DNA of 64,000 nucleotides from a bacterium (GTDB lineage Bacteria > Chloroflexota > Dormibacteria > Aeolococcales > Bog-877), in contig JAJYPP010000001.1 in assembly GCA_021795235.1 (NCBI GenBank), positions 1-64,000 on the forward strand, in the 5' to 3' direction. The first letter of the stretch is position 1; every line of letters begins with the position of its first letter. The notes under the pieces were generated by a model. It made no database searches, was not told the DNA's origin, and worked only from the letters and a program-made list of their open reading frames with translations. Below, piece after piece: positions 1-64,000 of this stretch. The translations under genes and the position numbers were made by a program.

Positions 1-8
1 TGACCACA

Positions 9-290
9 GTGGTGGTGGAGCATCGAGACCGCCTGGCCCGGATGAACGCGGAGCTGGTCGAGGCATCCCTGCTCGCCCATGGGCGCCGGCTGGTGGTGCT
101 GGACTCGGGTGAGGTGGAGGACGACCTTGTCCGGGACATGGTGGAGGTGCTGACCGGCTTCTGCGCCCATTTGTACGGCAGGCGCTCGGCAAGAAACCGG
201 GCTCTGAAGGCCCTGAACTGTGCCAAGCATGATGTGGGGCCGACTGCTCTGGGGGTCCCGATGACCCATTCGCGACAGCCGAAGCGATGA
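9..290 (+). pseudogene. IS607-type serine recombinase (TnpA), C-terminal part; 5' end outside window
   Basis: VVEHRDRLARMNAELVEASL..GRRLVVLDSGEVEDDLVRDMVEVLTGFCAHLYGRRSARNRALKAL matches the conserved C-terminal part of IS607 TnpA. Confidence 0.8.
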
Positions 291-772
291 CCAGGCGGCT
301 CCGCCATCCGGTCGCGGGCACCGAGGAGGCGCCCGCCGCGACATCGATGTCCGTGCGCACGAGGCTGCGGGTCTCGGCTGCCGACCAGGCGGTTATCAAC
401 TCCCTGGGCCGGCACCTCGGGCACCTGGCCGGCTCCGACCTGAAGGCCCGGGTGGCCGATGGCGGGCTGCACTCGGCCGATACCTGGGCCAAGCGCAAGC
501 GGGCCATCGCCCGAGAGTCATCCTCGCGCTGGGCTGGCACCCTCAGCAAGGCGTCCAACGCCGCCTACGACACCGCCCGTCGCGACCAGCAGCGCTATCT
601 GGCCGAGCTGGAGAAGGCGGTACGTGCCATATCGGAGAAGCTGGACCGCCCGATCCACTCGGGAGCTGAGCGGGAGGCGCTCCCGGCGCGGGAGCAGGAG
701 CGGGCCAAAGCCGAGGGCCGCAAGCTCAAGCACCTCGACTTCGGCTATCGCTCGCGTCGGAGCACGCCATGA
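287..772 (+). pseudogene. IS607-associated TnpB, N-terminal fragment only
   Basis: Overlaps tnpA stop; RLRVSAADQAVINSLGRHLGHLAGSDLKAR...SSSRWAGTLSKASN is IS607 TnpB N-terminal sequence; RuvC and zinc-finger parts missing. Confidence 0.7.
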
Positions 773-954
773 AGCGATCCCGGCTCCAGCACCTCTACTT
801 GTCCTTCGGAGCCGGCATCCACTATTGTTTGCGTGCGCCCTTGGCCAAGCTGGAGTTCGACATCCTGTTCCGGAAGATGCGCCGGCGGATGCCCAAGCTG
901 ACCTTGCGGGCGGCACCACAGTGGAAGCCCCGCTTCGTGCTCCGGGGGCCGTAG
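769..954 (+). pseudogene. Cytochrome P450 C-terminal fragment
   Basis: LSFGAGIHYCLRAPLAKLEFDILFRKMRRRMPKLTL..RFVLRG contains the P450 heme-Cys loop and C-terminus; rest of protein absent. Confidence 0.75.
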
Positions 955-1045
955 TCGATCCCGGTCAAGGGCGGCGGAGATTGAGGACTCATCTGGCCCG
1001 CCGCTGGCAAGGCTGGCCCGCGGAGTACCAACAACGGGGAGATTG

Positions 1046-1999
1046 ATGAACAAGGCGATCCTGCTCGACTGCGACACTGGCATCGACGACGCGCTGGCCA
1101 TCCTCGACTTCACCGCTCGGGGCGGCGAGCTGGTGGCGGTGGGCTCGGTCCACGGCAACGTCCCGGCCCCCGTTGGGGCCCGCAACACGCTGCGGGTGTT
1201 GGAGATAGCCGGTGTGGAGGGTGTTCCGGTCTGCGTCGGGGCCGCCCGGCCGCTCGCCCAACCGCTGCTGACGGCCGAGCACGTCCACGGCCAGGACGGT
1301 CTCGGCAACACAAACCAGCCCGCGCCGAAACTGGCTGCGGCACCGGGTTCGGCCGCCGAGCAGATCGTGCGCATGGCGCATGCCCATCCCGGAGAGTTCA
1401 CCCTGGTCGCGATCGGGCCATTGACCAATCTGGCCCTGGCGCTACTGCTCGATCCCGAGTTGCCCCGGCTCATTCCCGAGGTGTACGTGATGGGTGGAGC
1501 GGTGGAGGTGCCTGGCAACGTGAGCCCGACCGCCGAGGCCAATATCTGGCACGATCCCGAGGCGGCCCAGCTGGTCATAGAGGGCGACTGGGCAGTGACC
1601 CTGGTGACCCTGGACGCCACCATGCAGGCGCTGCTGACTCCATCCGATCTGAAGGCCATCAGCGGGGCCTCCAGCGTGCGCGCGCAGTTCGCCAGTGCGA
1701 TCCTCGACCACTATCTCGACGTCTACCAGCAGTGGATTCCGGGGCGGACCTGTCCTCTCCATGACCCCCTGGCGCTGGCTCTGGTGCTGGACCCCGATCT
1801 GGCCACCTATAGGACACTCGCGACCCAGGTGGAGCTGCGCGGTGGCACCACCCGCGGCACCACCGTCTGCGACCTTCGCGGCGACCCGGCATCAGCAGCC
1901 CAGGAGCCGGCGCCGGGGTGGCGGAATGTCCGCTATCTCGACGAGCTCGACGTGGAGCGCTTCCGGGCTCTCTTCGTGGCGGGGGTCACCAGCCCCTGA
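1046..1999 (+). CDS. Nucleoside hydrolase (inosine/uridine-preferring family)
   Basis: N-terminal DCDTGIDDALAI Ca-binding motif; VYVMGGAVEVPGNVSPTAEANIWHDPEAA. Confidence 0.92.
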   Translation: MNKAILLDCDTGIDDALAILDFTARGGELVAVGSVHGNVPAPVGARNTLRVLEIAGVEGVPVCVGAARPLAQPLLTAEHVHGQDGLGNTNQPAPKLAAAPGSAAEQIVRMAHAHPGEFTLVAIGPLTNLALALLLDPELPRLIPEVYVMGGAVEVPGNVSPTAEANIWHDPEAAQLVIEGDWAVTLVTLDATMQALLTPSDLKAISGASSVRAQFASAILDHYLDVYQQWIPGRTCPLHDPLALALVLDPDLATYRTLATQVELRGGTTRGTTVCDLRGDPASAAQEPAPGWRNVRYLDELDVERFRALFVAGVTSP

Positions 2000-2069
2000 G
2001 GTGGCCCGGTCGGGCCGTGGGTGGCGGCTGAGAGGGCGACCCGATTGGGGACTGCCAGCTGGCTGGCGC

Positions 2070-3419
2070 TTACAAGCCGCCCGGGCCGGCGGCGGCGTTG
2101 AGCCCGGCTCCCCTTCCGGTCTCGGCCCCGCGCCAATACCAGGCGAGCGCTGCCGACACACCGATTGCCCAGACCAGGACCGCGAACCAGGTGAAGGCGG
2201 CGAGGCTGAAGCCCTGGGTCAGGTATATCGTCGCGATGTAGAGACCCACGCTGACGAACCGTACGATGGCGGTGTAGCTTCCACGCCGTCGCGTCTCCCA
2301 GACTTCGCCCTGCAGGGTCGTGCTGGCCAGGAACTCGATTGCCAGGAAGATGTTGAGCACCACCAGCAGGGCGAAGAAAAGTCCGATTGAGTCGCGCCAG
2401 GCGGGCGCCAGTATGGCGATGGCGATGCTGGTCGCGAAGCAGCCCACATGGCCGACCAAGAGAGTGAGCTTGCGACTCCAGCGGTCGGCCCAGAAGGCGA
2501 AGAGCCCGACCAGGAGCTCGGTGATTCCCGCCACCATGAGGATCTGCGGGGACAGCTTCGGCAGATGGTCGGGGCCAAGCACGTAGGTCATGAGCCCATA
2601 CCCGGCGGTGCCCGCGAAGATCGTGGCGCAGGTCGCGAAGAGTCGCAACCCCAGCGGTGTCGAGGCGGCCACCAGGGCGGCCGCGGCAGCGCCGGCAGTC
2701 TCCTCCTCGGGTCGTTGCCGGTCGCGGACCTGCTCTTGGGAATAGTGCCGGCGAGCGACGGCATCGGCCTCCCGGTTCCGGCCCCTCGAGCGCAGCCACC
2801 GCACCGACTCTGGGGTGTGGAGGCGGATCAACAACAGGCAGACGCTGGCGAAGAGGAAGGCGCTGGCCACGGCGAGGCGCTCTCCTTCGATCCCGTGCCG
2901 GCCGCCGAGGAGAGATACCGCGGCCAGGATCAGAGGGCCAAGGTTGGCGGCGTTGATGGCGAGCATCATGGTCTTGCCCCGGTGCCTGGCGGGCATTACC
3001 TCATGGGAGGTGACCAGGATCCCGTTGAGCTCGCCGCCGGAGGCGAACAGCACCACGGCCAGGGAGATCAGGATCAGATGGTAGGAGGAGCTGAAGATGA
3101 TCCCCACCCCGCCTGCTGCGTACAGACCCAAGGTGATGAAGAAGACCGGTCGCCGCCCCATCCGGTCCGCCAGCGGTCCCAGTACGGCTATCCCCAGGAT
3201 CTGCCAGAGCGGAGACCAGGAGAGCAGCAGGGACCGGCCCACCACCGGGACGTGCACCCATGAGGTGGCGATGGTGGCGGTTCCAAAGGCATAGGACACG
3301 AGGAACATCCCGAGGAAGAAGGAGGCGAAGTTCCAGGAGTCGGTCGCCGTCCATCGCTCTACCGCAGCTGGCCCTTGCGAATGGCTGGCCGCCGGCCGGC
3401 GGCCAGAGTCGCCGTTCAT
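2070..3419 (-). CDS. MFS transporter
   Basis: Multiple hydrophobic helices, GPLADRMGRRPVFFITL motif; start taken at MNGDSG. Confidence 0.85.
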   Translation of the reverse strand: MNGDSGRRPAASHSQGPAAVERWTATDSWNFASFFLGMFLVSYAFGTATIATSWVHVPVVGRSLLLSWSPLWQILGIAVLGPLADRMGRRPVFFITLGLYAAGGVGIIFSSSYHLILISLAVVLFASGGELNGILVTSHEVMPARHRGKTMMLAINAANLGPLILAAVSLLGGRHGIEGERLAVASAFLFASVCLLLIRLHTPESVRWLRSRGRNREADAVARRHYSQEQVRDRQRPEEETAGAAAAALVAASTPLGLRLFATCATIFAGTAGYGLMTYVLGPDHLPKLSPQILMVAGITELLVGLFAFWADRWSRKLTLLVGHVGCFATSIAIAILAPAWRDSIGLFFALLVVLNIFLAIEFLASTTLQGEVWETRRRGSYTAIVRFVSVGLYIATIYLTQGFSLAAFTWFAVLVWAIGVSAALAWYWRGAETGRGAGLNAAAGPGGL

Positions 3420-3453
3420 GATTCGCTGTGAGCCCATGGCGCCTGCGCGCGAA

Positions 3454-4758
3454 TCAGGCCGTGTGCTCGGGATCCACCCGCTCCAAGACCAATTGCCGGT
3501 CGGGCCCTGGCGCGTCCCCAATCTCGACCGCCCGCTTCAAAGCCTCGAGCGCGTGGCCCACCCGTTGGGGATCGTCCCCGACCAAATCGAGCAGGGGCTG
3601 CCCCTGCTCGACTCGCTCGCCCCGCTCGGCCCGGCAGATCACCCCGGCCGTGGCCGAGACCGGGTCTTCCGATCTGGCTCTCCCGGCACCCATGCGCCAG
3701 GCCGCCACTCCCACCGACCTGGCGTCCAAGTTGAGGAGGAACCCGTCCCGTTCGGCGGCGACGGTTGCCAGCACCTGTCCTTGCGGAAGTGGCGCGTCCG
3801 GATCTCCTCCCTGCGCTCTGACCATGGTCGCGAATCGCTCCCAGGCCCGACCATCGTCAAGGGCTGGCTCCGGGTCTTCAGTGATGCCCACCAGATCGAG
3901 CATCTCCCTGGCCTCCCGCACCACCAAGCCCCTGAGCGTCGGCGGTCCACCACCGTGCAGGATGTCGATCGCCTCCCTCACCTCGACCGCGTTGCCCACC
4001 GCGTGACCCAAGGGGGCGTCCATATCGGTCAGCAGCGCTCGGGTCCTGACGCCATATGACTCACCGAGCCGAATCATGGTCCTGGCCAGCTCGCGAGCCT
4101 GGGTCACGTCCGGCATGAAGGCGCCGCTGCCGACCTTGACGTCGAGCAGGAGCGCGCCGGTGCCTTCGGCCACCTTCTTCGACATGATCGAGCTGGCGAT
4201 CAACGGTATGGACTCCACGGTGCCGGTGACATCGCGAAGGGCGTAGAGGCGGCGGTCGGCCGGCGCGAGCTCGGGGCTGGCGGCACAGATCACGCAGCCG
4301 GCCTGATCCAGCACGGAGAACATCTCGTCCGGGTCGAGTTGGGCACGCCATCCCGGTATGGTCTCCATCTTGTCCAGGGTGCCGCCGGTGTGTCCCAGGC
4401 CGCGCCCGGAGAGCTGTGGTACCGCCGCCCCGCAGGCGGCCACCAGCGGCGCCAGGACGAGCGACACCTTGTCGCCAACGCCTCCAGTCGAGTGCTTATC
4501 GACGGTGGGCCGGGAGAGCGAGGAGAGATCCTGCCGGATTCCGGAGTCGACCATCGCTCTTGTCCAGGCGTCGACCTCGGAGGCGTTCATCCCCTGCCAG
4601 CAGACCGCCATCAGCAGGGCAGCCATTTGCGGCTCGCCCACCTGGCCCGCCAAGTAGCCGCTGAGCAGGTGGGCGATGTCCTGGGGGGCCAGAGCCGCAC
4701 CTGTCTTCTTGGCCAGGATAAGCTCGAGAGCCAGCGCTCCCGGGTCCGACGGGGTCAA
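3454..4758 (-). CDS. deoA: Thymidine phosphorylase / pyrimidine-nucleoside phosphorylase
   Basis: KHSTGGVGDKVSLVLAPLVAACGAAVPQLSGRGLGHTGGTLDKMETIPG signature. Confidence 0.95.
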   Translation of the reverse strand: MTPSDPGALALELILAKKTGAALAPQDIAHLLSGYLAGQVGEPQMAALLMAVCWQGMNASEVDAWTRAMVDSGIRQDLSSLSRPTVDKHSTGGVGDKVSLVLAPLVAACGAAVPQLSGRGLGHTGGTLDKMETIPGWRAQLDPDEMFSVLDQAGCVICAASPELAPADRRLYALRDVTGTVESIPLIASSIMSKKVAEGTGALLLDVKVGSGAFMPDVTQARELARTMIRLGESYGVRTRALLTDMDAPLGHAVGNAVEVREAIDILHGGGPPTLRGLVVREAREMLDLVGITEDPEPALDDGRAWERFATMVRAQGGDPDAPLPQGQVLATVAAERDGFLLNLDARSVGVAAWRMGAGRARSEDPVSATAGVICRAERGERVEQGQPLLDLVGDDPQRVGHALEALKRAVEIGDAPGPDRQLVLERVDPEHTA

Positions 4759-5171
4759 GGTTGCCTGCGCGCGAGCTCGGATGCGTCGAACGCGCCGGGT
4801 AGAAGCTCACCCAGGGTGATCGGGTCGGCGTTCGCCCCCTGGTCGATCGGGAGCTCGGGCCCTCCGTGCTCCAGCAGGACCTGCCGACACCTACCGCATG
4901 GCGCTAGCGGCAGGCCGTCTTCGGTGACCACGCTCAGGGCTATGATCCGCTCGCCGCCTTGCGCCCGAAGAGCGGACACGAGTCCACATTCGGCGCATAG
5001 AGACAGGCCGAATGAGGCGTTCTCGACGTTACAGCCGCTGACCACCGTGTGCTGGTCGGTCAGCCCGGCAGCACCGACATGGAGCTTGGACCAGGGGGCG
5101 TAGGCCCGGCGGGCAACCTCTTTGGCCGTCGCTCGGAGTGTGATCCAATCCGCGGGTTCCGCTTGGGCCAT
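4755..5171 (-). CDS. cdd: Cytidine deaminase
   Basis: GCNVENASFGLSLCAE and PCGRCRQVL zinc motifs; SD aaggag upstream of ATG; overlaps deoA start. Confidence 0.95.
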   Translation of the reverse strand: MAQAEPADWITLRATAKEVARRAYAPWSKLHVGAAGLTDQHTVVSGCNVENASFGLSLCAECGLVSALRAQGGERIIALSVVTEDGLPLAPCGRCRQVLLEHGGPELPIDQGANADPITLGELLPGAFDASELARRQP

Positions 5172-5755
5172 CGTCGCTCCTTCATCTCGCAAGATGTCAC
5201 TTGGGATCATCGGCTGATTTCATCTGTATCCTACCTGGAGGCCGTGATCTGCCCGGCGGGTCATGAGCGACTGTCTGGTCTCGCTTTCGGTTGGGGATTC
5301 CGGAAGGGTGGGGGGGCGGTTGTCCGCGACGACTCCCCGGCCAGACAGCACGGGATGGTGCGGGGGCGGGGAGGGCGGTCGCTCTTATCACCTCGCGGTC
5401 GGCGCCGCCGGAGAGATCACGGCACTTCGGACCGTGCCGGCGCAACTGGAGCGGCGTCGGCCCCGGGTGGGCCAGCTGGAGATCAGGCGGGAGCGACGCC
5501 GTGGAGCGGGCAGGTGGCGGCGTGCTCGCCAGAGCTGCTCGCCCATGGGTAGGCACGCCGGGACCACAGTGTCGGCGGCGGCCAGTCATCTGGTTCTGGA
5601 GCACGCTGGTGCAGCCGCATTCCTGGCCGCTCGGCGGGCGTGCCCGGACACGGCCTGGCGCTCGGCGACCCGCGCCTGGTCTGCGCCCAAGTGCGAACCC
5701 TCCGGGCGTGGGCACACGGCGGCGGCGGTCCACCGCGACCTGACGCGGCGCCATC

Positions 5756-6949
5756 TCACCAGATCGCTTGACTGGTGTCGAGGTCGTAAAAGTGGAGCTG
5801 CTTGGGGTCGACGGCTATGGCTACCTGATCACCCACGGCCAGGGGCGTCCGTGGTCCAAACCGGGCGACCCCGGCCGCACTCAGGGCGCTCACCACTCCA
5901 AGCGTCACTTGGGATCCGCTCGCATCGCCATCGGCGCCCGCTGAGGTATCGGACTGGATCTGGCGCCCATTGATGGCGAAGTGGACCACCAGCTCACTGC
6001 CGAGCGCCTCGATCAAGGCGACCTTCACGGTGAGCGAGCCATGGAGAGACTGAGAGGTGGCGGGACTGGAGAGGTCCTCAGGTCGGATTCCGACGACGAG
6101 CGTGCGGCCCCTGTACGGCTCCAGTCCCGGCCGCGCGGCCAGGTCCTCCGCGCTCAGAGCCAGCCGTTGATCGCCGATTTGTACTTCCAGCCCATCGCCA
6201 GACTGCCGGAGGCGACACTCGTACAGGTTCATGGCTGGTGAGCCGATGAATCCAGCCACAAAGAGATTCTTGGGCCGGTCGTACAGCTCTTGGGGCGGGG
6301 CGCACTGCTCCAAGATCCCGCCGCTGAGAACTCCGACTCGATCGCCCATCGTCATCGCCTCGGTCTGATCGTGGGTTACATAGATGGTGGCGACTCCCAT
6401 GTGGCGCTGGATTCGCGACACCTCGGCCCGCATCTGTACTCGCAACTTGGCGTCCAGGTTGGAGAGCGGCTCGTCCATCAGGAATGCCGATGGCTCGCGC
6501 ACCAAGGCCCGGCCCATGGCGACGCGCTGGCGTTGCCCTCCGGAAAGCTGTCCTGGTCGCGAGTTCAGGAACCCGGAGAGCCCCAGGATCTCGGCGGCGT
6601 TGTCGACCCTCCGCCTGATCTCCGGCTTGGACATCCTCCGCATCCTGAGGGCGAAGCCAATATTCTCGGCCACCGTCATGTGCGGATACAGAGCGTAGTT
6701 CTGAAACACCATGGCGATGTCGCGGTCCTTGGCAGGTACCGAGTTCATCCGTCGATCCCCGATGTACACGCTCCCGGCAGTGGCCGCCTCCAGCCCTGCC
6801 ACCACCCGCAAGGCAGTCGTCTTCCCACACCCCGAGGGGCCGACGAAAACCATGAACTCCCCATCGGCCACCTGGATGCTGACATCCGTCAGGGCCCTGG
6901 TTCCGTTCGGGTAGACCTTGGATATCCCGTCGAGGGTGATGGTCGCCAA
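5756..6949 (-). CDS. Sugar-type ABC transporter ATP-binding protein (MalK/UgpC family)
   Basis: GPSGCGKTT Walker A, LSGGQRQRVAMGRALVREPSAFLMDEPLSNLDAKLR. Confidence 0.95.
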   Translation of the reverse strand: MATITLDGISKVYPNGTRALTDVSIQVADGEFMVFVGPSGCGKTTALRVVAGLEAATAGSVYIGDRRMNSVPAKDRDIAMVFQNYALYPHMTVAENIGFALRMRRMSKPEIRRRVDNAAEILGLSGFLNSRPGQLSGGQRQRVAMGRALVREPSAFLMDEPLSNLDAKLRVQMRAEVSRIQRHMGVATIYVTHDQTEAMTMGDRVGVLSGGILEQCAPPQELYDRPKNLFVAGFIGSPAMNLYECRLRQSGDGLEVQIGDQRLALSAEDLAARPGLEPYRGRTLVVGIRPEDLSSPATSQSLHGSLTVKVALIEALGSELVVHFAINGRQIQSDTSAGADGDASGSQVTLGVVSALSAAGVARFGPRTPLAVGDQVAIAVDPKQLHFYDLDTSQAIW

Positions 6950-7509
6950 CGCTGTCTCCTGGGCTTGCCCGAGTCGGTGGCACCGACGCGTCCGATCTCG
7001 ATCAACGCCGATCCATTTCGAGCCTGCAACCCGAGATTATGAGCGAGCCCGTCCAATCTGGTCGGCATCGCACCAGGCGGTGGGAGCCCGCGCCGGGTGC
7101 CCAGAGGTGGCCCAGTCAGCTGGCGAGCGAGTGCCTGCAACAGTGGCGGGGTCAGGCGGATCTGCTCGTCTCATCCCCAGTGCCGGGTGCATACCTCCGG
7201 GACGGCAATCGCTCACTGTTGCTGGCGGCTCCTTGGTTCGGGACGTAGGCGGCGATCGTCGGATTCAGGGCCGCTGGTCTTGACATGAGTCCGGACCCGG
7301 AACTAGACTCCGGCCATCGATTGCAGTGGGTGAACCGAGGTGGCCTTCGGGCCGGCGGGTGAGTGGCGCCACGATCCATGAAGTTGCGGTAGTTGTGGGC
7401 AGGTCGCCTCGAGCGTCGCCTGGATGCGCCGTGGCAAGGATCTTCTCGGTTGAATCGCCACCCCTGGAGTGGTGCCAGTAGCCATGGGTCCGGGGCCGCG
7501 CACGGAGGC

Positions 7510-7528
7510 GATTGTTCGTCCGACAATC
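7510..7528. promoter_or_regulatory. Imperfect palindrome GATTGTTCGTCCGACAATC, candidate operator
   Basis: Inverted repeat GATTGT/ACAATC in the long region between divergent ABC genes. Confidence 0.35.
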
Positions 7529-8043
7529 CCCCACACTCTCGGTGCACACGTGAGCGTGTCCCAGCGGCCGCCTTCCGAGTCACGAGAGGCTCGGGATGGA
7601 GGTGCCGTGGTTTGCAGCCCGCATGGCCAGAGGCATCTTGTTGCGGCTGCCGGACCCCGGGCAACTTTGACCGGGGGGGGCTGGCGGGTAGCGCTATCGG
7701 CTCCCTTGAGGGCCAAGAGGCTGGTTGTGCTGGGGCGCTCCCGGTGTACGGGTGTTGATGACGACCTGACCGCGGTGCGAACCTGGCCGAAGCTGAACTG
7801 GACCGAACGTCGGCTGGTAAGGCTGGGGTCTCGAGTCACTCCGGCTTGTCCGAACTCCGACCGGGAGGCGAGGCGCGCCTCTGGCTGCTGTGCGAGAGCC
7901 CCGGCTCGTTCGAACTCGCCCCCTTTCCGAAGGCGGCGCCAGCCGGTGCCCGGACCAAGGGATCCCAGTTCGGCATACCGGGGCAGGCGAATCCACGTGC
8001 GTGTACGGGGCGGAACTCGCTTGAGCAGCGGGCGGACGGCCAA

Positions 8044-8949
8044 ATGACCCGCCCTGGGTTCGCCGGAGTCCGAATTGGGCTGCCCCAGGCAGTTGCCGGC
8101 CTGCTTTATCTCAGCCCGGCGATGACGATTCTCTTAGTCTTCTGGATCTTACCTCTGGTGCTGGTCCTAGGCTTCAGCTTCTTCCACTGGAACTACGGCA
8201 CCAGTCCGACCTTCGCGGGCCTGGCCGAGTACCGAGAGGTCCTCGACACCGGTCAATTTTGGCAGTCCCTGGGGACCACCGCGATCTTTTCGGCGGCGGT
8301 GGTGCTGGTGGGCAGCGGGCTGGCGCTGGTCAGCGCGCTCCTGCTGTATCGGGGTCTGCGCGCAGCCGGGCTGTTCCGGATGCTCTTCTTCCTGCCCTAC
8401 GTGACTCCAATCGTGGCGACTGCGACCGTCTGGCTTTGGATGTTCCAGCCCACGGTGGGAGTGATCGACCGTCTCATGGCACTTGTGGGCCTGCCGGGAA
8501 ACATCGCTTGGGTGAACTACCCGCAGTTGGCGCTGCTGAGCGTGATCGTATACACGATCTGGTACAGCTTCGGCTTTATGACCCTGCTCTTCCTGGCAGG
8601 GCTCACGGACATCCCGGGCACGATCCTGGAGGCGTCTGCCATTGATGGCGCCGGCGCGTGGCACCGCTTCCGGGACGTGATCTGGCCGCTGCTGTCACCG
8701 ACCACGATCTTTGTACTGGTCATTTCCACGGTGAATGCCTTTCAGAGCTTCACCCAGATCTACGCCCTGACCCGGGGCGGGCCGGTACAGGCGACGACGA
8801 CCCTCACCTACCTCATCTACGAGACCGGCTTCCAGTACTTCCACTTCGGTCAGGCCTCCGCCACTGCGGTGCTGTTCTTTGTCATCGTTGCCGTCCTGGT
8901 GCTGGCGCAGATGAGACTGGCGCGGCGCACCACGTATTACCAGTCGTGA
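8044..8949 (+). CDS. ABC transporter permease (MalF/UgpA type)
   Basis: MTRPGFAGVRIG start; TM helices; EAAxxxGA-like EASAIDGAGAWHRFRDVIWPLLSP. Confidence 0.93.
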   Translation: MTRPGFAGVRIGLPQAVAGLLYLSPAMTILLVFWILPLVLVLGFSFFHWNYGTSPTFAGLAEYREVLDTGQFWQSLGTTAIFSAAVVLVGSGLALVSALLLYRGLRAAGLFRMLFFLPYVTPIVATATVWLWMFQPTVGVIDRLMALVGLPGNIAWVNYPQLALLSVIVYTIWYSFGFMTLLFLAGLTDIPGTILEASAIDGAGAWHRFRDVIWPLLSPTTIFVLVISTVNAFQSFTQIYALTRGGPVQATTTLTYLIYETGFQYFHFGQASATAVLFFVIVAVLVLAQMRLARRTTYYQS

Positions 8950-9785
8950 ACGCGTGGCAGCGTTGGGCGAAGCCGTCCCGCCTGGGCACGTATGGGATCC
9001 TGGTGGCGTTCGCGGTGGTCGCACTTTTTCCCATCTGGTGGATCGTGGCGACCTCCCTGGAGACCGCCAGCCGCGCCTACTCCTTCCCTGGCGCCCTGGT
9101 GCCCCAGGGAGTTGTCTCCAACTACGTGACCGCCTGGGGGCTGGCGCCCTGGACCGGCTTCCTGCTCAACTCGGTGTTGATCAGCGCCACCACGGCCATC
9201 GGCACCGTGATAGTTGCCCTGCTGGCCGCCTATGCCCTTGTCCACCTGGTGGGACCGAGAGTCTCATCACTGCTCTTCACCGCCATCATCGCCACGTTGA
9301 TGGTGCCGTTTTACGCGGTCATGATTCCAGATTATGTGATCGTGCGGGATCTGGGCTGGCTCAACACCTACACCGCTCAGATAGTGCCGTTCTTGGGTGG
9401 CGGCTTCGCCGTCTTCCTCTTCCGGCAGTTCATCAAGGCCTTTCCTGGCGAGCTCAAGGAAGCGGCCGTCATGGATGGGGTTGGCGACCTCGGTTTCCTG
9501 TGGCGGATACTGGTGCCGAATCTCAGGCCCGCGATGGCCACGGTGGCGATCTACACCTTCATCCTGAGCTGGAACGCCTTTCTGTGGCCGCTGATCGTCA
9601 CCAGCACGCCCAGCGTGCAGCCGGTGCAGGTGGGGCTGGCTGATCTCCTCAGCACCGCCAACGGCACCGACTTCACGGTTCTGGCTGCGTCGGCGGCCAT
9701 CACCGCCTTCCCGATTGTGGTGCTTTACTTCTTCATGCATCGGCAGATCACTGAGTCGATCAGTCGGACCGGACTCAAGGGCTAG
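8946..9785 (+). CDS. ABC transporter permease (MalG/UgpE type)
   Basis: GTG start overlapping previous stop by 4 nt; LKEAAVMDGVGDLGFLWRILVPNLRPA. Confidence 0.92.
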   Translation: MNAWQRWAKPSRLGTYGILVAFAVVALFPIWWIVATSLETASRAYSFPGALVPQGVVSNYVTAWGLAPWTGFLLNSVLISATTAIGTVIVALLAAYALVHLVGPRVSSLLFTAIIATLMVPFYAVMIPDYVIVRDLGWLNTYTAQIVPFLGGGFAVFLFRQFIKAFPGELKEAAVMDGVGDLGFLWRILVPNLRPAMATVAIYTFILSWNAFLWPLIVTSTPSVQPVQVGLADLLSTANGTDFTVLAASAAITAFPIVVLYFFMHRQITESISRTGLKG

Positions 9786-9843
9786 GTATGGGACGGTCCG
9801 TTTCGGCTGGCTATCAGCGCTATCGGATTGGGAGGACCAGGAC

Positions 9844-11148
9844 ATGAACGACGGGCACCTGAGGAAGCTGGCGGGAAAGCTCGCGCTGGTCGCCGCGATG
9901 GGGGCGATGCTGGCGGCGTGCGGCGGCAGCGGGGCAGCCCCGAAGCCCAAGACCACCGCGGGGCAGAAGGTGACCATCACGTTTTGGAACGAGATGACTG
10001 GCCCGTATCAGGTGGCCCTCAACGGGGTGATTGCGGCCTTTGAGACCCAGAACCCTCAGATCACGGTGGACAGCGTGGTGGTGCCGAACGATGCCGCCTT
10101 GCAGCCGAAGCTTCTTACCGCGGTCGTGGGCCATGACCTGCCGACGATTTCCCAGCTGAATCCGTACTGGGGCCCCGAGTTCATCAGCACCAAGAGTCTG
10201 GTCAATTTGACCCCCGACATCAGCAAGGCCAGCAACTTCGGGCTTGGGGAGTTCTACGGCAGGCTCCTCGCGGCGGGCCGGTGGCCCGGCAACAAGCAGT
10301 ATCTGCTTCCGTTCAACGTGAGCGACTGCGAGATGTTCTACAACCAGAGCGCGTTCCAGGCTGCTGGCATCACGTCGCCCCCGGCCACTTGGTCGGCGTT
10401 CGCTGCGGACGCTGCCAAGTTGTCGACGGGTTCTCACCACGCCTTCGCAATCACCCTGGTCCATTCGTATCCGTGGCGGGCGTTCTTCAACGAAGCGGGG
10501 GGACAATTTGCCACCGCGAGTGGGCAGCCCAACCGGAGCGCGTTCGCTCCCGGAGGTGCGGGGGTGGCCGCCATGAGCTTCTGGCAGCAGCTGGTCAACA
10601 AGGGGCAGGCCGTGCTGACCCAGGGATACGCGTCCCAGACCGATTTCGCCAATGGCACCAGCTCAATCCTGGTTGGCACCAGCGCCTTCTACCCCTATCT
10701 GGTGCCCGCGGTCGCGGGCAAGTTCAAGATCGGGATTGCCCCGATGCCCAGCGGCAAGATCACCTCCACCTCGGTCTTCGGTGGCTACCTGGGGATGTTC
10801 AGCCAGGCCAGTCCGGCGCAGCAGGCGGCGGGCTTCAAGTTCATCCAGTATCTGACTTCGAAGCAGGGGCAGTTGTATTGGATGGAGCACAGCAACGGCT
10901 ACCTTCCGGTTCGCGCCGATGCGGCGGCGGCCGGGAAGAGCTTCTTGGCCACTCATCCGGCTCAGGAGACCGCGTTGAAGTCGCTGGCGGACGCTACGCC
11001 GGAGCCGCAGTACGCTTGGTATGACCAATTTGACATCCAGGATCTGATCCCGGGAATCCAGGCCGTGCTGATTGGTAAGAGTTCGCCCACAGCCGAGATG
11101 TCGGCTCTCTATGGGGACGCGAAGAGCTTGGCCAAGTCTTCCTCGTGA
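9844..11148 (+). CDS. ABC transporter substrate-binding lipoprotein (family 1)
   Basis: Signal peptide with lipobox LAACGGSG; VTITFWNEMTGPY; downstream of permeases. Confidence 0.93.
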   Translation: MNDGHLRKLAGKLALVAAMGAMLAACGGSGAAPKPKTTAGQKVTITFWNEMTGPYQVALNGVIAAFETQNPQITVDSVVVPNDAALQPKLLTAVVGHDLPTISQLNPYWGPEFISTKSLVNLTPDISKASNFGLGEFYGRLLAAGRWPGNKQYLLPFNVSDCEMFYNQSAFQAAGITSPPATWSAFAADAAKLSTGSHHAFAITLVHSYPWRAFFNEAGGQFATASGQPNRSAFAPGGAGVAAMSFWQQLVNKGQAVLTQGYASQTDFANGTSSILVGTSAFYPYLVPAVAGKFKIGIAPMPSGKITSTSVFGGYLGMFSQASPAQQAAGFKFIQYLTSKQGQLYWMEHSNGYLPVRADAAAAGKSFLATHPAQETALKSLADATPEPQYAWYDQFDIQDLIPGIQAVLIGKSSPTAEMSALYGDAKSLAKSSS

Positions 11149-11203
11149 GCCGGGCGGCGACCAGGACGGACGACCGGCGGTAGTGGCGTGGAAGAGTCTT
11201 GGG

Positions 11204-11232
11204 GGAGCGGCGGCGCAGGGCGCCGCCGCTCC
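11204..11232 (+). terminator. Stable hairpin downstream of ABC operon
   Basis: Perfect 12-bp inverted repeat GGAGCGGCGGCG / CGCCGCCGCTCC with 5-nt loop; no T-run. Confidence 0.55.
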
Positions 11233-11434
11233 TGGGCCGCCGGAGCAGACTGTCGGTGAGTTCACCGGCGATGTGGGCATGGTCGGAAGGAGCGATATGG
11301 CTTGGGGATTCGGCAGCGGTTGTGGGGCTGCGGTGCTCGGAGGCGGGTGGTGTGGGCCCCCGAAGCCGGTCGCCCGGCGATCCAGGCGCGGGGCGGCGGT
11401 GGGCGCCCGACGACACTTGGGGCCAGTCGCCTAG

Positions 11435-12148
11435 GTGGCCCAGGTGCGCGCACTGGTGGTGATGGACCTCGACGGGACGCTCTACCGCGGGTCGGCGCCC
11501 TACCGCTACTATGCCGAGCTGGTCTCGCGTTCGCTCCCACCGGATGAGCGCGAGCGATATCTATTGGCGCTGGAGCGGTTCCTGGCCGGCGAGCAGCCGG
11601 CCGCCGCCGCAGACGGGTGGGAGGCGGCGACGGTTCTGGCTGGGGGGACCACCGGCGGTGCGGCGGTCTTCCGCGAGGAGTTTCTCCAAGCCCGTGCCTT
11701 CATGCTGGGGGCTGGTTGCGAGCTGGAAATCCCCAAAGGGATGACCACCTTCTTGGAGCGAGCTCGGACCGTGGGCAGGCTGGTCGTCGCCACCAATACC
11801 CCAGGCCCCTACGTGTTTCCGTTGTTGGAGCGGCTGGGGCTGGGGACCTACTTCGACGAGGTCTGCTGCATGGCGGAGAAGCCGGGGCGGTTCCGCTCCT
11901 GGCTTGGGGCCTGGGCCAAGCTGTATGGCATTCCGGCCTGGGCCGTGCTCAGCGTGGGGGACCATTTTGCCAATGACATCGCGCCTGCGCTCGAGGGCGG
12001 CTGTGCCGCTGGGTATCTGGACCCCTTCAAAGTCGGCCCTCGCGGCTTGGCGACATTCGAAGGACCGGACTTCGAGACCTTGCGTGCGCCACTGATGGAG
12101 TGGCTGGAATCGATGGCCAAGACCCGGCCGCCAGCACTCACGCCCTGA
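11435..12148 (+). CDS. HAD-family hydrolase
   Basis: DLDGTLYRGS motif I, VVATNTP, SVGDHFANDIAPA motif IV. Confidence 0.85.
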   Translation: MAQVRALVVMDLDGTLYRGSAPYRYYAELVSRSLPPDERERYLLALERFLAGEQPAAAADGWEAATVLAGGTTGGAAVFREEFLQARAFMLGAGCELEIPKGMTTFLERARTVGRLVVATNTPGPYVFPLLERLGLGTYFDEVCCMAEKPGRFRSWLGAWAKLYGIPAWAVLSVGDHFANDIAPALEGGCAAGYLDPFKVGPRGLATFEGPDFETLRAPLMEWLESMAKTRPPALTP

Positions 12149-12511
12149 GCGACCGCCAAGTCTGGCCCGCCCGGGCCACGGGCATAGCTGGCCGTTTTGG
12201 CGCCCGATTCGAGCGCCGACCGATGCCAGCTCGGGTACCCTCAATCCAACCGGCCACTCCGGATGGTCGCTGGGTCCGCCATCGGACTGGCCCTACCCGC
12301 CGCCATCGCCGGCCCGCCCGCCGGGGTGCGTGCCGCTCTCGGCTGCGAGCGGGCGTGATCTCGGCGTCGCCGCTTGGCGCAGCCGATCATCGAAGGCCCC
12401 GACCCACAACGCGCGGACCGCATTACCGGGGCGGCCAACCGGCTGGTGTGACCACTTCGGGAGCTCTCTCCGAGCCGTCCCCGGCGGCCACAGGCCCATA
12501 ATTGGACGCTG

Positions 12512-13432
12512 ATGTCGAACTCGCTGACGGCAGCGCGAGCATTCGCCGGTACCGATCCCGTGGCGTCGATCGATGTGGTGGCGGTAGAGGCCCGCGCCCG
12601 GCTCTTCGCCAGCCGGTCCATCAAGCGTGGCTCCAAGCTCTTCGCGCTCAACCTGGCCATCTCCTGCACGGACCTCACGACCCTGGAGGGATCCGACACC
12701 ACAGGGAGGGTGGAGATCCTCTGCGCCAAGGCTCGGCGTCCCGCTCCCGACGATCCCTCAATCCCTGCCGTGGCCGCAGTCTGCGTGTACCCCGCCCAGG
12801 CTGAGGCCGCGGGCCGGTTCCTCAAGGGGAGCTCCGTCCGGGTGGCTGCGGTCGCCACCGGGTTTCCCAGCGGCCAGGTCCCGCTCGAGGTGAAGATTGC
12901 GGAGGCTGGCGAAGCGGCCCGCTTCGCCCACGAGATCGACATGGTGATGGACCGCCAGGCCTTCCTGGAGGGGCGCTACCAGGAGGTCCAACGGGAGATA
13001 GCCGCCGTCAAGGATGCCGTCGGCCGCCGCCACCTCAAGGTGATTCTGGAGACCGGGGAGCTGGGCGGCCTGGACCAGGTGCGTCGGGCCAGCTGGCTGG
13101 CCATGGAGGCGGGCGCGGACTTCATCAAGACCTCGACAGGCAAGATCCAGCCGGCGGCGACCCTCCCGGTCGCCGTGGTGATGCTGGAGGCCATTCGCGA
13201 CTTCGGGTGGGCGACGGGTCGGGAGATCGGCTTCAAGCCCGCCGGCGGTATCAGGACGGCCAAGCAGGCGGTCGCGTACCTGGTGGCGGTGAACGAGATC
13301 CTCGGTGACGGCTGGCTCACTCCGGAGCGGTTCCGGCTCGGTGCGTCGTCCCTGCTCAACGACATCCTCATGCAGATTTTCAAGGAGCGTAGAGGTGGCT
13401 ACCAGTCCCCTGAAGATTTCACCGAGGCTTGA
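12512..13432 (+). CDS. deoC: Deoxyribose-phosphate aldolase family protein
   Basis: LKVILETGELG, GADFIKTSTGK, FKPAGGIRTAKQA motifs. Confidence 0.93.
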   Translation: MSNSLTAARAFAGTDPVASIDVVAVEARARLFASRSIKRGSKLFALNLAISCTDLTTLEGSDTTGRVEILCAKARRPAPDDPSIPAVAAVCVYPAQAEAAGRFLKGSSVRVAAVATGFPSGQVPLEVKIAEAGEAARFAHEIDMVMDRQAFLEGRYQEVQREIAAVKDAVGRRHLKVILETGELGGLDQVRRASWLAMEAGADFIKTSTGKIQPAATLPVAVVMLEAIRDFGWATGREIGFKPAGGIRTAKQAVAYLVAVNEILGDGWLTPERFRLGASSLLNDILMQIFKERRGGYQSPEDFTEA

Positions 13433-14936
13433 GGCGGCGCTCACCCTCGCAGAGGCCGGCTCACGCGAGGCCGCGACCAGTTCAGTGCTGGAGTTCTCCG
13501 CAGGCCTGTTCGACTACGCCGCCGCCCCGGAGTCCACTGAGCACGTGCGCCTTGAGCCCAGCTACGGCCTGTTCATCGGTGGCCGCTTCGTGGAGCCCCT
13601 CTCGGGAGCCCACCTGCCCACCGTCAATCCGGCGACCGAGGAGCCCCTGGCCGCGGTCGCGGAGGCCGGGCCGGACGACATCGACCGCGCCGTCGCGGCG
13701 GCGTCGGCAGCCTTCCCGGCCTGGTCCCGGCTGCCGGGGTCACACCGGGCCCGCTACCTGTTCCGGCTGGCCCGGCTGGTGCAGGAGCGCTCCCGGGAGT
13801 TGGCCGTGGTTGAGAGCTTGGATGGCGGCAAGCCGATCCGAGAGTCCCGGGACTTCGACATCCCGACCGCGGCCCAGCACCTCTTCTATCACGCCGGTTG
13901 GGCGGACAAGCTGGAGTTCGCCTTCGCCACCGGCCGCGGGCGGCCGCTCGGGGTCGTGGGCCAGGTCATCCCCTGGAACTTTCCCCTGCTCATGCTGGCC
14001 TGGAAGGTGGCTCCGGCGTTGGCCACGGGGAATACGGTGGTCCTCAAACCCGCTGAGACGACGCCCCTTACCGCTCTCCTGTTCGCAGAGCTGTGCCGCC
14101 AGGCCGAGCTGCCCGCCGGAGTCGTCAATATCGTCACCGGGGGGCCTACGGCGGGCAGCGCCTTGGTCCGTCACCCGGGGATCGGCAAGGTGGCGTTCAC
14201 CGGGTCGACCGCGGTGGGCAAGGAGATCCAGGCCGCACTGGCGGGCAGCGGCAAGCACCTGTCCCTGGAGCTGGGCGGCAAGGCCGCCCATGTCGTCTTC
14301 GAGGACGCGCCCCTCGACCAGGCTGTGGAAGGAGTGGTGAACGGGATCTTCTTCAACCAGGGCCACGTGTGCTGCGCCGGCAGCCGGCTGCTGCTGCAGG
14401 AGTCGATCGCCGAACCCTTTCTGCGCCGGCTGCGGCTGCGGCTGAGCCGCCTGCGGGTGGGCGATCCCCTGGACAAGAACACCGACATCGGTGCCATCAA
14501 CTCCCGCGCCCAGCTGGAGCGCATCGAGGCCCTGGTGCGGGCGGGAGTGGAGGAGGGCGCCCACCTGTACCAGCCCGATTGTGAGCTGCCCAAACGGGGT
14601 TTCTGGTTCCCGCCCTCCGTCTTCACGGGGGTCGCCCCAGCTCACCGGATAGCTCGGGAGGAGATCTTCGGGCCGGTGCTGGCGGTCATGACCTTCAGGA
14701 CCGCGGCGGAGGCGGTGGCTCGCGCCAACAACACCAGGTACGGCCTCTCGGCCGGGGTGTGGACCACCAAGGGATCAAGGATCCTCTGGATGTCGCAGCG
14801 GATGCGCGCCGGGGTGGTGTGGGCCAACACCTATAACCAGTTCGACCCGGCCTCACCCTTCGGAGGTTTCCGGGAATCCGGTTTCGGAAGGGAAGGAGGG
14901 GTCCAGGGCTTGGCCGAGTACCTGGAGTTCGCATGA
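13395..14936 (+). CDS. Aldehyde dehydrogenase
   Basis: IPWNFPLLMLAWKVAPALATGNTVVLKPAE; FTGST; LELGGKAAHVVFEDA; NQGHVCCAGSR. Confidence 0.94.
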   Translation: MATSPLKISPRLEAALTLAEAGSREAATSSVLEFSAGLFDYAAAPESTEHVRLEPSYGLFIGGRFVEPLSGAHLPTVNPATEEPLAAVAEAGPDDIDRAVAAASAAFPAWSRLPGSHRARYLFRLARLVQERSRELAVVESLDGGKPIRESRDFDIPTAAQHLFYHAGWADKLEFAFATGRGRPLGVVGQVIPWNFPLLMLAWKVAPALATGNTVVLKPAETTPLTALLFAELCRQAELPAGVVNIVTGGPTAGSALVRHPGIGKVAFTGSTAVGKEIQAALAGSGKHLSLELGGKAAHVVFEDAPLDQAVEGVVNGIFFNQGHVCCAGSRLLLQESIAEPFLRRLRLRLSRLRVGDPLDKNTDIGAINSRAQLERIEALVRAGVEEGAHLYQPDCELPKRGFWFPPSVFTGVAPAHRIAREEIFGPVLAVMTFRTAAEAVARANNTRYGLSAGVWTTKGSRILWMSQRMRAGVVWANTYNQFDPASPFGGFRESGFGREGGVQGLAEYLEFA

Positions 14937-15754
14937 CCGCCCTGCCAGTTGTCAAGACCCCCAAGCTCTACCTGGGCGGAGCCTTCGTGCGCTCCGAGTC
15001 GGGGCGGGTCTTCCAGCCCGCCGCCTCGGTCAATGTGCCGCGGGGATCGCGCAAGGACCTGCGCGACGCGGTCAGGGCGGCGCGTCAGGCCCAACCCGGC
15101 TGGGCGGCGCTCACCGCCTACAACCGGGGCCAGGTGATCTACCGCATAGCCGAGATGCTGGAGGCTTCGCGCTCGTCAATGGCTCAGGCACTGGGCGGTG
15201 GCCGCTCTGCCGCTCGTGAGCTGGACGCCTGTCTGGACGCTCTGGTCTTCTTCGCGGGAGCCGCCGACAAGCTGGGGCAGATGGGGGGCAGCGTCAACTC
15301 TGTCGCCGGGCCGTTCTTCAACTTCACTGTGCCGGAGCCGGTGGGGGTGGTGTTCCTGGTGGCTGGCGACCGCCAGGCGCTGCTGCCGCTGGTTACCCAT
15401 CTGGCCGCCGCGGTCTGCGCGGGCAACGCCGCTGTCGCCCTGGTCTCGCCGGCCCGGCCCCTGCCCGGCCTGCTGCTGGGCGAGGCGCTGCAGACGGGTG
15501 ATCTGCCGCCGGGGACGATCAACCTGTTGAGCGGGCTGCCGGGGGAGATCCTGGGCTGGGCCGGATCCCACCGCGACATCGACCTGGTCGACTGCTGCGG
15601 CTGCGATCAGGAGCAGTGGCGGGATCTGAGCGAGGCCGCGGCCGACTCGGTGAAGCGGGTGTTGCCCCCGGAGCCGGTGCCGCCGCCGCTCAACCCCCGC
15701 TTGGCCCTGCGGATGATGGAGCTCAAGACCGTCTGGCACCCGGTCGGGGTCTGA
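14933..15754 (+). CDS. Short aldehyde dehydrogenase-family protein (N-terminal NAD-fold region only)
   Basis: KTPKLYLGGAFVRSESGRVF..ARQAQPGWAALTAYNRGQVIYRIAEMLE; ends before catalytic Cys region. Confidence 0.75.
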   Translation: MTALPVVKTPKLYLGGAFVRSESGRVFQPAASVNVPRGSRKDLRDAVRAARQAQPGWAALTAYNRGQVIYRIAEMLEASRSSMAQALGGGRSAARELDACLDALVFFAGAADKLGQMGGSVNSVAGPFFNFTVPEPVGVVFLVAGDRQALLPLVTHLAAAVCAGNAAVALVSPARPLPGLLLGEALQTGDLPPGTINLLSGLPGEILGWAGSHRDIDLVDCCGCDQEQWRDLSEAAADSVKRVLPPEPVPPPLNPRLALRMMELKTVWHPVGV

Positions 15755-15795
15755 GCGGCAGCCGACTCCAGCTCGTCTCTGGGGACTGGTCTGAT

Positions 15796-16539
15796 CTATG
15801 TGGCTCGGGCGGCCAGGGCGCGGAGCCGACCGGGCAGTGACTGATCGCCAGCGACCGCTATCTCCTCCAGCCCCCGTCTTCCCCAACCCCATAGGTACAG
15901 GGCCGACACCGGCCCGCTGAGGACGGCACTCGGGGAGCCGTCGCGGCCAGGGTGGACGAGCACCTCCGTGTCCCCGATTGCCACCGACCACTGGCAGGGG
16001 AGATCGGTGCCGTCCAGGTCGACGACAGCCGGTGGTCCGCCGTCGCCCAGTGGTCGCCCGGGACGGGCAAGGAAGACCTCCAGAAGCTCGCCGACCCCGT
16101 CCGCCGCCAGCTCGCGGCGGCAGTCGGGTACCAGCCCGGCCGCCAGCTCGGCGTCCACCCGGTGGATGGCCGCCTCGTGGGCGAGGCGGCGCGCCCAGAA
16201 GCTGGAGCTGCGATCTCGTTCGTACCAGGACCACAGGGCCACATCCGGTCCCATGGCGGCGAGTTCAGCGCCCACCTGTTTGGCGGTTCGCAGTACTGTC
16301 GCTCCAAGGTCGGGATCCCCCGCCGCCGCTCGAGGCCAGCTCGCCGGCGCGGGCGCTGTCTCCAGGCGCATGCGGAAGAGCGGCAATTTTTGGGCCAGAA
16401 CGTTGGCCATGTGCGCCAGCAGGTCGGCGGCGGCCCAGCCCGGACACGAGGGGATCGCCACCCCTTGCTCGTCACCCAGGGTGGCGACCATCCGCTCCAC
16501 GCTGCCGTCCAGCTCAGCCAGGTACTGGGAGTACTGCAT
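15796..16539 (-). CDS. Maleylpyruvate isomerase/DinB-like mycothiol-dependent family protein
   Basis: [21 protein letters not shown]..; [15 protein letters not shown]. Confidence 0.8.
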
Positions 16540-16754
16540 CTGTACTAGACCATGGTAGGGAGGTGGGACGGGACGTGTCGGCGGCAGGGGATTTGGGGCG
16601 CCGGATGGCCGCAGTTGTGGCTGCCCCGGCGTTCCCTCCCTGGGTTCCCAGCGGAATCGAGACCGCGGTCAAATATCATGAGCACAACTCTGGACAGGAG
16701 AAGGCCCGCGATGGAAAGCGGGTGGCTTCCGGTGGAGCTAGGAGGTACCAGGCC

Positions 16755-17939
16755 ATGACCCAGCGTCGCGCAAAGCAGCTCTTCACCTCGGAATCGGTCA
16801 CCGAGGGGCATCCCGACAAGATGGCGGACCAGATCTCGGACGCGATCCTGGACGCCATCCTCGCCAAGGACCCGCTGGCGCGGGTGGCCTGTGAGACCGC
16901 GCTCACCACCGGGGCCGCGATCCTGCTCGGGGAGATCTCCACCGACTGCTACGTGGACATGGCCAAGGTGGTGCGGGAGACGGTCAGGCAGATCGGGTAC
17001 GTGCGGGCCAAGTTCGGTTTCGACTGGGAGACCTGCGGGGTGATGGTCTGCGTCGACGAGCAGTCCCCGGACATCGCCAGAGGGGTGGACCTGGGAGGGG
17101 CGGGAGACCAGGGCATGATGTTCGGCTTCGCCTGCGACGAGACCCCCGAGCTGATGCCGGCGCCCATCCAGTACGCTCACCAGCTGACGCGCCAGCTGGC
17201 CCTGGCCCGCAAGAGTGGCCTGCTCAAGTGGGCCCGTCCAGATGGCAAGTCCCAGGTGACCGTGGAGTACGACCAGGAGGGTCGGCCGAAGCGGATCGAC
17301 ACCGTCCTGATCAGCGCCCAGCACGCCGAGGAGGCGACCCCGGAGGAGGTCGAAGCTGGAGTCCGAGAGCATGTCATCGCCCCCGCGCTGCCCGAGGGGA
17401 TGGTGGATCAGCAGACCCGGATCCTGGTCAATCCGACCGGGCGTTTCGTCATAGGCGGCCCCCAGGGCGATGCCGGCCTGACCGGTCGGAAGATCATCGT
17501 GGACACCTACGGCGGGGTGGGACGGCACGGTGGGGGCGCGTTCTCCGGCAAGGATCCCACCAAGGTGGACCGCTCGGGCGCCTACGGGGCGCGCTACGTA
17601 GCCAAGCACCTGGTCGCAGCCGGGCTCGCTCGGCGCTGCGAGGTGCAGCTCGCTTACGCGATCGGGGTCAGCCGTCCGGTGTGGGTGGGAGTGGAGACGT
17701 TCGGGACCGAGGCGGCTCCGCGCGACCAGATCGCCGCCCTGGTCGACGAGTATTTTGACCTGTCTCCTTCGGGCATCATCAAGGAGCTGCAACTCCGCCG
17801 GCCCATCTACCGCCAGGTAGCCAGCTACGGGCACTTCGGGCGCAGTGACCTTGACCTGCCCTGGGAGCGCACCCCCTACCGGGAGGAGCTGAGCCGGGAG
17901 GCGGGCGTGGAGCCGGCGGCGGGGGCTGCCGGCGGGTGA
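16755..17939 (+). CDS. metK: S-adenosylmethionine synthetase
   Basis: [59 protein letters not shown] aggaggt. Confidence 0.98.
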
Positions 17940-19054
17940 CCATCCGTCCTCCAGCCGACCCCGGGGTCCCCCAGGGGTTGGTCTGCGTGGTGCTGGCAGG
18001 TGGAGCCGGGACCCGGCTCTGGCCGCGATCGCGGGCCGGGCGGCCCAAACACCTCCTGCCGCTGGCGCCCGACGGACGCTCTCTGCTGAGGCACGCCTTC
18101 GAGCGCGCCTCGGATCTGGGAGGCGAGGTGCTGGTGGTGTCCTCGGCTGAGCAGGGGCAGGAGGTCGCCCAAGAGCTGCCCGAGCTGGACTCGGGCCACA
18201 TCCTTCTGGAGCCGGAGCCCAGGGGCACTGGCCCCGCCTTGGCCTGGGCGGCCCTGGTGGCAGAGCGGCTGCGTCCCGGAGCGGTGATGGTGTCGCTGCA
18301 TGCCGATCACCACATTCCCGACCCCCAGGTGAGGCTGGTGCTGCTCTCCGCCGCCTGGTGGGCCCAGCAGGCGGACCGGCTGGTGGCTGTCGGGCTGCGC
18401 CCGAGCTGGCCATCGCCCGGTTTTGGTTACATCGGGATGGGGGAGGAACTGCCCCGTCCACCGGCACTGCCCGGGGCGGTCCTGCCTTTGCGATCGGCTC
18501 TGGGGTTCGTGGAAAAGCCCGACCAGAACCGGGCCAGGGAGATGGTGGACGCGGGCACCTTCCTGTGGAACACCGGCCTCTTCGCCTGGCCGGCCCGGTT
18601 GCTGCTGGAGGAACTGGCCCAGTTCGCACCACAGGTGGAGGTGGCGGTGCGATCGGCGGTCGCGTCCGCCGCCGACTTCGAGTCGGCCTGGTCCGCGCTG
18701 GGCCACGGCGTGATCGAGCGGCTGGTGCTGGAGCGAACCCGCAAACTGGGCGTGCTCCCCAGCGACCTGCGCTGGTCCGATCTGGGCTCCTTCCACGATC
18801 TGCACCGGGCGGCCAGCGAGGCGGGCCATGCCGACCCGGCGGGCAACGTCGCCTCCGGACCATCGCTGCTTGAGGACAGCCGGGACTGCTTTGTGGATTC
18901 GTCGGGCGGCAGGTTGGTGGTACTCCTGGGGGCGGCGGATCTGGCCGTGGTGGACACCAAGGATGCCCTGCTGGTTTGTCCTCTGAACCGGGTGCAGGAT
19001 GTCTCGTTGGTCGTGGCCCGGCTGCGCGCAGAGGGCCGCGACGACCTCCTCTGA
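17936..19054 (+). CDS. manC: Mannose-1-phosphate guanylyltransferase
   Basis: [39 protein letters not shown]. Confidence 0.92.
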
Positions 19055-19142
19055 GCTCACCTGACCGCCGACGGCGGGACGATTTCCGGCCCCTGGTGGC
19101 CCCTACAATTGGGGCGGCCAGTTCAGGTCAAGGAGGTGGGCA

Positions 19143-20603
19143 GTGGCGACACCCGAGATAAGTTTCGGTACCGATGGCTGGCGGGGTGTGGTGGCCGACG
19201 ACTTCACGTACGCCAACGTGCGGGTGGTCAGCCAGGCGGTGGCCCAGTACCTGGAGACTCAGCCCAAGTCCGAGAAGGTCGTGGTCGGCCACGACACCCG
19301 CTACTGCGGGGAGCTCTTCGCCGAGGAGGTGGCCCGGGTGCTGGCAGCCAACGGCCGGCCGGTGCTCCTCCTGGACCGTCCCGCCCCCACGCAGGCGGCC
19401 GCCTGGATGGTGGTCGCCGCCCGAGCTCTGGGTGGGGTGGTGGTCACCGCCAGTCACAATCCCCCCGAGTTCAACGGCCTCAAGTACAAGCCGGACTATG
19501 GGGGATCCGCGTCCCCCGACATCGTGGCTCGCTTGGAGGAGGAGGTGCATCGGGTCATCGCCGACGATCTGGTCAGGACGATGTCCATGGAGGAGGCGTT
19601 GGCCCTGGGCCTGGTCGAGAAGATCGACCCGCGCCCGGCCTACGCCGAGCAGATCGGTCGGCTGGTCGACCTCGGTGCGATCCGGGCGGCGGGCTTGCAC
19701 ATTCTTCACGACGCCATGTACGGCTCCGGGGCGGGCTACATCAAGGAGCTCCTGGAGGGGGGCACGACCAGAGTCGACCAACTGCACTGCGAGCGCAACC
19801 CCGGGTTCGGGGGCATGCACCCGGAGCCGATACCAGGCAACCTGGGCCAGGCCGCGCAGCTGCTGGAGCAGGGGGGCTTCGACCTCTGTATCGCCAACGA
19901 CGGCGACGCGGACCGGGTGGGGATTTTCGACGACGAGGGCAGCTTCATAGACCAGCTGGAGGTGGCCACCCTGCTGCTGTGGCACCTGTGCGAGAACCGC
20001 GGCTGGAGGGGCCCCGTGGTGCGGTCGATAACGATGACCAGGCGCCTGGACATCTTGGGCCAGCGCTACTCGTGCGCGGTGGAGGAGCTGCCGGTCGGAT
20101 TCAAGTACCTGGGGCCCAGGATGCGGGAGCTGGACGCCATCTTCGGCGCCGAGGAGTCTGGCGGGTTCGGTTTCCGGGGGCACATCCCCGAGCGCGACGG
20201 CATTCTGAGCGGTCTGATCTTCGCGGAGATGATCGTCCAGACCGGCCGGCCCCTGTCGGAGATCCGGCGCCAGGTGGCCGAGCTGGTGGGGCCGCACGCC
20301 TACGCCCGCCGGGACCACCGCTTCCAGAGGGATGCCTACCCGAGTGCCCGGGAGCGACTGTTGCATCGCATGGAGACCCAGCCGTTGGAGCGCGTGGGGG
20401 CAGAGACGATCACCTCAACGCGGTCGGATGACGGCTACAAGTACTGGATGGGTGAGGATTCGTGGGTGCTGGTCCGTATGTCCGGCACCGAGCCTCTGAT
20501 GCGGGTCTACTGCGAGTCCACCGACCCGGCCCGGGTCAAGCAGCTGCTGGACGACTTCGAGGCTGAGCTGGGGGTGATCGGAGACTCCGAGCAGCATGGG
20601 TGA
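19143..20603 (+). CDS. Phosphoglucomutase/phosphomannomutase family protein
   Basis: FGTDGWRGV; VVTASHNPPEFNGLKYK; NDGDADRVGIFD; GTEPLMRVYCE. Confidence 0.95.
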   Translation: MATPEISFGTDGWRGVVADDFTYANVRVVSQAVAQYLETQPKSEKVVVGHDTRYCGELFAEEVARVLAANGRPVLLLDRPAPTQAAAWMVVAARALGGVVVTASHNPPEFNGLKYKPDYGGSASPDIVARLEEEVHRVIADDLVRTMSMEEALALGLVEKIDPRPAYAEQIGRLVDLGAIRAAGLHILHDAMYGSGAGYIKELLEGGTTRVDQLHCERNPGFGGMHPEPIPGNLGQAAQLLEQGGFDLCIANDGDADRVGIFDDEGSFIDQLEVATLLLWHLCENRGWRGPVVRSITMTRRLDILGQRYSCAVEELPVGFKYLGPRMRELDAIFGAEESGGFGFRGHIPERDGILSGLIFAEMIVQTGRPLSEIRRQVAELVGPHAYARRDHRFQRDAYPSARERLLHRMETQPLERVGAETITSTRSDDGYKYWMGEDSWVLVRMSGTEPLMRVYCESTDPARVKQLLDDFEAELGVIGDSEQHG

Positions 20604-21000
20604 GGAGGGCTGCGCCCACGGGCCCGTCCGCCGAGTCGAGAAGCCCTGGGGTTTCGAGATCTGGTTCGCGGTCACGGACCGGTACGCCGGCAAGATCCTG
20701 CACATCAACCAGGGGGAGGAGCTGAGCCTCCAGTACCACGACCGCAAGGACGAGTCGATCATGGTTCTCGCCGGGGAGCTGGAGTTGGAGCTGGGGAGCG
20801 GCGTGAGCCAGATGCACACTCATCTGCTTGGTCCGGGTGGGTGTCAGCGCATCACCCCCCACCTCATCCATCGGATGCGGGCCCGGACCACGGTGGAGAT
20901 CTGCGAGGTGTCCACGCCGGAGCTGGATGACGTGGTGCGCATCGCCGACCGCTATGGCAGGGCGGCGCCGCACCCGCCGTCGGAGGTGGCGCCAGCGTGA
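20596..21000 (+). CDS. Cupin-domain, mannose-6-phosphate isomerase-like protein
   Basis: EKPWGFEIWFAVTDRYAGKILHINQGEELSLQYHDRKDE; overlaps preceding gene. Confidence 0.85.
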   Translation: MGEEGCAHGPVRRVEKPWGFEIWFAVTDRYAGKILHINQGEELSLQYHDRKDESIMVLAGELELELGSGVSQMHTHLLGPGGCQRITPHLIHRMRARTTVEICEVSTPELDDVVRIADRYGRAAPHPPSEVAPA

Positions 21001-21046
21001 TGTCCCTGGCGCGCTGGCGCCGCGCCGCGCCCGTGGGTTCGTGGAG

Positions 21047-21886
21047 ATGACGCGGCGGCCCGCAGGGGCGGCGGCCCTGCGCCTGGAGGCGGCGGAGGTA
21101 CTGAGGGTGGCCTCCCTCGGTGAGATCTCCGGCAGGCATCTCAGCCCCCCCAGGGTGGTGCCCTTCGCGGTGGTCTCGGCCGCTGTCGTGGGGCTGACCG
21201 GCACCGGCGTGGTTCCCGGGCCGGTCGAGATCGGACTGGATCTGGGGATTTCGGCCTGCTACCTCCTGTCTCTGCGGGCCGCCATTCCGCGCCTGGCCGG
21301 TCCTGTTGCCGCCCCGAGACGATGGCTGGCCGATATGGACCCCGCGATTCTGGCGGTAGCCTCGGTGCTGGGGGCGGCGATCATCCTCGCCACCGGACCG
21401 GGAACGCCCTGGACCGTCATCACGCCGCTCTGGCTGCTGCTCATGTTGTCGGTCGCGCCCTGGCTGGACGCCGGTTCGGAGCGTGGAGAGCTGCCGCGTT
21501 GGGGGCCGACGGCCCTGGCCTGTCTGCTCGTCACCGTCCCGGTTCCCTACTTGGTGGTGGGCCTGAGCCCCGGGCTGCCCGGACCAGTCCAGGCGGCGAC
21601 GATCGCGGTGGGCTGCCTGGTGCCTTCCTGGAGGATGATCCGCCTCGCCGGTACGGCCACGACCGCGGCTTGGGGGCGGGCTGTCGCGCTGGCGGTGATC
21701 ATTGCGGCGGCGGCCGCCGTGGTGGTCAGGGTCCAGGTTCCCGGTCCCCTGCTGCCGGTCGCCCTGCTGGTCGGCTGGTACGGTCTGACCGGGATTGCCG
21801 GGCTGCGCAACCGTGCAGACCTGCCCTCCTTTGCCGCCTTCGTGGTCCTGGCGGCGACCATCCTGGCGATATCGGCGCCCGCCTGA
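21047..21886 (+). CDS. Hypothetical integral membrane protein
   Basis: ORF with about nine hydrophobic segments; start inferred at MTRRPAG. Confidence 0.6.
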   Translation: MTRRPAGAAALRLEAAEVLRVASLGEISGRHLSPPRVVPFAVVSAAVVGLTGTGVVPGPVEIGLDLGISACYLLSLRAAIPRLAGPVAAPRRWLADMDPAILAVASVLGAAIILATGPGTPWTVITPLWLLLMLSVAPWLDAGSERGELPRWGPTALACLLVTVPVPYLVVGLSPGLPGPVQAATIAVGCLVPSWRMIRLAGTATTAAWGRAVALAVIIAAAAAVVVRVQVPGPLLPVALLVGWYGLTGIAGLRNRADLPSFAAFVVLAATILAISAPA

Positions 21887-22181
21887 CCCCGGCGATGGTC
21901 CGAGCGTGCGCCCCTGGCCGACTGGGCACGACGCGCTTCCGCCATCCGTCAGCCCCGGCCGGGGCGTGGTCGCCGCTCTTGGCGCCCACCGCGGGGACCG
22001 CAAAAGCTGTACCGTCATGCGGATGGAGGCAGTGACTTTGGGCGCCTGGTGGGACGCCAACGGACTCCCCCCTCCTCGGACTGCCGCTTCCCAGTAGCGG
22101 TCCTCGAGTGGGGTGGGGCTGCGGTCCGGTTCCACCATGACAGCGTCAGCAACGTTCGGCCCTCGGCCGAGGAGGTTTCCC

Positions 22182-23522
22182 ATGGCTAACACCGCGTCCA
22201 GTTCCCCCGACTCGGGCGTCGCGACCGACACAGTCGCCGAGTCCTGGCGGGTCCGCGACCGCCGCGCCGTGTCCGGTGCCTATTCGCGCTACACCGACCT
22301 TGTTATCCAAGACGGCGAGGGATCCTTTCTGATCGACGTCGAGGGCCGCCGCTACCTGGATTTCGGGTGCGGTATCGCGGTCACCGCCCTCGGCTACCGG
22401 CATCCCGACGTCACCCGAGCCATCCACCAGCAGGTCGATGGCTACTGGCACACCTCGGTGGTGACCCAGCATGTCCGCCTCACGGAGGCGGCGGAGAAGG
22501 TGGCCTCGATCTGCCCTGATCCGCTCGACCAGGTCTTCTTCGCCAACTCCGGGGCGGAGGTGGTGGAGGGCGCGCTCAAACTCGCCCGCCAGGCGACCCA
22601 CCGCCCTGGGATCGTCGCCTTCACCGGGGGATTCCACGGCCGCACCTTCGGGGCGTTGAGCGTCACCACCAGCAAGGTGCACTACCGAGAGCACTACTCG
22701 CCGCTGCTGCCAGGGGTGTACACCACCCCCTACCCGTACTGCTTTCGCAATTGTGGCCATGGCCCTGACGAGCCGTGCCCGGTCGCCATGGGCGCGGAGT
22801 TGGAGAAGCTCTTCAAGCACGTAGTTCCCGCCGACGAGGTGGCCGCGATCCTGGTCGAACCGATCCAGGGTGAGGGCGGCTACATCGTGCCTCCCCCGGG
22901 GTTCCTGGCGACTCTGCGCCAGATCTGCGACCGCCATGGGATCGTGCTGATCTTCGACGAGGTGCAAACCGGAGTGGGGCACACCGGTCGCTGGCTGGCC
23001 AGCGACCACGAAGGGGTGGTGCCCGACGTGGTGACCCTGGCCAAGGCGCTGGGCAGTGGCCTTCCGATCGGAGCGATAGTCGCCCGCCACGACCTGATGA
23101 ACAAGTGGCCGGCCGGCACCCACGGCAGCACCTTCGGGGGTAACGCGATCGCCTGCGCGGCCGCGATCGCCACCATCGAGGTGATCCAGCGGGACGGTCT
23201 CCTCCAGCGCGCCACCGAGATCGGCGACAAGATAGTGAGTCGGGCGCACGCCTGGCAGCAGCAGGTGGGGGGCCCCGCCGACGTCCGGGGCCGCGGCGCC
23301 ATGGTCGGGCTGGAGTTCATGGACAGCGCTGGGCTGCCCGACGCCGAGCGGGTCGATGCGATCCGCGCCGCCTGCCTGCAGAGCGGTCTGCTGGTCCTTG
23401 GCTGCGGTATCGACGACAACGTGATCCGCCTGATCCCGCCGCTGACCCTAAGCGACTCCGAGGTGGAGCAGGGCCTGCAGATTCTGGAGCAGGCGGTCTT
23501 GCAGGGAGGCACCAGCGCATGA
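22182..23522 (+). CDS. Class III aminotransferase (4-aminobutyrate aminotransferase-like)
   Basis: RD.R.V..AYSRYTDLVIQDGEGSFLIDVEGRRYLDF; IFDEVQTGVGHTG; TLAKALGSGLPIGA; SD ggaggt. Confidence 0.93.
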   Translation: MANTASSSPDSGVATDTVAESWRVRDRRAVSGAYSRYTDLVIQDGEGSFLIDVEGRRYLDFGCGIAVTALGYRHPDVTRAIHQQVDGYWHTSVVTQHVRLTEAAEKVASICPDPLDQVFFANSGAEVVEGALKLARQATHRPGIVAFTGGFHGRTFGALSVTTSKVHYREHYSPLLPGVYTTPYPYCFRNCGHGPDEPCPVAMGAELEKLFKHVVPADEVAAILVEPIQGEGGYIVPPPGFLATLRQICDRHGIVLIFDEVQTGVGHTGRWLASDHEGVVPDVVTLAKALGSGLPIGAIVARHDLMNKWPAGTHGSTFGGNAIACAAAIATIEVIQRDGLLQRATEIGDKIVSRAHAWQQQVGGPADVRGRGAMVGLEFMDSAGLPDAERVDAIRAACLQSGLLVLGCGIDDNVIRLIPPLTLSDSEVEQGLQILEQAVLQGGTSA

Positions 23523-25033
23523 GTGTGGATGGGGCCGAGCAGGCCAGGACCTATGGCAACCTGATCGCCGGAGAGTGGCGGGCGGCTCGGGGTGGAGAGG
23601 TCTTCGACTCCGTCAACCCCGCCCGCCGCAGTGAGGTGCTGGGGCACTTCGCCCGCAGCTCCAAGAGCGATGTCGAAGAGGCGGTGGCCGCGGCTCAGGC
23701 CGCCCAGCCGGCCTGGGCGCGCACCCCGATGCCCGGCCGCGCTGAGGTCATCGCCCGCGCCGGACGGATCCTGGAGGAGCGTAAGGAGGACCTTGCCCGG
23801 CTCATGACCAAGGAGATGGGCAAGGTCCTGACCGAGGCTCGCGGCGATGTCCAGGAGGGCATCGACATGGCCAAGTACATGGCCGGCCAGGGTCGCAATC
23901 CGGTGGGGGAGGTGGTCCCCAGCGAGCTCCGCGACAAGCGCTGTTTCACCGAGCGCGTCCCCATCGGCGTGGTCGGCTGCATCACTCCTTGGAACTTCCC
24001 GATGGCGATTCCCTGCTGGAAGCTGATGCCCGCCCTCCTGGCCGGTAACTCGGTGGTCTTCAAGCCCGCCGAGGACACCCCGCTTGTGGCGATCCGGCTG
24101 GCGGAGATCCTCGCCGAGGCGGGCCTGCCCGATGGAGTCCTCAATCTGGTCACCGGCTACGGGGAGGAGTGCGGGTCACCGTTGGTCGAGCATCCCGCCG
24201 TCCGGGCGGTGTCGTTCACCGGCTCGGTGGAGGTGGGGCAACAGATCGCCGCCACCTGTGGCCGGCTGGGCAAGCGGGTCTCGCTCGAGCTGGGTGGCAA
24301 GAACGCCATCGTGGTGACCGCCGACGCCGACTTGGACCTCGCGGTCGACGGCGCCCTCTGGGGAGCCTTCGGGACCGCCGGCCAACGCTGCACGGCGACC
24401 TCCAGGCTGGTGGTGGAGCAGCCGGTGCTGGACGCGTTCACGGAGCGCCTGGTGGCCAGGGTCTCCCAGCTGCGGCTGGGGGATGGCCTGGACCCGGCGA
24501 CCGACGTCGGGCCGGTGATAAACCAGACTCAGCTGAAGCGCATCCACTCCTACACCGAGATCGGCCAGCAGGAGTCGGCCCGGCTGTTGGTGGGCGGGTC
24601 GATCGCCACCGAGGGAGCTCTCGGGGAGGGCAACTTCTACCGCCCCACGGTGTTTGCGGAGGTGCGTCCCGAGATGCGCGTCGCCCAGGAGGAGATATTC
24701 GGCCCCACCGTCGTGGTTCTCCCGGCTCAGGACACCGACGACGCGATCCGGATCGCCAACGGGACCCGCTATGGGCTGTCACTGTCCTTCTACACCAGGG
24801 ACCTAGCCAAGGCCTTCCAGGCGGTCGACCGGCTCGAGTCGGGGATCGTCTACGTCAACGCGCCGACCATAGGAGCTGAGATCCAGCTGCCGTTCGGCGG
24901 CACCAAGTGGACCGGGAACGGCCACCGCGAGGCCGGCCCCACCGCCTTCGACGAGTTCACCGAGTGGAAGACCGTGTACATCGATTACTCCGGACGCTTG
25001 CAGCGGGCCCAGATCGACACCGGCAAGGAGTAG
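23519..25033 (+). CDS. NAD(P)-dependent aldehyde dehydrogenase (succinate-semialdehyde DH-like)
   Basis: ITPWNFPMAIPCWKLMPALLAGNSVVFKPAEDTPL; SLELGGKNAIVV; GTAGQRCTATSR. Confidence 0.94.
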   Translation: MSVDGAEQARTYGNLIAGEWRAARGGEVFDSVNPARRSEVLGHFARSSKSDVEEAVAAAQAAQPAWARTPMPGRAEVIARAGRILEERKEDLARLMTKEMGKVLTEARGDVQEGIDMAKYMAGQGRNPVGEVVPSELRDKRCFTERVPIGVVGCITPWNFPMAIPCWKLMPALLAGNSVVFKPAEDTPLVAIRLAEILAEAGLPDGVLNLVTGYGEECGSPLVEHPAVRAVSFTGSVEVGQQIAATCGRLGKRVSLELGGKNAIVVTADADLDLAVDGALWGAFGTAGQRCTATSRLVVEQPVLDAFTERLVARVSQLRLGDGLDPATDVGPVINQTQLKRIHSYTEIGQQESARLLVGGSIATEGALGEGNFYRPTVFAEVRPEMRVAQEEIFGPTVVVLPAQDTDDAIRIANGTRYGLSLSFYTRDLAKAFQAVDRLESGIVYVNAPTIGAEIQLPFGGTKWTGNGHREAGPTAFDEFTEWKTVYIDYSGRLQRAQIDTGKE

Positions 25034-25036
25034 TCC

Positions 25037-26272
25037 ATGCTGGACCTGACCGAGGAGCAGCGCCAGTTCGAGGCCACCATCAGGGAGTTCGCCCGCCGGG
25101 AGCTGGCGCCGGAGATACCGGCGCGGGACCGCGAGCATCGACCTGACCCCGAGCTCTTCGCCAAGCTGGCGGAGCTGGGCATCCCCGGAGTCAGCATCCC
25201 CCAGCGCTATGGCGGTGCGGGCCTGGACTGGATCGCTCTGGGAATAGCCTGCGAGGAGCTCGAGTACGTCGACGCCTCCTGTCGGACCGCGCTCTCGGTG
25301 CATGCTGGGCTGTGCCTCACCGGGATCTACCAGTGGGGGACCGAGGAACAACGCCAGCGGATCCTGCGCCCGCTCGCCGAGGGCAGGCGGCAGGGCTGCT
25401 TCGGGCTCACCGAGCCCGATGCCGGCAGCGATGTCCGGGCGATGACCACCAGAGCGCACCGGGAGGGGGACGCCTACCGGCTACGGGGACAGAAGGTCTG
25501 GATCTCCATGGGGGACTTCGCCGACGTGATCCTGGTGTTCGCGACCGTGGACCCAGCCCAGGGCCTGCGGGGCATAACCGCCTTCGCGGTGGACCGGGAG
25601 CTGGCCGGCCCCGGATTGCGCACCGAACCGATCAAGGAGAAATACGGGCTGCGAGCCAGCGACACCGCGGTGGTCTACCTCGACGACGCCTTGGTCCCCG
25701 AGGCCAATCGCATCGGGGAAGAGGGCGAGGGCTTCAAGGTGGCGATGAGCTGCCTGGACAGCGGTCGCTACTGCGTCGCCAGTGGAGCGGCCGGCACCAT
25801 CCGCGCCTGCCTCGACATGAGCGTGAGCTATGCCCGCCAGCGCCGCGTCCAGGGTGAGGAGATCGGACGGTTCCAGCTGGTCCAGCAGATGATCGCGGGG
25901 ATGGCGCGCGACTACGACATCGCACGTCTGCTCTGGCTCAGGGCCGGGCAGCTGAAGGACTCGGGGCGGCGCAGCTCCAGGGAGTCCGCCCTGGCCAAGT
26001 GGGTGAACGCCGAGCGTGCCAACCGCTGCGCGGACGACGCCCTCCAGGTCCATGGGGCGACCGGCTTCAGCGAAGAGTGCCCGGCGGCCCGCTACCTCCG
26101 CAACAGCCGAGCCACCTTGATCTACGAAGGCACCAGGGAGGTTCAGACCCAGCTGGCTGCGGAGTACGCGCTCGGCTACCGGCAGGACCGGCCGGTCCGA
26201 TGCCCCTTGCCGGGCTGGCCCAACGAGTCGGACCAGCGGCCGGCCCCGGCGCCAGCCCCAACTGACCGGTGA
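25037..26272 (+). CDS. Acyl-CoA dehydrogenase
   Basis: QGCFGLTEPDAGSDVRAM; VHGATGFSEECPAARYLRNSRATLIYEGT. Confidence 0.94.
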   Translation: MLDLTEEQRQFEATIREFARRELAPEIPARDREHRPDPELFAKLAELGIPGVSIPQRYGGAGLDWIALGIACEELEYVDASCRTALSVHAGLCLTGIYQWGTEEQRQRILRPLAEGRRQGCFGLTEPDAGSDVRAMTTRAHREGDAYRLRGQKVWISMGDFADVILVFATVDPAQGLRGITAFAVDRELAGPGLRTEPIKEKYGLRASDTAVVYLDDALVPEANRIGEEGEGFKVAMSCLDSGRYCVASGAAGTIRACLDMSVSYARQRRVQGEEIGRFQLVQQMIAGMARDYDIARLLWLRAGQLKDSGRRSSRESALAKWVNAERANRCADDALQVHGATGFSEECPAARYLRNSRATLIYEGTREVQTQLAAEYALGYRQDRPVRCPLPGWPNESDQRPAPAPAPTDR

Positions 26273-27150
26273 TGCCCACCGTGGCTCCGCTCCGGGAGGC
26301 AGCCCAGGCGGGATGGGAAGAGCACTTCTTCAGTCGCCCACAGGGCCGGATGCGCTACGTTCTGGCCGGGCAGGGGCCGCCCCTGGTCCTCTGTCATGGT
26401 TTCATCGGATCGGCGGAGAACTTCGAGTCCTGGGTGCCGGTCCTGGCCCCAGGCCGCACCCTGGTGATCCCCGACCTGCCTGGATTCGGGCTGTCTGACC
26501 CGCTCCCGGGACAGCACCTTAGCCGAGCCCTGGCCACCGAGGTCAGGGCTCTGATGGACCATCTGGGCTTCCCGAGCTATGAGGCGGCAGGGCTCTGCCT
26601 CGGAGCTGCGGTGGCGCTGGAGCTGGCCGCCGCCGAGCCCAGTCGAGTCCGCCGTCTGCTGCTGCACACCCCGCTGCTGTCCCCCGAGATGGTCACCCGG
26701 CCATTTCGGCTTCAGGTGGAGTTGCTCACCCTGCCGGGAGCCCTGCCGTTCGTCGCGATCTCGGCCATCGGCCGGTGGCGGGTGGCTGCCGACCTGTACC
26801 GGCGTCTGGTGGTCGAGGGGGCGGTCGAGGTGGATGTCCGGGCCGCCGATGTCAACTTTGCCAACCAGCTCAGGGCCACGCCCAGGGCGGCCAGGGAATG
26901 GTTGCGCGAGGCGACCAGGCTCCAGTTCACCCGACTTCTGGATGGATGGCCTGGGGACACGGCCATTCTGGCGGCAGCCGACGACCGGATCCTGGACATT
27001 GACCTGCTGCGCTCCTACTGCGCCCTGCGGCCTCACCTGCGGCTCGACCTGATCGCCTCAGCCGGGCACGGGTGGACCGCCGAGTTCATGGCTGGTCAGC
27101 TGCGGGTTCTCGAGTCCTGGGCGCGGGCTGAGGCATCCGCTCCCGAGTGA
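26272..27150 (+). CDS. Alpha/beta hydrolase
   Basis: LVLCHGFIGSAENFESW; LCLGAAVALELAA (atypical nucleophile elbow GLCLGAA). Confidence 0.82.
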   Translation: MPTVAPLREAAQAGWEEHFFSRPQGRMRYVLAGQGPPLVLCHGFIGSAENFESWVPVLAPGRTLVIPDLPGFGLSDPLPGQHLSRALATEVRALMDHLGFPSYEAAGLCLGAAVALELAAAEPSRVRRLLLHTPLLSPEMVTRPFRLQVELLTLPGALPFVAISAIGRWRVAADLYRRLVVEGAVEVDVRAADVNFANQLRATPRAAREWLREATRLQFTRLLDGWPGDTAILAAADDRILDIDLLRSYCALRPHLRLDLIASAGHGWTAEFMAGQLRVLESWARAEASAPE

Positions 27151-27737
27151 TGCCGACACGGTTCCTGGCGGTCCTGGTGCCGCCCGAAGCCTCGCTTCGC
27201 CTCACCCCGCGGCTGCTGGCTCTGGAGGCGCTGCACCCGGCCATAAGGGCTGTGCGTCCGGACGGAATGCATCTCACAGTCCAGTTCCTGGGACGGGCCC
27301 CTGACTCTCTCCTGGCCGCAATCGCGGAGGTTGGCCAGAGGGTCGCTGGCCGGCACCCACCATTCCAGCTGGCGCTGGATGGCCTTGGCTGGTTCGGGCC
27401 CCGCGCCCGCCCCAACATCATCTGGTTGGGGATCTGCCGCGGGGCGGCTGAGCTGGCTGAGATCCACGAGGATCTGGCCATGGAGCTGGTGGGGGCGGGC
27501 CTGCCCCGCGACCCGCGTCCCTATCGAGCACACTGCACTCTGGCCCGAGCCCGAGGGGAGCTCCCGCCCGCGGCCCGGACCTGTCTGCAGGAGCAGCTAC
27601 GGGCAGGGCTGGACCAGCCCCTGGAGCAGTTCCTGGTCCAGGAGATTCAGCTTCTGGAGTCCATCTCGATCCCGGGAGAGCCGAACCGCTACCGTGCCTT
27701 GTCTCGGTGGCCGCTCGGTCGGCCAGCGGAGACCTGA
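27147..27737 (+). CDS. thpR: RNA 2',3'-cyclic phosphodiesterase (2H family)
   Basis: HLTVQFLG and YRAHCTLARAR (two HxT motifs). Confidence 0.9.
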   Translation: MMPTRFLAVLVPPEASLRLTPRLLALEALHPAIRAVRPDGMHLTVQFLGRAPDSLLAAIAEVGQRVAGRHPPFQLALDGLGWFGPRARPNIIWLGICRGAAELAEIHEDLAMELVGAGLPRDPRPYRAHCTLARARGELPPAARTCLQEQLRAGLDQPLEQFLVQEIQLLESISIPGEPNRYRALSRWPLGRPAET

Positions 27738-27742
27738 CGCGG

Positions 27743-28483
27743 TCACCACTCGAACGGCCTGCCGTACCAGGGGTGTAGCGCCGGGAAGCTGCCGTCTGCC
27801 AGCAGGTGACGGCCGCGGCGCAGGAATGCCTGGACCTCCTCGGGAGCCAGAAGGCGGCGGAGCCGAGCCTGCAACCGGCGCATCCGCCCCTGGTCGCTCA
27901 GCAGGCCACTGACCTGCCGCAACCACATCTCGGGCACCCGCTCACCGCCCAGGTCGGCCAGCACGGTCCGCAGCTTGAACTCGGTGTTGAAGGTGACCCC
28001 GTGGTCGATCCCCTTCAGGTGGCCGACCCTATCGATTAGGAGGTGGGCGGCCTTGCGGTCGGCGTTGTTGATGAGCACGTCCAGGACGGCCACGCCGCGC
28101 AGCTGTTGTTCGAGCAGCTCCCGGTCTAAGTCCAGGTCCTGGGATGGACCTTCCACGAACTCCTGGAGCGACCCGGAGCCCAGGGGCGCTTCCTGGCGCA
28201 GCACCGTGACCGGCAGGAAGCCCCAGCCCAGAGCGCGGTCGACCTCGAAGGAAGCGACCTCGCGCCGGTGCAGTGTTCCCTCCGGGAAGTCCCACAGGGG
28301 GCGCTCACCGCGGGCCGGCTTGTAGATTGCCCGGACCGCCCCCCGCCGGCTCCTGAGTGTGGCCAGGAAGACCTGGTTGCTCCCGACCCCGACTCGGTCG
28401 AGGTCGACGATGGGCGACTGGCGCAGGACCAGCTCGATCCTCGGCTCTCCGGGTCGATCTGGGTCCGTGGCTGCTCCTGTCAT
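27743..28483 (-). CDS. SCO1664-like / PI3,4-kinase-fold family protein
   Basis: IYKPARGERPLWDFPEGTLHRREVASFEVDRALGWGFLPVTVLR; DVLINNADRKAAHLL; GIDHGVTFN. Confidence 0.8.
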   Translation of the reverse strand: MTGAATDPDRPGEPRIELVLRQSPIVDLDRVGVGSNQVFLATLRSRRGAVRAIYKPARGERPLWDFPEGTLHRREVASFEVDRALGWGFLPVTVLRQEAPLGSGSLQEFVEGPSQDLDLDRELLEQQLRGVAVLDVLINNADRKAAHLLIDRVGHLKGIDHGVTFNTEFKLRTVLADLGGERVPEMWLRQVSGLLSDQGRMRRLQARLRRLLAPEEVQAFLRRGRHLLADGSFPALHPWYGRPFEW

Positions 28484-28550
28484 TCCGCGGCTCAGGGTAG
28501 CGGCCGGCTCTGTTGCTGAGCCGCGCCTGAGAGATGCCTCATCGGTGACA

Positions 28551-29192
28551 ATGGTCGGCGATGAGAGCGGAGCGACTTTCTTGATCCACACCCTGGAGAG
28601 CTTCCTCACCACCGCGGGCTATCTGGCCTTGTTCTTGCTGACTCTGGCCCAGTGCTGCGGGTTCCCGGTCTCCAGCGAGGTGGTGCTTCCGTTCGCGGGA
28701 GTGTTGGTCGCGACCCACATCCTGGCCCTGCCCTTGGTCATATTGGTGGCTCTGATCGCGGAGCTGGTCGGTGCCCTGATCGCCTATGGGATAGCCGCCT
28801 GGGTGGGCCGCCAGGCGGTGGTCGGATTCGGCCGGCGCTTCCGCCTCAAGGAGAGCCACTTCGAAGCCGCCGAGCGCTTCTACGAGCGTCGCGGGGTGGT
28901 CGCGGTCGCGGTCGGCCGCGTGGTCCCGGTGCTCCGCAGCTACACCAGCTACCCGGCGGGCTTCGCCAGGATGCCACTGGTGAAGTTCATCCCTGCGACC
29001 TTGGTCGGGGCCTTGGTCTGGGACGCCTCGCTCTCCATCGCCGGCATGGAGCTGGGCAAGCACTTCAACCGGATTGGCGCAGTCATCAAGCCGATTGAGT
29101 ATCTCGTGGTGGTGCTGGTGGTGCTGGCTCTGGGATACGGGATCTGGCGTTACATCAACCGTCCCGCGGCGACCGTGGACGAGGAGGCGTAG
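28551..29192 (+). CDS. DedA-family membrane protein
   Basis: SSEVVLPFAGVLVA; F.RR..VAVGRVVPVLRSYTSYPAGFARMP. Confidence 0.9.
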   Translation: MVGDESGATFLIHTLESFLTTAGYLALFLLTLAQCCGFPVSSEVVLPFAGVLVATHILALPLVILVALIAELVGALIAYGIAAWVGRQAVVGFGRRFRLKESHFEAAERFYERRGVVAVAVGRVVPVLRSYTSYPAGFARMPLVKFIPATLVGALVWDASLSIAGMELGKHFNRIGAVIKPIEYLVVVLVVLALGYGIWRYINRPAATVDEEA

Positions 29193-29217
29193 TAGACTCT
29201 AGTTTACGTGAACGTAA
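29193..29217 (+). promoter_or_regulatory. Candidate -10 (TAGACT, 29193-29198) and palindrome TTACGT-GA-ACGTAA (29204-29217) over the GTG start of the next gene
   Basis: Perfect 6-bp dyad; motif resembles MerR-family operators; a merR gene follows in the same locus. Confidence 0.5.
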
Positions 29218-31589
29218 GGTCTGCTGCCGCCCGCGCCGGGGCCGCACCCTCCGGCGGTTACAAGTGGGTGGCCCTTTCCAACACCACCCTCGGGATCATG
29301 ATGGCGGTGATCAACTCGTCCATCGTGCTGATCTCCCTGCCGGCCATTTTCCGGGGCATCAAGGTCGATCCCCTGGCCCCAGCCAACGTCAGCCTGCTGC
29401 TGTGGATGCTGATGGGGTACATGGTGGTGACCGCGGTCTTGGTCGTCAGCCTGGGCCGGGTGGGGGACATGTTCGGCCGGGTTCGCATGTACAACCTCGG
29501 GTTCCTGATCTTCACTCTGGCGTCGATCGGGCTCTCGCTGGTCTTCTTCACCGGCACCACGGCGGCGTTGGTGCTGATCGGGATGCGGATCATCCAGGGC
29601 ATCGGCGGGGCGCTGCTGATGGCCAACTCCGCAGCCATCCTGACCGACGCCTTTCCCAGCAACCAGCGGGGCATGGCGCTGGGGATCAACGTGGTCGCGG
29701 GTATCTCCGGCTCCTTCATCGGACTGGTCCTGGGGGGCTTGCTGTCTGCGATCGACTGGCACCTGGTCTTCTTGGTATCGGTCCCCATCGGGCTGTTCGG
29801 GACGGTCTGGGCCTACCTCAAGCTCCAGGAAACGGGGGTGGTCCGGCGGGCCAAGATCGACTGGGTGGGGAACGTGACCTTCGCGGTCGGCCTGATCTCG
29901 CTGCTGGTCGGGATCACCTACGGCATCCAGCCCTACGGCGGCAGCAGCATGGGTTGGACCAACCCGATGGTCTTGGCCGAGGTGGTCGGTGGCGTCGCGA
30001 TGCTGGGAGCCTTCGTCCTCATCGAGCGGAGGGTGGACGCGCCGATGTTCAACCTGGGTCTGTTCAGGATCCGGGCCTTCACGGCCGGCAACCTGGCCTC
30101 CTTGCTGGCCTCCATCGGTCGGGGCGGGCTGATGTTCATGCTGATCATCTGGCTGCAGGGGATCTGGCTGCCTCTGCACGGCTACAACTTCGTGCGGACC
30201 CCGCTGTGGGCAGCGATCTACATGCTGCCGCTGACGGCGGGATTCCTCGTTGCCGGTCCCATCTCAGGCTCACTGTCGGACCGCTATGGAGCGCGCCCCT
30301 TTGCGACCGGCGGGATGCTGGGAGCGGCGGTCAGCTTCGCCCTGCTGGCTCTCCTGCCCGCCAACTTCACCTACCTGACCTTCGCCGTCTTGCTCTTCTG
30401 CAACGGCTTCGCGATGGGGATGTTCTCCGCTCCCAACACCGCCGGCATCATGAACTCGGTGCCGGCCGGGCAGCGGGGGGTCGCGTCCGGGATGAGATCG
30501 ACATTCCAGAACTCGGGGATGACGCTCTCGATCGGGCTGTTCTTCACCCTGATGGTGCTTGGCCTGGCGGCCGCTCTGCCGTCCTCGCTCTACCACGGGC
30601 TGGTGGCTCAGGGCGTCCCCTCCGCAGCTGCCACCAAGATCTCGCACCTACCTCCGGTGGGCACCCTGTTCGCCGCCTTCTTGGGCTACAACCCGGTGGC
30701 GACGCTGTTGGGGCCGTCGCTGCACGACCTGCCGGCAGCCAGGCAGGCGGTGCTGACCGGCCGTGAGTTCTTCCCCAACCTGATCGCCAAGCCCTTCATG
30801 TCCGGGATGCGGGTCACCTTCTACTTCTCGACCATCATGATGCTGGTGGCGGGGGCGGCCTCCTGGATGAGGGGCAAGCGCTACGTGCATGAGGAGGGTG
30901 AGGAGCCCCAGCCCGCGATAAGAGTGGCGGCCGACTCCGTGGCCGTGGCTGGAGCGGGCATCCGCACGGTGGCCATCTCGGCCAGCTACGGGGCGGGGGG
31001 TGACGCCATCAGCAGGGCGGTGGCCAGAGAGCTCGGGGTGGAGTTCCTGGACCGGGCGATTCCCGTCCAGGTCGCGGCGGAGGTCGCCGAACCCCTGGAT
31101 GCGGTCCTCGCCCGGGAGGACGAGACCTACGATGGGATCGGGGAGCTCTTCGCCACGCTCTCCCGCGGGGTGGGCCCGATAGCCCCGTCGGTGGCGCCGG
31201 ACATGGAGCAGGACGGCGGTGGCGACCGGTTCCGACTCTGCACTGAGGATGTGATCCGCCGGATGGCGGATCACGGCGGGGTGATCCTGGGTCGGGGCGC
31301 GATCGTGGTGCTCCGCGACCATCCCAATGTGCTCAGAGTCCGCCTTGACGGGCCTCAGGAGGGCCGGATCCGCCGCGCGGTCGAGCAGGGGGTGGACGAG
31401 CCCACCGCTCGCCACGACCAGCTCCGCACCGACCGGGCTCGCAAGGCATACCTGCGGCACTTCTACGGGGTCGATGGCACCGAGCCCCATCTCTACGACC
31501 TTGTCCTTGACACCACCGCGGTATCCGACCAGGAGGCAGCCGACCGCATCGTCGAGCTGGCCAGGCACGGTGTCCCCGTCACCGCCTGA
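29208..31589 (+). CDS. Fusion: 12-14 TM MFS (DHA2-like) transporter + C-terminal cytidylate-kinase-like domain
   Basis: Single 793-aa ORF. N-part MFS (VSLGRVGDMFGRVRMYNLGF). C-part TVAISASYGAGGDAISRAVARELGVEFLDRAI...VILGRGAIVVLRDHPNVLRVRLDG...DLVLDTTAVS. Confidence 0.85.
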   Translation: MNVRSAAARAGAAPSGGYKWVALSNTTLGIMMAVINSSIVLISLPAIFRGIKVDPLAPANVSLLLWMLMGYMVVTAVLVVSLGRVGDMFGRVRMYNLGFLIFTLASIGLSLVFFTGTTAALVLIGMRIIQGIGGALLMANSAAILTDAFPSNQRGMALGINVVAGISGSFIGLVLGGLLSAIDWHLVFLVSVPIGLFGTVWAYLKLQETGVVRRAKIDWVGNVTFAVGLISLLVGITYGIQPYGGSSMGWTNPMVLAEVVGGVAMLGAFVLIERRVDAPMFNLGLFRIRAFTAGNLASLLASIGRGGLMFMLIIWLQGIWLPLHGYNFVRTPLWAAIYMLPLTAGFLVAGPISGSLSDRYGARPFATGGMLGAAVSFALLALLPANFTYLTFAVLLFCNGFAMGMFSAPNTAGIMNSVPAGQRGVASGMRSTFQNSGMTLSIGLFFTLMVLGLAAALPSSLYHGLVAQGVPSAAATKISHLPPVGTLFAAFLGYNPVATLLGPSLHDLPAARQAVLTGREFFPNLIAKPFMSGMRVTFYFSTIMMLVAGAASWMRGKRYVHEEGEEPQPAIRVAADSVAVAGAGIRTVAISASYGAGGDAISRAVARELGVEFLDRAIPVQVAAEVAEPLDAVLAREDETYDGIGELFATLSRGVGPIAPSVAPDMEQDGGGDRFRLCTEDVIRRMADHGGVILGRGAIVVLRDHPNVLRVRLDGPQEGRIRRAVEQGVDEPTARHDQLRTDRARKAYLRHFYGVDGTEPHLYDLVLDTTAVSDQEAADRIVELARHGVPVTA

Positions 31590-31608
31590 GGCCGCGCCCC
31601 AACCGGGG

Positions 31609-32064
31609 ATGCGGATTGGCGAGGTGGCCGCCCTGACGGGAGTGACCGCCAGGACCCTGCGCTACTACGAGGAGCTGGGGCTGATCGCCCCCTACAGCAG
31701 GGAGGCTGCGACCCATGGTCGACGCTACTCCCAGGCCGAGATCGAGCGTGTCCGCCAGATCAAGGAGATGCAGGAGTTCCTGGGCATTGGCCTCTGCGAG
31801 ATCCGAGACACGTTGGAGTCCGAGGATCGCCTGGCCGGCTTGCGCGCCGCATACCACAACACCTCCTCACGGCCTACCCAGGCAGCCGTGCTGGCTGAGG
31901 TCGTACAGGTGCTGGAGCGCCAGCTGGCACAGATCAGTGAGCGCATCGAGCGCCTCCGGTCGCTGCAGGCGGAGCTTGAGGGCAAGCGGTCCCGGCACCT
32001 GATGCGGCTGGCCGAGCTCTCGCCCCCGGAGGTCGGTGCCCGGGAGGCCGGTCCCAGTGCCTGA
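31609..32064 (+). CDS. MerR-family transcriptional regulator
   Basis: MRIGEVAALTGVTARTLRYYEELGLIAPYSREAATHGRRYSQAEIERV; alternative GTG start at 31570. Confidence 0.93.
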   Translation: MRIGEVAALTGVTARTLRYYEELGLIAPYSREAATHGRRYSQAEIERVRQIKEMQEFLGIGLCEIRDTLESEDRLAGLRAAYHNTSSRPTQAAVLAEVVQVLERQLAQISERIERLRSLQAELEGKRSRHLMRLAELSPPEVGAREAGPSA

Positions 32065-32192
32065 CGGTCTGGCCATTCATCCTCGGGCCGGGAGCTGGTT
32101 GGCATCGGCGGTGGCCCAGGCCGAAGGCGGCGATGCCGACCAGCGTTTGGAGGATGGCCAATCCGCAGGCGCAACGCCCTCCGTGTGCCGGA

Positions 32193-33572
32193 TCAGCGGA
32201 TGGGCGCGAAGCGCGCTGTGAAGTGGCGCAGGCTGGGAGGCTCATCGACCATTCGGTAGCCGGGCAAGGTGGCCGACTCCAACGCCACCTGCTGCACCAC
32301 CTCGACCACGTAGTCGATGTGGCTCTGGGTGTAGGTGCGCCGGGGGATGGCCAGGCGCACCAGTTCCATCGCCGCTGGCTTCTCTGTTCCGTCGGGCTGG
32401 CGCCCAAACATCACGGTGCCGATCTCGACACTTCTGATGCCACCAACCTCGTACAGGGCGACGGAGAGGGCCTGGCCCGGGTACTGAAGCGGGGGAATGT
32501 GGGGAAGCAGGGTCAGAGCGTCCAGGTAGACCGCATGGCCCCCAATCGGCTTGACCACCGGGACCCCAGCCGCGTCGAGGGCGTTGCCCAGATACGCGGT
32601 GGAGCGGATCCGATAGCGCAGGTAATCCGGATGGACCGCCTCCCGCAGTCCCTGGGCGATGGCCTCCAGGTCGCGGCCGGCCAGACCGCCGTAGGTGGGG
32701 AATCCCTCGGTCAGGATCAGGAGGTTGCGGCATCGGTCGGCGAGGGCGTCATCGTTCACAGCCAGCCACCCCCCGATATTGCCGAAGGGGTCCTTCTTGG
32801 CGCTCATGGTCATTCCGTCCGCCAGGGAAGCCATCTCGCGCACGATCTCGGCGATCTCCCGGGAGCGCTGCCCGTCCTCGCGCTCGTGGATGAACCAGGC
32901 GTTCTCGGCAAACCGGCAGGCGTCAAGGAAGAGCGGGACCGAGTACCGTCGGCAGATCTCATTGGCGGCGCGGATGTTGGCAAGCGAGACGGGTTGGCCG
33001 CCGCCGGAGTTGTTGGTAATGGTGATGAAGACCACGGGGACATCGGCGGCTCGCTCCGAGAGCAGGCCCTCCAGGGCCTGCAGATCAATATTGCCCTTGA
33101 ACGGATGCAGGGTGGAGGCCTGCTTGCCTTCCGGGATGACCATGTCCCGCGCCTCGGCACCGGTGAACTCCACGTTGGCACGGGTGGTGTCGAAGTGGGT
33201 GTTGTTGGGGATCACCTTTCCCGGTCCGCCCAGGACGGTGAAGAGGATTTTCTCCGCGGCGCGACCCTGGTGGGTGGGGATCACGTGTTTGAACGGGAAC
33301 AGGTCCTGCACCGCCTCCTGGAAGCGAAACCATGATGGCGAGCCGGCATAGCTCTCGTCACCGTGCTGGATCGCCGCCCATTGGTCGCGGGACATCGCCC
33401 CGGTGCCGGAGTCGGTGAGCAGGTCGATGAGAACGTCCTCGGCACGCAGGCTGAACAGGTTGTATCCGGCGGCTTGGATCGCCTCTTGCCGCTGCTCCAG
33501 GGTGGTCATGCGCAGCGGTTCGACCGAATGGATACGGAATGGCTCGATGATCGTCTTGAACTGGTGGCTCAT
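32193..33572 (-). CDS. tnaA: Tryptophanase / beta-eliminating lyase family
   Basis: EPFRIHSVEPLRMTTLEQRQEAIQAAGYNLFSL; IPTHQGRAAEKILF; KKDPFGNIGG PLP-lysine region. Confidence 0.88.
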   Translation of the reverse strand: MSHQFKTIIEPFRIHSVEPLRMTTLEQRQEAIQAAGYNLFSLRAEDVLIDLLTDSGTGAMSRDQWAAIQHGDESYAGSPSWFRFQEAVQDLFPFKHVIPTHQGRAAEKILFTVLGGPGKVIPNNTHFDTTRANVEFTGAEARDMVIPEGKQASTLHPFKGNIDLQALEGLLSERAADVPVVFITITNNSGGGQPVSLANIRAANEICRRYSVPLFLDACRFAENAWFIHEREDGQRSREIAEIVREMASLADGMTMSAKKDPFGNIGGWLAVNDDALADRCRNLLILTEGFPTYGGLAGRDLEAIAQGLREAVHPDYLRYRIRSTAYLGNALDAAGVPVVKPIGGHAVYLDALTLLPHIPPLQYPGQALSVALYEVGGIRSVEIGTVMFGRQPDGTEKPAAMELVRLAIPRRTYTQSHIDYVVEVVQQVALESATLPGYRMVDEPPSLRHFTARFAPIR

Positions 33573-33744
33573 GGGCCGATGGTACGCGGGCCGTGACCCG
33601 GACGCCTGCGGTTGGGGAGGCGGACCTGCGTCCACTGGCACCGCCATGATTCCAGCGGGTGGGGTCATAGCGACCATGCGATTGTTCACGCCGCGGCTGC
33701 TGGTACGCTCGGTGGCACCGACTGAGGATGGGCGTGCCCTGTGC

Positions 33745-33795
33745 AGAGCCGGTAGGCCGCCACCTCCGGCACAGCTCTGGGGGCCTACCGGCTCT
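33745..33795. terminator. Perfect 14-bp inverted repeat AGAGCCGGTAGGCC / GGCCTACCGGCTCT
   Basis: 23-nt loop; lies 3' of the interrupted VOC gene on the minus strand; no U-tract. Confidence 0.45.
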
Positions 33796-33893
33796 CCCCG
33801 TGGAGTTTCACCACCAGCCCGGAGTCGGCCAGGAAGGTCGGATGGGTCCCGGGTGTTCCCGCCGCCAGCAGGGCCGGTGCGTGGAGCCCGAGG

Positions 33894-34047
33894 TTACGAC
33901 GCTGGCGGAATCGAAGGGTCGGCGGCGACAAAGATGCAGAACGGGTGACCGGCCGGGTCGGCATAGACCCTGATGGGCTCGGCCTGATCATCCGCTCGGT
34001 CGCGAAGGAGTCGGGCTCCAAGGCTAAGAGCTCGGGCGTGGTGCCGA
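33894..34047 (-). pseudogene. VOC (glyoxalase-like) family protein, C-terminal part, interrupted by tnpB element
   Basis: HHARALSLGARLLRDRADDQAEPIRVYADPAGHPFCIFVA. Confidence 0.8.
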
Positions 34048-34130
34048 GTGAACCTCCCCGCCCTTACGGACGGGGCTTGTGGGGCTCCGTCCACTTGGTT
34101 GGGGTTGCGCGCCATCGCTCGCCTCACGCC
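34048..34130 (-). ncRNA. Putative right-end-derived omega/reRNA scaffold overlapping tnpB 3' end
   Basis: Position directly downstream of tnpB with terminal hairpin; expected from known TnpB biology, not demonstrated. Confidence 0.4.
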
Positions 34131-35542
34131 ACCGCAGCCAAAGGGCCTGGCGCCGAGGCGCCGGTGGATGGGTTTGCTGGGACACGCTCGCTCACCGCAG
34201 TTGCCTGCGGCAAGGCCCGGTTCGGGGCGCTACTCAGGGCTCTGGCCTTGCGGCGCTGCACCAATCGGTGCGCCTGGCGCTGGTCCTTGGACCAGCGCTC
34301 GACGGCCCGGAGATACGTGACGCGGATCTCGGTATCCGGTCCTATGGAGAGGTACTCCCCGTGAATCGCCTTCTGGAGGATGTTGGTCGCTCCTACGGCG
34401 TCGCGGTGGCAGGTGAAACCGCACCCCTGGCATCGGTAGTGCCGCCCCCAGGGGCGGTTGCTTCTTAGGCACTTCGGACAGGTCTTGGTGGAGCCGGACT
34501 CGTTGAGGTGCTCGATCTCGCGTCCGGCCTTCTCGGCTAGATAGCGCTCTTGGGTTCCTCTCGACCACTGGGATAGCTGCTGCCTCAGGTGTCGGCCCGC
34601 GCTCTGGCGCTGCTTGGTGTTCCGCTCGATCCCGCGCACGTCGCCGGCCACGATGCGCAAAGCCTGATGGCAGATCGCGAAGTTGGCCGCCCGGCTGGCC
34701 ACCTGGTGGTCGAAGTCGCGTAGCTGCCCGGTGGCTTTGGCCTTGATCCGCTTCTTGGCGGCCACCAGCCGTCGGTGCCGCTTCGAGCCGTCCTTCATGC
34801 GGGAGAGCCGCTTCTGGATCGCGCCCACGCCCTTGTTGCGGCGCCGTTTGACGGCCCTTGCCTCGCGCCCATTTATGACCGTCACCTCGATGGTCCTCTC
34901 GCCGACCCAGCTGGCCAGCGCCATGGGGTTGATGATGCCTTCGTCGATCGCGATCAAGTTGGTACCCTCGGAGCCCTCCCTCACAGTCTCATAGGGGATG
35001 TGCAGCGACCATTGCCGGGCATCCCGGTCCCAGCAGAGTTGGATCTCGCCCCAGCGTGAGGCCTCCACCAGTTCTCCTCGGGCGGAGTCCTGGACCCTGG
35101 GCAGGGGGAGGACGATGCGCGGCCGGCCCCGGCCCAGGGAGAGTGCAAGGCGGCCATCCGGGGTTACCCGCCAGCCGAAGTTGGCGGTGAAGCTGAGGGG
35201 CCGGTAGTTCTTCTTCCGCCACGGGGCTCGCACCTTCATGCCCGCCTTCCGGTTGGTGCGGTAGGTGGCGATGGCATCCGCGAGGTCGTGAGCCAGGATC
35301 TCGGTCGTGTGCGCGTGCAGGGGACGCTCCCCGCTGGGGAGAGCGGTGAGGAACCGCTGGATTGCGTACTTGCCCGGAGAGCGCTTCTCCTTCCACTCCG
35401 AATGCACCCACTCGGTGGCCTGGTTCCAGAGGAGAGCGGCCACATGGCAGGCATCATGCGCTCGGCGGTAGTCCGTCCCGCTCAGAGTCACCCGGCAGAT
35501 AGCCGTCCGCTTGTCGCCCGCCCTCGCCGTCTCTACGCTCAT
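34124..35542 (-). CDS. tnpB: TnpB (RNA-guided nuclease-like transposon protein, IS605 family)
   Basis: AIDEGIINPMAL; SGSTKTCPKCLRSNRPWGRHYRCQGCGFTCHRDAVGATNIL zinc finger and RuvC-III. Confidence 0.92.
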   Translation of the reverse strand: MSVETARAGDKRTAICRVTLSGTDYRRAHDACHVAALLWNQATEWVHSEWKEKRSPGKYAIQRFLTALPSGERPLHAHTTEILAHDLADAIATYRTNRKAGMKVRAPWRKKNYRPLSFTANFGWRVTPDGRLALSLGRGRPRIVLPLPRVQDSARGELVEASRWGEIQLCWDRDARQWSLHIPYETVREGSEGTNLIAIDEGIINPMALASWVGERTIEVTVINGREARAVKRRRNKGVGAIQKRLSRMKDGSKRHRRLVAAKKRIKAKATGQLRDFDHQVASRAANFAICHQALRIVAGDVRGIERNTKQRQSAGRHLRQQLSQWSRGTQERYLAEKAGREIEHLNESGSTKTCPKCLRSNRPWGRHYRCQGCGFTCHRDAVGATNILQKAIHGEYLSIGPDTEIRVTYLRAVERWSKDQRQAHRLVQRRKARALSSAPNRALPQATAVSERVPANPSTGASAPGPLAAVA

Positions 35543-35638
35543 GCGTTCGCATTATAACCCCAGAGCCCGCCCTGAGGGCCGTGGGACACCGGCGGCCTTG
35601 ACCCCTCCCTCACAGAAGGGGATTGCGGCCGCAATGTG

Positions 35639-35911
35639 TTCAAACTCCTCGAGAGTGGGGACGGCGAGGTCCAAGTGCATCTGCTGGGGGATGGGTCCAT
35701 CTGGCCAGGTGACCTGAGGCAGCGTGGCCACCTGCTGAAACGCCAAGCGGCGGTCGCCCGCCCCGGCTTCGAGCACGAGCCACTCGTCTCCCCGAGGGTC
35801 GGGACGGCCGGGCTCGGGCGCCTCGTCGCCGGGTCGGTAGGCGAGCCCCAGCAACTGGCGGTAGAACTCTGCCAAACGTCGCGCGTCGAGGCAATCCAGT
35901 ACCGGCTGCAC
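35639..35911 (-). pseudogene. VOC family protein, N-terminal part, interrupted by tnpB element
   Basis: VQPVLDCLDARRLAEFYRQLLGLAYRPGD...MHLDLAVPTLEEFE. Confidence 0.78.
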
Positions 35912-36238
35912 CAGTCGCGGGAACGGTTGAACTTCCGCTGGGAATCCTCCAGGCTTCGAGCGCCGGTCAGACCGCCCAGGTCCAACGGGCACTTGCGGAC
36001 CGCATACCCGCTCGGTATTGGGATTGGGGCCGACAGACCCGGCTATCATCCCGTAGCTGGTCAGCGGCTTGGACCGGGTCACGCGCATCCAGAGCCGCTA
36101 AGCCCAAGCGGGGCCGCTTCAACGTGATCGCCCGGCAACGGGCCGACCGGGACTTTGACGACCTGCACTGCCACGGCGCGTGTGCGAAGCGGCGGGGGAC
36201 AGGGCCCCGCGGTGGGGGGACTTGTATCATCTGGGAAA

Positions 36239-37651
36239 ATGAGCAAAGAGGCAGCACCGCAGGGGTCTAGGCGGCGGATCCTCACCGCCCAGCAGGACGA
36301 CTTCCCGGGCTGGTACCAGGATGTGGTTGCCAAGTCGGAGCTGGCGGAGAATGGTCCCGTCCGCGGCACGATGGTCATTCGCCCGTATGGGTACAGCCTG
36401 TGGGAGCGCCTGCAAGAAGAATTGGACCGCCGGATCAAGGCCACCGGTGCCCGCAACGCCTATTTTCCACTGCTGATTCCCCAGTCCTACCTGCACCGGG
36501 AGGCGCAGCATGTGGAGGGCTTCAGTCCCGAACTGGCGGTCGTGACGCATGGCGGGGGCAAGCGACTGGAGGAGCCGGTGGTGATACGGCCCACCAGCGA
36601 AACCATCATCAACGCCTGCTTTGCCCGCTGGATACACAGCTACCGTGATCTGCCTCTCTTGATCAACCAATGGGCCAATGTCGTGCGCTGGGAGCTCCGA
36701 CCCCGGCTGTTCTTGCGCACGACCGAATTCTTGTGGCAGGAAGGTCATACCGCTCATGCGACCGAGGCCGACGCACACGATTACGCTCTTCGCATCCTCG
36801 CGGATGTTTACCAGGACACCATGGAAAACGTGCTGGCGATCCCAGTGCTTACCGGACAGAAGACGGATTCGGAGCGGTTTGCTGGGGCAGTCACCACCTG
36901 GACTTGTGAGGCCATGATGCGGGACGGGAAGGCTTTGCAGATGGGCACCAGCCATGAGTTGGGCCAGAACTTCGCGCGCGCGTTCGATATCACCTACTCA
37001 GACGCCGCCGGCACGCTTTGTCATGCGTGGCAGACCTCGTGGGGGGCCTCCACCCGCTTGATTGGAGCACTGGTGATGGCTCATGGAGATGATGCGGGGC
37101 TGCGGATTCCGCCGCAGCTGGCTCCGGTTCAAGCGGTGGTGATCTTGATTGGCGGTGACGGTGACACGGGAGCAAGGGCGGAAGCGATCACGAACGATCT
37201 CCGGCGAGCTGGTGTACGCGCGGAGCTGGATGGGCGCACCGGGATTGCCTTCGGACGTCGCAGCATCGAATGGGAACTCAAGGGTGTGCCGGTACGGCTG
37301 GAGCTTGGGCCGCGAGAGCTCGATGATGGGCAGATCACCCTGGTGGAACGGCACAGCTCGCGGAAGTCCACGACTCCACTCACATCGGTGGTGGAGTCCG
37401 TCCGCCACGCCTTGACGCTGGCCCAGCGGTGCTTATTCGACGAGGCGAGGATGCGGATGCAGGAGCGCACCGTCTTGGCGGCGGACCTTGAGACCGCGCT
37501 TGAGGCTGCTCAGCACGGTTTCGCCCAATTGCCGGTGAATGCCCTTGGGCAGATCGGTGAGGAGTGGCTCAACGCTCGAGGCGTGAGTGTCCGCTGCCTG
37601 ACCCAGGATGAAACCGGCGCCAGGCAGGCCGTCATTGCCAGGGCGTACTGA
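36239..37651 (+). CDS. proS: Prolyl-tRNA synthetase (archaeal/eukaryote-like short type)
   Basis: VRGTMVIRPYGYSLWERLQEELDRRIKATGARNAYFPLLIP; RPTSETII; WRxELRPRLFLRTTEFLWQEGHTAHA. Confidence 0.96.
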   Translation: MSKEAAPQGSRRRILTAQQDDFPGWYQDVVAKSELAENGPVRGTMVIRPYGYSLWERLQEELDRRIKATGARNAYFPLLIPQSYLHREAQHVEGFSPELAVVTHGGGKRLEEPVVIRPTSETIINACFARWIHSYRDLPLLINQWANVVRWELRPRLFLRTTEFLWQEGHTAHATEADAHDYALRILADVYQDTMENVLAIPVLTGQKTDSERFAGAVTTWTCEAMMRDGKALQMGTSHELGQNFARAFDITYSDAAGTLCHAWQTSWGASTRLIGALVMAHGDDAGLRIPPQLAPVQAVVILIGGDGDTGARAEAITNDLRRAGVRAELDGRTGIAFGRRSIEWELKGVPVRLELGPRELDDGQITLVERHSSRKSTTPLTSVVESVRHALTLAQRCLFDEARMRMQERTVLAADLETALEAAQHGFAQLPVNALGQIGEEWLNARGVSVRCLTQDETGARQAVIARAY

Positions 37652-37954
37652 TCCGGCCGTGCGGGAGCGTGGTAGCGACGGTTGGAAGTCGATGGGACAC
37701 CTGGAGCAGGCGCAACCTGGCCGTCGGAGCTCCGCTCGGTACTAAGCCCGGTGACCCCACGGGTCACTGGGCGGCGATCAGGACTCGGCTGGTGCCTCCC
37801 CGGCTTCGAGATCCGTGACGACTCCATGGCTCCGGCCCAAGGCCGAGGACGACGTTAAGATCGTAGCCCCAGGGCCTGCCCTGACGACGGCGGCTGGCGG
37901 AGCGGTGATCCGGGCATCGACTGCAACGAGCTCGATAGAAGGCGGGAGGCCAGG

Positions 37955-39196
37955 GTGCTCAAGGTTCACGGGAATGGTCCGTCGCCATTTTCAGAGCGGG
38001 CATTCCGGCTGATCTTCTCGGCTTCCAGCATCTCTCTGGTGGGCAGCGCGGTCGCTCCCATTGCATTGGCATTCGGGATGTTGCAGGCGACCGGATCGGC
38101 CACCGACCTGGGTATCGTGCTCACAGCCCGCGAGGCGGTGCAGCTGGTGCTGCTGCTCTTCGGTGGAGTTGTCTCCGACAGGGTGTCGCGCCATCGCGTC
38201 CTGGCTTGGAGCAACTCTGTGTCCGCGGTGGCTCAGGGCACGACCGGAGCGCTCTTTCTCACCCACCACGCCGTGGTCTGGGATATCTCCATCCTGGCGG
38301 CGCTCAACGGCGCTGCCACCGCGTTTCTGTATCCCGCCTTCAACGGAGCTGTGCCGTCGACAGTACCGGCTGAGGCCCTCCGTCAGGCGAACACGTACCT
38401 GGGCCTTTCGGAGAGTGCGGTCACGGTCATCGGCTCGGCGGTGGGCGGGGGCTTGGTGGCGGTGGTCGGGCCGGGTCTGGCAATCGAGATCGACGCCTTG
38501 AGCTTCCTGGTGGCGGCTGCGCTGGTGGCCCTGATGAGGCTGCCGGCTGCTCAGCGAGACCATGCTCGCTCGACGCTCCAGGACCTGCGTCAAGGTTGGA
38601 GTGCCTTCTGGAGCCGTACCTGGCTCTGGTCGATCGTACTGCAGTTCTCCATCGGCAATATGGCGTTCGTCGGCGCCGTCGATGTCCTGGTTCCGATCGA
38701 CGCCCGTCGCTTCTTGGGGGGCCCCGCGGCATATGGAGCTCTGTTCGCGGCCGTGGGCGTGGGTTCGGTGGTGGGCGGGCTCGTGATGTTGAGGGTGGCG
38801 CCTCGCCGGCCTCTGCTCACGGCCACCATCTGTACGGGCATTGGGATGCCCCCGGTCTTCCTGCTGCTGGCGCTGGGAGCACCCCTCTGGGCGCTCCTGG
38901 TCGCCGCTGCCGTCGCTGGAGCGGGATTCCAGGTCTTCGGAGTGCTCTGGACCACGACCATGCAGGAGCAGATCCCGTCGGCACTGCTATCGCGGGTGAG
39001 CTCATACGATGCCGTGGGTTCGTTCGTCTTCATGCCGTTGGGTCTGGCTCTGGCGGGCCCGGTCGAGATCTGGATCGGGCTGCACGCAGCCTTCTGGGCG
39101 GCTCTGGCGCTGAGTACGATCCCGACTGTAGTTGTTCTCCTCGTACCGTCTGTCCGGCGCCTGGAGCGACGATCTGCGCCGTCGATGGCGGTGTGA
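37955..39196 (+). CDS. MFS transporter (drug-efflux, DHA3-like)
   Basis: FSERAFRLIFSASSISLVGSAVAPIALAFGML; GGVVSDRVSRHRVLAWSN. Confidence 0.88.
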   Translation: MLKVHGNGPSPFSERAFRLIFSASSISLVGSAVAPIALAFGMLQATGSATDLGIVLTAREAVQLVLLLFGGVVSDRVSRHRVLAWSNSVSAVAQGTTGALFLTHHAVVWDISILAALNGAATAFLYPAFNGAVPSTVPAEALRQANTYLGLSESAVTVIGSAVGGGLVAVVGPGLAIEIDALSFLVAAALVALMRLPAAQRDHARSTLQDLRQGWSAFWSRTWLWSIVLQFSIGNMAFVGAVDVLVPIDARRFLGGPAAYGALFAAVGVGSVVGGLVMLRVAPRRPLLTATICTGIGMPPVFLLLALGAPLWALLVAAAVAGAGFQVFGVLWTTTMQEQIPSALLSRVSSYDAVGSFVFMPLGLALAGPVEIWIGLHAAFWAALALSTIPTVVVLLVPSVRRLERRSAPSMAV

Positions 39197-39489
39197 TGAA
39201 GAAGCGCCGCGCCGGCGGTCGCGGGGCTTCCCGACGTCGGGTCGCGTTGAGGTCGTATTGCTGTACGCCTCCTCACCAGCCGCACCCAGACCTCAGGAGA
39301 TCGGCCAGTCAGCTTTCGGATGCTCTCCAGCCCGGCGGGACCCCACTTGCTGGCGATCGAGCACGTGCGTCCGGACTCTATAGCGAAGGCCGCCGTAGAG
39401 ATCGCCCACGAACTTGTGCTCGAGTTTGGCCCGACTGTCGCCCGGAACCACTTCCAGGATTCGAGTTCAGCGTGGGGGCTCAGAGTCGA

Positions 39490-40263
39490 TCAGGGTCGCG
39501 ACGCTTGGAAGGTCCAGACATCGCTGCCGGCCACGGGGGCGGTGCCAGCGCGGTAGTCGGCGGTCACGGTGATGCTGATGAATCCAGCACCCACGAGCAT
39601 CTGCTCGAACTCACTCACGCTCCAGTGCTGGAGCCGAAAGAGCTGGAGTTCACTGGCGACTAGGGCCCCAGCATGCCATTTTTCGTAGCGGAGCCACCGC
39701 GTGGTCTGGTTGGCCACTGGGTCGTGCTCGATGTGCTGCGTCTGGAGCGTCCACACGAAGGGGCCAGCCCTCCAGTGCCGCATCGGCTCGGGCTCGGTCA
39801 CCAAGTGGGCCGGCGGCACGTCGACCAGGAGCCGGCCGGATGGTTGTAGGTTTTCGCGGAAGCTGGCGAGAGCTCGGGTAGTCGCGTCCCTCCCGTCGAG
39901 CAGCGTGATGGACCCGGTGGGGATGACCACAGCCGCGTAGGCGGCTGGTTGCACGAAGGTGGTCATGTCTGCCTGGTGGAGGACCGGGTGCAGGTTGTGC
40001 TCTTGGCAGTGGCGTCGGCACACATCGAGCATCTCGGGGGAGGTGTCGACGCCCTCCACGTCGAGGCCGGACTTGAGCAAGGGGATCAGGACCCGTCCAG
40101 TTCCAACCGCCGGTTCCAGAATCCGTCCGCTGACCCCGATCAGCTGGTTCAAGTAGTAGCTGACATCATCGCGGAGTTGGCCGATCGGCTTGTCCAGGTC
40201 GTAGACCTCGCTGCACAGCGTGCCGTAGTCCGAACTCAAACGCGACTCCTCCTTCTCGTACAT
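39490..40263 (-). CDS. Class I SAM-dependent methyltransferase
   Basis: GVSGRILEPAVGTGRVLIPLLKSGLDVEGVDTSPEMLDVCR. Confidence 0.88.
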   Translation of the reverse strand: MYEKEESRLSSDYGTLCSEVYDLDKPIGQLRDDVSYYLNQLIGVSGRILEPAVGTGRVLIPLLKSGLDVEGVDTSPEMLDVCRRHCQEHNLHPVLHQADMTTFVQPAAYAAVVIPTGSITLLDGRDATTRALASFRENLQPSGRLLVDVPPAHLVTEPEPMRHWRAGPFVWTLQTQHIEHDPVANQTTRWLRYEKWHAGALVASELQLFRLQHWSVSEFEQMLVGAGFISITVTADYRAGTAPVAGSDVWTFQASRP

Positions 40264-40518
40264 GTCGGTGGTCCGTGTCGGGCCCTGGTTGCACTGGGCG
40301 GTAGTCGCCGGAGAATCCGTCCCTGTTCGCCTGGGTAGGAGCATCCGCTGAGCAGGTGGCGGTGGCTGCTGACGCTGCGTAGCTCACCGTGGCAGCTACG
40401 ATCGATGGCGTTGCCTGCCGGGGCATGCCAAGAATCGTTACACCACCAATTTTTCAGTATTGTGCTGTATTGGAGCACGTGACTGCTGCAGGTGGGGGAC
40501 AGATTGTCCGGCTTTCAG

Positions 40519-40535
40519 GGCCCCTGCAAGGGGCC
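40519..40535. terminator. Short GC hairpin GGCCCCT-GCA-AGGGGCC next to tRNA remnant
   Basis: Perfect 7-bp arms; would lie 3' of the tRNA-like sequence on the minus strand. Confidence 0.45.
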
Positions 40536-40563
40536 TCAGTTCCCTCTCTTGATCTCAAAAGTG

Positions 40564-40609
40564 GAGGTGGTGCGCCCAGAGGGATTTGAACCCCCGCAAA
40601 CCCAGATCC
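40564..40609 (-). repeat. att-like direct repeat copy 1 (tRNA-Arg(ACG) 3' half)
   Basis: 46 bp identical to 44039-44084; minus strand GGATCTGGGTTTGCGGGGGTTCAAATCCCTCTGGGCGCACCACCTC; flanking CTAC gives anticodon loop CTACGGA. Confidence 0.85.
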
Positions 40610-41095
40610 GTAGCCTGGCGCTGCCCGTCGGACGTGGCCAGTGATCTCGGCAGCAGCGCCTGATATGTGGTTAGTGCTGCTTGACTGCGCTTGACACTGT
40701 TAGCGTGATGCAGCGTCGATAGTGCAACAGATCCAGTCCAAGACACGCGTGACTCTAGTTGAGAGAGGACCGAGGAGGAGCGAGAAGCTGCTGGCAAGGG
40801 GGATGGCTATGAGTTCCCTTTCTCCACGGTGCCGCAGGTATCAGCGCCCGTGGCGACCAGCCTGCCACCGGTCCCAGAACTAGTCGCGATAGACGCCGAG
40901 ATCGTGGAGCAGCCTGACCAGGGCGTGTGGCCAGAACGCGTGCCCCGGGGTGACAGTGGGCGCGGGATAGCTGGCCGTCGCGATTGAGCGTCTGAAGTTG
41001 CGGCGATCCGTCACCCCGAAGCTCGGTCCCGAACTACCGGAGCAGATTGACCGGTTCGCGGTACTTGAGGTCGGGAAGCGACCCGGACCGGAGGG

Positions 41096-41308
41096 TCAGA
41101 GCGTGACCAGTTTGAGATGGCGGGAGGCATCGCTTCTCAGCTCGTCGAGCGCCTCTGGATAGGTCTGGACGAGGTCACGCAGATTCGCCAGAGCCTCTTC
41201 CTGCGTCGCCCCCTGCGCGACAGTGCGCAGTTCGGCGGCGTGGGCGACCCATCCGCGCCCCGGCGCCTCGATCAGGGTCACCGCGACGGTCACGGGCTCA
41301 GCGAGCAT
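41096..41308 (-). CDS. HicB-like antitoxin, copy 1
   Basis: VTVAVTLIEAPGRGWVAHAAELRTVAQGATQEEALANLRDLVQTYPEALDELRSDASRHLKLVTL; paralogue at 49409-49621. Confidence 0.65.
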   Translation of the reverse strand: MLAEPVTVAVTLIEAPGRGWVAHAAELRTVAQGATQEEALANLRDLVQTYPEALDELRSDASRHLKLVTL

Positions 41309-41549
41309 GGTCAGTCCCCCGGTACAGGACCGCTACTTCGTCCGCCACGGAGTTTACGCACCGAGGACAGCCACCCGAACGCACAGTTGGGGCGGACGCT
41401 CAACGCACCCCGACGAGAGGCTGCACCCGGTCGGGCCTGGGTCGGACGACACCTTCGGCATTGCGTCCCGCCGGGACCCCGGCAGTGGCGCTCTAACATA
41501 CGCCGGCATCCGTCCCTGATCGCCCCCGTGGCGCGGATGGTCACCCCGG

Positions 41550-41720
41550 GACGTGGATCGCTGTCTGGGTGACGAGAGGATGTCCTGCCAGTGGCGGCGC
41601 CCGGGCACCGTTGGCGAAGCAGAGCTCGAGGGCCTCCTTTCAAGGTTGGCCAGGCTTTCCTCCACGGTCGGCCCCTGAGTGGTTAGCTCGACCTGGAGGC
41701 AGTGCGGTACGTACCTGTGG
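41550..41720 (-). pseudogene. HicB-like antitoxin with frameshift (decayed copy of 49849-50079)
   Basis: YVPHCLQVELTTQGPTVEESLANL then frame lost; nucleotide alignment to intact copy shows a 2-nt insertion (AACCTTGAAAGGAGG vs AACCTCAAGGAGG). Confidence 0.65.
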
Positions 41721-41731
41721 GAGAACCCGCT

Positions 41732-41938
41732 TCACAGCGCCTCGCGCAGCTCGTCGAGGGTCAGCCCGAACTCCGCCGCCACCTGCCGGAGCTGCACGGT
41801 CCCAAGTTCGCGGGCATCGTGGTAAGCGAAGGTACGCAGCTCCCCACCCTTGGCGAACCGCTTGTGAGAGCCGCGCTCTCGCACGATCACCCACCCACAG
41901 CGCTCAAGGGCCTTGACGACCTCCCGGGCTTTGGGCAC
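41732..41938 (-). CDS. hicA: HicA-type toxin
   Basis: ALERCGWVIVRERGSHKRFAKGGELRTFAYHDARELGTVQLRQVAAEFGLTLDELREAL; GTG start abuts preceding stop. Confidence 0.85.
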   Translation of the reverse strand: MPKAREVVKALERCGWVIVRERGSHKRFAKGGELRTFAYHDARELGTVQLRQVAAEFGLTLDELREAL

Positions 41939-42331
41939 TCAGGCGGAGACGTGATGAGGCGGTGCCCCAAGCCGCGCTGGAATGTAGATGCGCTCCATCC
42001 CGGCGGGAGGCGCAGACCCTTCTTCCCCTTGTAGAGTGAACGCGATGGCGTCACGGGCCTGGAGGACGGCAGCGGCCCTCGTCTTGTCACCTCCGACTAT
42101 GCCCAGGCTCGGCACGCGGAAGCCCCACCCGTCCGACTCGGGGTCGTGGACCAGCTCGACCTCGAAGTTGATCGAACGTCCCGAGGCCCGTCGGGGTTGG
42201 CCCGGGGCGTGGCGGAGCAGGGACAATGCAAGCTCCGACAAGCCGCGCAATAGCCCGACGCCCACGCTTGTCTCAGCCTCGGTCCTGGGCCGCCGCTCCC
42301 GTGGGGTTTGGAGCTGCACGCCTCGGCTCAT
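41939..42331 (-). CDS. hicB: HicB-type antitoxin
   Basis: INFEVELVHDPESDGWGFRVPSLGIVGGDKTRAAAVLQARDAIAFTLQGE; immediately upstream of hicA; N-terminal start uncertain. Confidence 0.7.
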   Translation of the reverse strand: MSRGVQLQTPRERRPRTEAETSVGVGLLRGLSELALSLLRHAPGQPRRASGRSINFEVELVHDPESDGWGFRVPSLGIVGGDKTRAAAVLQARDAIAFTLQGEEGSAPPAGMERIYIPARLGAPPHHVSA

Positions 42332-42704
42332 CGGTGTTCCTCCTGTCGGGCCGCTAGCCAGCCCTTACGGTTAGGTGAGTATCCCCCTTCTGGCAGGGTT
42401 GTGCGCCTTCCCCGTCACCCGAGAGAGCGGGGGCCAGACGAGGTGAAGTGGCCCTACCTGGACTTGACCCGTGACATAGGGTGGCGGTAGACGCGGCCGG
42501 CGGCGCGCGGAGCCATGGACGCCTCTACGGGCGATGGGAGTGGTGGGTGACGGTGGTTTGCCCTGAATTCATAGAGATGGGGCCGCGGTCGCTGGTGCCG
42601 GTCATCGGCTCCCCTGAGCAGGTCTGGAGTTGCAGCCAGGACCGGGGCACGCGGGCCTAGTGGCGCCCCCAGGCCGGGACGGTGATCGGCCTGGCCCCTG
42701 GCAC

Positions 42705-43016
42705 CTACGCCGACAATGACAGAGAGTCGGGCGTGACCTCGATGTGGAAGTTGATACCGAGTCCGCGAGATAGCTTGCTCAGGGTGCCGAACGTGGGTTC
42801 GTGCTCGCCGATCTCCAAGCGCGCTATCGCCGGCTGCGACATCTGGAGCCTCTTGCCGAGTTCGCGCTGTGAAAGCCCATGCTCTGCACGATAGGCGACC
42901 ACCTTCAGTGCCACGGCGCGAGCCAGAGCCGTGCGCTCCCACTCCCGGCGGAACTCGGAGTCCTCAAGATGCCCGGCAAGAACCTCGGCGGCTGTGGGCA
43001 TTTCGGAAAGCTTCAT
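42705..43016 (-). CDS. XRE-family antitoxin (HigA-like)
   Basis: AYRAEHGLSQRELGKRLQMSQPAIARLEIGEHEPTFGTLSKLSRGLGI HTH. Confidence 0.88.
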   Translation of the reverse strand: MKLSEMPTAAEVLAGHLEDSEFRREWERTALARAVALKVVAYRAEHGLSQRELGKRLQMSQPAIARLEIGEHEPTFGTLSKLSRGLGINFHIEVTPDSLSLSA

Positions 43017-43020
43017 CGGA

Positions 43021-43347
43021 CTACTCCTGTTCGATTTGGTTGAGGCGGGATTCGGCAAACCTGACCGCCTTCTGGAACCCCTGGGGATTGACCGCTGCCT
43101 CGGGCCCGATCGCCCCGACGACGAACTGGTCCCCGACCCGTCGGTAGAAGGCCCTCCAAAGGCTGCGCCCACCGCGCGGCCGGAGCTCGCGGACGGTGGA
43201 ACTCCGAACCGCACTCTGATGCGGGAAGCCGAGGGCATGGCCCGCGACCCGGAGCTTGTCAACTGCGTTCGTCATGGCGACCTGTTCTCGAGGGGGCAGC
43301 GCGTCCTCCTCGGCCTTTGCGTCGGGGTGATATCGGACATCCCACAT
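43021..43347 (-). CDS. RelE/HigB-like toxin
   Basis: MWDVRYHPDAKAEEDALPPREQVAMTNAVDKLR...VRELRPRGGRSLWRAFYRRVGDQFVVGAIG. Confidence 0.85.
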   Translation of the reverse strand: MWDVRYHPDAKAEEDALPPREQVAMTNAVDKLRVAGHALGFPHQSAVRSSTVRELRPRGGRSLWRAFYRRVGDQFVVGAIGPEAAVNPQGFQKAVRFAESRLNQIEQE

Positions 43348-43479
43348 GTGAAACCGATCTATATCATCCTTGTTATGTGCCCTGCAGTCAAGGGGCAGGC
43401 AAAGGTTGAGTCTCCCGTCGCGCGCCTCAGGAGCGCCGCTCAGTTCGGGCTCGGGGCCTTGTAGGGTGGTGCCGAATGG

Positions 43480-43770
43480 AGCGTCTCCGGACGAGCCTTC
43501 CCGGTGTATGTGAGGTGGCGGTAGATCCAGGCCCGGCTGACGGGGCGATGGCCTCGACTGTGAACTCGCTGGACTCATACATCTGCCGGGCAGAGGTCAC
43601 CTTGTCGGGGGACATCACCAGCGGCCGCCCGCCGTGGCGGTCCCGCGCCCTCGTCAGGCCGACCTGGGTGCGCTCCCGGATCGGCTCGCGCTCGAACTCG
43701 GCCAGGGCCCCGAAGAGGTGGAAGACCAGCTTGCCGCTTGAGGTGAGGGAGCAGCAGCCATGAAGTTCGT
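43480..43770 (-). pseudogene. Serine recombinase (resolvase) remnant
   Basis: SSGKLVFHLFGALAEFEREPIRERTQVGLTRARDRHGGRPLVMSPDKVTSARQMYESSEFTVEAIA; N-terminal catalytic domain disrupted. Confidence 0.75.
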
Positions 43771-44038
43771 CAGGTGTCCGAGGGCGCCGACGGTGGTCGC
43801 CGCCGTTGACGGGGAACTCAAGGCTGCTCCTGAAGGGTCGCCCTTGACCGGGTTGGGTTGCGCCGACGATGGTGAACCCCGCTGAGGCGGCAACCAGCGT
43901 CGGCACCGGGTCCTTCAGATGCGCCCAGTGATGCCGCGGGTGTCCGTGGGCGTCCGCCTGGAACTTACAAGTGGTCGCTGATGTTCACCTGTGACCGCGC
44001 TTGGCCGTTGGCGCTGTTCTTCCCAATTCATTTGAACT

Positions 44039-44084
44039 GAGGTGGTGCGCCCAGAGGGATTTGAACCCCCGCAAACCCAGATCC
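44039..44084 (-). repeat. att-like direct repeat copy 2 (tRNA-Arg 3' half)
   Basis: 46 bp identical to 40564-40609. Confidence 0.85.
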
Positions 44085-44690
44085 ATAGTTAGTGCCCCTG
44101 ATGGCAAGTCCTCAACCATCAAATTGCGAAGTGGCTAGGAGCACCAGATTGCGGCTCCGGCGTCCATAGCACCACCAGACCACTGCACCAAAGAATTGGG
44201 TGATGCAGCACCAGATTGTGTGCTAATAGGCGGCTGGCCGACCGGGCCGCTTGGCCACCAGGTGGAAGAGACGGCTCAGCTGCCGGTAAGGGTCTCGCCG
44301 GCTGGCCTCAAGCTCGACCGCAAGGAGGTCGGCGCTGGCGTCTTCGGCCGGGAGCTCATGACTCCAGTCGTCCAAGAACAGCCGTACACTGCACCAACCG
44401 GCCGGTTCGATGCGTCCGGTTGGTCAACCATGTGTCCCGTTCTGCCCAGCAGTGGGGTGCCGCTTGTCGAGCTTGGATGGCGGCCCAGTGGTCTCTGCGC
44501 AGACCCGCTCACTATCGGAGCGTCCGAACTTGGCCACGATCAGTAGTCTCGCCTCTCATTACAGAACCCAAACCAGAGTTCCCAACAGCGCTGGACTTAG
44601 TAGGGTTAGACTGAGAGTAGTCTCGACAGGACTCGGACCTGCGCGTCCCGGTTCCGAGGTTAGGCGCTGCATCGGTCAGCGTCGGCAAGA

Positions 44691-44792
44691 GGCCGGAGAC
44701 CACCGAGTGATCTCCGGCCAGGGCGGACTAGGGCTGGGCTCCGGCGGGGCTAGTTGTCAGACCATCCCGCCGGGCCAGCCCGCCGTTTTTTT
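44691..44792 (+). terminator. Tandem hairpins ending in a T7 run (strong intrinsic-terminator-like)
   Basis: GGCCGGAGA/TCTCCGGCC (44691-44719); GGGCTGG..CCGGCGGG / CCCGCCGG.CCAGCCC (44731-44781); TTTTTTT (44786-44792). Confidence 0.65.
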
Positions 44793-44814
44793 GAGCATGG
44801 TGCTCACCTCCTGC

Positions 44815-45321
44815 CTAGTCACGGCTGACTTCCTTCCCCTGACGAGGAAGATTGAGGAGATAGGGCTGAGACAGGTAGACATCATTCCAGTGGGTGCGAA
44901 CCCCGATCTGGCTGGGGTTGGTCGAAGTGCCCATCAACTGCGCCTCCGGAGGCGCAGTGAGACCCCACCCGTCCGCGTACCGGGTGAACCGTCTGTCACG
45001 GCTCAGGGTGCGCGGCACGGAGGCCCGCTTCACATGGAAACCGCGGGACATAAGCCGCACCCAGAGGTCGTCTACGAACATGTGTCTCGGCTCCTGGGTT
45101 AGGATCTGCTCAACTGCGGCGGGGATGCCGCGTGGCATCGGGGCGAACCCTGGCACCGAGCCGGGCGGTGCAACTCGGGTCTCCGTACGGGGCGGCGCGT
45201 ACTTCCGCTCTAATCCCGAGATCAGGGCGCCTAGCCGAGCCAGCGCGTCAGCGGTCGCTGCATATGCGGCTTGAGCCGCTCGCAGATCCTCTGCCAGTTG
45301 CCGTGGTGAGTCTGATGCCAT
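44815..45321 (-). CDS. HARE-HTH-like hypothetical protein (coiled coil + winged helix)
   Basis: IPAAVEQILTQEPRHMFVDDLWVRLMSRGFHVKRASVPRTLSRDRRFTRYADGWGL; similar layout to 55795-56199. Confidence 0.65.
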   Translation of the reverse strand: MASDSPRQLAEDLRAAQAAYAATADALARLGALISGLERKYAPPRTETRVAPPGSVPGFAPMPRGIPAAVEQILTQEPRHMFVDDLWVRLMSRGFHVKRASVPRTLSRDRRFTRYADGWGLTAPPEAQLMGTSTNPSQIGVRTHWNDVYLSQPYLLNLPRQGKEVSRD

Positions 45322-46232
45322 TACTCGGATGAGTGTACCAGGTTCGTCGGCAGCCTGTCTACGTTGTCCTAGGTGGCCGGGCGAGGCTACGCCGGAGCCG
45401 ACTTGTCAAGCATCGTGACGATCAAATTGAGCCACTACCTTCAAGGTAGCGAGCCAAATGCTGATCGGAGATGATCGCCATGAGGGTGACGGCGGGCTGC
45501 TCAAGGGGCATGGAGAGAGCCTGAAGTAACCGGGTCGGTCGGGGTCGTCGCAGGTCATGACCACGGGGTGGTTGGATATCGGGTCGACCAGTTGATGTGG
45601 CAGGTGTCCGCCTCCGTTCGCCTGCGTAGGGGTATCCGTTGGGGTAATGGCGGCCGAGCTGACACCATGCGTAGCTCCCAGCGTCATCTCAGGGCTGCTC
45701 TGCAGTCCGCGGCGAAGGCCGGGCACTCAGTCCGTCGGAGCATGCGCCGGCCAGGGTGTCGACTTGGTGTCCGGCGGATGACCCCCGGCACCCCAGCGGT
45801 CGGCCCACCCAGCCAAGACTTATCAGATGCGCTCATGGGAGCCGTGCGTCTGCGCGCAACCTGCTGGAACTCGTCAGCAGCCGCACTCGTCGCCATTTAG
45901 GGGCATGGAAGTCACGACTGGGATCACAGATGCGGCCGGTGTGGGTGGGGGGTGGCAGCTTTCCTGAGGGGTCACAACCTTACTGAGTCGGCACGTTGGG
46001 GAGTCCGGCTCCGTGTCAGACCGCTGAGGCAAGTGCTACAGGTCGAGGCCTTGGAGCCCCTGTCGGACGGCCCCGCCACCACAACGGCCAAGCAGCAGGG
46101 CGGATCTGTCCACGAGCCCGAGGTGAGCCACCACGCCGGCAAGCTGGAAGACGGCGGAAGAGCTAACGTGGTTATGATGTTGACCTCGGAGGTAGTTGGA
46201 TCCTCGGGTCCCATGCGGAAGTTGGAGCGACC

Positions 46233-47882
46233 GTGACCGCTCTCAAGGATCCTCTGGCGGCCAGGAAGCAGACCGAATCATGCTGGTGCGGTTCAGGTAA
46301 GCAGTATGGGAGCTGCCACGGTTGCCTGAACCAGGACAGCCCTCCTGGCGCTCCAGTGCCAGAGGACGATGACAAGCGTGTCTGGCTGTCACCGACCAGG
46401 ACGATGTCGCCAGAACTCCGAGAACACCTGAGCCAACAACTGTGCGGCATGTCAATCACGCTGCCGGGTCGCTCCGAGACTATCACTCGGCAGAGAGTCG
46501 TCAACTTGCACCTGGCCTTGGCCAGCGCTAAGCCGGCAGTTGATCCTCATGATCTCGCAACTATTGGGCTGAGACGGCTTGAGATGCTGGAACTGCTCGG
46601 TCTGAGCAAGCCCGATCGGCTGGAGGCTCGAATCCGCGAGCTGTCCGCGTCGGACCTGACAGATCTGCGGTACGGAGTAGTCGACCTCGCCAAGGTCACG
46701 ATCGATCGATTGCTGCATCAGGCCAGTCTGGATCCAGTGCCTACTGTGCTCTGGAACTCGAACTCCGAAGGGGCCCTGGGCACGATCGCTTCGACCATGT
46801 TGTGGGCGGATCACTACTTGATTGAGGACCAACTGCTCAATGCGCTTATGGACGATCAGCCATTTCTACCGGAACTCGCTGGGGCCATCCGCTATCTGCT
46901 TTCAAATGCTCCCTTGATCGAAACCGGTCTTCTAGTACCGATTCCCGTAGCGGCGGCTCGGGAGCTCGCCGCGACCGACATTGAGTCGGCGATTACCCAG
47001 GACCTTCGCGAGCGGAAGTTAATCCGTTGGACCCGCGATCAGGTTCGCCTGGTCGAGGGTCCAACGGCGCGCCAGGTGCTCTTCTTCGAGGCTCGGGACC
47101 ACGATGGACCGGAGCAGTTCTTCTTCAAGGCCGGCTTTCTCCGCGGGACGGAAGTCCCACTACCGGGTGGGGGCGGACGTGTCCTCTCTCGCCTCCTGGG
47201 CCCGTACGACCCGAATGAGAACTATCGACCGTGGATCCAGCAGAGTCGCCGCTCGGTGGCTCTCGACCTGCTCAACGAGATGAACACTGACTTGGCAATC
47301 GCAAGTGCGTTCGGTGGGCGGGTAGTCGCCCGGTCTCCCTTCCAAGCACGGCTGCTGCAACGCAAAGGCGCTCTGACGGTGACTGGCGCGCAGGCTCTCA
47401 GTTGGGCCGAAGTGCCCGCGATCTTGCCCCGGGACGCGCGTGACCTTGCCCGAGTCATCCGGAAGCATGACGCCGTGGAAGCCCTGCGGGCTACCGTTAG
47501 AAGTGCCATCCCCGAAGCTGGTGAGTTCACACCTGAACAGGGGGCCTTGCTCGCCGCCGAGTGCGTGCAGCGGGTTCAGGAGGACGTTGAGCGTCTTCGG
47601 CGAGACATCGGGCGCGACAGGATCCTGCACCTCGCTGAGTTCGTGATCGGCCTGCTGGCGTTTGGGCGGGCCCCGGCAGTCACCGGTTTGCTGGGGCCCG
47701 CCGCAGGGTTGGCCGTCAACTTCGGTCACTACCAGATCAACCAAGTCGCACGGCGGCGGTCTGGGGCGTACGCCGCGATGATCGGCGGAGGACTAGTCCC
47801 GCCTCGAGCCAACCCAGACCGCGGGGACCCGTCGGCCTATCAGCAGATGCGGATCAATCGGACGACCGCCATCCGACGGTGA
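46233..47882 (+). CDS. SEC-C motif protein of unknown function (549 aa)
   Basis: N-terminal CWCGSGKQYGSCH fits CxCx8CH; remainder not recognised. Confidence 0.75.
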   Translation: MTALKDPLAARKQTESCWCGSGKQYGSCHGCLNQDSPPGAPVPEDDDKRVWLSPTRTMSPELREHLSQQLCGMSITLPGRSETITRQRVVNLHLALASAKPAVDPHDLATIGLRRLEMLELLGLSKPDRLEARIRELSASDLTDLRYGVVDLAKVTIDRLLHQASLDPVPTVLWNSNSEGALGTIASTMLWADHYLIEDQLLNALMDDQPFLPELAGAIRYLLSNAPLIETGLLVPIPVAAARELAATDIESAITQDLRERKLIRWTRDQVRLVEGPTARQVLFFEARDHDGPEQFFFKAGFLRGTEVPLPGGGGRVLSRLLGPYDPNENYRPWIQQSRRSVALDLLNEMNTDLAIASAFGGRVVARSPFQARLLQRKGALTVTGAQALSWAEVPAILPRDARDLARVIRKHDAVEALRATVRSAIPEAGEFTPEQGALLAAECVQRVQEDVERLRRDIGRDRILHLAEFVIGLLAFGRAPAVTGLLGPAAGLAVNFGHYQINQVARRRSGAYAAMIGGGLVPPRANPDRGDPSAYQQMRINRTTAIRR

Positions 47883-48240
47883 TTGGGAGTAGCTGTCGAG
47901 GCGGTCAACAGGCCGCGGGCTGGCGGCGGGGAGGAGGGCTGTCAGTGGTTCGGACCATCAGCTCCGAAAGAAGTACACGCGAGCTCGAAGGGGGAACGAG
48001 AGGCGAGATGGGACCGCCGACATCGGGTTTTTCAGATGCACCCAGGGGTGCCGCTGACGTCCGTCAGCGTCCGCGTGGAACTCAGGAGTGGCCGCCATTG
48101 ACCGCCTCTGTTCGCCACTAGTTGTTGGCGTTGTGGCCAAAACTGTGGTCAACACCCCGCGCTTCCGGCGGCTCAGGCCCGTGAACGGCGGGGGCTGGGA
48201 TCGAGTACTCTCATGGCCATGATAACTGTGGTGATGTTCC

Positions 48241-48903
48241 GTGCCCGCCCGGCGGCGGACCGCGCGCGACGACCGGCGGCGGAGTCTCAGTCAGAACTTC
48301 CTACATCCGGATTGGGCTGAGCGCGTAGTCGAGTCCGCCGACGTTCACTCCGGGCAGTTGGTCCTTGAGGTCGGGGCAGGGTCTGGAGTCATGACCTTGG
48401 CGCTCGCGCGACGTCAGGTGCGGGTGATCGCACTTGAGTTGGATCCGGTGTGGGCTCGGAAGTTGGCCGGCGTGGTCCGTGGTAGTGGCTTCAGTCAAGT
48501 GCGGGTGGTGCGCGCAGACGCGCTGACATTCCCCCTCCCCTCGCGGCCCTTCAGGGTGGTGGGCAACCCGCCCTTCGGGGCGACCACGGCAAGCCTTCGG
48601 CGCCTGCTGGAAGACCCTCGGGTCCCAATGCAGCGAGCGGACCTGATTGTTGAGTGGGAGGTCGCGCGGAAGCGCTCATCCGTACCGCCCGACACGCTGC
48701 TTGGCACGATCTGGGCCCCTTGGTGGGAGTTCGAGCTGGGCGAGAAGATCCCGTCCACCGCCTTCAGGCCGGTGCCGAGGGCCGCGGCGTGCCATCTGGT
48801 CATCAGGCGGCGGACTCCGCCGCTGCTCCCCCTTTCAGTCGCGGCCGCCTACGGCGCATTCGTCCGTACTTGGTGGATGAGGCGGCGAGACCCTGGGGAA
48901 TAA
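48241..48903 (+). CDS. Erm-like 23S rRNA (adenine-N6) methyltransferase
   Basis: RRSLSQNFLHPDWAERVV; VLEVGAGSGVMTLALARRQVRVIALELDP; VVGNPPFGATT (NPPF). Confidence 0.85.
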   Translation: MPARRRTARDDRRRSLSQNFLHPDWAERVVESADVHSGQLVLEVGAGSGVMTLALARRQVRVIALELDPVWARKLAGVVRGSGFSQVRVVRADALTFPLPSRPFRVVGNPPFGATTASLRRLLEDPRVPMQRADLIVEWEVARKRSSVPPDTLLGTIWAPWWEFELGEKIPSTAFRPVPRAAACHLVIRRRTPPLLPLSVAAAYGAFVRTWWMRRRDPGE

Positions 48904-49154
48904 CCTGGAGCACGTTGAATCGGTCCTCTGGTGCTGCCCGCAGGAGTGGCTCGGCGATCTGCGTAGCTGCGCCCGATTTGCGACTAGCTCGCCTCACCAG
49001 TGCTCGACACTGGCGGCGTGGTCCGGCGTCGACAGGAAAAACGGACCCGGCCCAATACACGCGTGACTCGCCGTGAGAAGGGGCCGGGGAGTGGTGAGAG
49101 GCCATTGGCGACGGGGATGGCGATGAACTCTCGCTCTCTACCGAGTGGCAGGCT

Positions 49155-49358
49155 TCAGCGTCCTTGGCGACCGGTCTGCCACGAGGCCCAGAACTCGTCG
49201 CGAGATACGCCGAGATCGTGGAGAAGCCTGACCAGGGCCTGTGGCCAGAAGGCGTGCCCCGGGTGACAGTGGGCCCGGCTCAGTTGGCCATCGCGATTGA
49301 GCACCTGAAGTTGCGGCGATCCGTCACCGCGAAGATCGGTCCCGAAGTATCGGAGCAC
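49155..49358 (-). pseudogene. Possible HicA-like toxin remnant
   Basis: HPGHAFWPQALVRLLHDLGVSRDEFWASW resembles HicA C-terminus; lacks GSHHxF motif. Confidence 0.25.
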
Positions 49359-49408
49359 ATTGACCAGCTAGCGGTACCTGAGTCCCGGGAGTGACGCGGA
49401 CCGCGGGG

Positions 49409-49621
49409 TCAGGGCGTAACCAGTTCGAACTGTCGGGAGGCGTCACTTCGCAGCTCGTCCTGCGCCTCCGGATAGGCTTGGACGAGATCAGGAAGATTCG
49501 CGAGCGCCTCTTCTCGAGTCGTCCCTTGGGCGACAGCGCGCACTTCGGCCGCGTGGGCCACCCATCCGCGCCCCGGCGATTCGATCAGGGTGAAGGCGAT
49601 GGTCACGGGCTCTCTGGGCAT
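49409..49621 (-). CDS. HicB-like antitoxin, copy 2
   Basis: VTIAFTLIESPGRGWVAHAAEVRAVAQGTTREEALANLPDLVQAYPEAQDELRSDASRQFELVTP. Confidence 0.65.
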   Translation of the reverse strand: MPREPVTIAFTLIESPGRGWVAHAAEVRAVAQGTTREEALANLPDLVQAYPEAQDELRSDASRQFELVTP

Positions 49622-49848
49622 AGTGAGTCCTCCTTTGGCAGGGCCGCTACGGTCCACAACGCAGTCTACCCATCCACGACGGCACCCTGGAGCCATCAAA
49701 GAGGGCGGACGCCCAACGCCTCGAGGGAGTGGCTGCATCCGGTCAGACTCGGCGGGTGTGCAACTTTGACGTTGGGTCCCTCGGGGCGCCTGGCGTGTCG
49801 CCGCAACCTCCGGCGCTGCGGCTACCCGACTACCAGGGAGGCCGACGG

Positions 49849-50079
49849 TCAAGCGGGAGTTCTGATCTCAATCTGGGTGACGAGAGGATGGCTCACTGGT
49901 TCTGGCACTGGGGTGCCGTCCGCGAAGTAGAGTTCGAGAGCCTCCTTGAGGTTGGCCAGCGCCTCCTCCACAGTTGGCCCCTGAGAAGTCACCTCGACTT
50001 GGAGGCAATGCGCTACGTACCACGTGCCTTCGCGAGTGATGATGGCCGTCAGCGTCCGGGACACGGTCGGGGTTGCCAC
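49849..50079 (-). CDS. HicB-like antitoxin
   Basis: LTAIITREGTWYVAHCLQVEVTSQGPTVEEALANLKEALELYFADG. Confidence 0.8.
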   Translation of the reverse strand: MATPTVSRTLTAIITREGTWYVAHCLQVEVTSQGPTVEEALANLKEALELYFADGTPVPEPVSHPLVTQIEIRTPA

Positions 50080-50948
50080 GAGCGCAGGATACCCGATTTG
50101 CCAGCGATGGGTCTGGTGTGTGGGGAGGCGGCCTGCCGGACCACTGACGTCTCTCAGCTGGCTGAGCGTGCCGGCCGGTAACTCGGCCGCCTTGCTCCGG
50201 GAATGGTGAGGGCCACTGGGTGGGCACCGAGCGCTGGCTCCAGGTCTTCCAGTTGATCCAGCGGATGTCCGCGAGTGTTCACAGGCGTCCGTCTTGAGAT
50301 CGAATGAGCCACTCTTTGAGGGTCGATCGTCCGCTTGAGTCCGTCACTGTACGTCTGGGTAGGGGTATCCGCTGGGGTAGTGGCAGACAGCTTGATACTG
50401 GGACGCAGCACTCGGAGTCGCTGACTGCCGGGCTGGATTGGTCCGTGTGGAGCGGCTACCAAGGATGCCGCCGAGGTGCGGGTGTGTCGGCTGTGAACGG
50501 CCGCGGTCACCTCTGGGGCGTGCACGTGGACGTGCGGTGCTCCGCTCTGGGCTCAGATCGCCCACTCAAAGGCTCGAATCCCGCCGCCCAAGCCAGTTGG
50601 TTCGCACTTGGTGGGCAGGGTGACCGCCTCGGCGGTTATTTGACACCTGCGGGCGAGCTGCCATCTCTGGGAGGAGCAGCGACGCATCGATTGCGGGCGA
50701 GCGGCAGAGACGGAGGACCGTTCGGGGCGTGCCAGATTGGCGGAGCCTGGTGGCTGCCCGGCTTCGGCCGTGCCAGTGGTCTCGAGCCCAGCGACTTAGA
50801 CTGCCGCAGATGAGGTTGCAGCGGACGACGAGATCCATCGTGGATATAACCACCGTACACACGTGCGACTACATCTTGTGGTCACGAGGCTTGACACGTA
50901 CACTGGGTGGGGTCCATACTGCCTACTGGCAGGGTAGGCTCGTCCAGT

Positions 50949-51209
50949 ATGGAGGGGCTCGATCTCGCTGACCAACCGTCTGTCTGGGCAGCAGTGAGGA
51001 GGACCACGGTGATGATTTGCACAATCTGCGGAGAATGGGTGGCTCGCGAGATCATCCAGGATGAGGTGGCTAACTACTTCCAGCACCGACTCGTCAGGCA
51101 CCACGTCGGCAACGACTTGGCGGCAGGCATTGGCCACTTGGTTGGCATCGCGAGCGCGGTGTTGGTGATGAGCGCATTCTCAAGCAACTGGGGCAGGGGC
51201 CAGAAGTAG
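50949..51209 (+). CDS. Small hypothetical protein (CxxC and hydrophobic C-terminal segment)
   Basis: ATG at 50949 preceded by TTGACA-18-CATACT; MICTICGEWVAREIIQDEV. Confidence 0.4.
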   Translation: MEGLDLADQPSVWAAVRRTTVMICTICGEWVAREIIQDEVANYFQHRLVRHHVGNDLAAGIGHLVGIASAVLVMSAFSSNWGRGQK

Positions 51210-51325
51210 CCGGGATCCCTGGCGGACGTCAAGACTGCTGCTTGAGATAACGGTCGGACTAGCCTCGGCCCGTTGCTGACTGCCAACGACCCGTGCCAGG
51301 ATCAGGGGTTCCTTAGGGGAGTGCC

Positions 51326-52069
51326 GTGTCAAGACTCCGTTTAGAGGGAGTGGTTGCCTGTACCCGCCGGATGGAGGCATACGGAGGCGTGAGGATCTCC
51401 GAAACAGCCATACGGTCTCTGACGGATGCTCTAAAGACGGGGAGCGTGCCCTTCGGTCTTCACCACGACCCCCGTCATCGTCTAAACGCTGGCGTCGTTG
51501 ATGCATTCACTCGACACAGCGAGGACGGAGAGCTGCAGGCCGTCGTGGTCTTAGAGGTCGACGAATCTGAGTGGGCCGAGAATGGTGGCGGTAATGCAAC
51601 AGGCCTGTCCGTCAGCACGCGGCGGCTTCTCTTCGGGGAGCGCAAGGCGACACCGACCGTCACGATAGCGGCCGACGCTCAATGGTTCTCAGACCAGCAA
51701 ATCGAGGCCGCTTTTCGTGACCTCTCGACCGCTCTAGGAGCCGCTCACGGTTGCCGTCTCTACCAGTTTGCTCTTGAGCCTCCGGCAGTGGTCGCATTGG
51801 TGGTGACGCTTCAACAGATGTGTACCGTGCCTGCTACTCTCTTGTCCAGCTACATCTATGACGGCCTCAAGCACTTCGTCGCCCGGGAACCATCAATATT
51901 CAATGTGACAGTAACTTACGAGCAGACTGGGAAGACCACGGATGTCTACCTTGAGACGGCGTCAGACGAGGTGCTCAAGCACGCGATCAGCATTCTTGCC
52001 AGAGTATTCGACCATGGTGGGGAGTATGACTACTCTACCGACGCCGAGGACTGGATGCCCCGCAACTGA
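51326..52069 (+). CDS. Hypothetical protein (247 aa)
   Basis: Long ORF with non-biased composition; no family recognised. Confidence 0.6.
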   Translation: MSRLRLEGVVACTRRMEAYGGVRISETAIRSLTDALKTGSVPFGLHHDPRHRLNAGVVDAFTRHSEDGELQAVVVLEVDESEWAENGGGNATGLSVSTRRLLFGERKATPTVTIAADAQWFSDQQIEAAFRDLSTALGAAHGCRLYQFALEPPAVVALVVTLQQMCTVPATLLSSYIYDGLKHFVAREPSIFNVTVTYEQTGKTTDVYLETASDEVLKHAISILARVFDHGGEYDYSTDAEDWMPRN

Positions 52070-52503
52070 CTCAACCATAGCGAGATCGAGGCACGCACGC
52101 ACTCCGGCAAGCTCAGTCCGAGCCGACTTGGCCAACAGCGAAGCCGTTCATCGCTGATCGTCTGGAGGAGCTACGCATTGGCCTCTGTGCGTGCTGGGTG
52201 CGAGGTGAGGACTCGAACTCCGAGACACGATTTCAGACGTCCTCATCCGGCGGCAGAGTTGCTGCACCCAGTTTTGGGCTAAGGAGGGTGGCCATGATCT
52301 CGGCGGAGCGCGCCGATGGCACACGGAGCTTGCATGGTCCGCCGTACACCGATGCTCGGCTCCTAGCGCTCCGCCCCAGCTGTGCGAACTCGCGCGGCGG
52401 GCTTCCCGCCGTCGCCACCAGACCGGAGGTCTGGCGCGCATACTTCGCGGGTCAGATCGGCAGTATGAATGTCGAAGGCTCCTCGTCCTTCCTCCCCAGC
52501 GCT

Positions 52504-54258
52504 TCACGCGCTGGGTGGCAATTGAAAATGGCGTCGCATCTGAGCGATGCCTCTCCTTGGGTCCGGGAACCCGTGCGCCAATGCGATGTACTCAATGCCT
52601 TCCACGACGAGCTGGGAGGCTTGGCGCTCGCTCATGGGCTCGGCTACGTCGGCCGCATAGCCGGCCTGCACCATGGGTGGCACGGGCAGCCTACCGAGGG
52701 CGCTCAAGTCAACGCGGTCGCGAAGGTCGTTAGGGCGCGAGTTGCTCCTACCGTCCGTCTGTGGTGCCGCCAGGTGGAACTCGACTAGGGTGAGTCCCGC
52801 TCCCGCAGGCATGATGTCGGCGACGGCCGTGGGCATGGTGGAAGAAGTCAGCACCAACAGTTGGGTTAAGAGCTCGGCTAGAAATTCCAGCGGCAGGGGC
52901 ACGGTGAGGGAGATGCCCACGTCGAGCTGGAACGTCACCATGTCCCCAACGATCGTGTGCGGCATCTCCACCGTAGCCAAGGCCGAGACACCGGTGGTGG
53001 CGTCGCCGCCCAGCCGATACCTGGCTTGGCCCAGATTGTTGGCAGCGCCTGGTGCAAGAATCCATGACGTGCCAGTCCCCTGTCCCCTGTGGGTGACGAA
53101 CGGTTCTAGTGCGGCGATCGTGCTGGTTGCTGGCGCGGCCGACAGACCGAGCACCAGTCTCTCTCGTTGTTCGGGCCGAATGAAGTCACACTCATCTAGG
53201 GAGGCTGGCGCGTAGGCCGCGGCGGCACGGACATACAGGAGGGGCTGGGCAGTCCAGCCAGGCGGCGGCGAGGACAGGTCTTGTGTGAAGCGGTGGTACC
53301 TGAGCACGGATCGACCGCGTCTGCGTGCACTCATTCGGTCGAGCCGAAGCAGCCGCTCGTGGAGATCTGGGAAGAACTCCTCTGCGCCCCCGATCTCTAT
53401 GCGAGCGGCCCTCCGGTGGTCAACTACGCGCCGAGCCGCTTCGCCGAGTTCGCCATTGTAGACGCACCAATACATCGGATAGCGACGGGATCGGGCCCGC
53501 AGCAGAGCGCTGACAAGGGCCCTATCGTACTCAGCGGACCATCCGAGGACCACGAGCCCGAATTCGTCGAAGACCTGACCGAGCAACCGGTTTAGGACCG
53601 GCGGATAGGTGCCCAGTTCCTCTGGAGTGTTCCGAAGAGGTGAACTAGCGTAATCACCGTGAAGCTTTACCAGGGTCACGCCGGCCTGTGTAAGGGGAGT
53701 CATGCCCTTGATCGCGGCTGCGTCAGAAAGGACTTGTGCGGCAACCCCGGCCTGTTCAAGGGCGCGTTCGATGAGCCGATCGAAGTTCGTCGTCAGGATG
53801 AGTCGTACTCGACCGTTAGCGCACAGCCGAGCCAGTGCTTCGTGAGCGGCGCCCAATGGGGACCCGCCCGATGCCATCGAGGGCTCGAAGTAACCGCGAA
53901 GAACAGCGCGCCTGAGTTCCTCCGTCGGAGCAAGAGCCGACAGGAGCGTGTCGTACTTTGGGTCGGCTTGCCTGACCGCTCTCCACCAATCCTCGGGCTT
54001 CCCGCCCAGGCCGTCCGGGTCTACGCCGTCAGCTGCGGCCACCCTCCTGATCAGATCTCGCAGCACCTCCCACGATGTTGGGACGCCGGCAGCCTTGGAC
54101 ATTCCGCTTCCCAGGAGTACTGCATATACGTTCGGCGCGGCGTGCATGGAGGTTGCAAGCGCCGATCGAGGGTCAACCCCACCAGTCGGGGTTAGCACTG
54201 AGCTCACGGTCAGCGCACCGGCGCAGTCGGGAGGTGCCTCATTTCCATATCGGGCCAA
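52504..54258 (-). CDS. SIR2-like domain protein (584 aa), candidate NAD-dependent defence effector
   Basis: VLLGSGMSKAAGVPTSW; LILTTNFDRLIERAL; LVKLHGDYAS; GLVVLGWSAEYDRALVSAL. Confidence 0.85.
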   Translation of the reverse strand: MARYGNEAPPDCAGALTVSSVLTPTGGVDPRSALATSMHAAPNVYAVLLGSGMSKAAGVPTSWEVLRDLIRRVAAADGVDPDGLGGKPEDWWRAVRQADPKYDTLLSALAPTEELRRAVLRGYFEPSMASGGSPLGAAHEALARLCANGRVRLILTTNFDRLIERALEQAGVAAQVLSDAAAIKGMTPLTQAGVTLVKLHGDYASSPLRNTPEELGTYPPVLNRLLGQVFDEFGLVVLGWSAEYDRALVSALLRARSRRYPMYWCVYNGELGEAARRVVDHRRAARIEIGGAEEFFPDLHERLLRLDRMSARRRGRSVLRYHRFTQDLSSPPPGWTAQPLLYVRAAAAYAPASLDECDFIRPEQRERLVLGLSAAPATSTIAALEPFVTHRGQGTGTSWILAPGAANNLGQARYRLGGDATTGVSALATVEMPHTIVGDMVTFQLDVGISLTVPLPLEFLAELLTQLLVLTSSTMPTAVADIMPAGAGLTLVEFHLAAPQTDGRSNSRPNDLRDRVDLSALGRLPVPPMVQAGYAADVAEPMSERQASQLVVEGIEYIALAHGFPDPRRGIAQMRRHFQLPPSA

Positions 54259-54801
54259 GTGTAGGTCGCCGGCAAGGGCAGCCCGTTAAGTGGCGCCGAT
54301 CGCGTCTAGCAGTACGGAGAGGCCAGGTGGGTCGGCCACGACTCGAATGGGGGCTTGAGTCTGGTCTGCCAGCTGGCCGCACCCGCCGGCGAGGAGACAT
54401 GCTCTGAGTTACACCAGCGGGGATTACTCACGGCTGGCCTTGGGACACCTTCGGGATTGCCATGAGATCTGGGGGGCCGATCTGTGACTAGGAGATCTGA
54501 CGGCGAGTCTAGCAGTCCTGGCAGGTTGTGTCCATCACCGTCCCCCTGCGTCCGTTTTGATCTCACGAGAGCCGCTGACCGAGGCCGATTTGTCCGGGTG
54601 CGTTCGCCTCCGTTCGGCCCGCTTGTTGTCAGCCAGCACGTCCAGCGGCGTCTTCCTGAACGGCCCAGCGGCTCACTGGCTGGTTGGGTAGTTGCCGTCT
54701 TGTGGGAGTGGCGAGGAGCAGCCTGAAGGCCCACGTCGGCTCGAAGGCGTGGTCTCTATCGAGACTCGTGGTCACCTTTGGGTCGGCGAGCCTCTACGTA
54801 A

Positions 54802-55581
54802 TCAGGCGAGGTACGGGCAGCTGAGGCGGAGGACGTCAGCCAGAGCCGTACGCAGGTCGATGCCATTGCGGATGGCGACGACCCGTCCGTCTGCCTTCAT
54901 GTCCGGCAAACGCACGCCCCGGTCAGCCATGACGTAGAGCATGCGTAGGGTGCGCATTGTGTTGGAGGCCCATGCCGGGACTGGCCCTCCCTCGCTGGCG
55001 GCAAATCGCTGGCTGATACCGTCCAGCCACCCGGTGGTCTGATGAGCCTCGAGCTCCTGTCGGGTCAGCACCAAGGCGATGGCGTAGGCCAGCCTGTCGT
55101 CCTCCCGGTGGGCGAACACCACGTCCGTGCCCGTGAGCAGCCGGTCTCGGCCCAGGGCGAGCAGACCGGTCAAGTCGGCGGGGCCGAGGCGGGGAGAGCG
55201 CCCGAAAGCCCCGAGGGCGTCCGCTCCATGGGCGATGGCGTGGAGCCATCCGAGTCGGTGGTCCCAGCCTCGCAAGTCCTCCTCAGATCCGTACCAGGCA
55301 GCGAAAGCGTCTCGCCACCTCATCACGGAGGATTGGCTGGCCAGGCTGGTGACCCGGTCCCGGTCGACCACCTCGGCCAGAATCAGCGCGGCGAAGGTGC
55401 GCACCTGGATCTCGGGGTCGGAGAACCTCGATGCCATCAGATCGCCCAGCCGCACCAGGGCGTGGTCCACGTCCCCGTCCTCGATCCTACGCGCCAGTTC
55501 GGTGTACGCGATTTCGTCTCGTTCGTGGGGATCTGGGGAACTCAGGAGTACGAGAAGGCTTGAGGTGGAGAGATTGCTCAT
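54802..55581 (-). CDS. DUF2785-like protein
   Basis: WRDAFAAWYGSEEDLRGWDHRLGWLHAIAHGADALGAFGRSPRLGPADLTGLLALGRDRLL. Confidence 0.75.
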   Translation of the reverse strand: MSNLSTSSLLVLLSSPDPHERDEIAYTELARRIEDGDVDHALVRLGDLMASRFSDPEIQVRTFAALILAEVVDRDRVTSLASQSSVMRWRDAFAAWYGSEEDLRGWDHRLGWLHAIAHGADALGAFGRSPRLGPADLTGLLALGRDRLLTGTDVVFAHREDDRLAYAIALVLTRQELEAHQTTGWLDGISQRFAASEGGPVPAWASNTMRTLRMLYVMADRGVRLPDMKADGRVVAIRNGIDLRTALADVLRLSCPYLA

Positions 55582-55794
55582 TGGGCGAAGTGTAGGAGGG
55601 ACGCACGGAGCAAGTCCTGCGGGCTACCGCGACCGCTCGACGGAGGCCCCAGGCTGTCGATGTCGCTGGGCTGGGGTTGAGTGGTGCTGGTCATCTGGTT
55701 TCCGGAATCCGGCCAGCTACATCCCGACCATGGCATGCCTCTAGCAGTCACGTCCCGTTCCTGATTGGGGTTGATTGGGATACACTGCACGGCC

Positions 55795-56199
55795 ATGACT
55801 CGCAGGCACGACTCTGTTGACCGTCTTCAGGCTATTGAGGACCAACTCAGGGCACTTCGGAGTGAAGACGACGCCATGGAGCAGAGTCTGAAGGACACCA
55901 GGGAGGCTCGGCGTCGTCTTGCGGGCAAGATCAGGGCCTTGGAGGCCAGTCTCAGTCTCGTCCGTGCCGGAGGCCAGTCCCAGGAGGCCGAGATGCATTC
56001 TGGGACGATCGCAGACGCCATCGCCGCGCTCCTTAATCGAAATGGGGAGATGAGAGCCAGCGAACTGACTGCTGCGTTACAGGAGGCCGGCAAGTTGCTG
56101 CGGACCGACTCCGCCTACGCCACCCTGTTCAAGACGTTGGCCCGCGACCGCAGGTTCGCCAAGGTGGAGGGCCGACGCGGCTACTGGAGGTTGGCATGA
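55795..56199 (+). CDS. HARE-HTH-like protein (coiled coil + winged helix), first gene of type I R-M operon
   Basis: Coiled coil then GTIADAIAALLNRNGEMRASELTAALQEAGKLLRTDSAYATLFKTLARDRRFAKVEGRRGYWRL; overlaps hsdM by 4 nt. Confidence 0.7.
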   Translation: MTRRHDSVDRLQAIEDQLRALRSEDDAMEQSLKDTREARRRLAGKIRALEASLSLVRAGGQSQEAEMHSGTIADAIAALLNRNGEMRASELTAALQEAGKLLRTDSAYATLFKTLARDRRFAKVEGRRGYWRLA

Positions 56200-58235
56200 G
56201 CCTCAGCGGTCAGTCTCGCGCAACGTCCAGCGGTCAGGCGCAGGTGGACAGTCCCATCAAGAATCACGCCGCTTTCATCTGGAGTGTCGCGGACCTTCTC
56301 CGAGGAGACTATAAGCAGTCCGAGTACGGCAAGGTGATCCTCCCCCTGACGGTTCTTCGTCGGCTCGACTGCGTCCTGGAGAAGAGCAAGCCAGAGGTTC
56401 TCAAGAGGTTCGCCGAACTGAAGGAGCGGATCGAGAACGTCGAGCCGGTGCTCGAGAACGTGGCCGGTCAGCGCTTCTACAACACCTCGCCCCTGAACTT
56501 TCGCCGACTTCTCGATGACCCGGCACAGTTGGCTGGCAACCTGCGTGGTTACCTGGCCGCCTTCAGCCCCAGTGCCCGGGTCGTCCTCGAGAAGTTTGAC
56601 TTCGAGGCCCAGATAGTCAGGCTCGCGCGCTCGGACCTGCTCTACATGGTGGTCTCCAAGTTCGCCGAGATCGATCTTCACCCAGAGACGGTCTCAAACC
56701 TCGAGATGGGCTACCTCTACGAGGAGCTCATCCGGCGCTTCTCCGAGCTTTCGAACGAGACGGCTGGAGAGCACTTCACGCCTCGCGAGGTGATCCGCCT
56801 CATGGTCAACATCCTGTTGGCGGAGGACTCGCAGGCACTGACCGAGCCGGGAACGGTGAGGACTCTCTTCGATCCGGCCTGTGGGACCGGTGGGATGCTG
56901 ACGGTGACCGAGAACCGCCTGCGTCAACTCAATCCGAGTGCCCGGCTTGAGGTCTTCGGCGAGGAGCTGAACGACGAGACCTTCGCAATCTGTTGCTCCG
57001 ACATGCTTGTCACCGGGCATGACACTTCTCACATCATCTGTGGCAACTCGTTCACCGAGGACGGGCATCGGGGTCGCACGTTCGACTACCTGCTTGCCAA
57101 CCCCCCGTTCGGAGTGGAGTGGAAGAAGGTGGAAGGAGCTATTCGGCGTGAGCATGACAACCTTGGATACGTCGGCAGGTTCGGTGCCGGCCTTCCTCGG
57201 ATCAACGACGGAAGCTTCCTATTCCTGCAGCACATGATCTCCAAGATGAAGTCACTGGAGGAGGGCGGGAGCCGCCTTGCGATCGTCTTCAATGGCTCAC
57301 CACTTTTCACTGGCGGCGCGGGGTCCGGTGAGTCTGAGATCCGCCGTTGGATCATCGAGAACGATTGGCTCGAGGCTGTGGTTGCGCTTCCCGACCAGCT
57401 CTTCTACAACACTGGCATCTCGACATACTTCTGGATCGTTACCAACCGCAAATCTGCGGAGCGACGAGGCAAGGTCCAGCTGGTCGATGCCCGGGAATAT
57501 TGGGTCAAGATGCGCAAGTCCCTTGGCGACAAGCGCAAGGAGATCAGTGAGGCGCAGATCGCCGAGGTCACCCGTCTGTATGCCGACTTCGCCGAAGGGG
57601 AGAAGGTGAAGATCTTCCCCAACGAGGCGTTTGGGTTCCAGAGGATCACCGTCGAACGGCCGTTGAGACTCCGCTGGGAAGTCACTGCTGAAACCCTGAA
57701 AGCCCTTGCGGAAACCAAGCAGTGGGTCAAGGTCCCTGCCCAGGAACGTGAAGCTGTCTCCCAGATCATCGGCAGGCTGATTGGGACCAACACCACCGAC
57801 CGTCGGCAGATGGCGGGTATGGTGGGCCCATTGCCCAAAGCGATCGAGAAGCAGGTGTGGGATGCCTTGGCGGTCAGCGACCCGGAGGCGCCGATAGTGA
57901 CCGACCGCAAGGGCCGGCCCGAGCCAGACCCGGACTTGCGCGACTACGAAAATGTCCCCCTGCCCCAAGTTCCGGTGTCCTGGGAGCCGGACCCGGCGGC
58001 ACGACTCGCCAGTCCCGAATACCGGGCGGCGGTGGACGAGTACATGGCGGCGGAGGTGCTGCCTTACGTGCCGGATGCCTGGGTCGATCACAGCAAGACC
58101 AAGATCGGGTACGAGATCCCGTTGACCAGGCACTTCTACAAGTACGTGCCGCCAAGACCGTTGGCCGAGATCGATGCGGAGATCAAGGCGCTGGAGGGCG
58201 AGATCCAAGAGCTACTGAGTCAGGTGACCAAGTGA
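56196..58235 (+). CDS. hsdM: Type I R-M DNA methyltransferase subunit
   Basis: FIWSVADLLRGDYKQSEYGKVILPLTVLRRLD; FDPACGTGGML; LANPPFGVEW. Confidence 0.97.
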   Translation: MSLSGQSRATSSGQAQVDSPIKNHAAFIWSVADLLRGDYKQSEYGKVILPLTVLRRLDCVLEKSKPEVLKRFAELKERIENVEPVLENVAGQRFYNTSPLNFRRLLDDPAQLAGNLRGYLAAFSPSARVVLEKFDFEAQIVRLARSDLLYMVVSKFAEIDLHPETVSNLEMGYLYEELIRRFSELSNETAGEHFTPREVIRLMVNILLAEDSQALTEPGTVRTLFDPACGTGGMLTVTENRLRQLNPSARLEVFGEELNDETFAICCSDMLVTGHDTSHIICGNSFTEDGHRGRTFDYLLANPPFGVEWKKVEGAIRREHDNLGYVGRFGAGLPRINDGSFLFLQHMISKMKSLEEGGSRLAIVFNGSPLFTGGAGSGESEIRRWIIENDWLEAVVALPDQLFYNTGISTYFWIVTNRKSAERRGKVQLVDAREYWVKMRKSLGDKRKEISEAQIAEVTRLYADFAEGEKVKIFPNEAFGFQRITVERPLRLRWEVTAETLKALAETKQWVKVPAQEREAVSQIIGRLIGTNTTDRRQMAGMVGPLPKAIEKQVWDALAVSDPEAPIVTDRKGRPEPDPDLRDYENVPLPQVPVSWEPDPAARLASPEYRAAVDEYMAAEVLPYVPDAWVDHSKTKIGYEIPLTRHFYKYVPPRPLAEIDAEIKALEGEIQELLSQVTK

Positions 58236-59422
58236 AGACTCGCCTCAGAGTTGCCGCTGACTCGATCACGGCTTGTGGCGACCGAGGTCCCCTGCCATTC
58301 ATTGCACTAGAACATCTCGAGAGTCATACTGGACAACTCGTCGCTGATACCGAATTCCCTGACCGCATTGCGCCGGAGGCCGGCGCCGCAGCTGTCGAAC
58401 CAGGGGATGTCCTCTTTGGGAAGCTTCGCCCATACCTCGCTAAGGTCTGGCGTGCCGACCGGCCAGTGTATGCCTCAACAGAGCTTCTCTGCATTCGCCC
58501 CCACGCCGACATGGATAGCCGTTGGCTGGCCTACGTCTGTGCCAGCCGTCCACTTGTCGAATGGGCTGTCGCTTCTTCCGACGGCACCAAGATGCCTCGC
58601 ACCAGTTGGGAGAAACTCTCCGAGTACCGAGCCGAGATCCCACCGCTTCCCCAGCAGCGCGCCATCGCCGACTACCTCGACGCCGAGACCGCCCGTATCG
58701 ATGCGCTCATAGAGAAGAAGCGGCGGATGGTGGAGTTGTTAGAGGAACGGTTCTGGGCGACTTTCTTAGCGGCTACGCATGCGGCCACTAGGAGCGAGAC
58801 GCCGCTTCGTCGCGCTGTCGCCTTTATTACCGACGGACCTTTCGGCAGCGCCTTCACGAGTTCCGAGTACGCTGTGGAAGGGGCTGTTGTCGTGCGGTTG
58901 GGCAATATTGGGTTCGCCGAGTACCGAGATGCTGACCAAGTCTTCATCCCCCTGCATCTATACGAGCAGTTCCCGCGGTGCCATGTTCGCCAAGGCGACT
59001 TGCTGGTCGCAGGCTTAGGTGATGCCAGCAACCACGCGGGCAGGGCTTGCGTGGCGCCGGACCTTGGCCCTGCCATGGTCAAAGGGAAGTGTTTCCTAGT
59101 CCGGGTTCGCGTTCATGTTGCGTCCCCGGACTACCTGGCGTTTGTCCTTTCATCACCTTACGGAGGCAATCTTATCAGCGCGCTGGGCCGCGGATCGACC
59201 AGAACGATGATCAACTTGGATGTGCTGAAAGGACTTCGCGTGCCGCTGCCCTCGATACACGAGCAGCAGCGCATCGTGGTGGCGGCCACTCAGGGACGCG
59301 CGCGATCGGGACGGCTCGCGAAGGTTGTCCGCGAGCAGATTGATCGTCTAGACGAACGGCGCCAAGCCCTGATCACAGCAGCAGTCACCGGCGAACTCCC
59401 TGTCCCCGGGGTTGCTGCATGA
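58232..59422 (+). CDS. hsdS: Type I R-M specificity subunit
   Basis: GDVLFGKLRPYLAKVW; PPLPQQRAIADYLDAETARIDALIEKK repeated as LPSIHEQQRIV..; two TRDs. Confidence 0.94.
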   Translation: MKTRLRVAADSITACGDRGPLPFIALEHLESHTGQLVADTEFPDRIAPEAGAAAVEPGDVLFGKLRPYLAKVWRADRPVYASTELLCIRPHADMDSRWLAYVCASRPLVEWAVASSDGTKMPRTSWEKLSEYRAEIPPLPQQRAIADYLDAETARIDALIEKKRRMVELLEERFWATFLAATHAATRSETPLRRAVAFITDGPFGSAFTSSEYAVEGAVVVRLGNIGFAEYRDADQVFIPLHLYEQFPRCHVRQGDLLVAGLGDASNHAGRACVAPDLGPAMVKGKCFLVRVRVHVASPDYLAFVLSSPYGGNLISALGRGSTRTMINLDVLKGLRVPLPSIHEQQRIVVAATQGRARSGRLAKVVREQIDRLDERRQALITAAVTGELPVPGVAA

Positions 59423-62406
59423 AGCCAGATGAACTCGGCTTTGAGGGGGCTATAGAGGCGAGCCTTCTTGAAGGCGGGTACCTGAGGTCTGATCCTCTTC
59501 ATTTCGATCGCACACTAGGTCTCGACGTCTTTGAACTCCTGGCCTTCCTGGAGGCGACCCAGCCGAAGGAGTGGGCTGAGTTGCAAGCGCGTCGGGGCGG
59601 GGATGCGCAAACCAGCGCTCGTCAGTTCTTGAAGAGGCTGACAACTGAGCTTGATCGACGAGGCACGGTGGAGGTCCTTCGTGACGGAGTGGTCGACCTG
59701 GGGATCACAATCCGCCTTGCCTACTTCAAGCCGGCTCACGGCCTCACTCCGGACCTTGAGCGTCTGTATCGCGCCAACCGGGTCAGCCTGACTCGTCAAC
59801 TGGCGTACGAAGTCGACTCTCACAAGACGATCGATCTCGGCATTTTGGTGAACGGCATCCCCACGGCGACAGCCGAGCTCAAGAATCCTCTGACCGGGCA
59901 GACAATTGAGGATGCAATCGCGCAGTATCGAAGGGACCGAGACCCACGGAATGTGACTCTGGCAAGGCGGGCGCTGGTCCACTTCGCGGTCGATCCCGAC
60001 CGGGTCGCGATGAGCACCAAGCTGGCCGGTTCTGCGACTGGCTTCCTACCGTTCAATCTGGGCGACAACGGCGGAGCCGGCAATCCGCCGAACCCGAATG
60101 GGCACCGCAGCGCGTACCTCTGGGAGCGCGTCTGGGCCCGAGATGCCTGGCTCGACATCCTGGCCCGGTTCATCCACGTACAGCGCCCATCCGAAGGCAG
60201 TGCAGCGAACCGGAAGGCGGCCGCGACCGTGATCTTCCCCCGGTACCATCAGTGGGACGCCGTGCTGCGGCTGGAGGCGGCGGCCAGAGCTCATGGGGCC
60301 GGCAAGAGCTACCTGGTCGAGCACTCCGCAGGATCGGGCAAGTCGAACACGATCGCCTGGCTGGCGCACCGGCTCTCTTCACTGCACAACCACGCTGACC
60401 AGAAGGTCTTCGACAAGGTCGTGGTGATCACGGACCGGCGCGTGCTCGATCGGCAGCTCCAGGAGACCATCTACCAGTTCGAGCGTGTTCGGGGGGTGGT
60501 GGTCAAGATCGATGAGAACTCTGCCCAGCTGGCGGCTGCCCTGGCTGGCGAGCAGGCACGGATCATCGTGACTACCCTCCAGAAGTTCCCGTTCGTCCTC
60601 GACAAGATCGGAGAGCTTCCCCAACGAAGGTATGCCGTCATCGTGGATGAGGCGCACTCCTCGCAGACGGGGGAGGCCGCCAAGGATCTGAAGCTGGTAC
60701 TCGGCGGGTCGGACGAACAAGAGCTCACCGCCGCTGAAGCAGAGGACTCCGGGCTCATCGAGGACGCGATCAACCCAGTCGAAGAGGCACTAGCCAAAGC
60801 TGTAGGTGCTCGAGGACGCCAGGGGAACCTTTCCTTCTTCGCCTTTACAGCCACACCGAAGGCCCGCACCCTGGAACTATTCGGCACGATGAGCCGCGAG
60901 TCGGGCAAGTTCGAACCCTTTCACCTCTACTCAATGCGCCAGGCCATCGAAGAAGGCTTCATCCTTGATGTTCTGGCCAACTATGTCACCTACCAGACCC
61001 TCTGGATGATCGAAAAGAAGGTACCCGACGATCCCACATACGAGGCCCCCAAGGCGCGGCGTGCGATCGCGCGCTTCGTGTCGCTCCATCCATCCAATCT
61101 CGCTCAGAAGGCGGAGATCATCGTGGAGCACTTCCGGGCCCATACCGCGCAGAAGATCGGAGGCAAGGCGAAGGCCATGGTCGTGACCTCGTCTCGGCTG
61201 CATGCGGTGCGGTACAAGCAGGCCATCGATGCCTACATCTCCAAGATGGGATACCAGGGCCTAGCTGCCTTGGTGGCTTTCTCCGGTCGCGTTATGGACG
61301 ACAAGGGCTTGACCTACACGGAGTCCGGGATGAACTCATTCCCGGAGTCAGAGACTGCCCGTCGCTTCGCCAGCGAGGGCTATCAGGTCCTGATCGTTGC
61401 CGAGAAATTCCAGACGGGCTTCGACCAGCCCCTGCTCCACACTATGTACGTCGACAAGACCTTGGTGGGGTTGGCTGCCGTCCAGACCCTTTCGCGCCTC
61501 AACAGGATCCATCCCGAGAAGTCAGACACCTTCGTCCTCGACTTCCGCAACGAGACAAAGGACATCCTCGAGGCCTTTGAGCCCTACTACGGGAAGACCA
61601 TAGCTCCCCCGACGGATCCCAACCTTGTCTACGACACGCGCCGCCGGCTCAACGACTTCGACGTGCTGAGGCCGGAGGAGATCGAGGCTACCGTTGCCGC
61701 CCTGCTTGCCAGCCCTGACGCCACGACCCACGGCCAGGTCTATGCCGGGCTCGACCCCGCCGTGGATAGGTTCTCAGCCTTGGGCGAGGAGGACCGGTTC
61801 GAGTTCAAGGACGCTCTGGACAAGTTCGTGCGGACCTACTCTTTCCTGTCCCAGGTGGTGTCATTCGTCGATCCCAAGCTCGAGCGTGACTATGTCTACT
61901 GCCGAGCGCTGGCAAGTCGAGTCCGCGACGCCAGTCGGGTCGAGCGGCTGGATCTGGGAGAGCAGGTTGAGTTGAGCCACCTACGGACCGAGGTGACCTT
62001 CGAGGGCTCGCTTGCGCTTGAACGGGAGGTCGGTGAGGTTCAGACGATCTTCGGGGAGGGGATGGGCCGGAAGACGGAACCGGAGCTCGAGCCATTGTCT
62101 CGGATTATCGATGAGCTGAACCAGCGCTTTGGCTACGATCTCAACGATCAGGATCAGATGCTCTTCGATCAGATCGAGACCACCTGGCTGGCTGACCAGG
62201 AGGTCGTGGACCAGGCGCGCAGCAATACGCTGGAGAACTTTCGCCTGGTGTTCGACCGTCGGTTTCTCAGCACGGTAGTCGGGCGCATGGATGACAACGA
62301 TGCGATCTTCAAGAAGATCCTCGACGACGAGGAGCTCCGACAGGTGCTCATGGACCTCTACGCCCGGCGCGTCTACGTGCGAGCCCGAGAGGGGGCGGCG
62401 CAATGA
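59419..62406 (+). CDS. hsdR: Type I R-M restriction subunit
   Basis: Nuclease motif IDLGILVNGIPTATAELKN; helicase SAGSGKSNTIAWLAH; VIVDEAHSSQTG. Confidence 0.96.
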   Translation: MKPDELGFEGAIEASLLEGGYLRSDPLHFDRTLGLDVFELLAFLEATQPKEWAELQARRGGDAQTSARQFLKRLTTELDRRGTVEVLRDGVVDLGITIRLAYFKPAHGLTPDLERLYRANRVSLTRQLAYEVDSHKTIDLGILVNGIPTATAELKNPLTGQTIEDAIAQYRRDRDPRNVTLARRALVHFAVDPDRVAMSTKLAGSATGFLPFNLGDNGGAGNPPNPNGHRSAYLWERVWARDAWLDILARFIHVQRPSEGSAANRKAAATVIFPRYHQWDAVLRLEAAARAHGAGKSYLVEHSAGSGKSNTIAWLAHRLSSLHNHADQKVFDKVVVITDRRVLDRQLQETIYQFERVRGVVVKIDENSAQLAAALAGEQARIIVTTLQKFPFVLDKIGELPQRRYAVIVDEAHSSQTGEAAKDLKLVLGGSDEQELTAAEAEDSGLIEDAINPVEEALAKAVGARGRQGNLSFFAFTATPKARTLELFGTMSRESGKFEPFHLYSMRQAIEEGFILDVLANYVTYQTLWMIEKKVPDDPTYEAPKARRAIARFVSLHPSNLAQKAEIIVEHFRAHTAQKIGGKAKAMVVTSSRLHAVRYKQAIDAYISKMGYQGLAALVAFSGRVMDDKGLTYTESGMNSFPESETARRFASEGYQVLIVAEKFQTGFDQPLLHTMYVDKTLVGLAAVQTLSRLNRIHPEKSDTFVLDFRNETKDILEAFEPYYGKTIAPPTDPNLVYDTRRRLNDFDVLRPEEIEATVAALLASPDATTHGQVYAGLDPAVDRFSALGEEDRFEFKDALDKFVRTYSFLSQVVSFVDPKLERDYVYCRALASRVRDASRVERLDLGEQVELSHLRTEVTFEGSLALEREVGEVQTIFGEGMGRKTEPELEPLSRIIDELNQRFGYDLNDQDQMLFDQIETTWLADQEVVDQARSNTLENFRLVFDRRFLSTVVGRMDDNDAIFKKILDDEELRQVLMDLYARRVYVRAREGAAQ

Positions 62407-62614
62407 AGCGCATGGGGCCGAGTCGCGGGGGGCGACTTGCCGCCCCAATGTAGATGCCCATGTGAAAGCTGGACATGCAGCGCAGCCAACCGAGGTCCCA
62501 GCCAGGCTGCATGTAGGGCTGCGGCACGGGCGGTAGGGCGGACCCGGTCCCGGCCGAGGCCCCATCACCGCCGTTCAGAGGTTGGATCGCAAGCCAAGGG
62601 CCGGGAGGGAAAGA

Positions 62615-62848
62615 TCAGTCGCCTACCGTGTCGACCGGTCCCCTGAGCTCATCCATGATCTCGTCGGTGGAGGCGCCGGTGCCGAGGACTCCGTAGGCCG
62701 AGTCCTCATCGGTCACACGGGTCAGGACCAAAGTGGTGCCGTCGGGGTCTGGGGCCAGCTCGAACTGGTCGCCGGGCTTGGCGGAGAAGCCGGGGATGGA
62801 GTCGCCGGGGATCACCAGGTCGCCGTTGTCGCTAGCAGTGATTCTCAT
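62615..62848 (-). CDS. AbrB/VapB-like antitoxin
   Basis: MRITASDNGDLVIPGDSIPGFSAKPGDQFEL...ASTDEIMDELRG. Confidence 0.65.
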   Translation of the reverse strand: MRITASDNGDLVIPGDSIPGFSAKPGDQFELAPDPDGTTLVLTRVTDEDSAYGVLGTGASTDEIMDELRGPVDTVGD

Positions 62849-63027
62849 GGGCGCAGATTAGCCCGGTCGCCGAAAAGTCGCAATAGGGCTTGTGTGACGT
62901 CGGGGGCCCGCTCGGGAGCCACTCGGGAGCCACTCGGGAGGCGCACGGTCTTTGTCGGGATTCCGCACTGATCCCGCACTTCATCCGCACGGTGGCAATT
63001 TTGGACCGCACCAGGTAGACTGTAGCA

Positions 63028-63813
63028 ATGTCGAGACCAACCCTGGACCGTGAGAGCCCGGTGCCGCTGTACCAGCAGCTGGCGGATGTCCTACGGCGGG
63101 ACATCGAGGAGGGGAGGCTGCCCGCGGGGGTGGCGTTCCCGTCCGAGCGCAAGCTCATGGCCCGCTACCGGGTGACCAGGACGACCGTCCGCAGCGCCTT
63201 GGGGGTCCTGAAGCAGGAGGGGATGGTGGTCGCCGAGCACGGGGCGGGCAGCTTCGTGCGGGATCCCAAGGCGGACCGGCGCCGGGTGGACGCGATCCGG
63301 GTGGGCATGATGCGCCCCGCTCCCCCCAGGGAGGATCCCGAAGACGAGGCTCCGGCTCGCTCCTTCCGGCTCTCGGCGATCCTGGAGAGCGCGGAGCGGC
63401 GGATGAAGACCACTTCTTGGATCTCGGAGCTCCTCGAGGTGGAGGGTGGGACCGAGGTCCTGGTGCAGGAGGCGATCGGGCTCGACTCTCAGGGAGCTCC
63501 GTCTCTGTGCCGGGCCTGGCTCCATCCCAGGGTGGAGAAGGAGATGGGGCTTTCCGAGGAGGACCTGGACGGCTACTGGCTCCCCGACGTGCTCGCCATC
63601 AAGGGAGTGCCGGCCGCGGAGGGGGAGGACCTGGTGGAGGCCGAAATGCCGACCCCCAACATCAAGCGGGTCCTGTCCATCCCGGACGGGGTGCCTGTGC
63701 TCCAGCTCTACCGGGTGATGAAGCAGGAGGATCTGGTGGTGGCGGTCATCGAGACCCACCTGCCGGCAGACCAGGCCAAGCTGGTGTTCCCCCGGATCCC
63801 GCTCCACAGCTGA
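63028..63813 (+). CDS. GntR-family regulator with UTRA-type effector domain
   Basis: PVPLYQQLADVLRRDIEEGRLPAGVAFPSERKLMARYRVTRTTVRSALGVLKQEGMVV. Confidence 0.93.
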   Translation: MSRPTLDRESPVPLYQQLADVLRRDIEEGRLPAGVAFPSERKLMARYRVTRTTVRSALGVLKQEGMVVAEHGAGSFVRDPKADRRRVDAIRVGMMRPAPPREDPEDEAPARSFRLSAILESAERRMKTTSWISELLEVEGGTEVLVQEAIGLDSQGAPSLCRAWLHPRVEKEMGLSEEDLDGYWLPDVLAIKGVPAAEGEDLVEAEMPTPNIKRVLSIPDGVPVLQLYRVMKQEDLVVAVIETHLPADQAKLVFPRIPLHS

Positions 63814-63900
63814 CCCGAGACCCCATCCGGGGCCGGCGACAGCCTCCCTGACGCCGGGCGCCTCTGCCCGATCTTCTCAAGCCGAGAATCTCCGCACCCC

Positions 63901-63928
63901 TTGACAGGCCCAGTGGTCGTGCTATAAC
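63901..63928 (+). promoter_or_regulatory. Sigma70-like promoter TTGACA-16-TATAAC
   Basis: Upstream of SD aggaggt and ATG at 63978. Confidence 0.75.
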
Positions 63929-63977
63929 GGACCGTACCACATGGCGCGTTGCAGTGCCAGAGTTCAGGAGGTGCGAC

Positions 63978-64000
63978 ATGGCCGGCGTCCTGGCCCGGCA
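63978..64000 (+). CDS. Start of next gene (MAGVLAR...), truncated by window end
   Basis: Good SD and promoter upstream; only about 7 codons visible. Confidence 0.5.

Follow-up and report, generated by a model that had tools for sequence, protein, structure and literature searches.

The region described here is very probably a tandem array of integrative elements inserted in the 3' half of a tRNA-Arg(ACG) gene, built by two integrase types and including older units that lack an integrase. We analysed a window of 64,000 nucleotides, corresponding to positions 1-64000 of contig C130 (224 kb), in an assembly of 3.67 Mb in 174 contigs with ~7% estimated contamination. The reading draws on tRNA-derived cores, arms of two types, an integrase and empty sites in relatives, all seen directly in the sequence. 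From left to right, the array would consist of the remains of a unit U0 (with an A-type arm, its integrase lost), core copy 1, a 3.5-kb B-type unit, core copy 2, a 24.3-kb A-type element and the intact tRNA gene. Each element would bring an anticodon-to-CCA segment as its core, and an Xer-like tyrosine integrase would cross over in or near the anticodon; with a crossover at that position, each insertion would restore the tRNA and move the earlier insert to the left, with a displaced core remaining between the two. Position and decay suggest that the units run from oldest on the left to youngest on the right.

The two displaced cores are direct repeats on the minus strand at 40564-40613 (copy 1) and 44039-44088 (copy 2), with 98% identity over 50 nt. 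There is no difference over the initial 46 nt (to 40609 and 44084), and the sole mismatch within the 50 nt falls in the anticodon. Each repeat extends from the anticodon to the CCA of tRNA-Arg(ACG) and 4 nt past the CCA; at copy 1, weak identity to the tRNA carries on to 40622. A 26-nt probe taken from the repeat, allowing up to 3 mismatches, had 2 matches in the window and none in 100 shuffles. Across the whole assembly, the same probe matched in exactly three places, namely copy 1, copy 2 and C130:68396, and a fourth good core was not found. The third match is the intact tRNA-Arg(ACG) gene (C130:68396-68474, minus strand, identified with ARAGORN), which lies 4.4 kb to the right of the window and is the only such gene found in the assembly; beyond it are tRNA-Leu(TAG), trigger factor and clpP. 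The earlier note had described a pair of 46-bp tRNA 3'-half repeats spanning anticodon to CCA, had taken them for attachment segments of a tyrosine integrase, and had placed the intact tRNA and a further tandem element to the right. These claims stood up: no such identity is expected by chance, the repeats are confined to the two window copies and the intact gene and are supported as integrase attachment cores, and a 24.3-kb element with its own integrase lies between copy 2 and the tRNA.

Relatives show what the site looks like when empty. In G012, G016 and G017, which belong to the same family, genes for a DHA2-type MFS transporter and a MerR regulator directly adjoin tRNA-Arg, providing the empty site that membership of a tandem island array calls for. 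Here, these native left neighbours are found on the plus strand at 29259-32022 (MFS, 29259-31577; MerR, about 31555-32022), so that ~35 kb separates them from the tRNA. They stand ~8.5 kb to the left of copy 1, indicating that the array extends leftwards past the limits proposed in the earlier note. A tryptophanase-like gene (32199-33572, minus strand; NCBIfam tryptophanase, 3.8e-203) is a candidate native gene or oldest cargo; it also adjoins MerR in same-genus G003, and was not found beside MerR in G001 or G002. The remains of U0 follow at 33573-40458, where profile matches identify glyoxalase-like, ProRS family I, MFS and methyltransferase genes. No integrase and no left end were found for U0, and from MerR to 40459 no candidate for a leftmost core scored above shuffles.

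We told the arm types apart by comparing the flanks of all cores in relatives. A-type arms are located to the left of copy 1 and at the intact tRNA, and B-type arms to the right of copy 1 and to the left of copy 2. The B-type arms match arms of IntB elements in G002, G010 and G014, and IntB is intact at the same tRNA in relatives. The B-type distal arm of the 3.5-kb unit (40614-40833, plus strand) is 83% identical to sequence in same-genus G003 beside its partial core, such that the copy-1 junction, with distal arm next to core, recurs in that genome; this arm is also found beside partial cores in G010, G014 and G015. To the left of copy 2 is a truncated B-type integrase-side arm (44009-44038, plus strand). 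The stretch 44011-44089, which includes the core, is 98.7% identical over 79 nt to the tRNA-Arg/IntB stretch of same-genus G002, and 91% identical to the corresponding stretch of G010; homology ends at about 44009, leaving ~30 nt of arm without the distal motif. G010 carries a complete B-type element of 13.7 kb; in G014, a remnant of 1.8 kb separates MerR from the tRNA. IntA and IntB are 45-48% identical. A stretch of ~2 kb among the cargo close to IntA shows 78% identity with cargo from the G010 B-type element, indicating that cargo is common to both integrase types.

The 24.3-kb A-type element, delimited by its cores, arms and integrase, runs from 44089 to the end of the window at 64000 and on to the intact tRNA-Arg. 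Its integrase, IntA (C130:67282-68256, minus strand; Phage_integrase domain, PF00589, 1.2e-32), is an apparently intact Xer-like tyrosine integrase of 324 aa, encoded by a gene whose start is 140 bp from the tRNA and whose direction is away from it. The unit thus has what defines a tRNA-integrated island: an intact tRNA, a displaced fragment on the same strand (copy 2) and an integrase of its own. IntA consists of a SAM-like domain at residues 30-119 (a weak match, 3.7e-4) and a catalytic domain at residues 138-308, a layout that leaves no room for an arm-binding domain and that identifies it as a simple (Xer-like) tyrosine recombinase. It scored 134 and 133 bits against the XerC and XerD profiles, whose cut-offs are 335 and 330, and does not qualify as a chromosome-dimer resolvase of that class. 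Accessory half-sites AGCACCAGATTG are found on the plus strand in the distal A-type arm at 44140-44151 and 44207-44218, with a third copy at C130:68301; the 12-mer AGCACCAGAYTG, present in both arms of the element, occurs exactly three times in 84 kb, at 44140, 44207 and 68301.

Cargo of this element includes an Erm-like rRNA adenine methyltransferase gene (48241-48903, plus strand; PF00398, 5.6e-25; NCBIfam Erm, 5.9e-50, below its cut-off), a gene with a SIR2 domain (52504-54258, minus strand; PF13289, 8.4e-11), a GntR regulator, and the type I restriction-modification genes hsdM, hsdS and hsdR (56196-62406, plus strand; profile and PADLOC matches). The SIR2-domain gene is a candidate defence gene, with a PADLOC match in its N-terminal half to the candidate system PDC-S65 (1.5e-116). 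At 48897-50021 (plus strand) lies a decayed inner junction made up of a core trace followed by a B-type arm and flanking genes (48915-50021), in which 48928-50021 is 75% identical to 40615-41715. The core trace at 48897-48935 is marginal by itself (score 11, with a shuffle maximum of 10), and the reading rests on the adjacent B-type arm. This junction argues against a single, simple insertion as the origin of the 24.3-kb element; most simply, older tandem units would have merged into one A-type element as an inner junction decayed. Present mobility of the 24.3-kb element is plausible.

The 3.5-kb unit between the two copies carries toxin-antitoxin genes, all on the minus strand. HicA is encoded at 41732-41938 (68 aa; PF07927, 1.4e-13, above the cut-off), supplying the toxin domain expected of a HicAB pair, and an ORF directly upstream (41939-42331), which has no Pfam or NCBIfam match, is a putative HicB-type antitoxin gene by position. 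A HigBA pair, with a Gp49/RelE-like toxin followed by an HTH antitoxin, is formed by a HigB-type (Gp49) toxin gene at 43021-43578 (PF05973, 1.9e-7), whose true start is probably further in than that of the listed ORF, and a HigA-type (HTH_3) antitoxin gene at 42705-43019 (PF01381, 1.2e-13). A resolvase remnant (43427-43906) retains only the end of the N-terminal domain, a C-terminal slice covering PF00239 positions 107-142 of 145. The gene list in the earlier note was therefore borne out by Pfam for HicA, the HigB-type toxin, its HTH_3 partner and the resolvase remnant; its HicB-like and decayed HicB genes had no HicB match in Pfam or NCBIfam, even at relaxed E-values. The former of these, a small ORF at 41096-41308, has a second copy at 49415-49621 with 78% amino acid identity. 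The original HicB calls had been made from position and by eye. We also considered the resemblance between 43898-43978 and 48015-48095 as a possible shared arm, and set it aside; this sequence recurs on contigs C146 and C56 and sits just upstream of the resolvase remnant, suggesting that it is more likely a dispersed sequence.

There is no PF00589 match between 40564 and 44084, and the 3.5-kb unit hence has no integrase of its own. It is bounded by B-type arms, indicating descent from a B-type element, and it would have lost IntB and most of one arm by deletion. Considered alone, this toxin-antitoxin block is ordinary. Its genes probably make loss of the array disadvantageous: the mosAT genes of SXT were shown to penalise loss of the element (PMC2654960), and in both cases toxin-antitoxin genes lie inside an integrated element and plausibly penalise its loss. 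The cassette differs from mosAT in having the HicA and HigBA families.

We weighed three other explanations for parts of this arrangement. The cassette could be a live, non-autonomous (satellite-like) element, moved by an IntB- or IntA-type integrase supplied elsewhere in the genome. It has near-identical cores at both ends and a B-type arm on both sides, and contig C88 of the same genome encodes, next to tRNA-Gln, an integrase related to IntB (72-74% identity); moreover, the only two matches in the genome to ACAGCGCTTGACAC with at most one mismatch are in the arm of the C88 integrase and the copy-1 arm, and simple integrases can act without arms, to judge from the title of a paper on the Brujita integrase quoted in PMC8138268. 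However, the copy-2 arm is cut to ~30 nt and lacks the distal motif, the C88 integrase adjoins a different tRNA, and one base in the anticodon of copy 2 is changed. We consider a live satellite unlikely, as is present mobility of the cassette alone, and we read the cassette, from its sequence, as a decayed B-type unit in which toxin-antitoxin genes persist. We also tried ACAGCGCTTGACAC as a general arm marker and rejected it, since at 2 mismatches it had 19 matches in the genome and a reversed-pattern control had 16, such that only the two best matches are meaningful.

The other two explanations concern the left boundary and the origin of the repeats. The earlier note had regarded the hairpin-bearing left flank of copy 1 as the native flank of the tRNA, with the island starting at copy 1. 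There is a hairpin at that position, and no recognisable core lies further to the left than copy 1. However, no empty-site flank matches this sequence (40459-40563, plus strand, including the hairpin), which shares 81% identity over 110 nt with the element arm beside the intact tRNA (68286-68395), and MerR and MFS stand further to the left. For that element arm, the single other match over the full length is at 40459-40567, with 81% identity, and no other match to the copy-1 left flank at that length was found in the relatives' loci compared. We therefore rejected the native-flank interpretation as very improbable, and assign the flank to a mobile element, as the A-type integrase-side arm of U0. 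It is likewise very improbable that the repeats arose when ordinary segmental duplication, in place of site-specific integration, copied the end of the tRNA. The array does contain a genuine 1.1-kb duplication (40615-41715 and 48928-50021), but all cores begin at the anticodon, in the same orientation and with integrase-type-specific arms, and integrases adjoin the tRNA; the same geometry is found at tRNA-Gly in this genome, as a 51-nt partial repeat from tRNA position 26 located 6.7 kb away, and at tRNA-Arg in several relatives.

The A-type arms carry a further signal. We found 49 loci, in this genome and relatives, with IntA-family integrases 39-209 bp downstream of a tRNA gene and in the same direction, some tRNA targets being shared and one or two loci present twice. 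Among the targets are tRNAs for Arg, Gln, Gly, Thr, Val, Ala, Pro, Phe and Lys. When the 5' anticodon-stem stretch is taken on the plus strand, its reverse complement is the A-type 12-mer; on the tRNA strand, the stem stretch reads GAGCACCAGACT. An untargeted first look gave z = 9.2 for an inverted match and 4.1 for a direct match. We then took one locus per distinct half-site (27) and performed 2000 permutations. With offsets, measured from the tRNA 3' end, that were picked after the first look at the same data, and with kinship among loci handled only via distinct half-sites, an average of 6.59 matches out of 12 was seen for a direct arm copy at 20-28 nt, compared with 5.82 under permutation, and of 7.89 for an inverted copy at 72-92 nt, compared with 6.55; none of the 2000 permutations reached either value. 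Two control offsets in the 27 loci showed no excess. Agreement at the inverted site was strongest at anticodon-stem positions. Integrases outside the IntA family (n = 7) showed no excess at either site, and tRNAs without a family integrase (n = 17) had a small excess at the inverted site (6.76 compared with 6.22; for the family in this comparison, 7.89 and 6.34) and none at the direct one.

Since an arm-binding domain is missing from these integrases, it is natural to suppose that the accessory sites are bound by the core-binding and catalytic domains as well. With moderate confidence, we propose that IntA-family integrases use their tRNA-binding domains to bind arm accessory sites, a direct half-site ~24 nt and an inverted one ~85 nt past the tRNA 3' end, and that both sites follow the anticodon stem of the target. 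Arms would thus record the target tRNA and may keep traces of an older one, and decayed inner junctions would then fuse tandem arrays into larger composites. Sites resembling tRNA-Gln in B-type arms weakly suggest that an earlier target can leave such traces once a switch has taken place.

This contig, with its relatives, documents how two types of integrase have in turn inserted elements at one tRNA; the locus also shows loss of the integrase from older units and an old junction buried inside a younger element, a plausible route for the growth of integrative islands. The IntA family provides natural specificity variants, in the form of dozens of related integrases that target many tRNAs and whose arm sites vary with those targets, making target switching by simple tyrosine integrases directly testable.

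Accessory repeats that share a motif with core binding sites are found in the TnpI/IRS system of Tn4430, and the accessory sites of A-type arms likewise share the motif of the core. TnpI/IRS is a transposon resolution system that is not tRNA-targeted, and its motif has no changing target to follow. Simple tyrosine integrases without an arm domain are already known, for example IntBrujita (PMC8138268), which, like IntA, is an Xer-related mobile-element integrase with only core-binding and catalytic domains. IntA differs in having only ~30% pairwise identity to mycobacteriophage integrases, and accessory sites similar to the core half-site of the target tRNA are present in the arms here. Accessory sites that follow the target tRNA were not described in the literature searched, which was mainly open-access. 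The target-tracking arms look like a new variation, and the tandem array itself is of a known kind. In Islander, 125 tandems contain at least two islands and 4 contain at least three, and Xer-class proteins are dropped by profile (PMC4383910). Under its rule that each member has its own integrase and fragment, the 3.5-kb unit is not counted as a member of the array. The Islander arrays share with this locus an intact tRNA with displaced 3' fragments in the same orientation, an integrase next to the tRNA, and the anticodon-centred crossover class (PMC4383910); by contrast, at least two integrase types are represented at one site here, and only the youngest unit retains its integrase.

Paired or degenerate tRNA-Arg-type cores, 2.7–8.1 kb apart, were also present in three relatives of the source genome: G013 (contig C82; L052:5798 and 8466), G009 (contig C9; locus L047) and G023 (C45:133133 and 141269). 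Because further relatives bear such cores, tRNA-Arg appears to be a hot spot for repeated insertion. We also observed about 2 kb of cargo, 78% identical, common to the A-type element here (C130:64005–66054, locus L004) and the B-type element of the relative G010 (C28:11028–13080).

The 24.3-kb element carries a gene for an Erm-like rRNA methyltransferase (window 48241–48903) that scored under the Erm cut-off; the stop codon of this gene lies at the decayed core, a probable trace of a tRNA-derived core. A SIR2-domain protein (window 52504–54258) matched PDC-S65, a candidate family in PADLOC, across the N-terminal half of that family, and the leftmost island part contains a proline--tRNA ligase family I gene (window 36155–37651). 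Two dispersed sequences were also observed. A short repeat, roughly 46 nt long or longer and with copies 72–84% identical, occurs at window positions 45606–45651 and 50339–50384 and on contigs C61 and C168, with a weaker match at 40315–40360. A 120-nt sequence directly upstream of the resolvase remnant (window 43850–44010) recurs at C146:7479–7595 and C56:3340–3459, with about 73% identity between the window sequence and its other copies in the source genome.

Across the source genome, a single 3.67-Mb assembly, we found 34 tyrosine-integrase matches (31 above the curated cut-off), many of which adjoin tRNA genes, including those for Gln, Val, Gly, Pro, Ser and Thr. Arms of the IntA-like family, at C130:68301, 44140 and 44207 and at 49 integrase loci (L137–L194, L059, L060 and L066), carry two putative half-sites, one direct and one inverted, that track the anticodon-stem sequence of the target tRNA at fixed distances.

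On contig C155 of the same genome, a tRNA-Gly(TCC) gene (L103:7484–7559) is accompanied by a 51-nt partial repeat of itself 6.7 kb away (L103:14246–14296). This locus has an integrase of the IntA-like family, which appears to be N-terminally shortened. Its geometry, comprising a tRNA, a displaced partial repeat and a family integrase, matches that of the tRNA-Arg(ACG) array.
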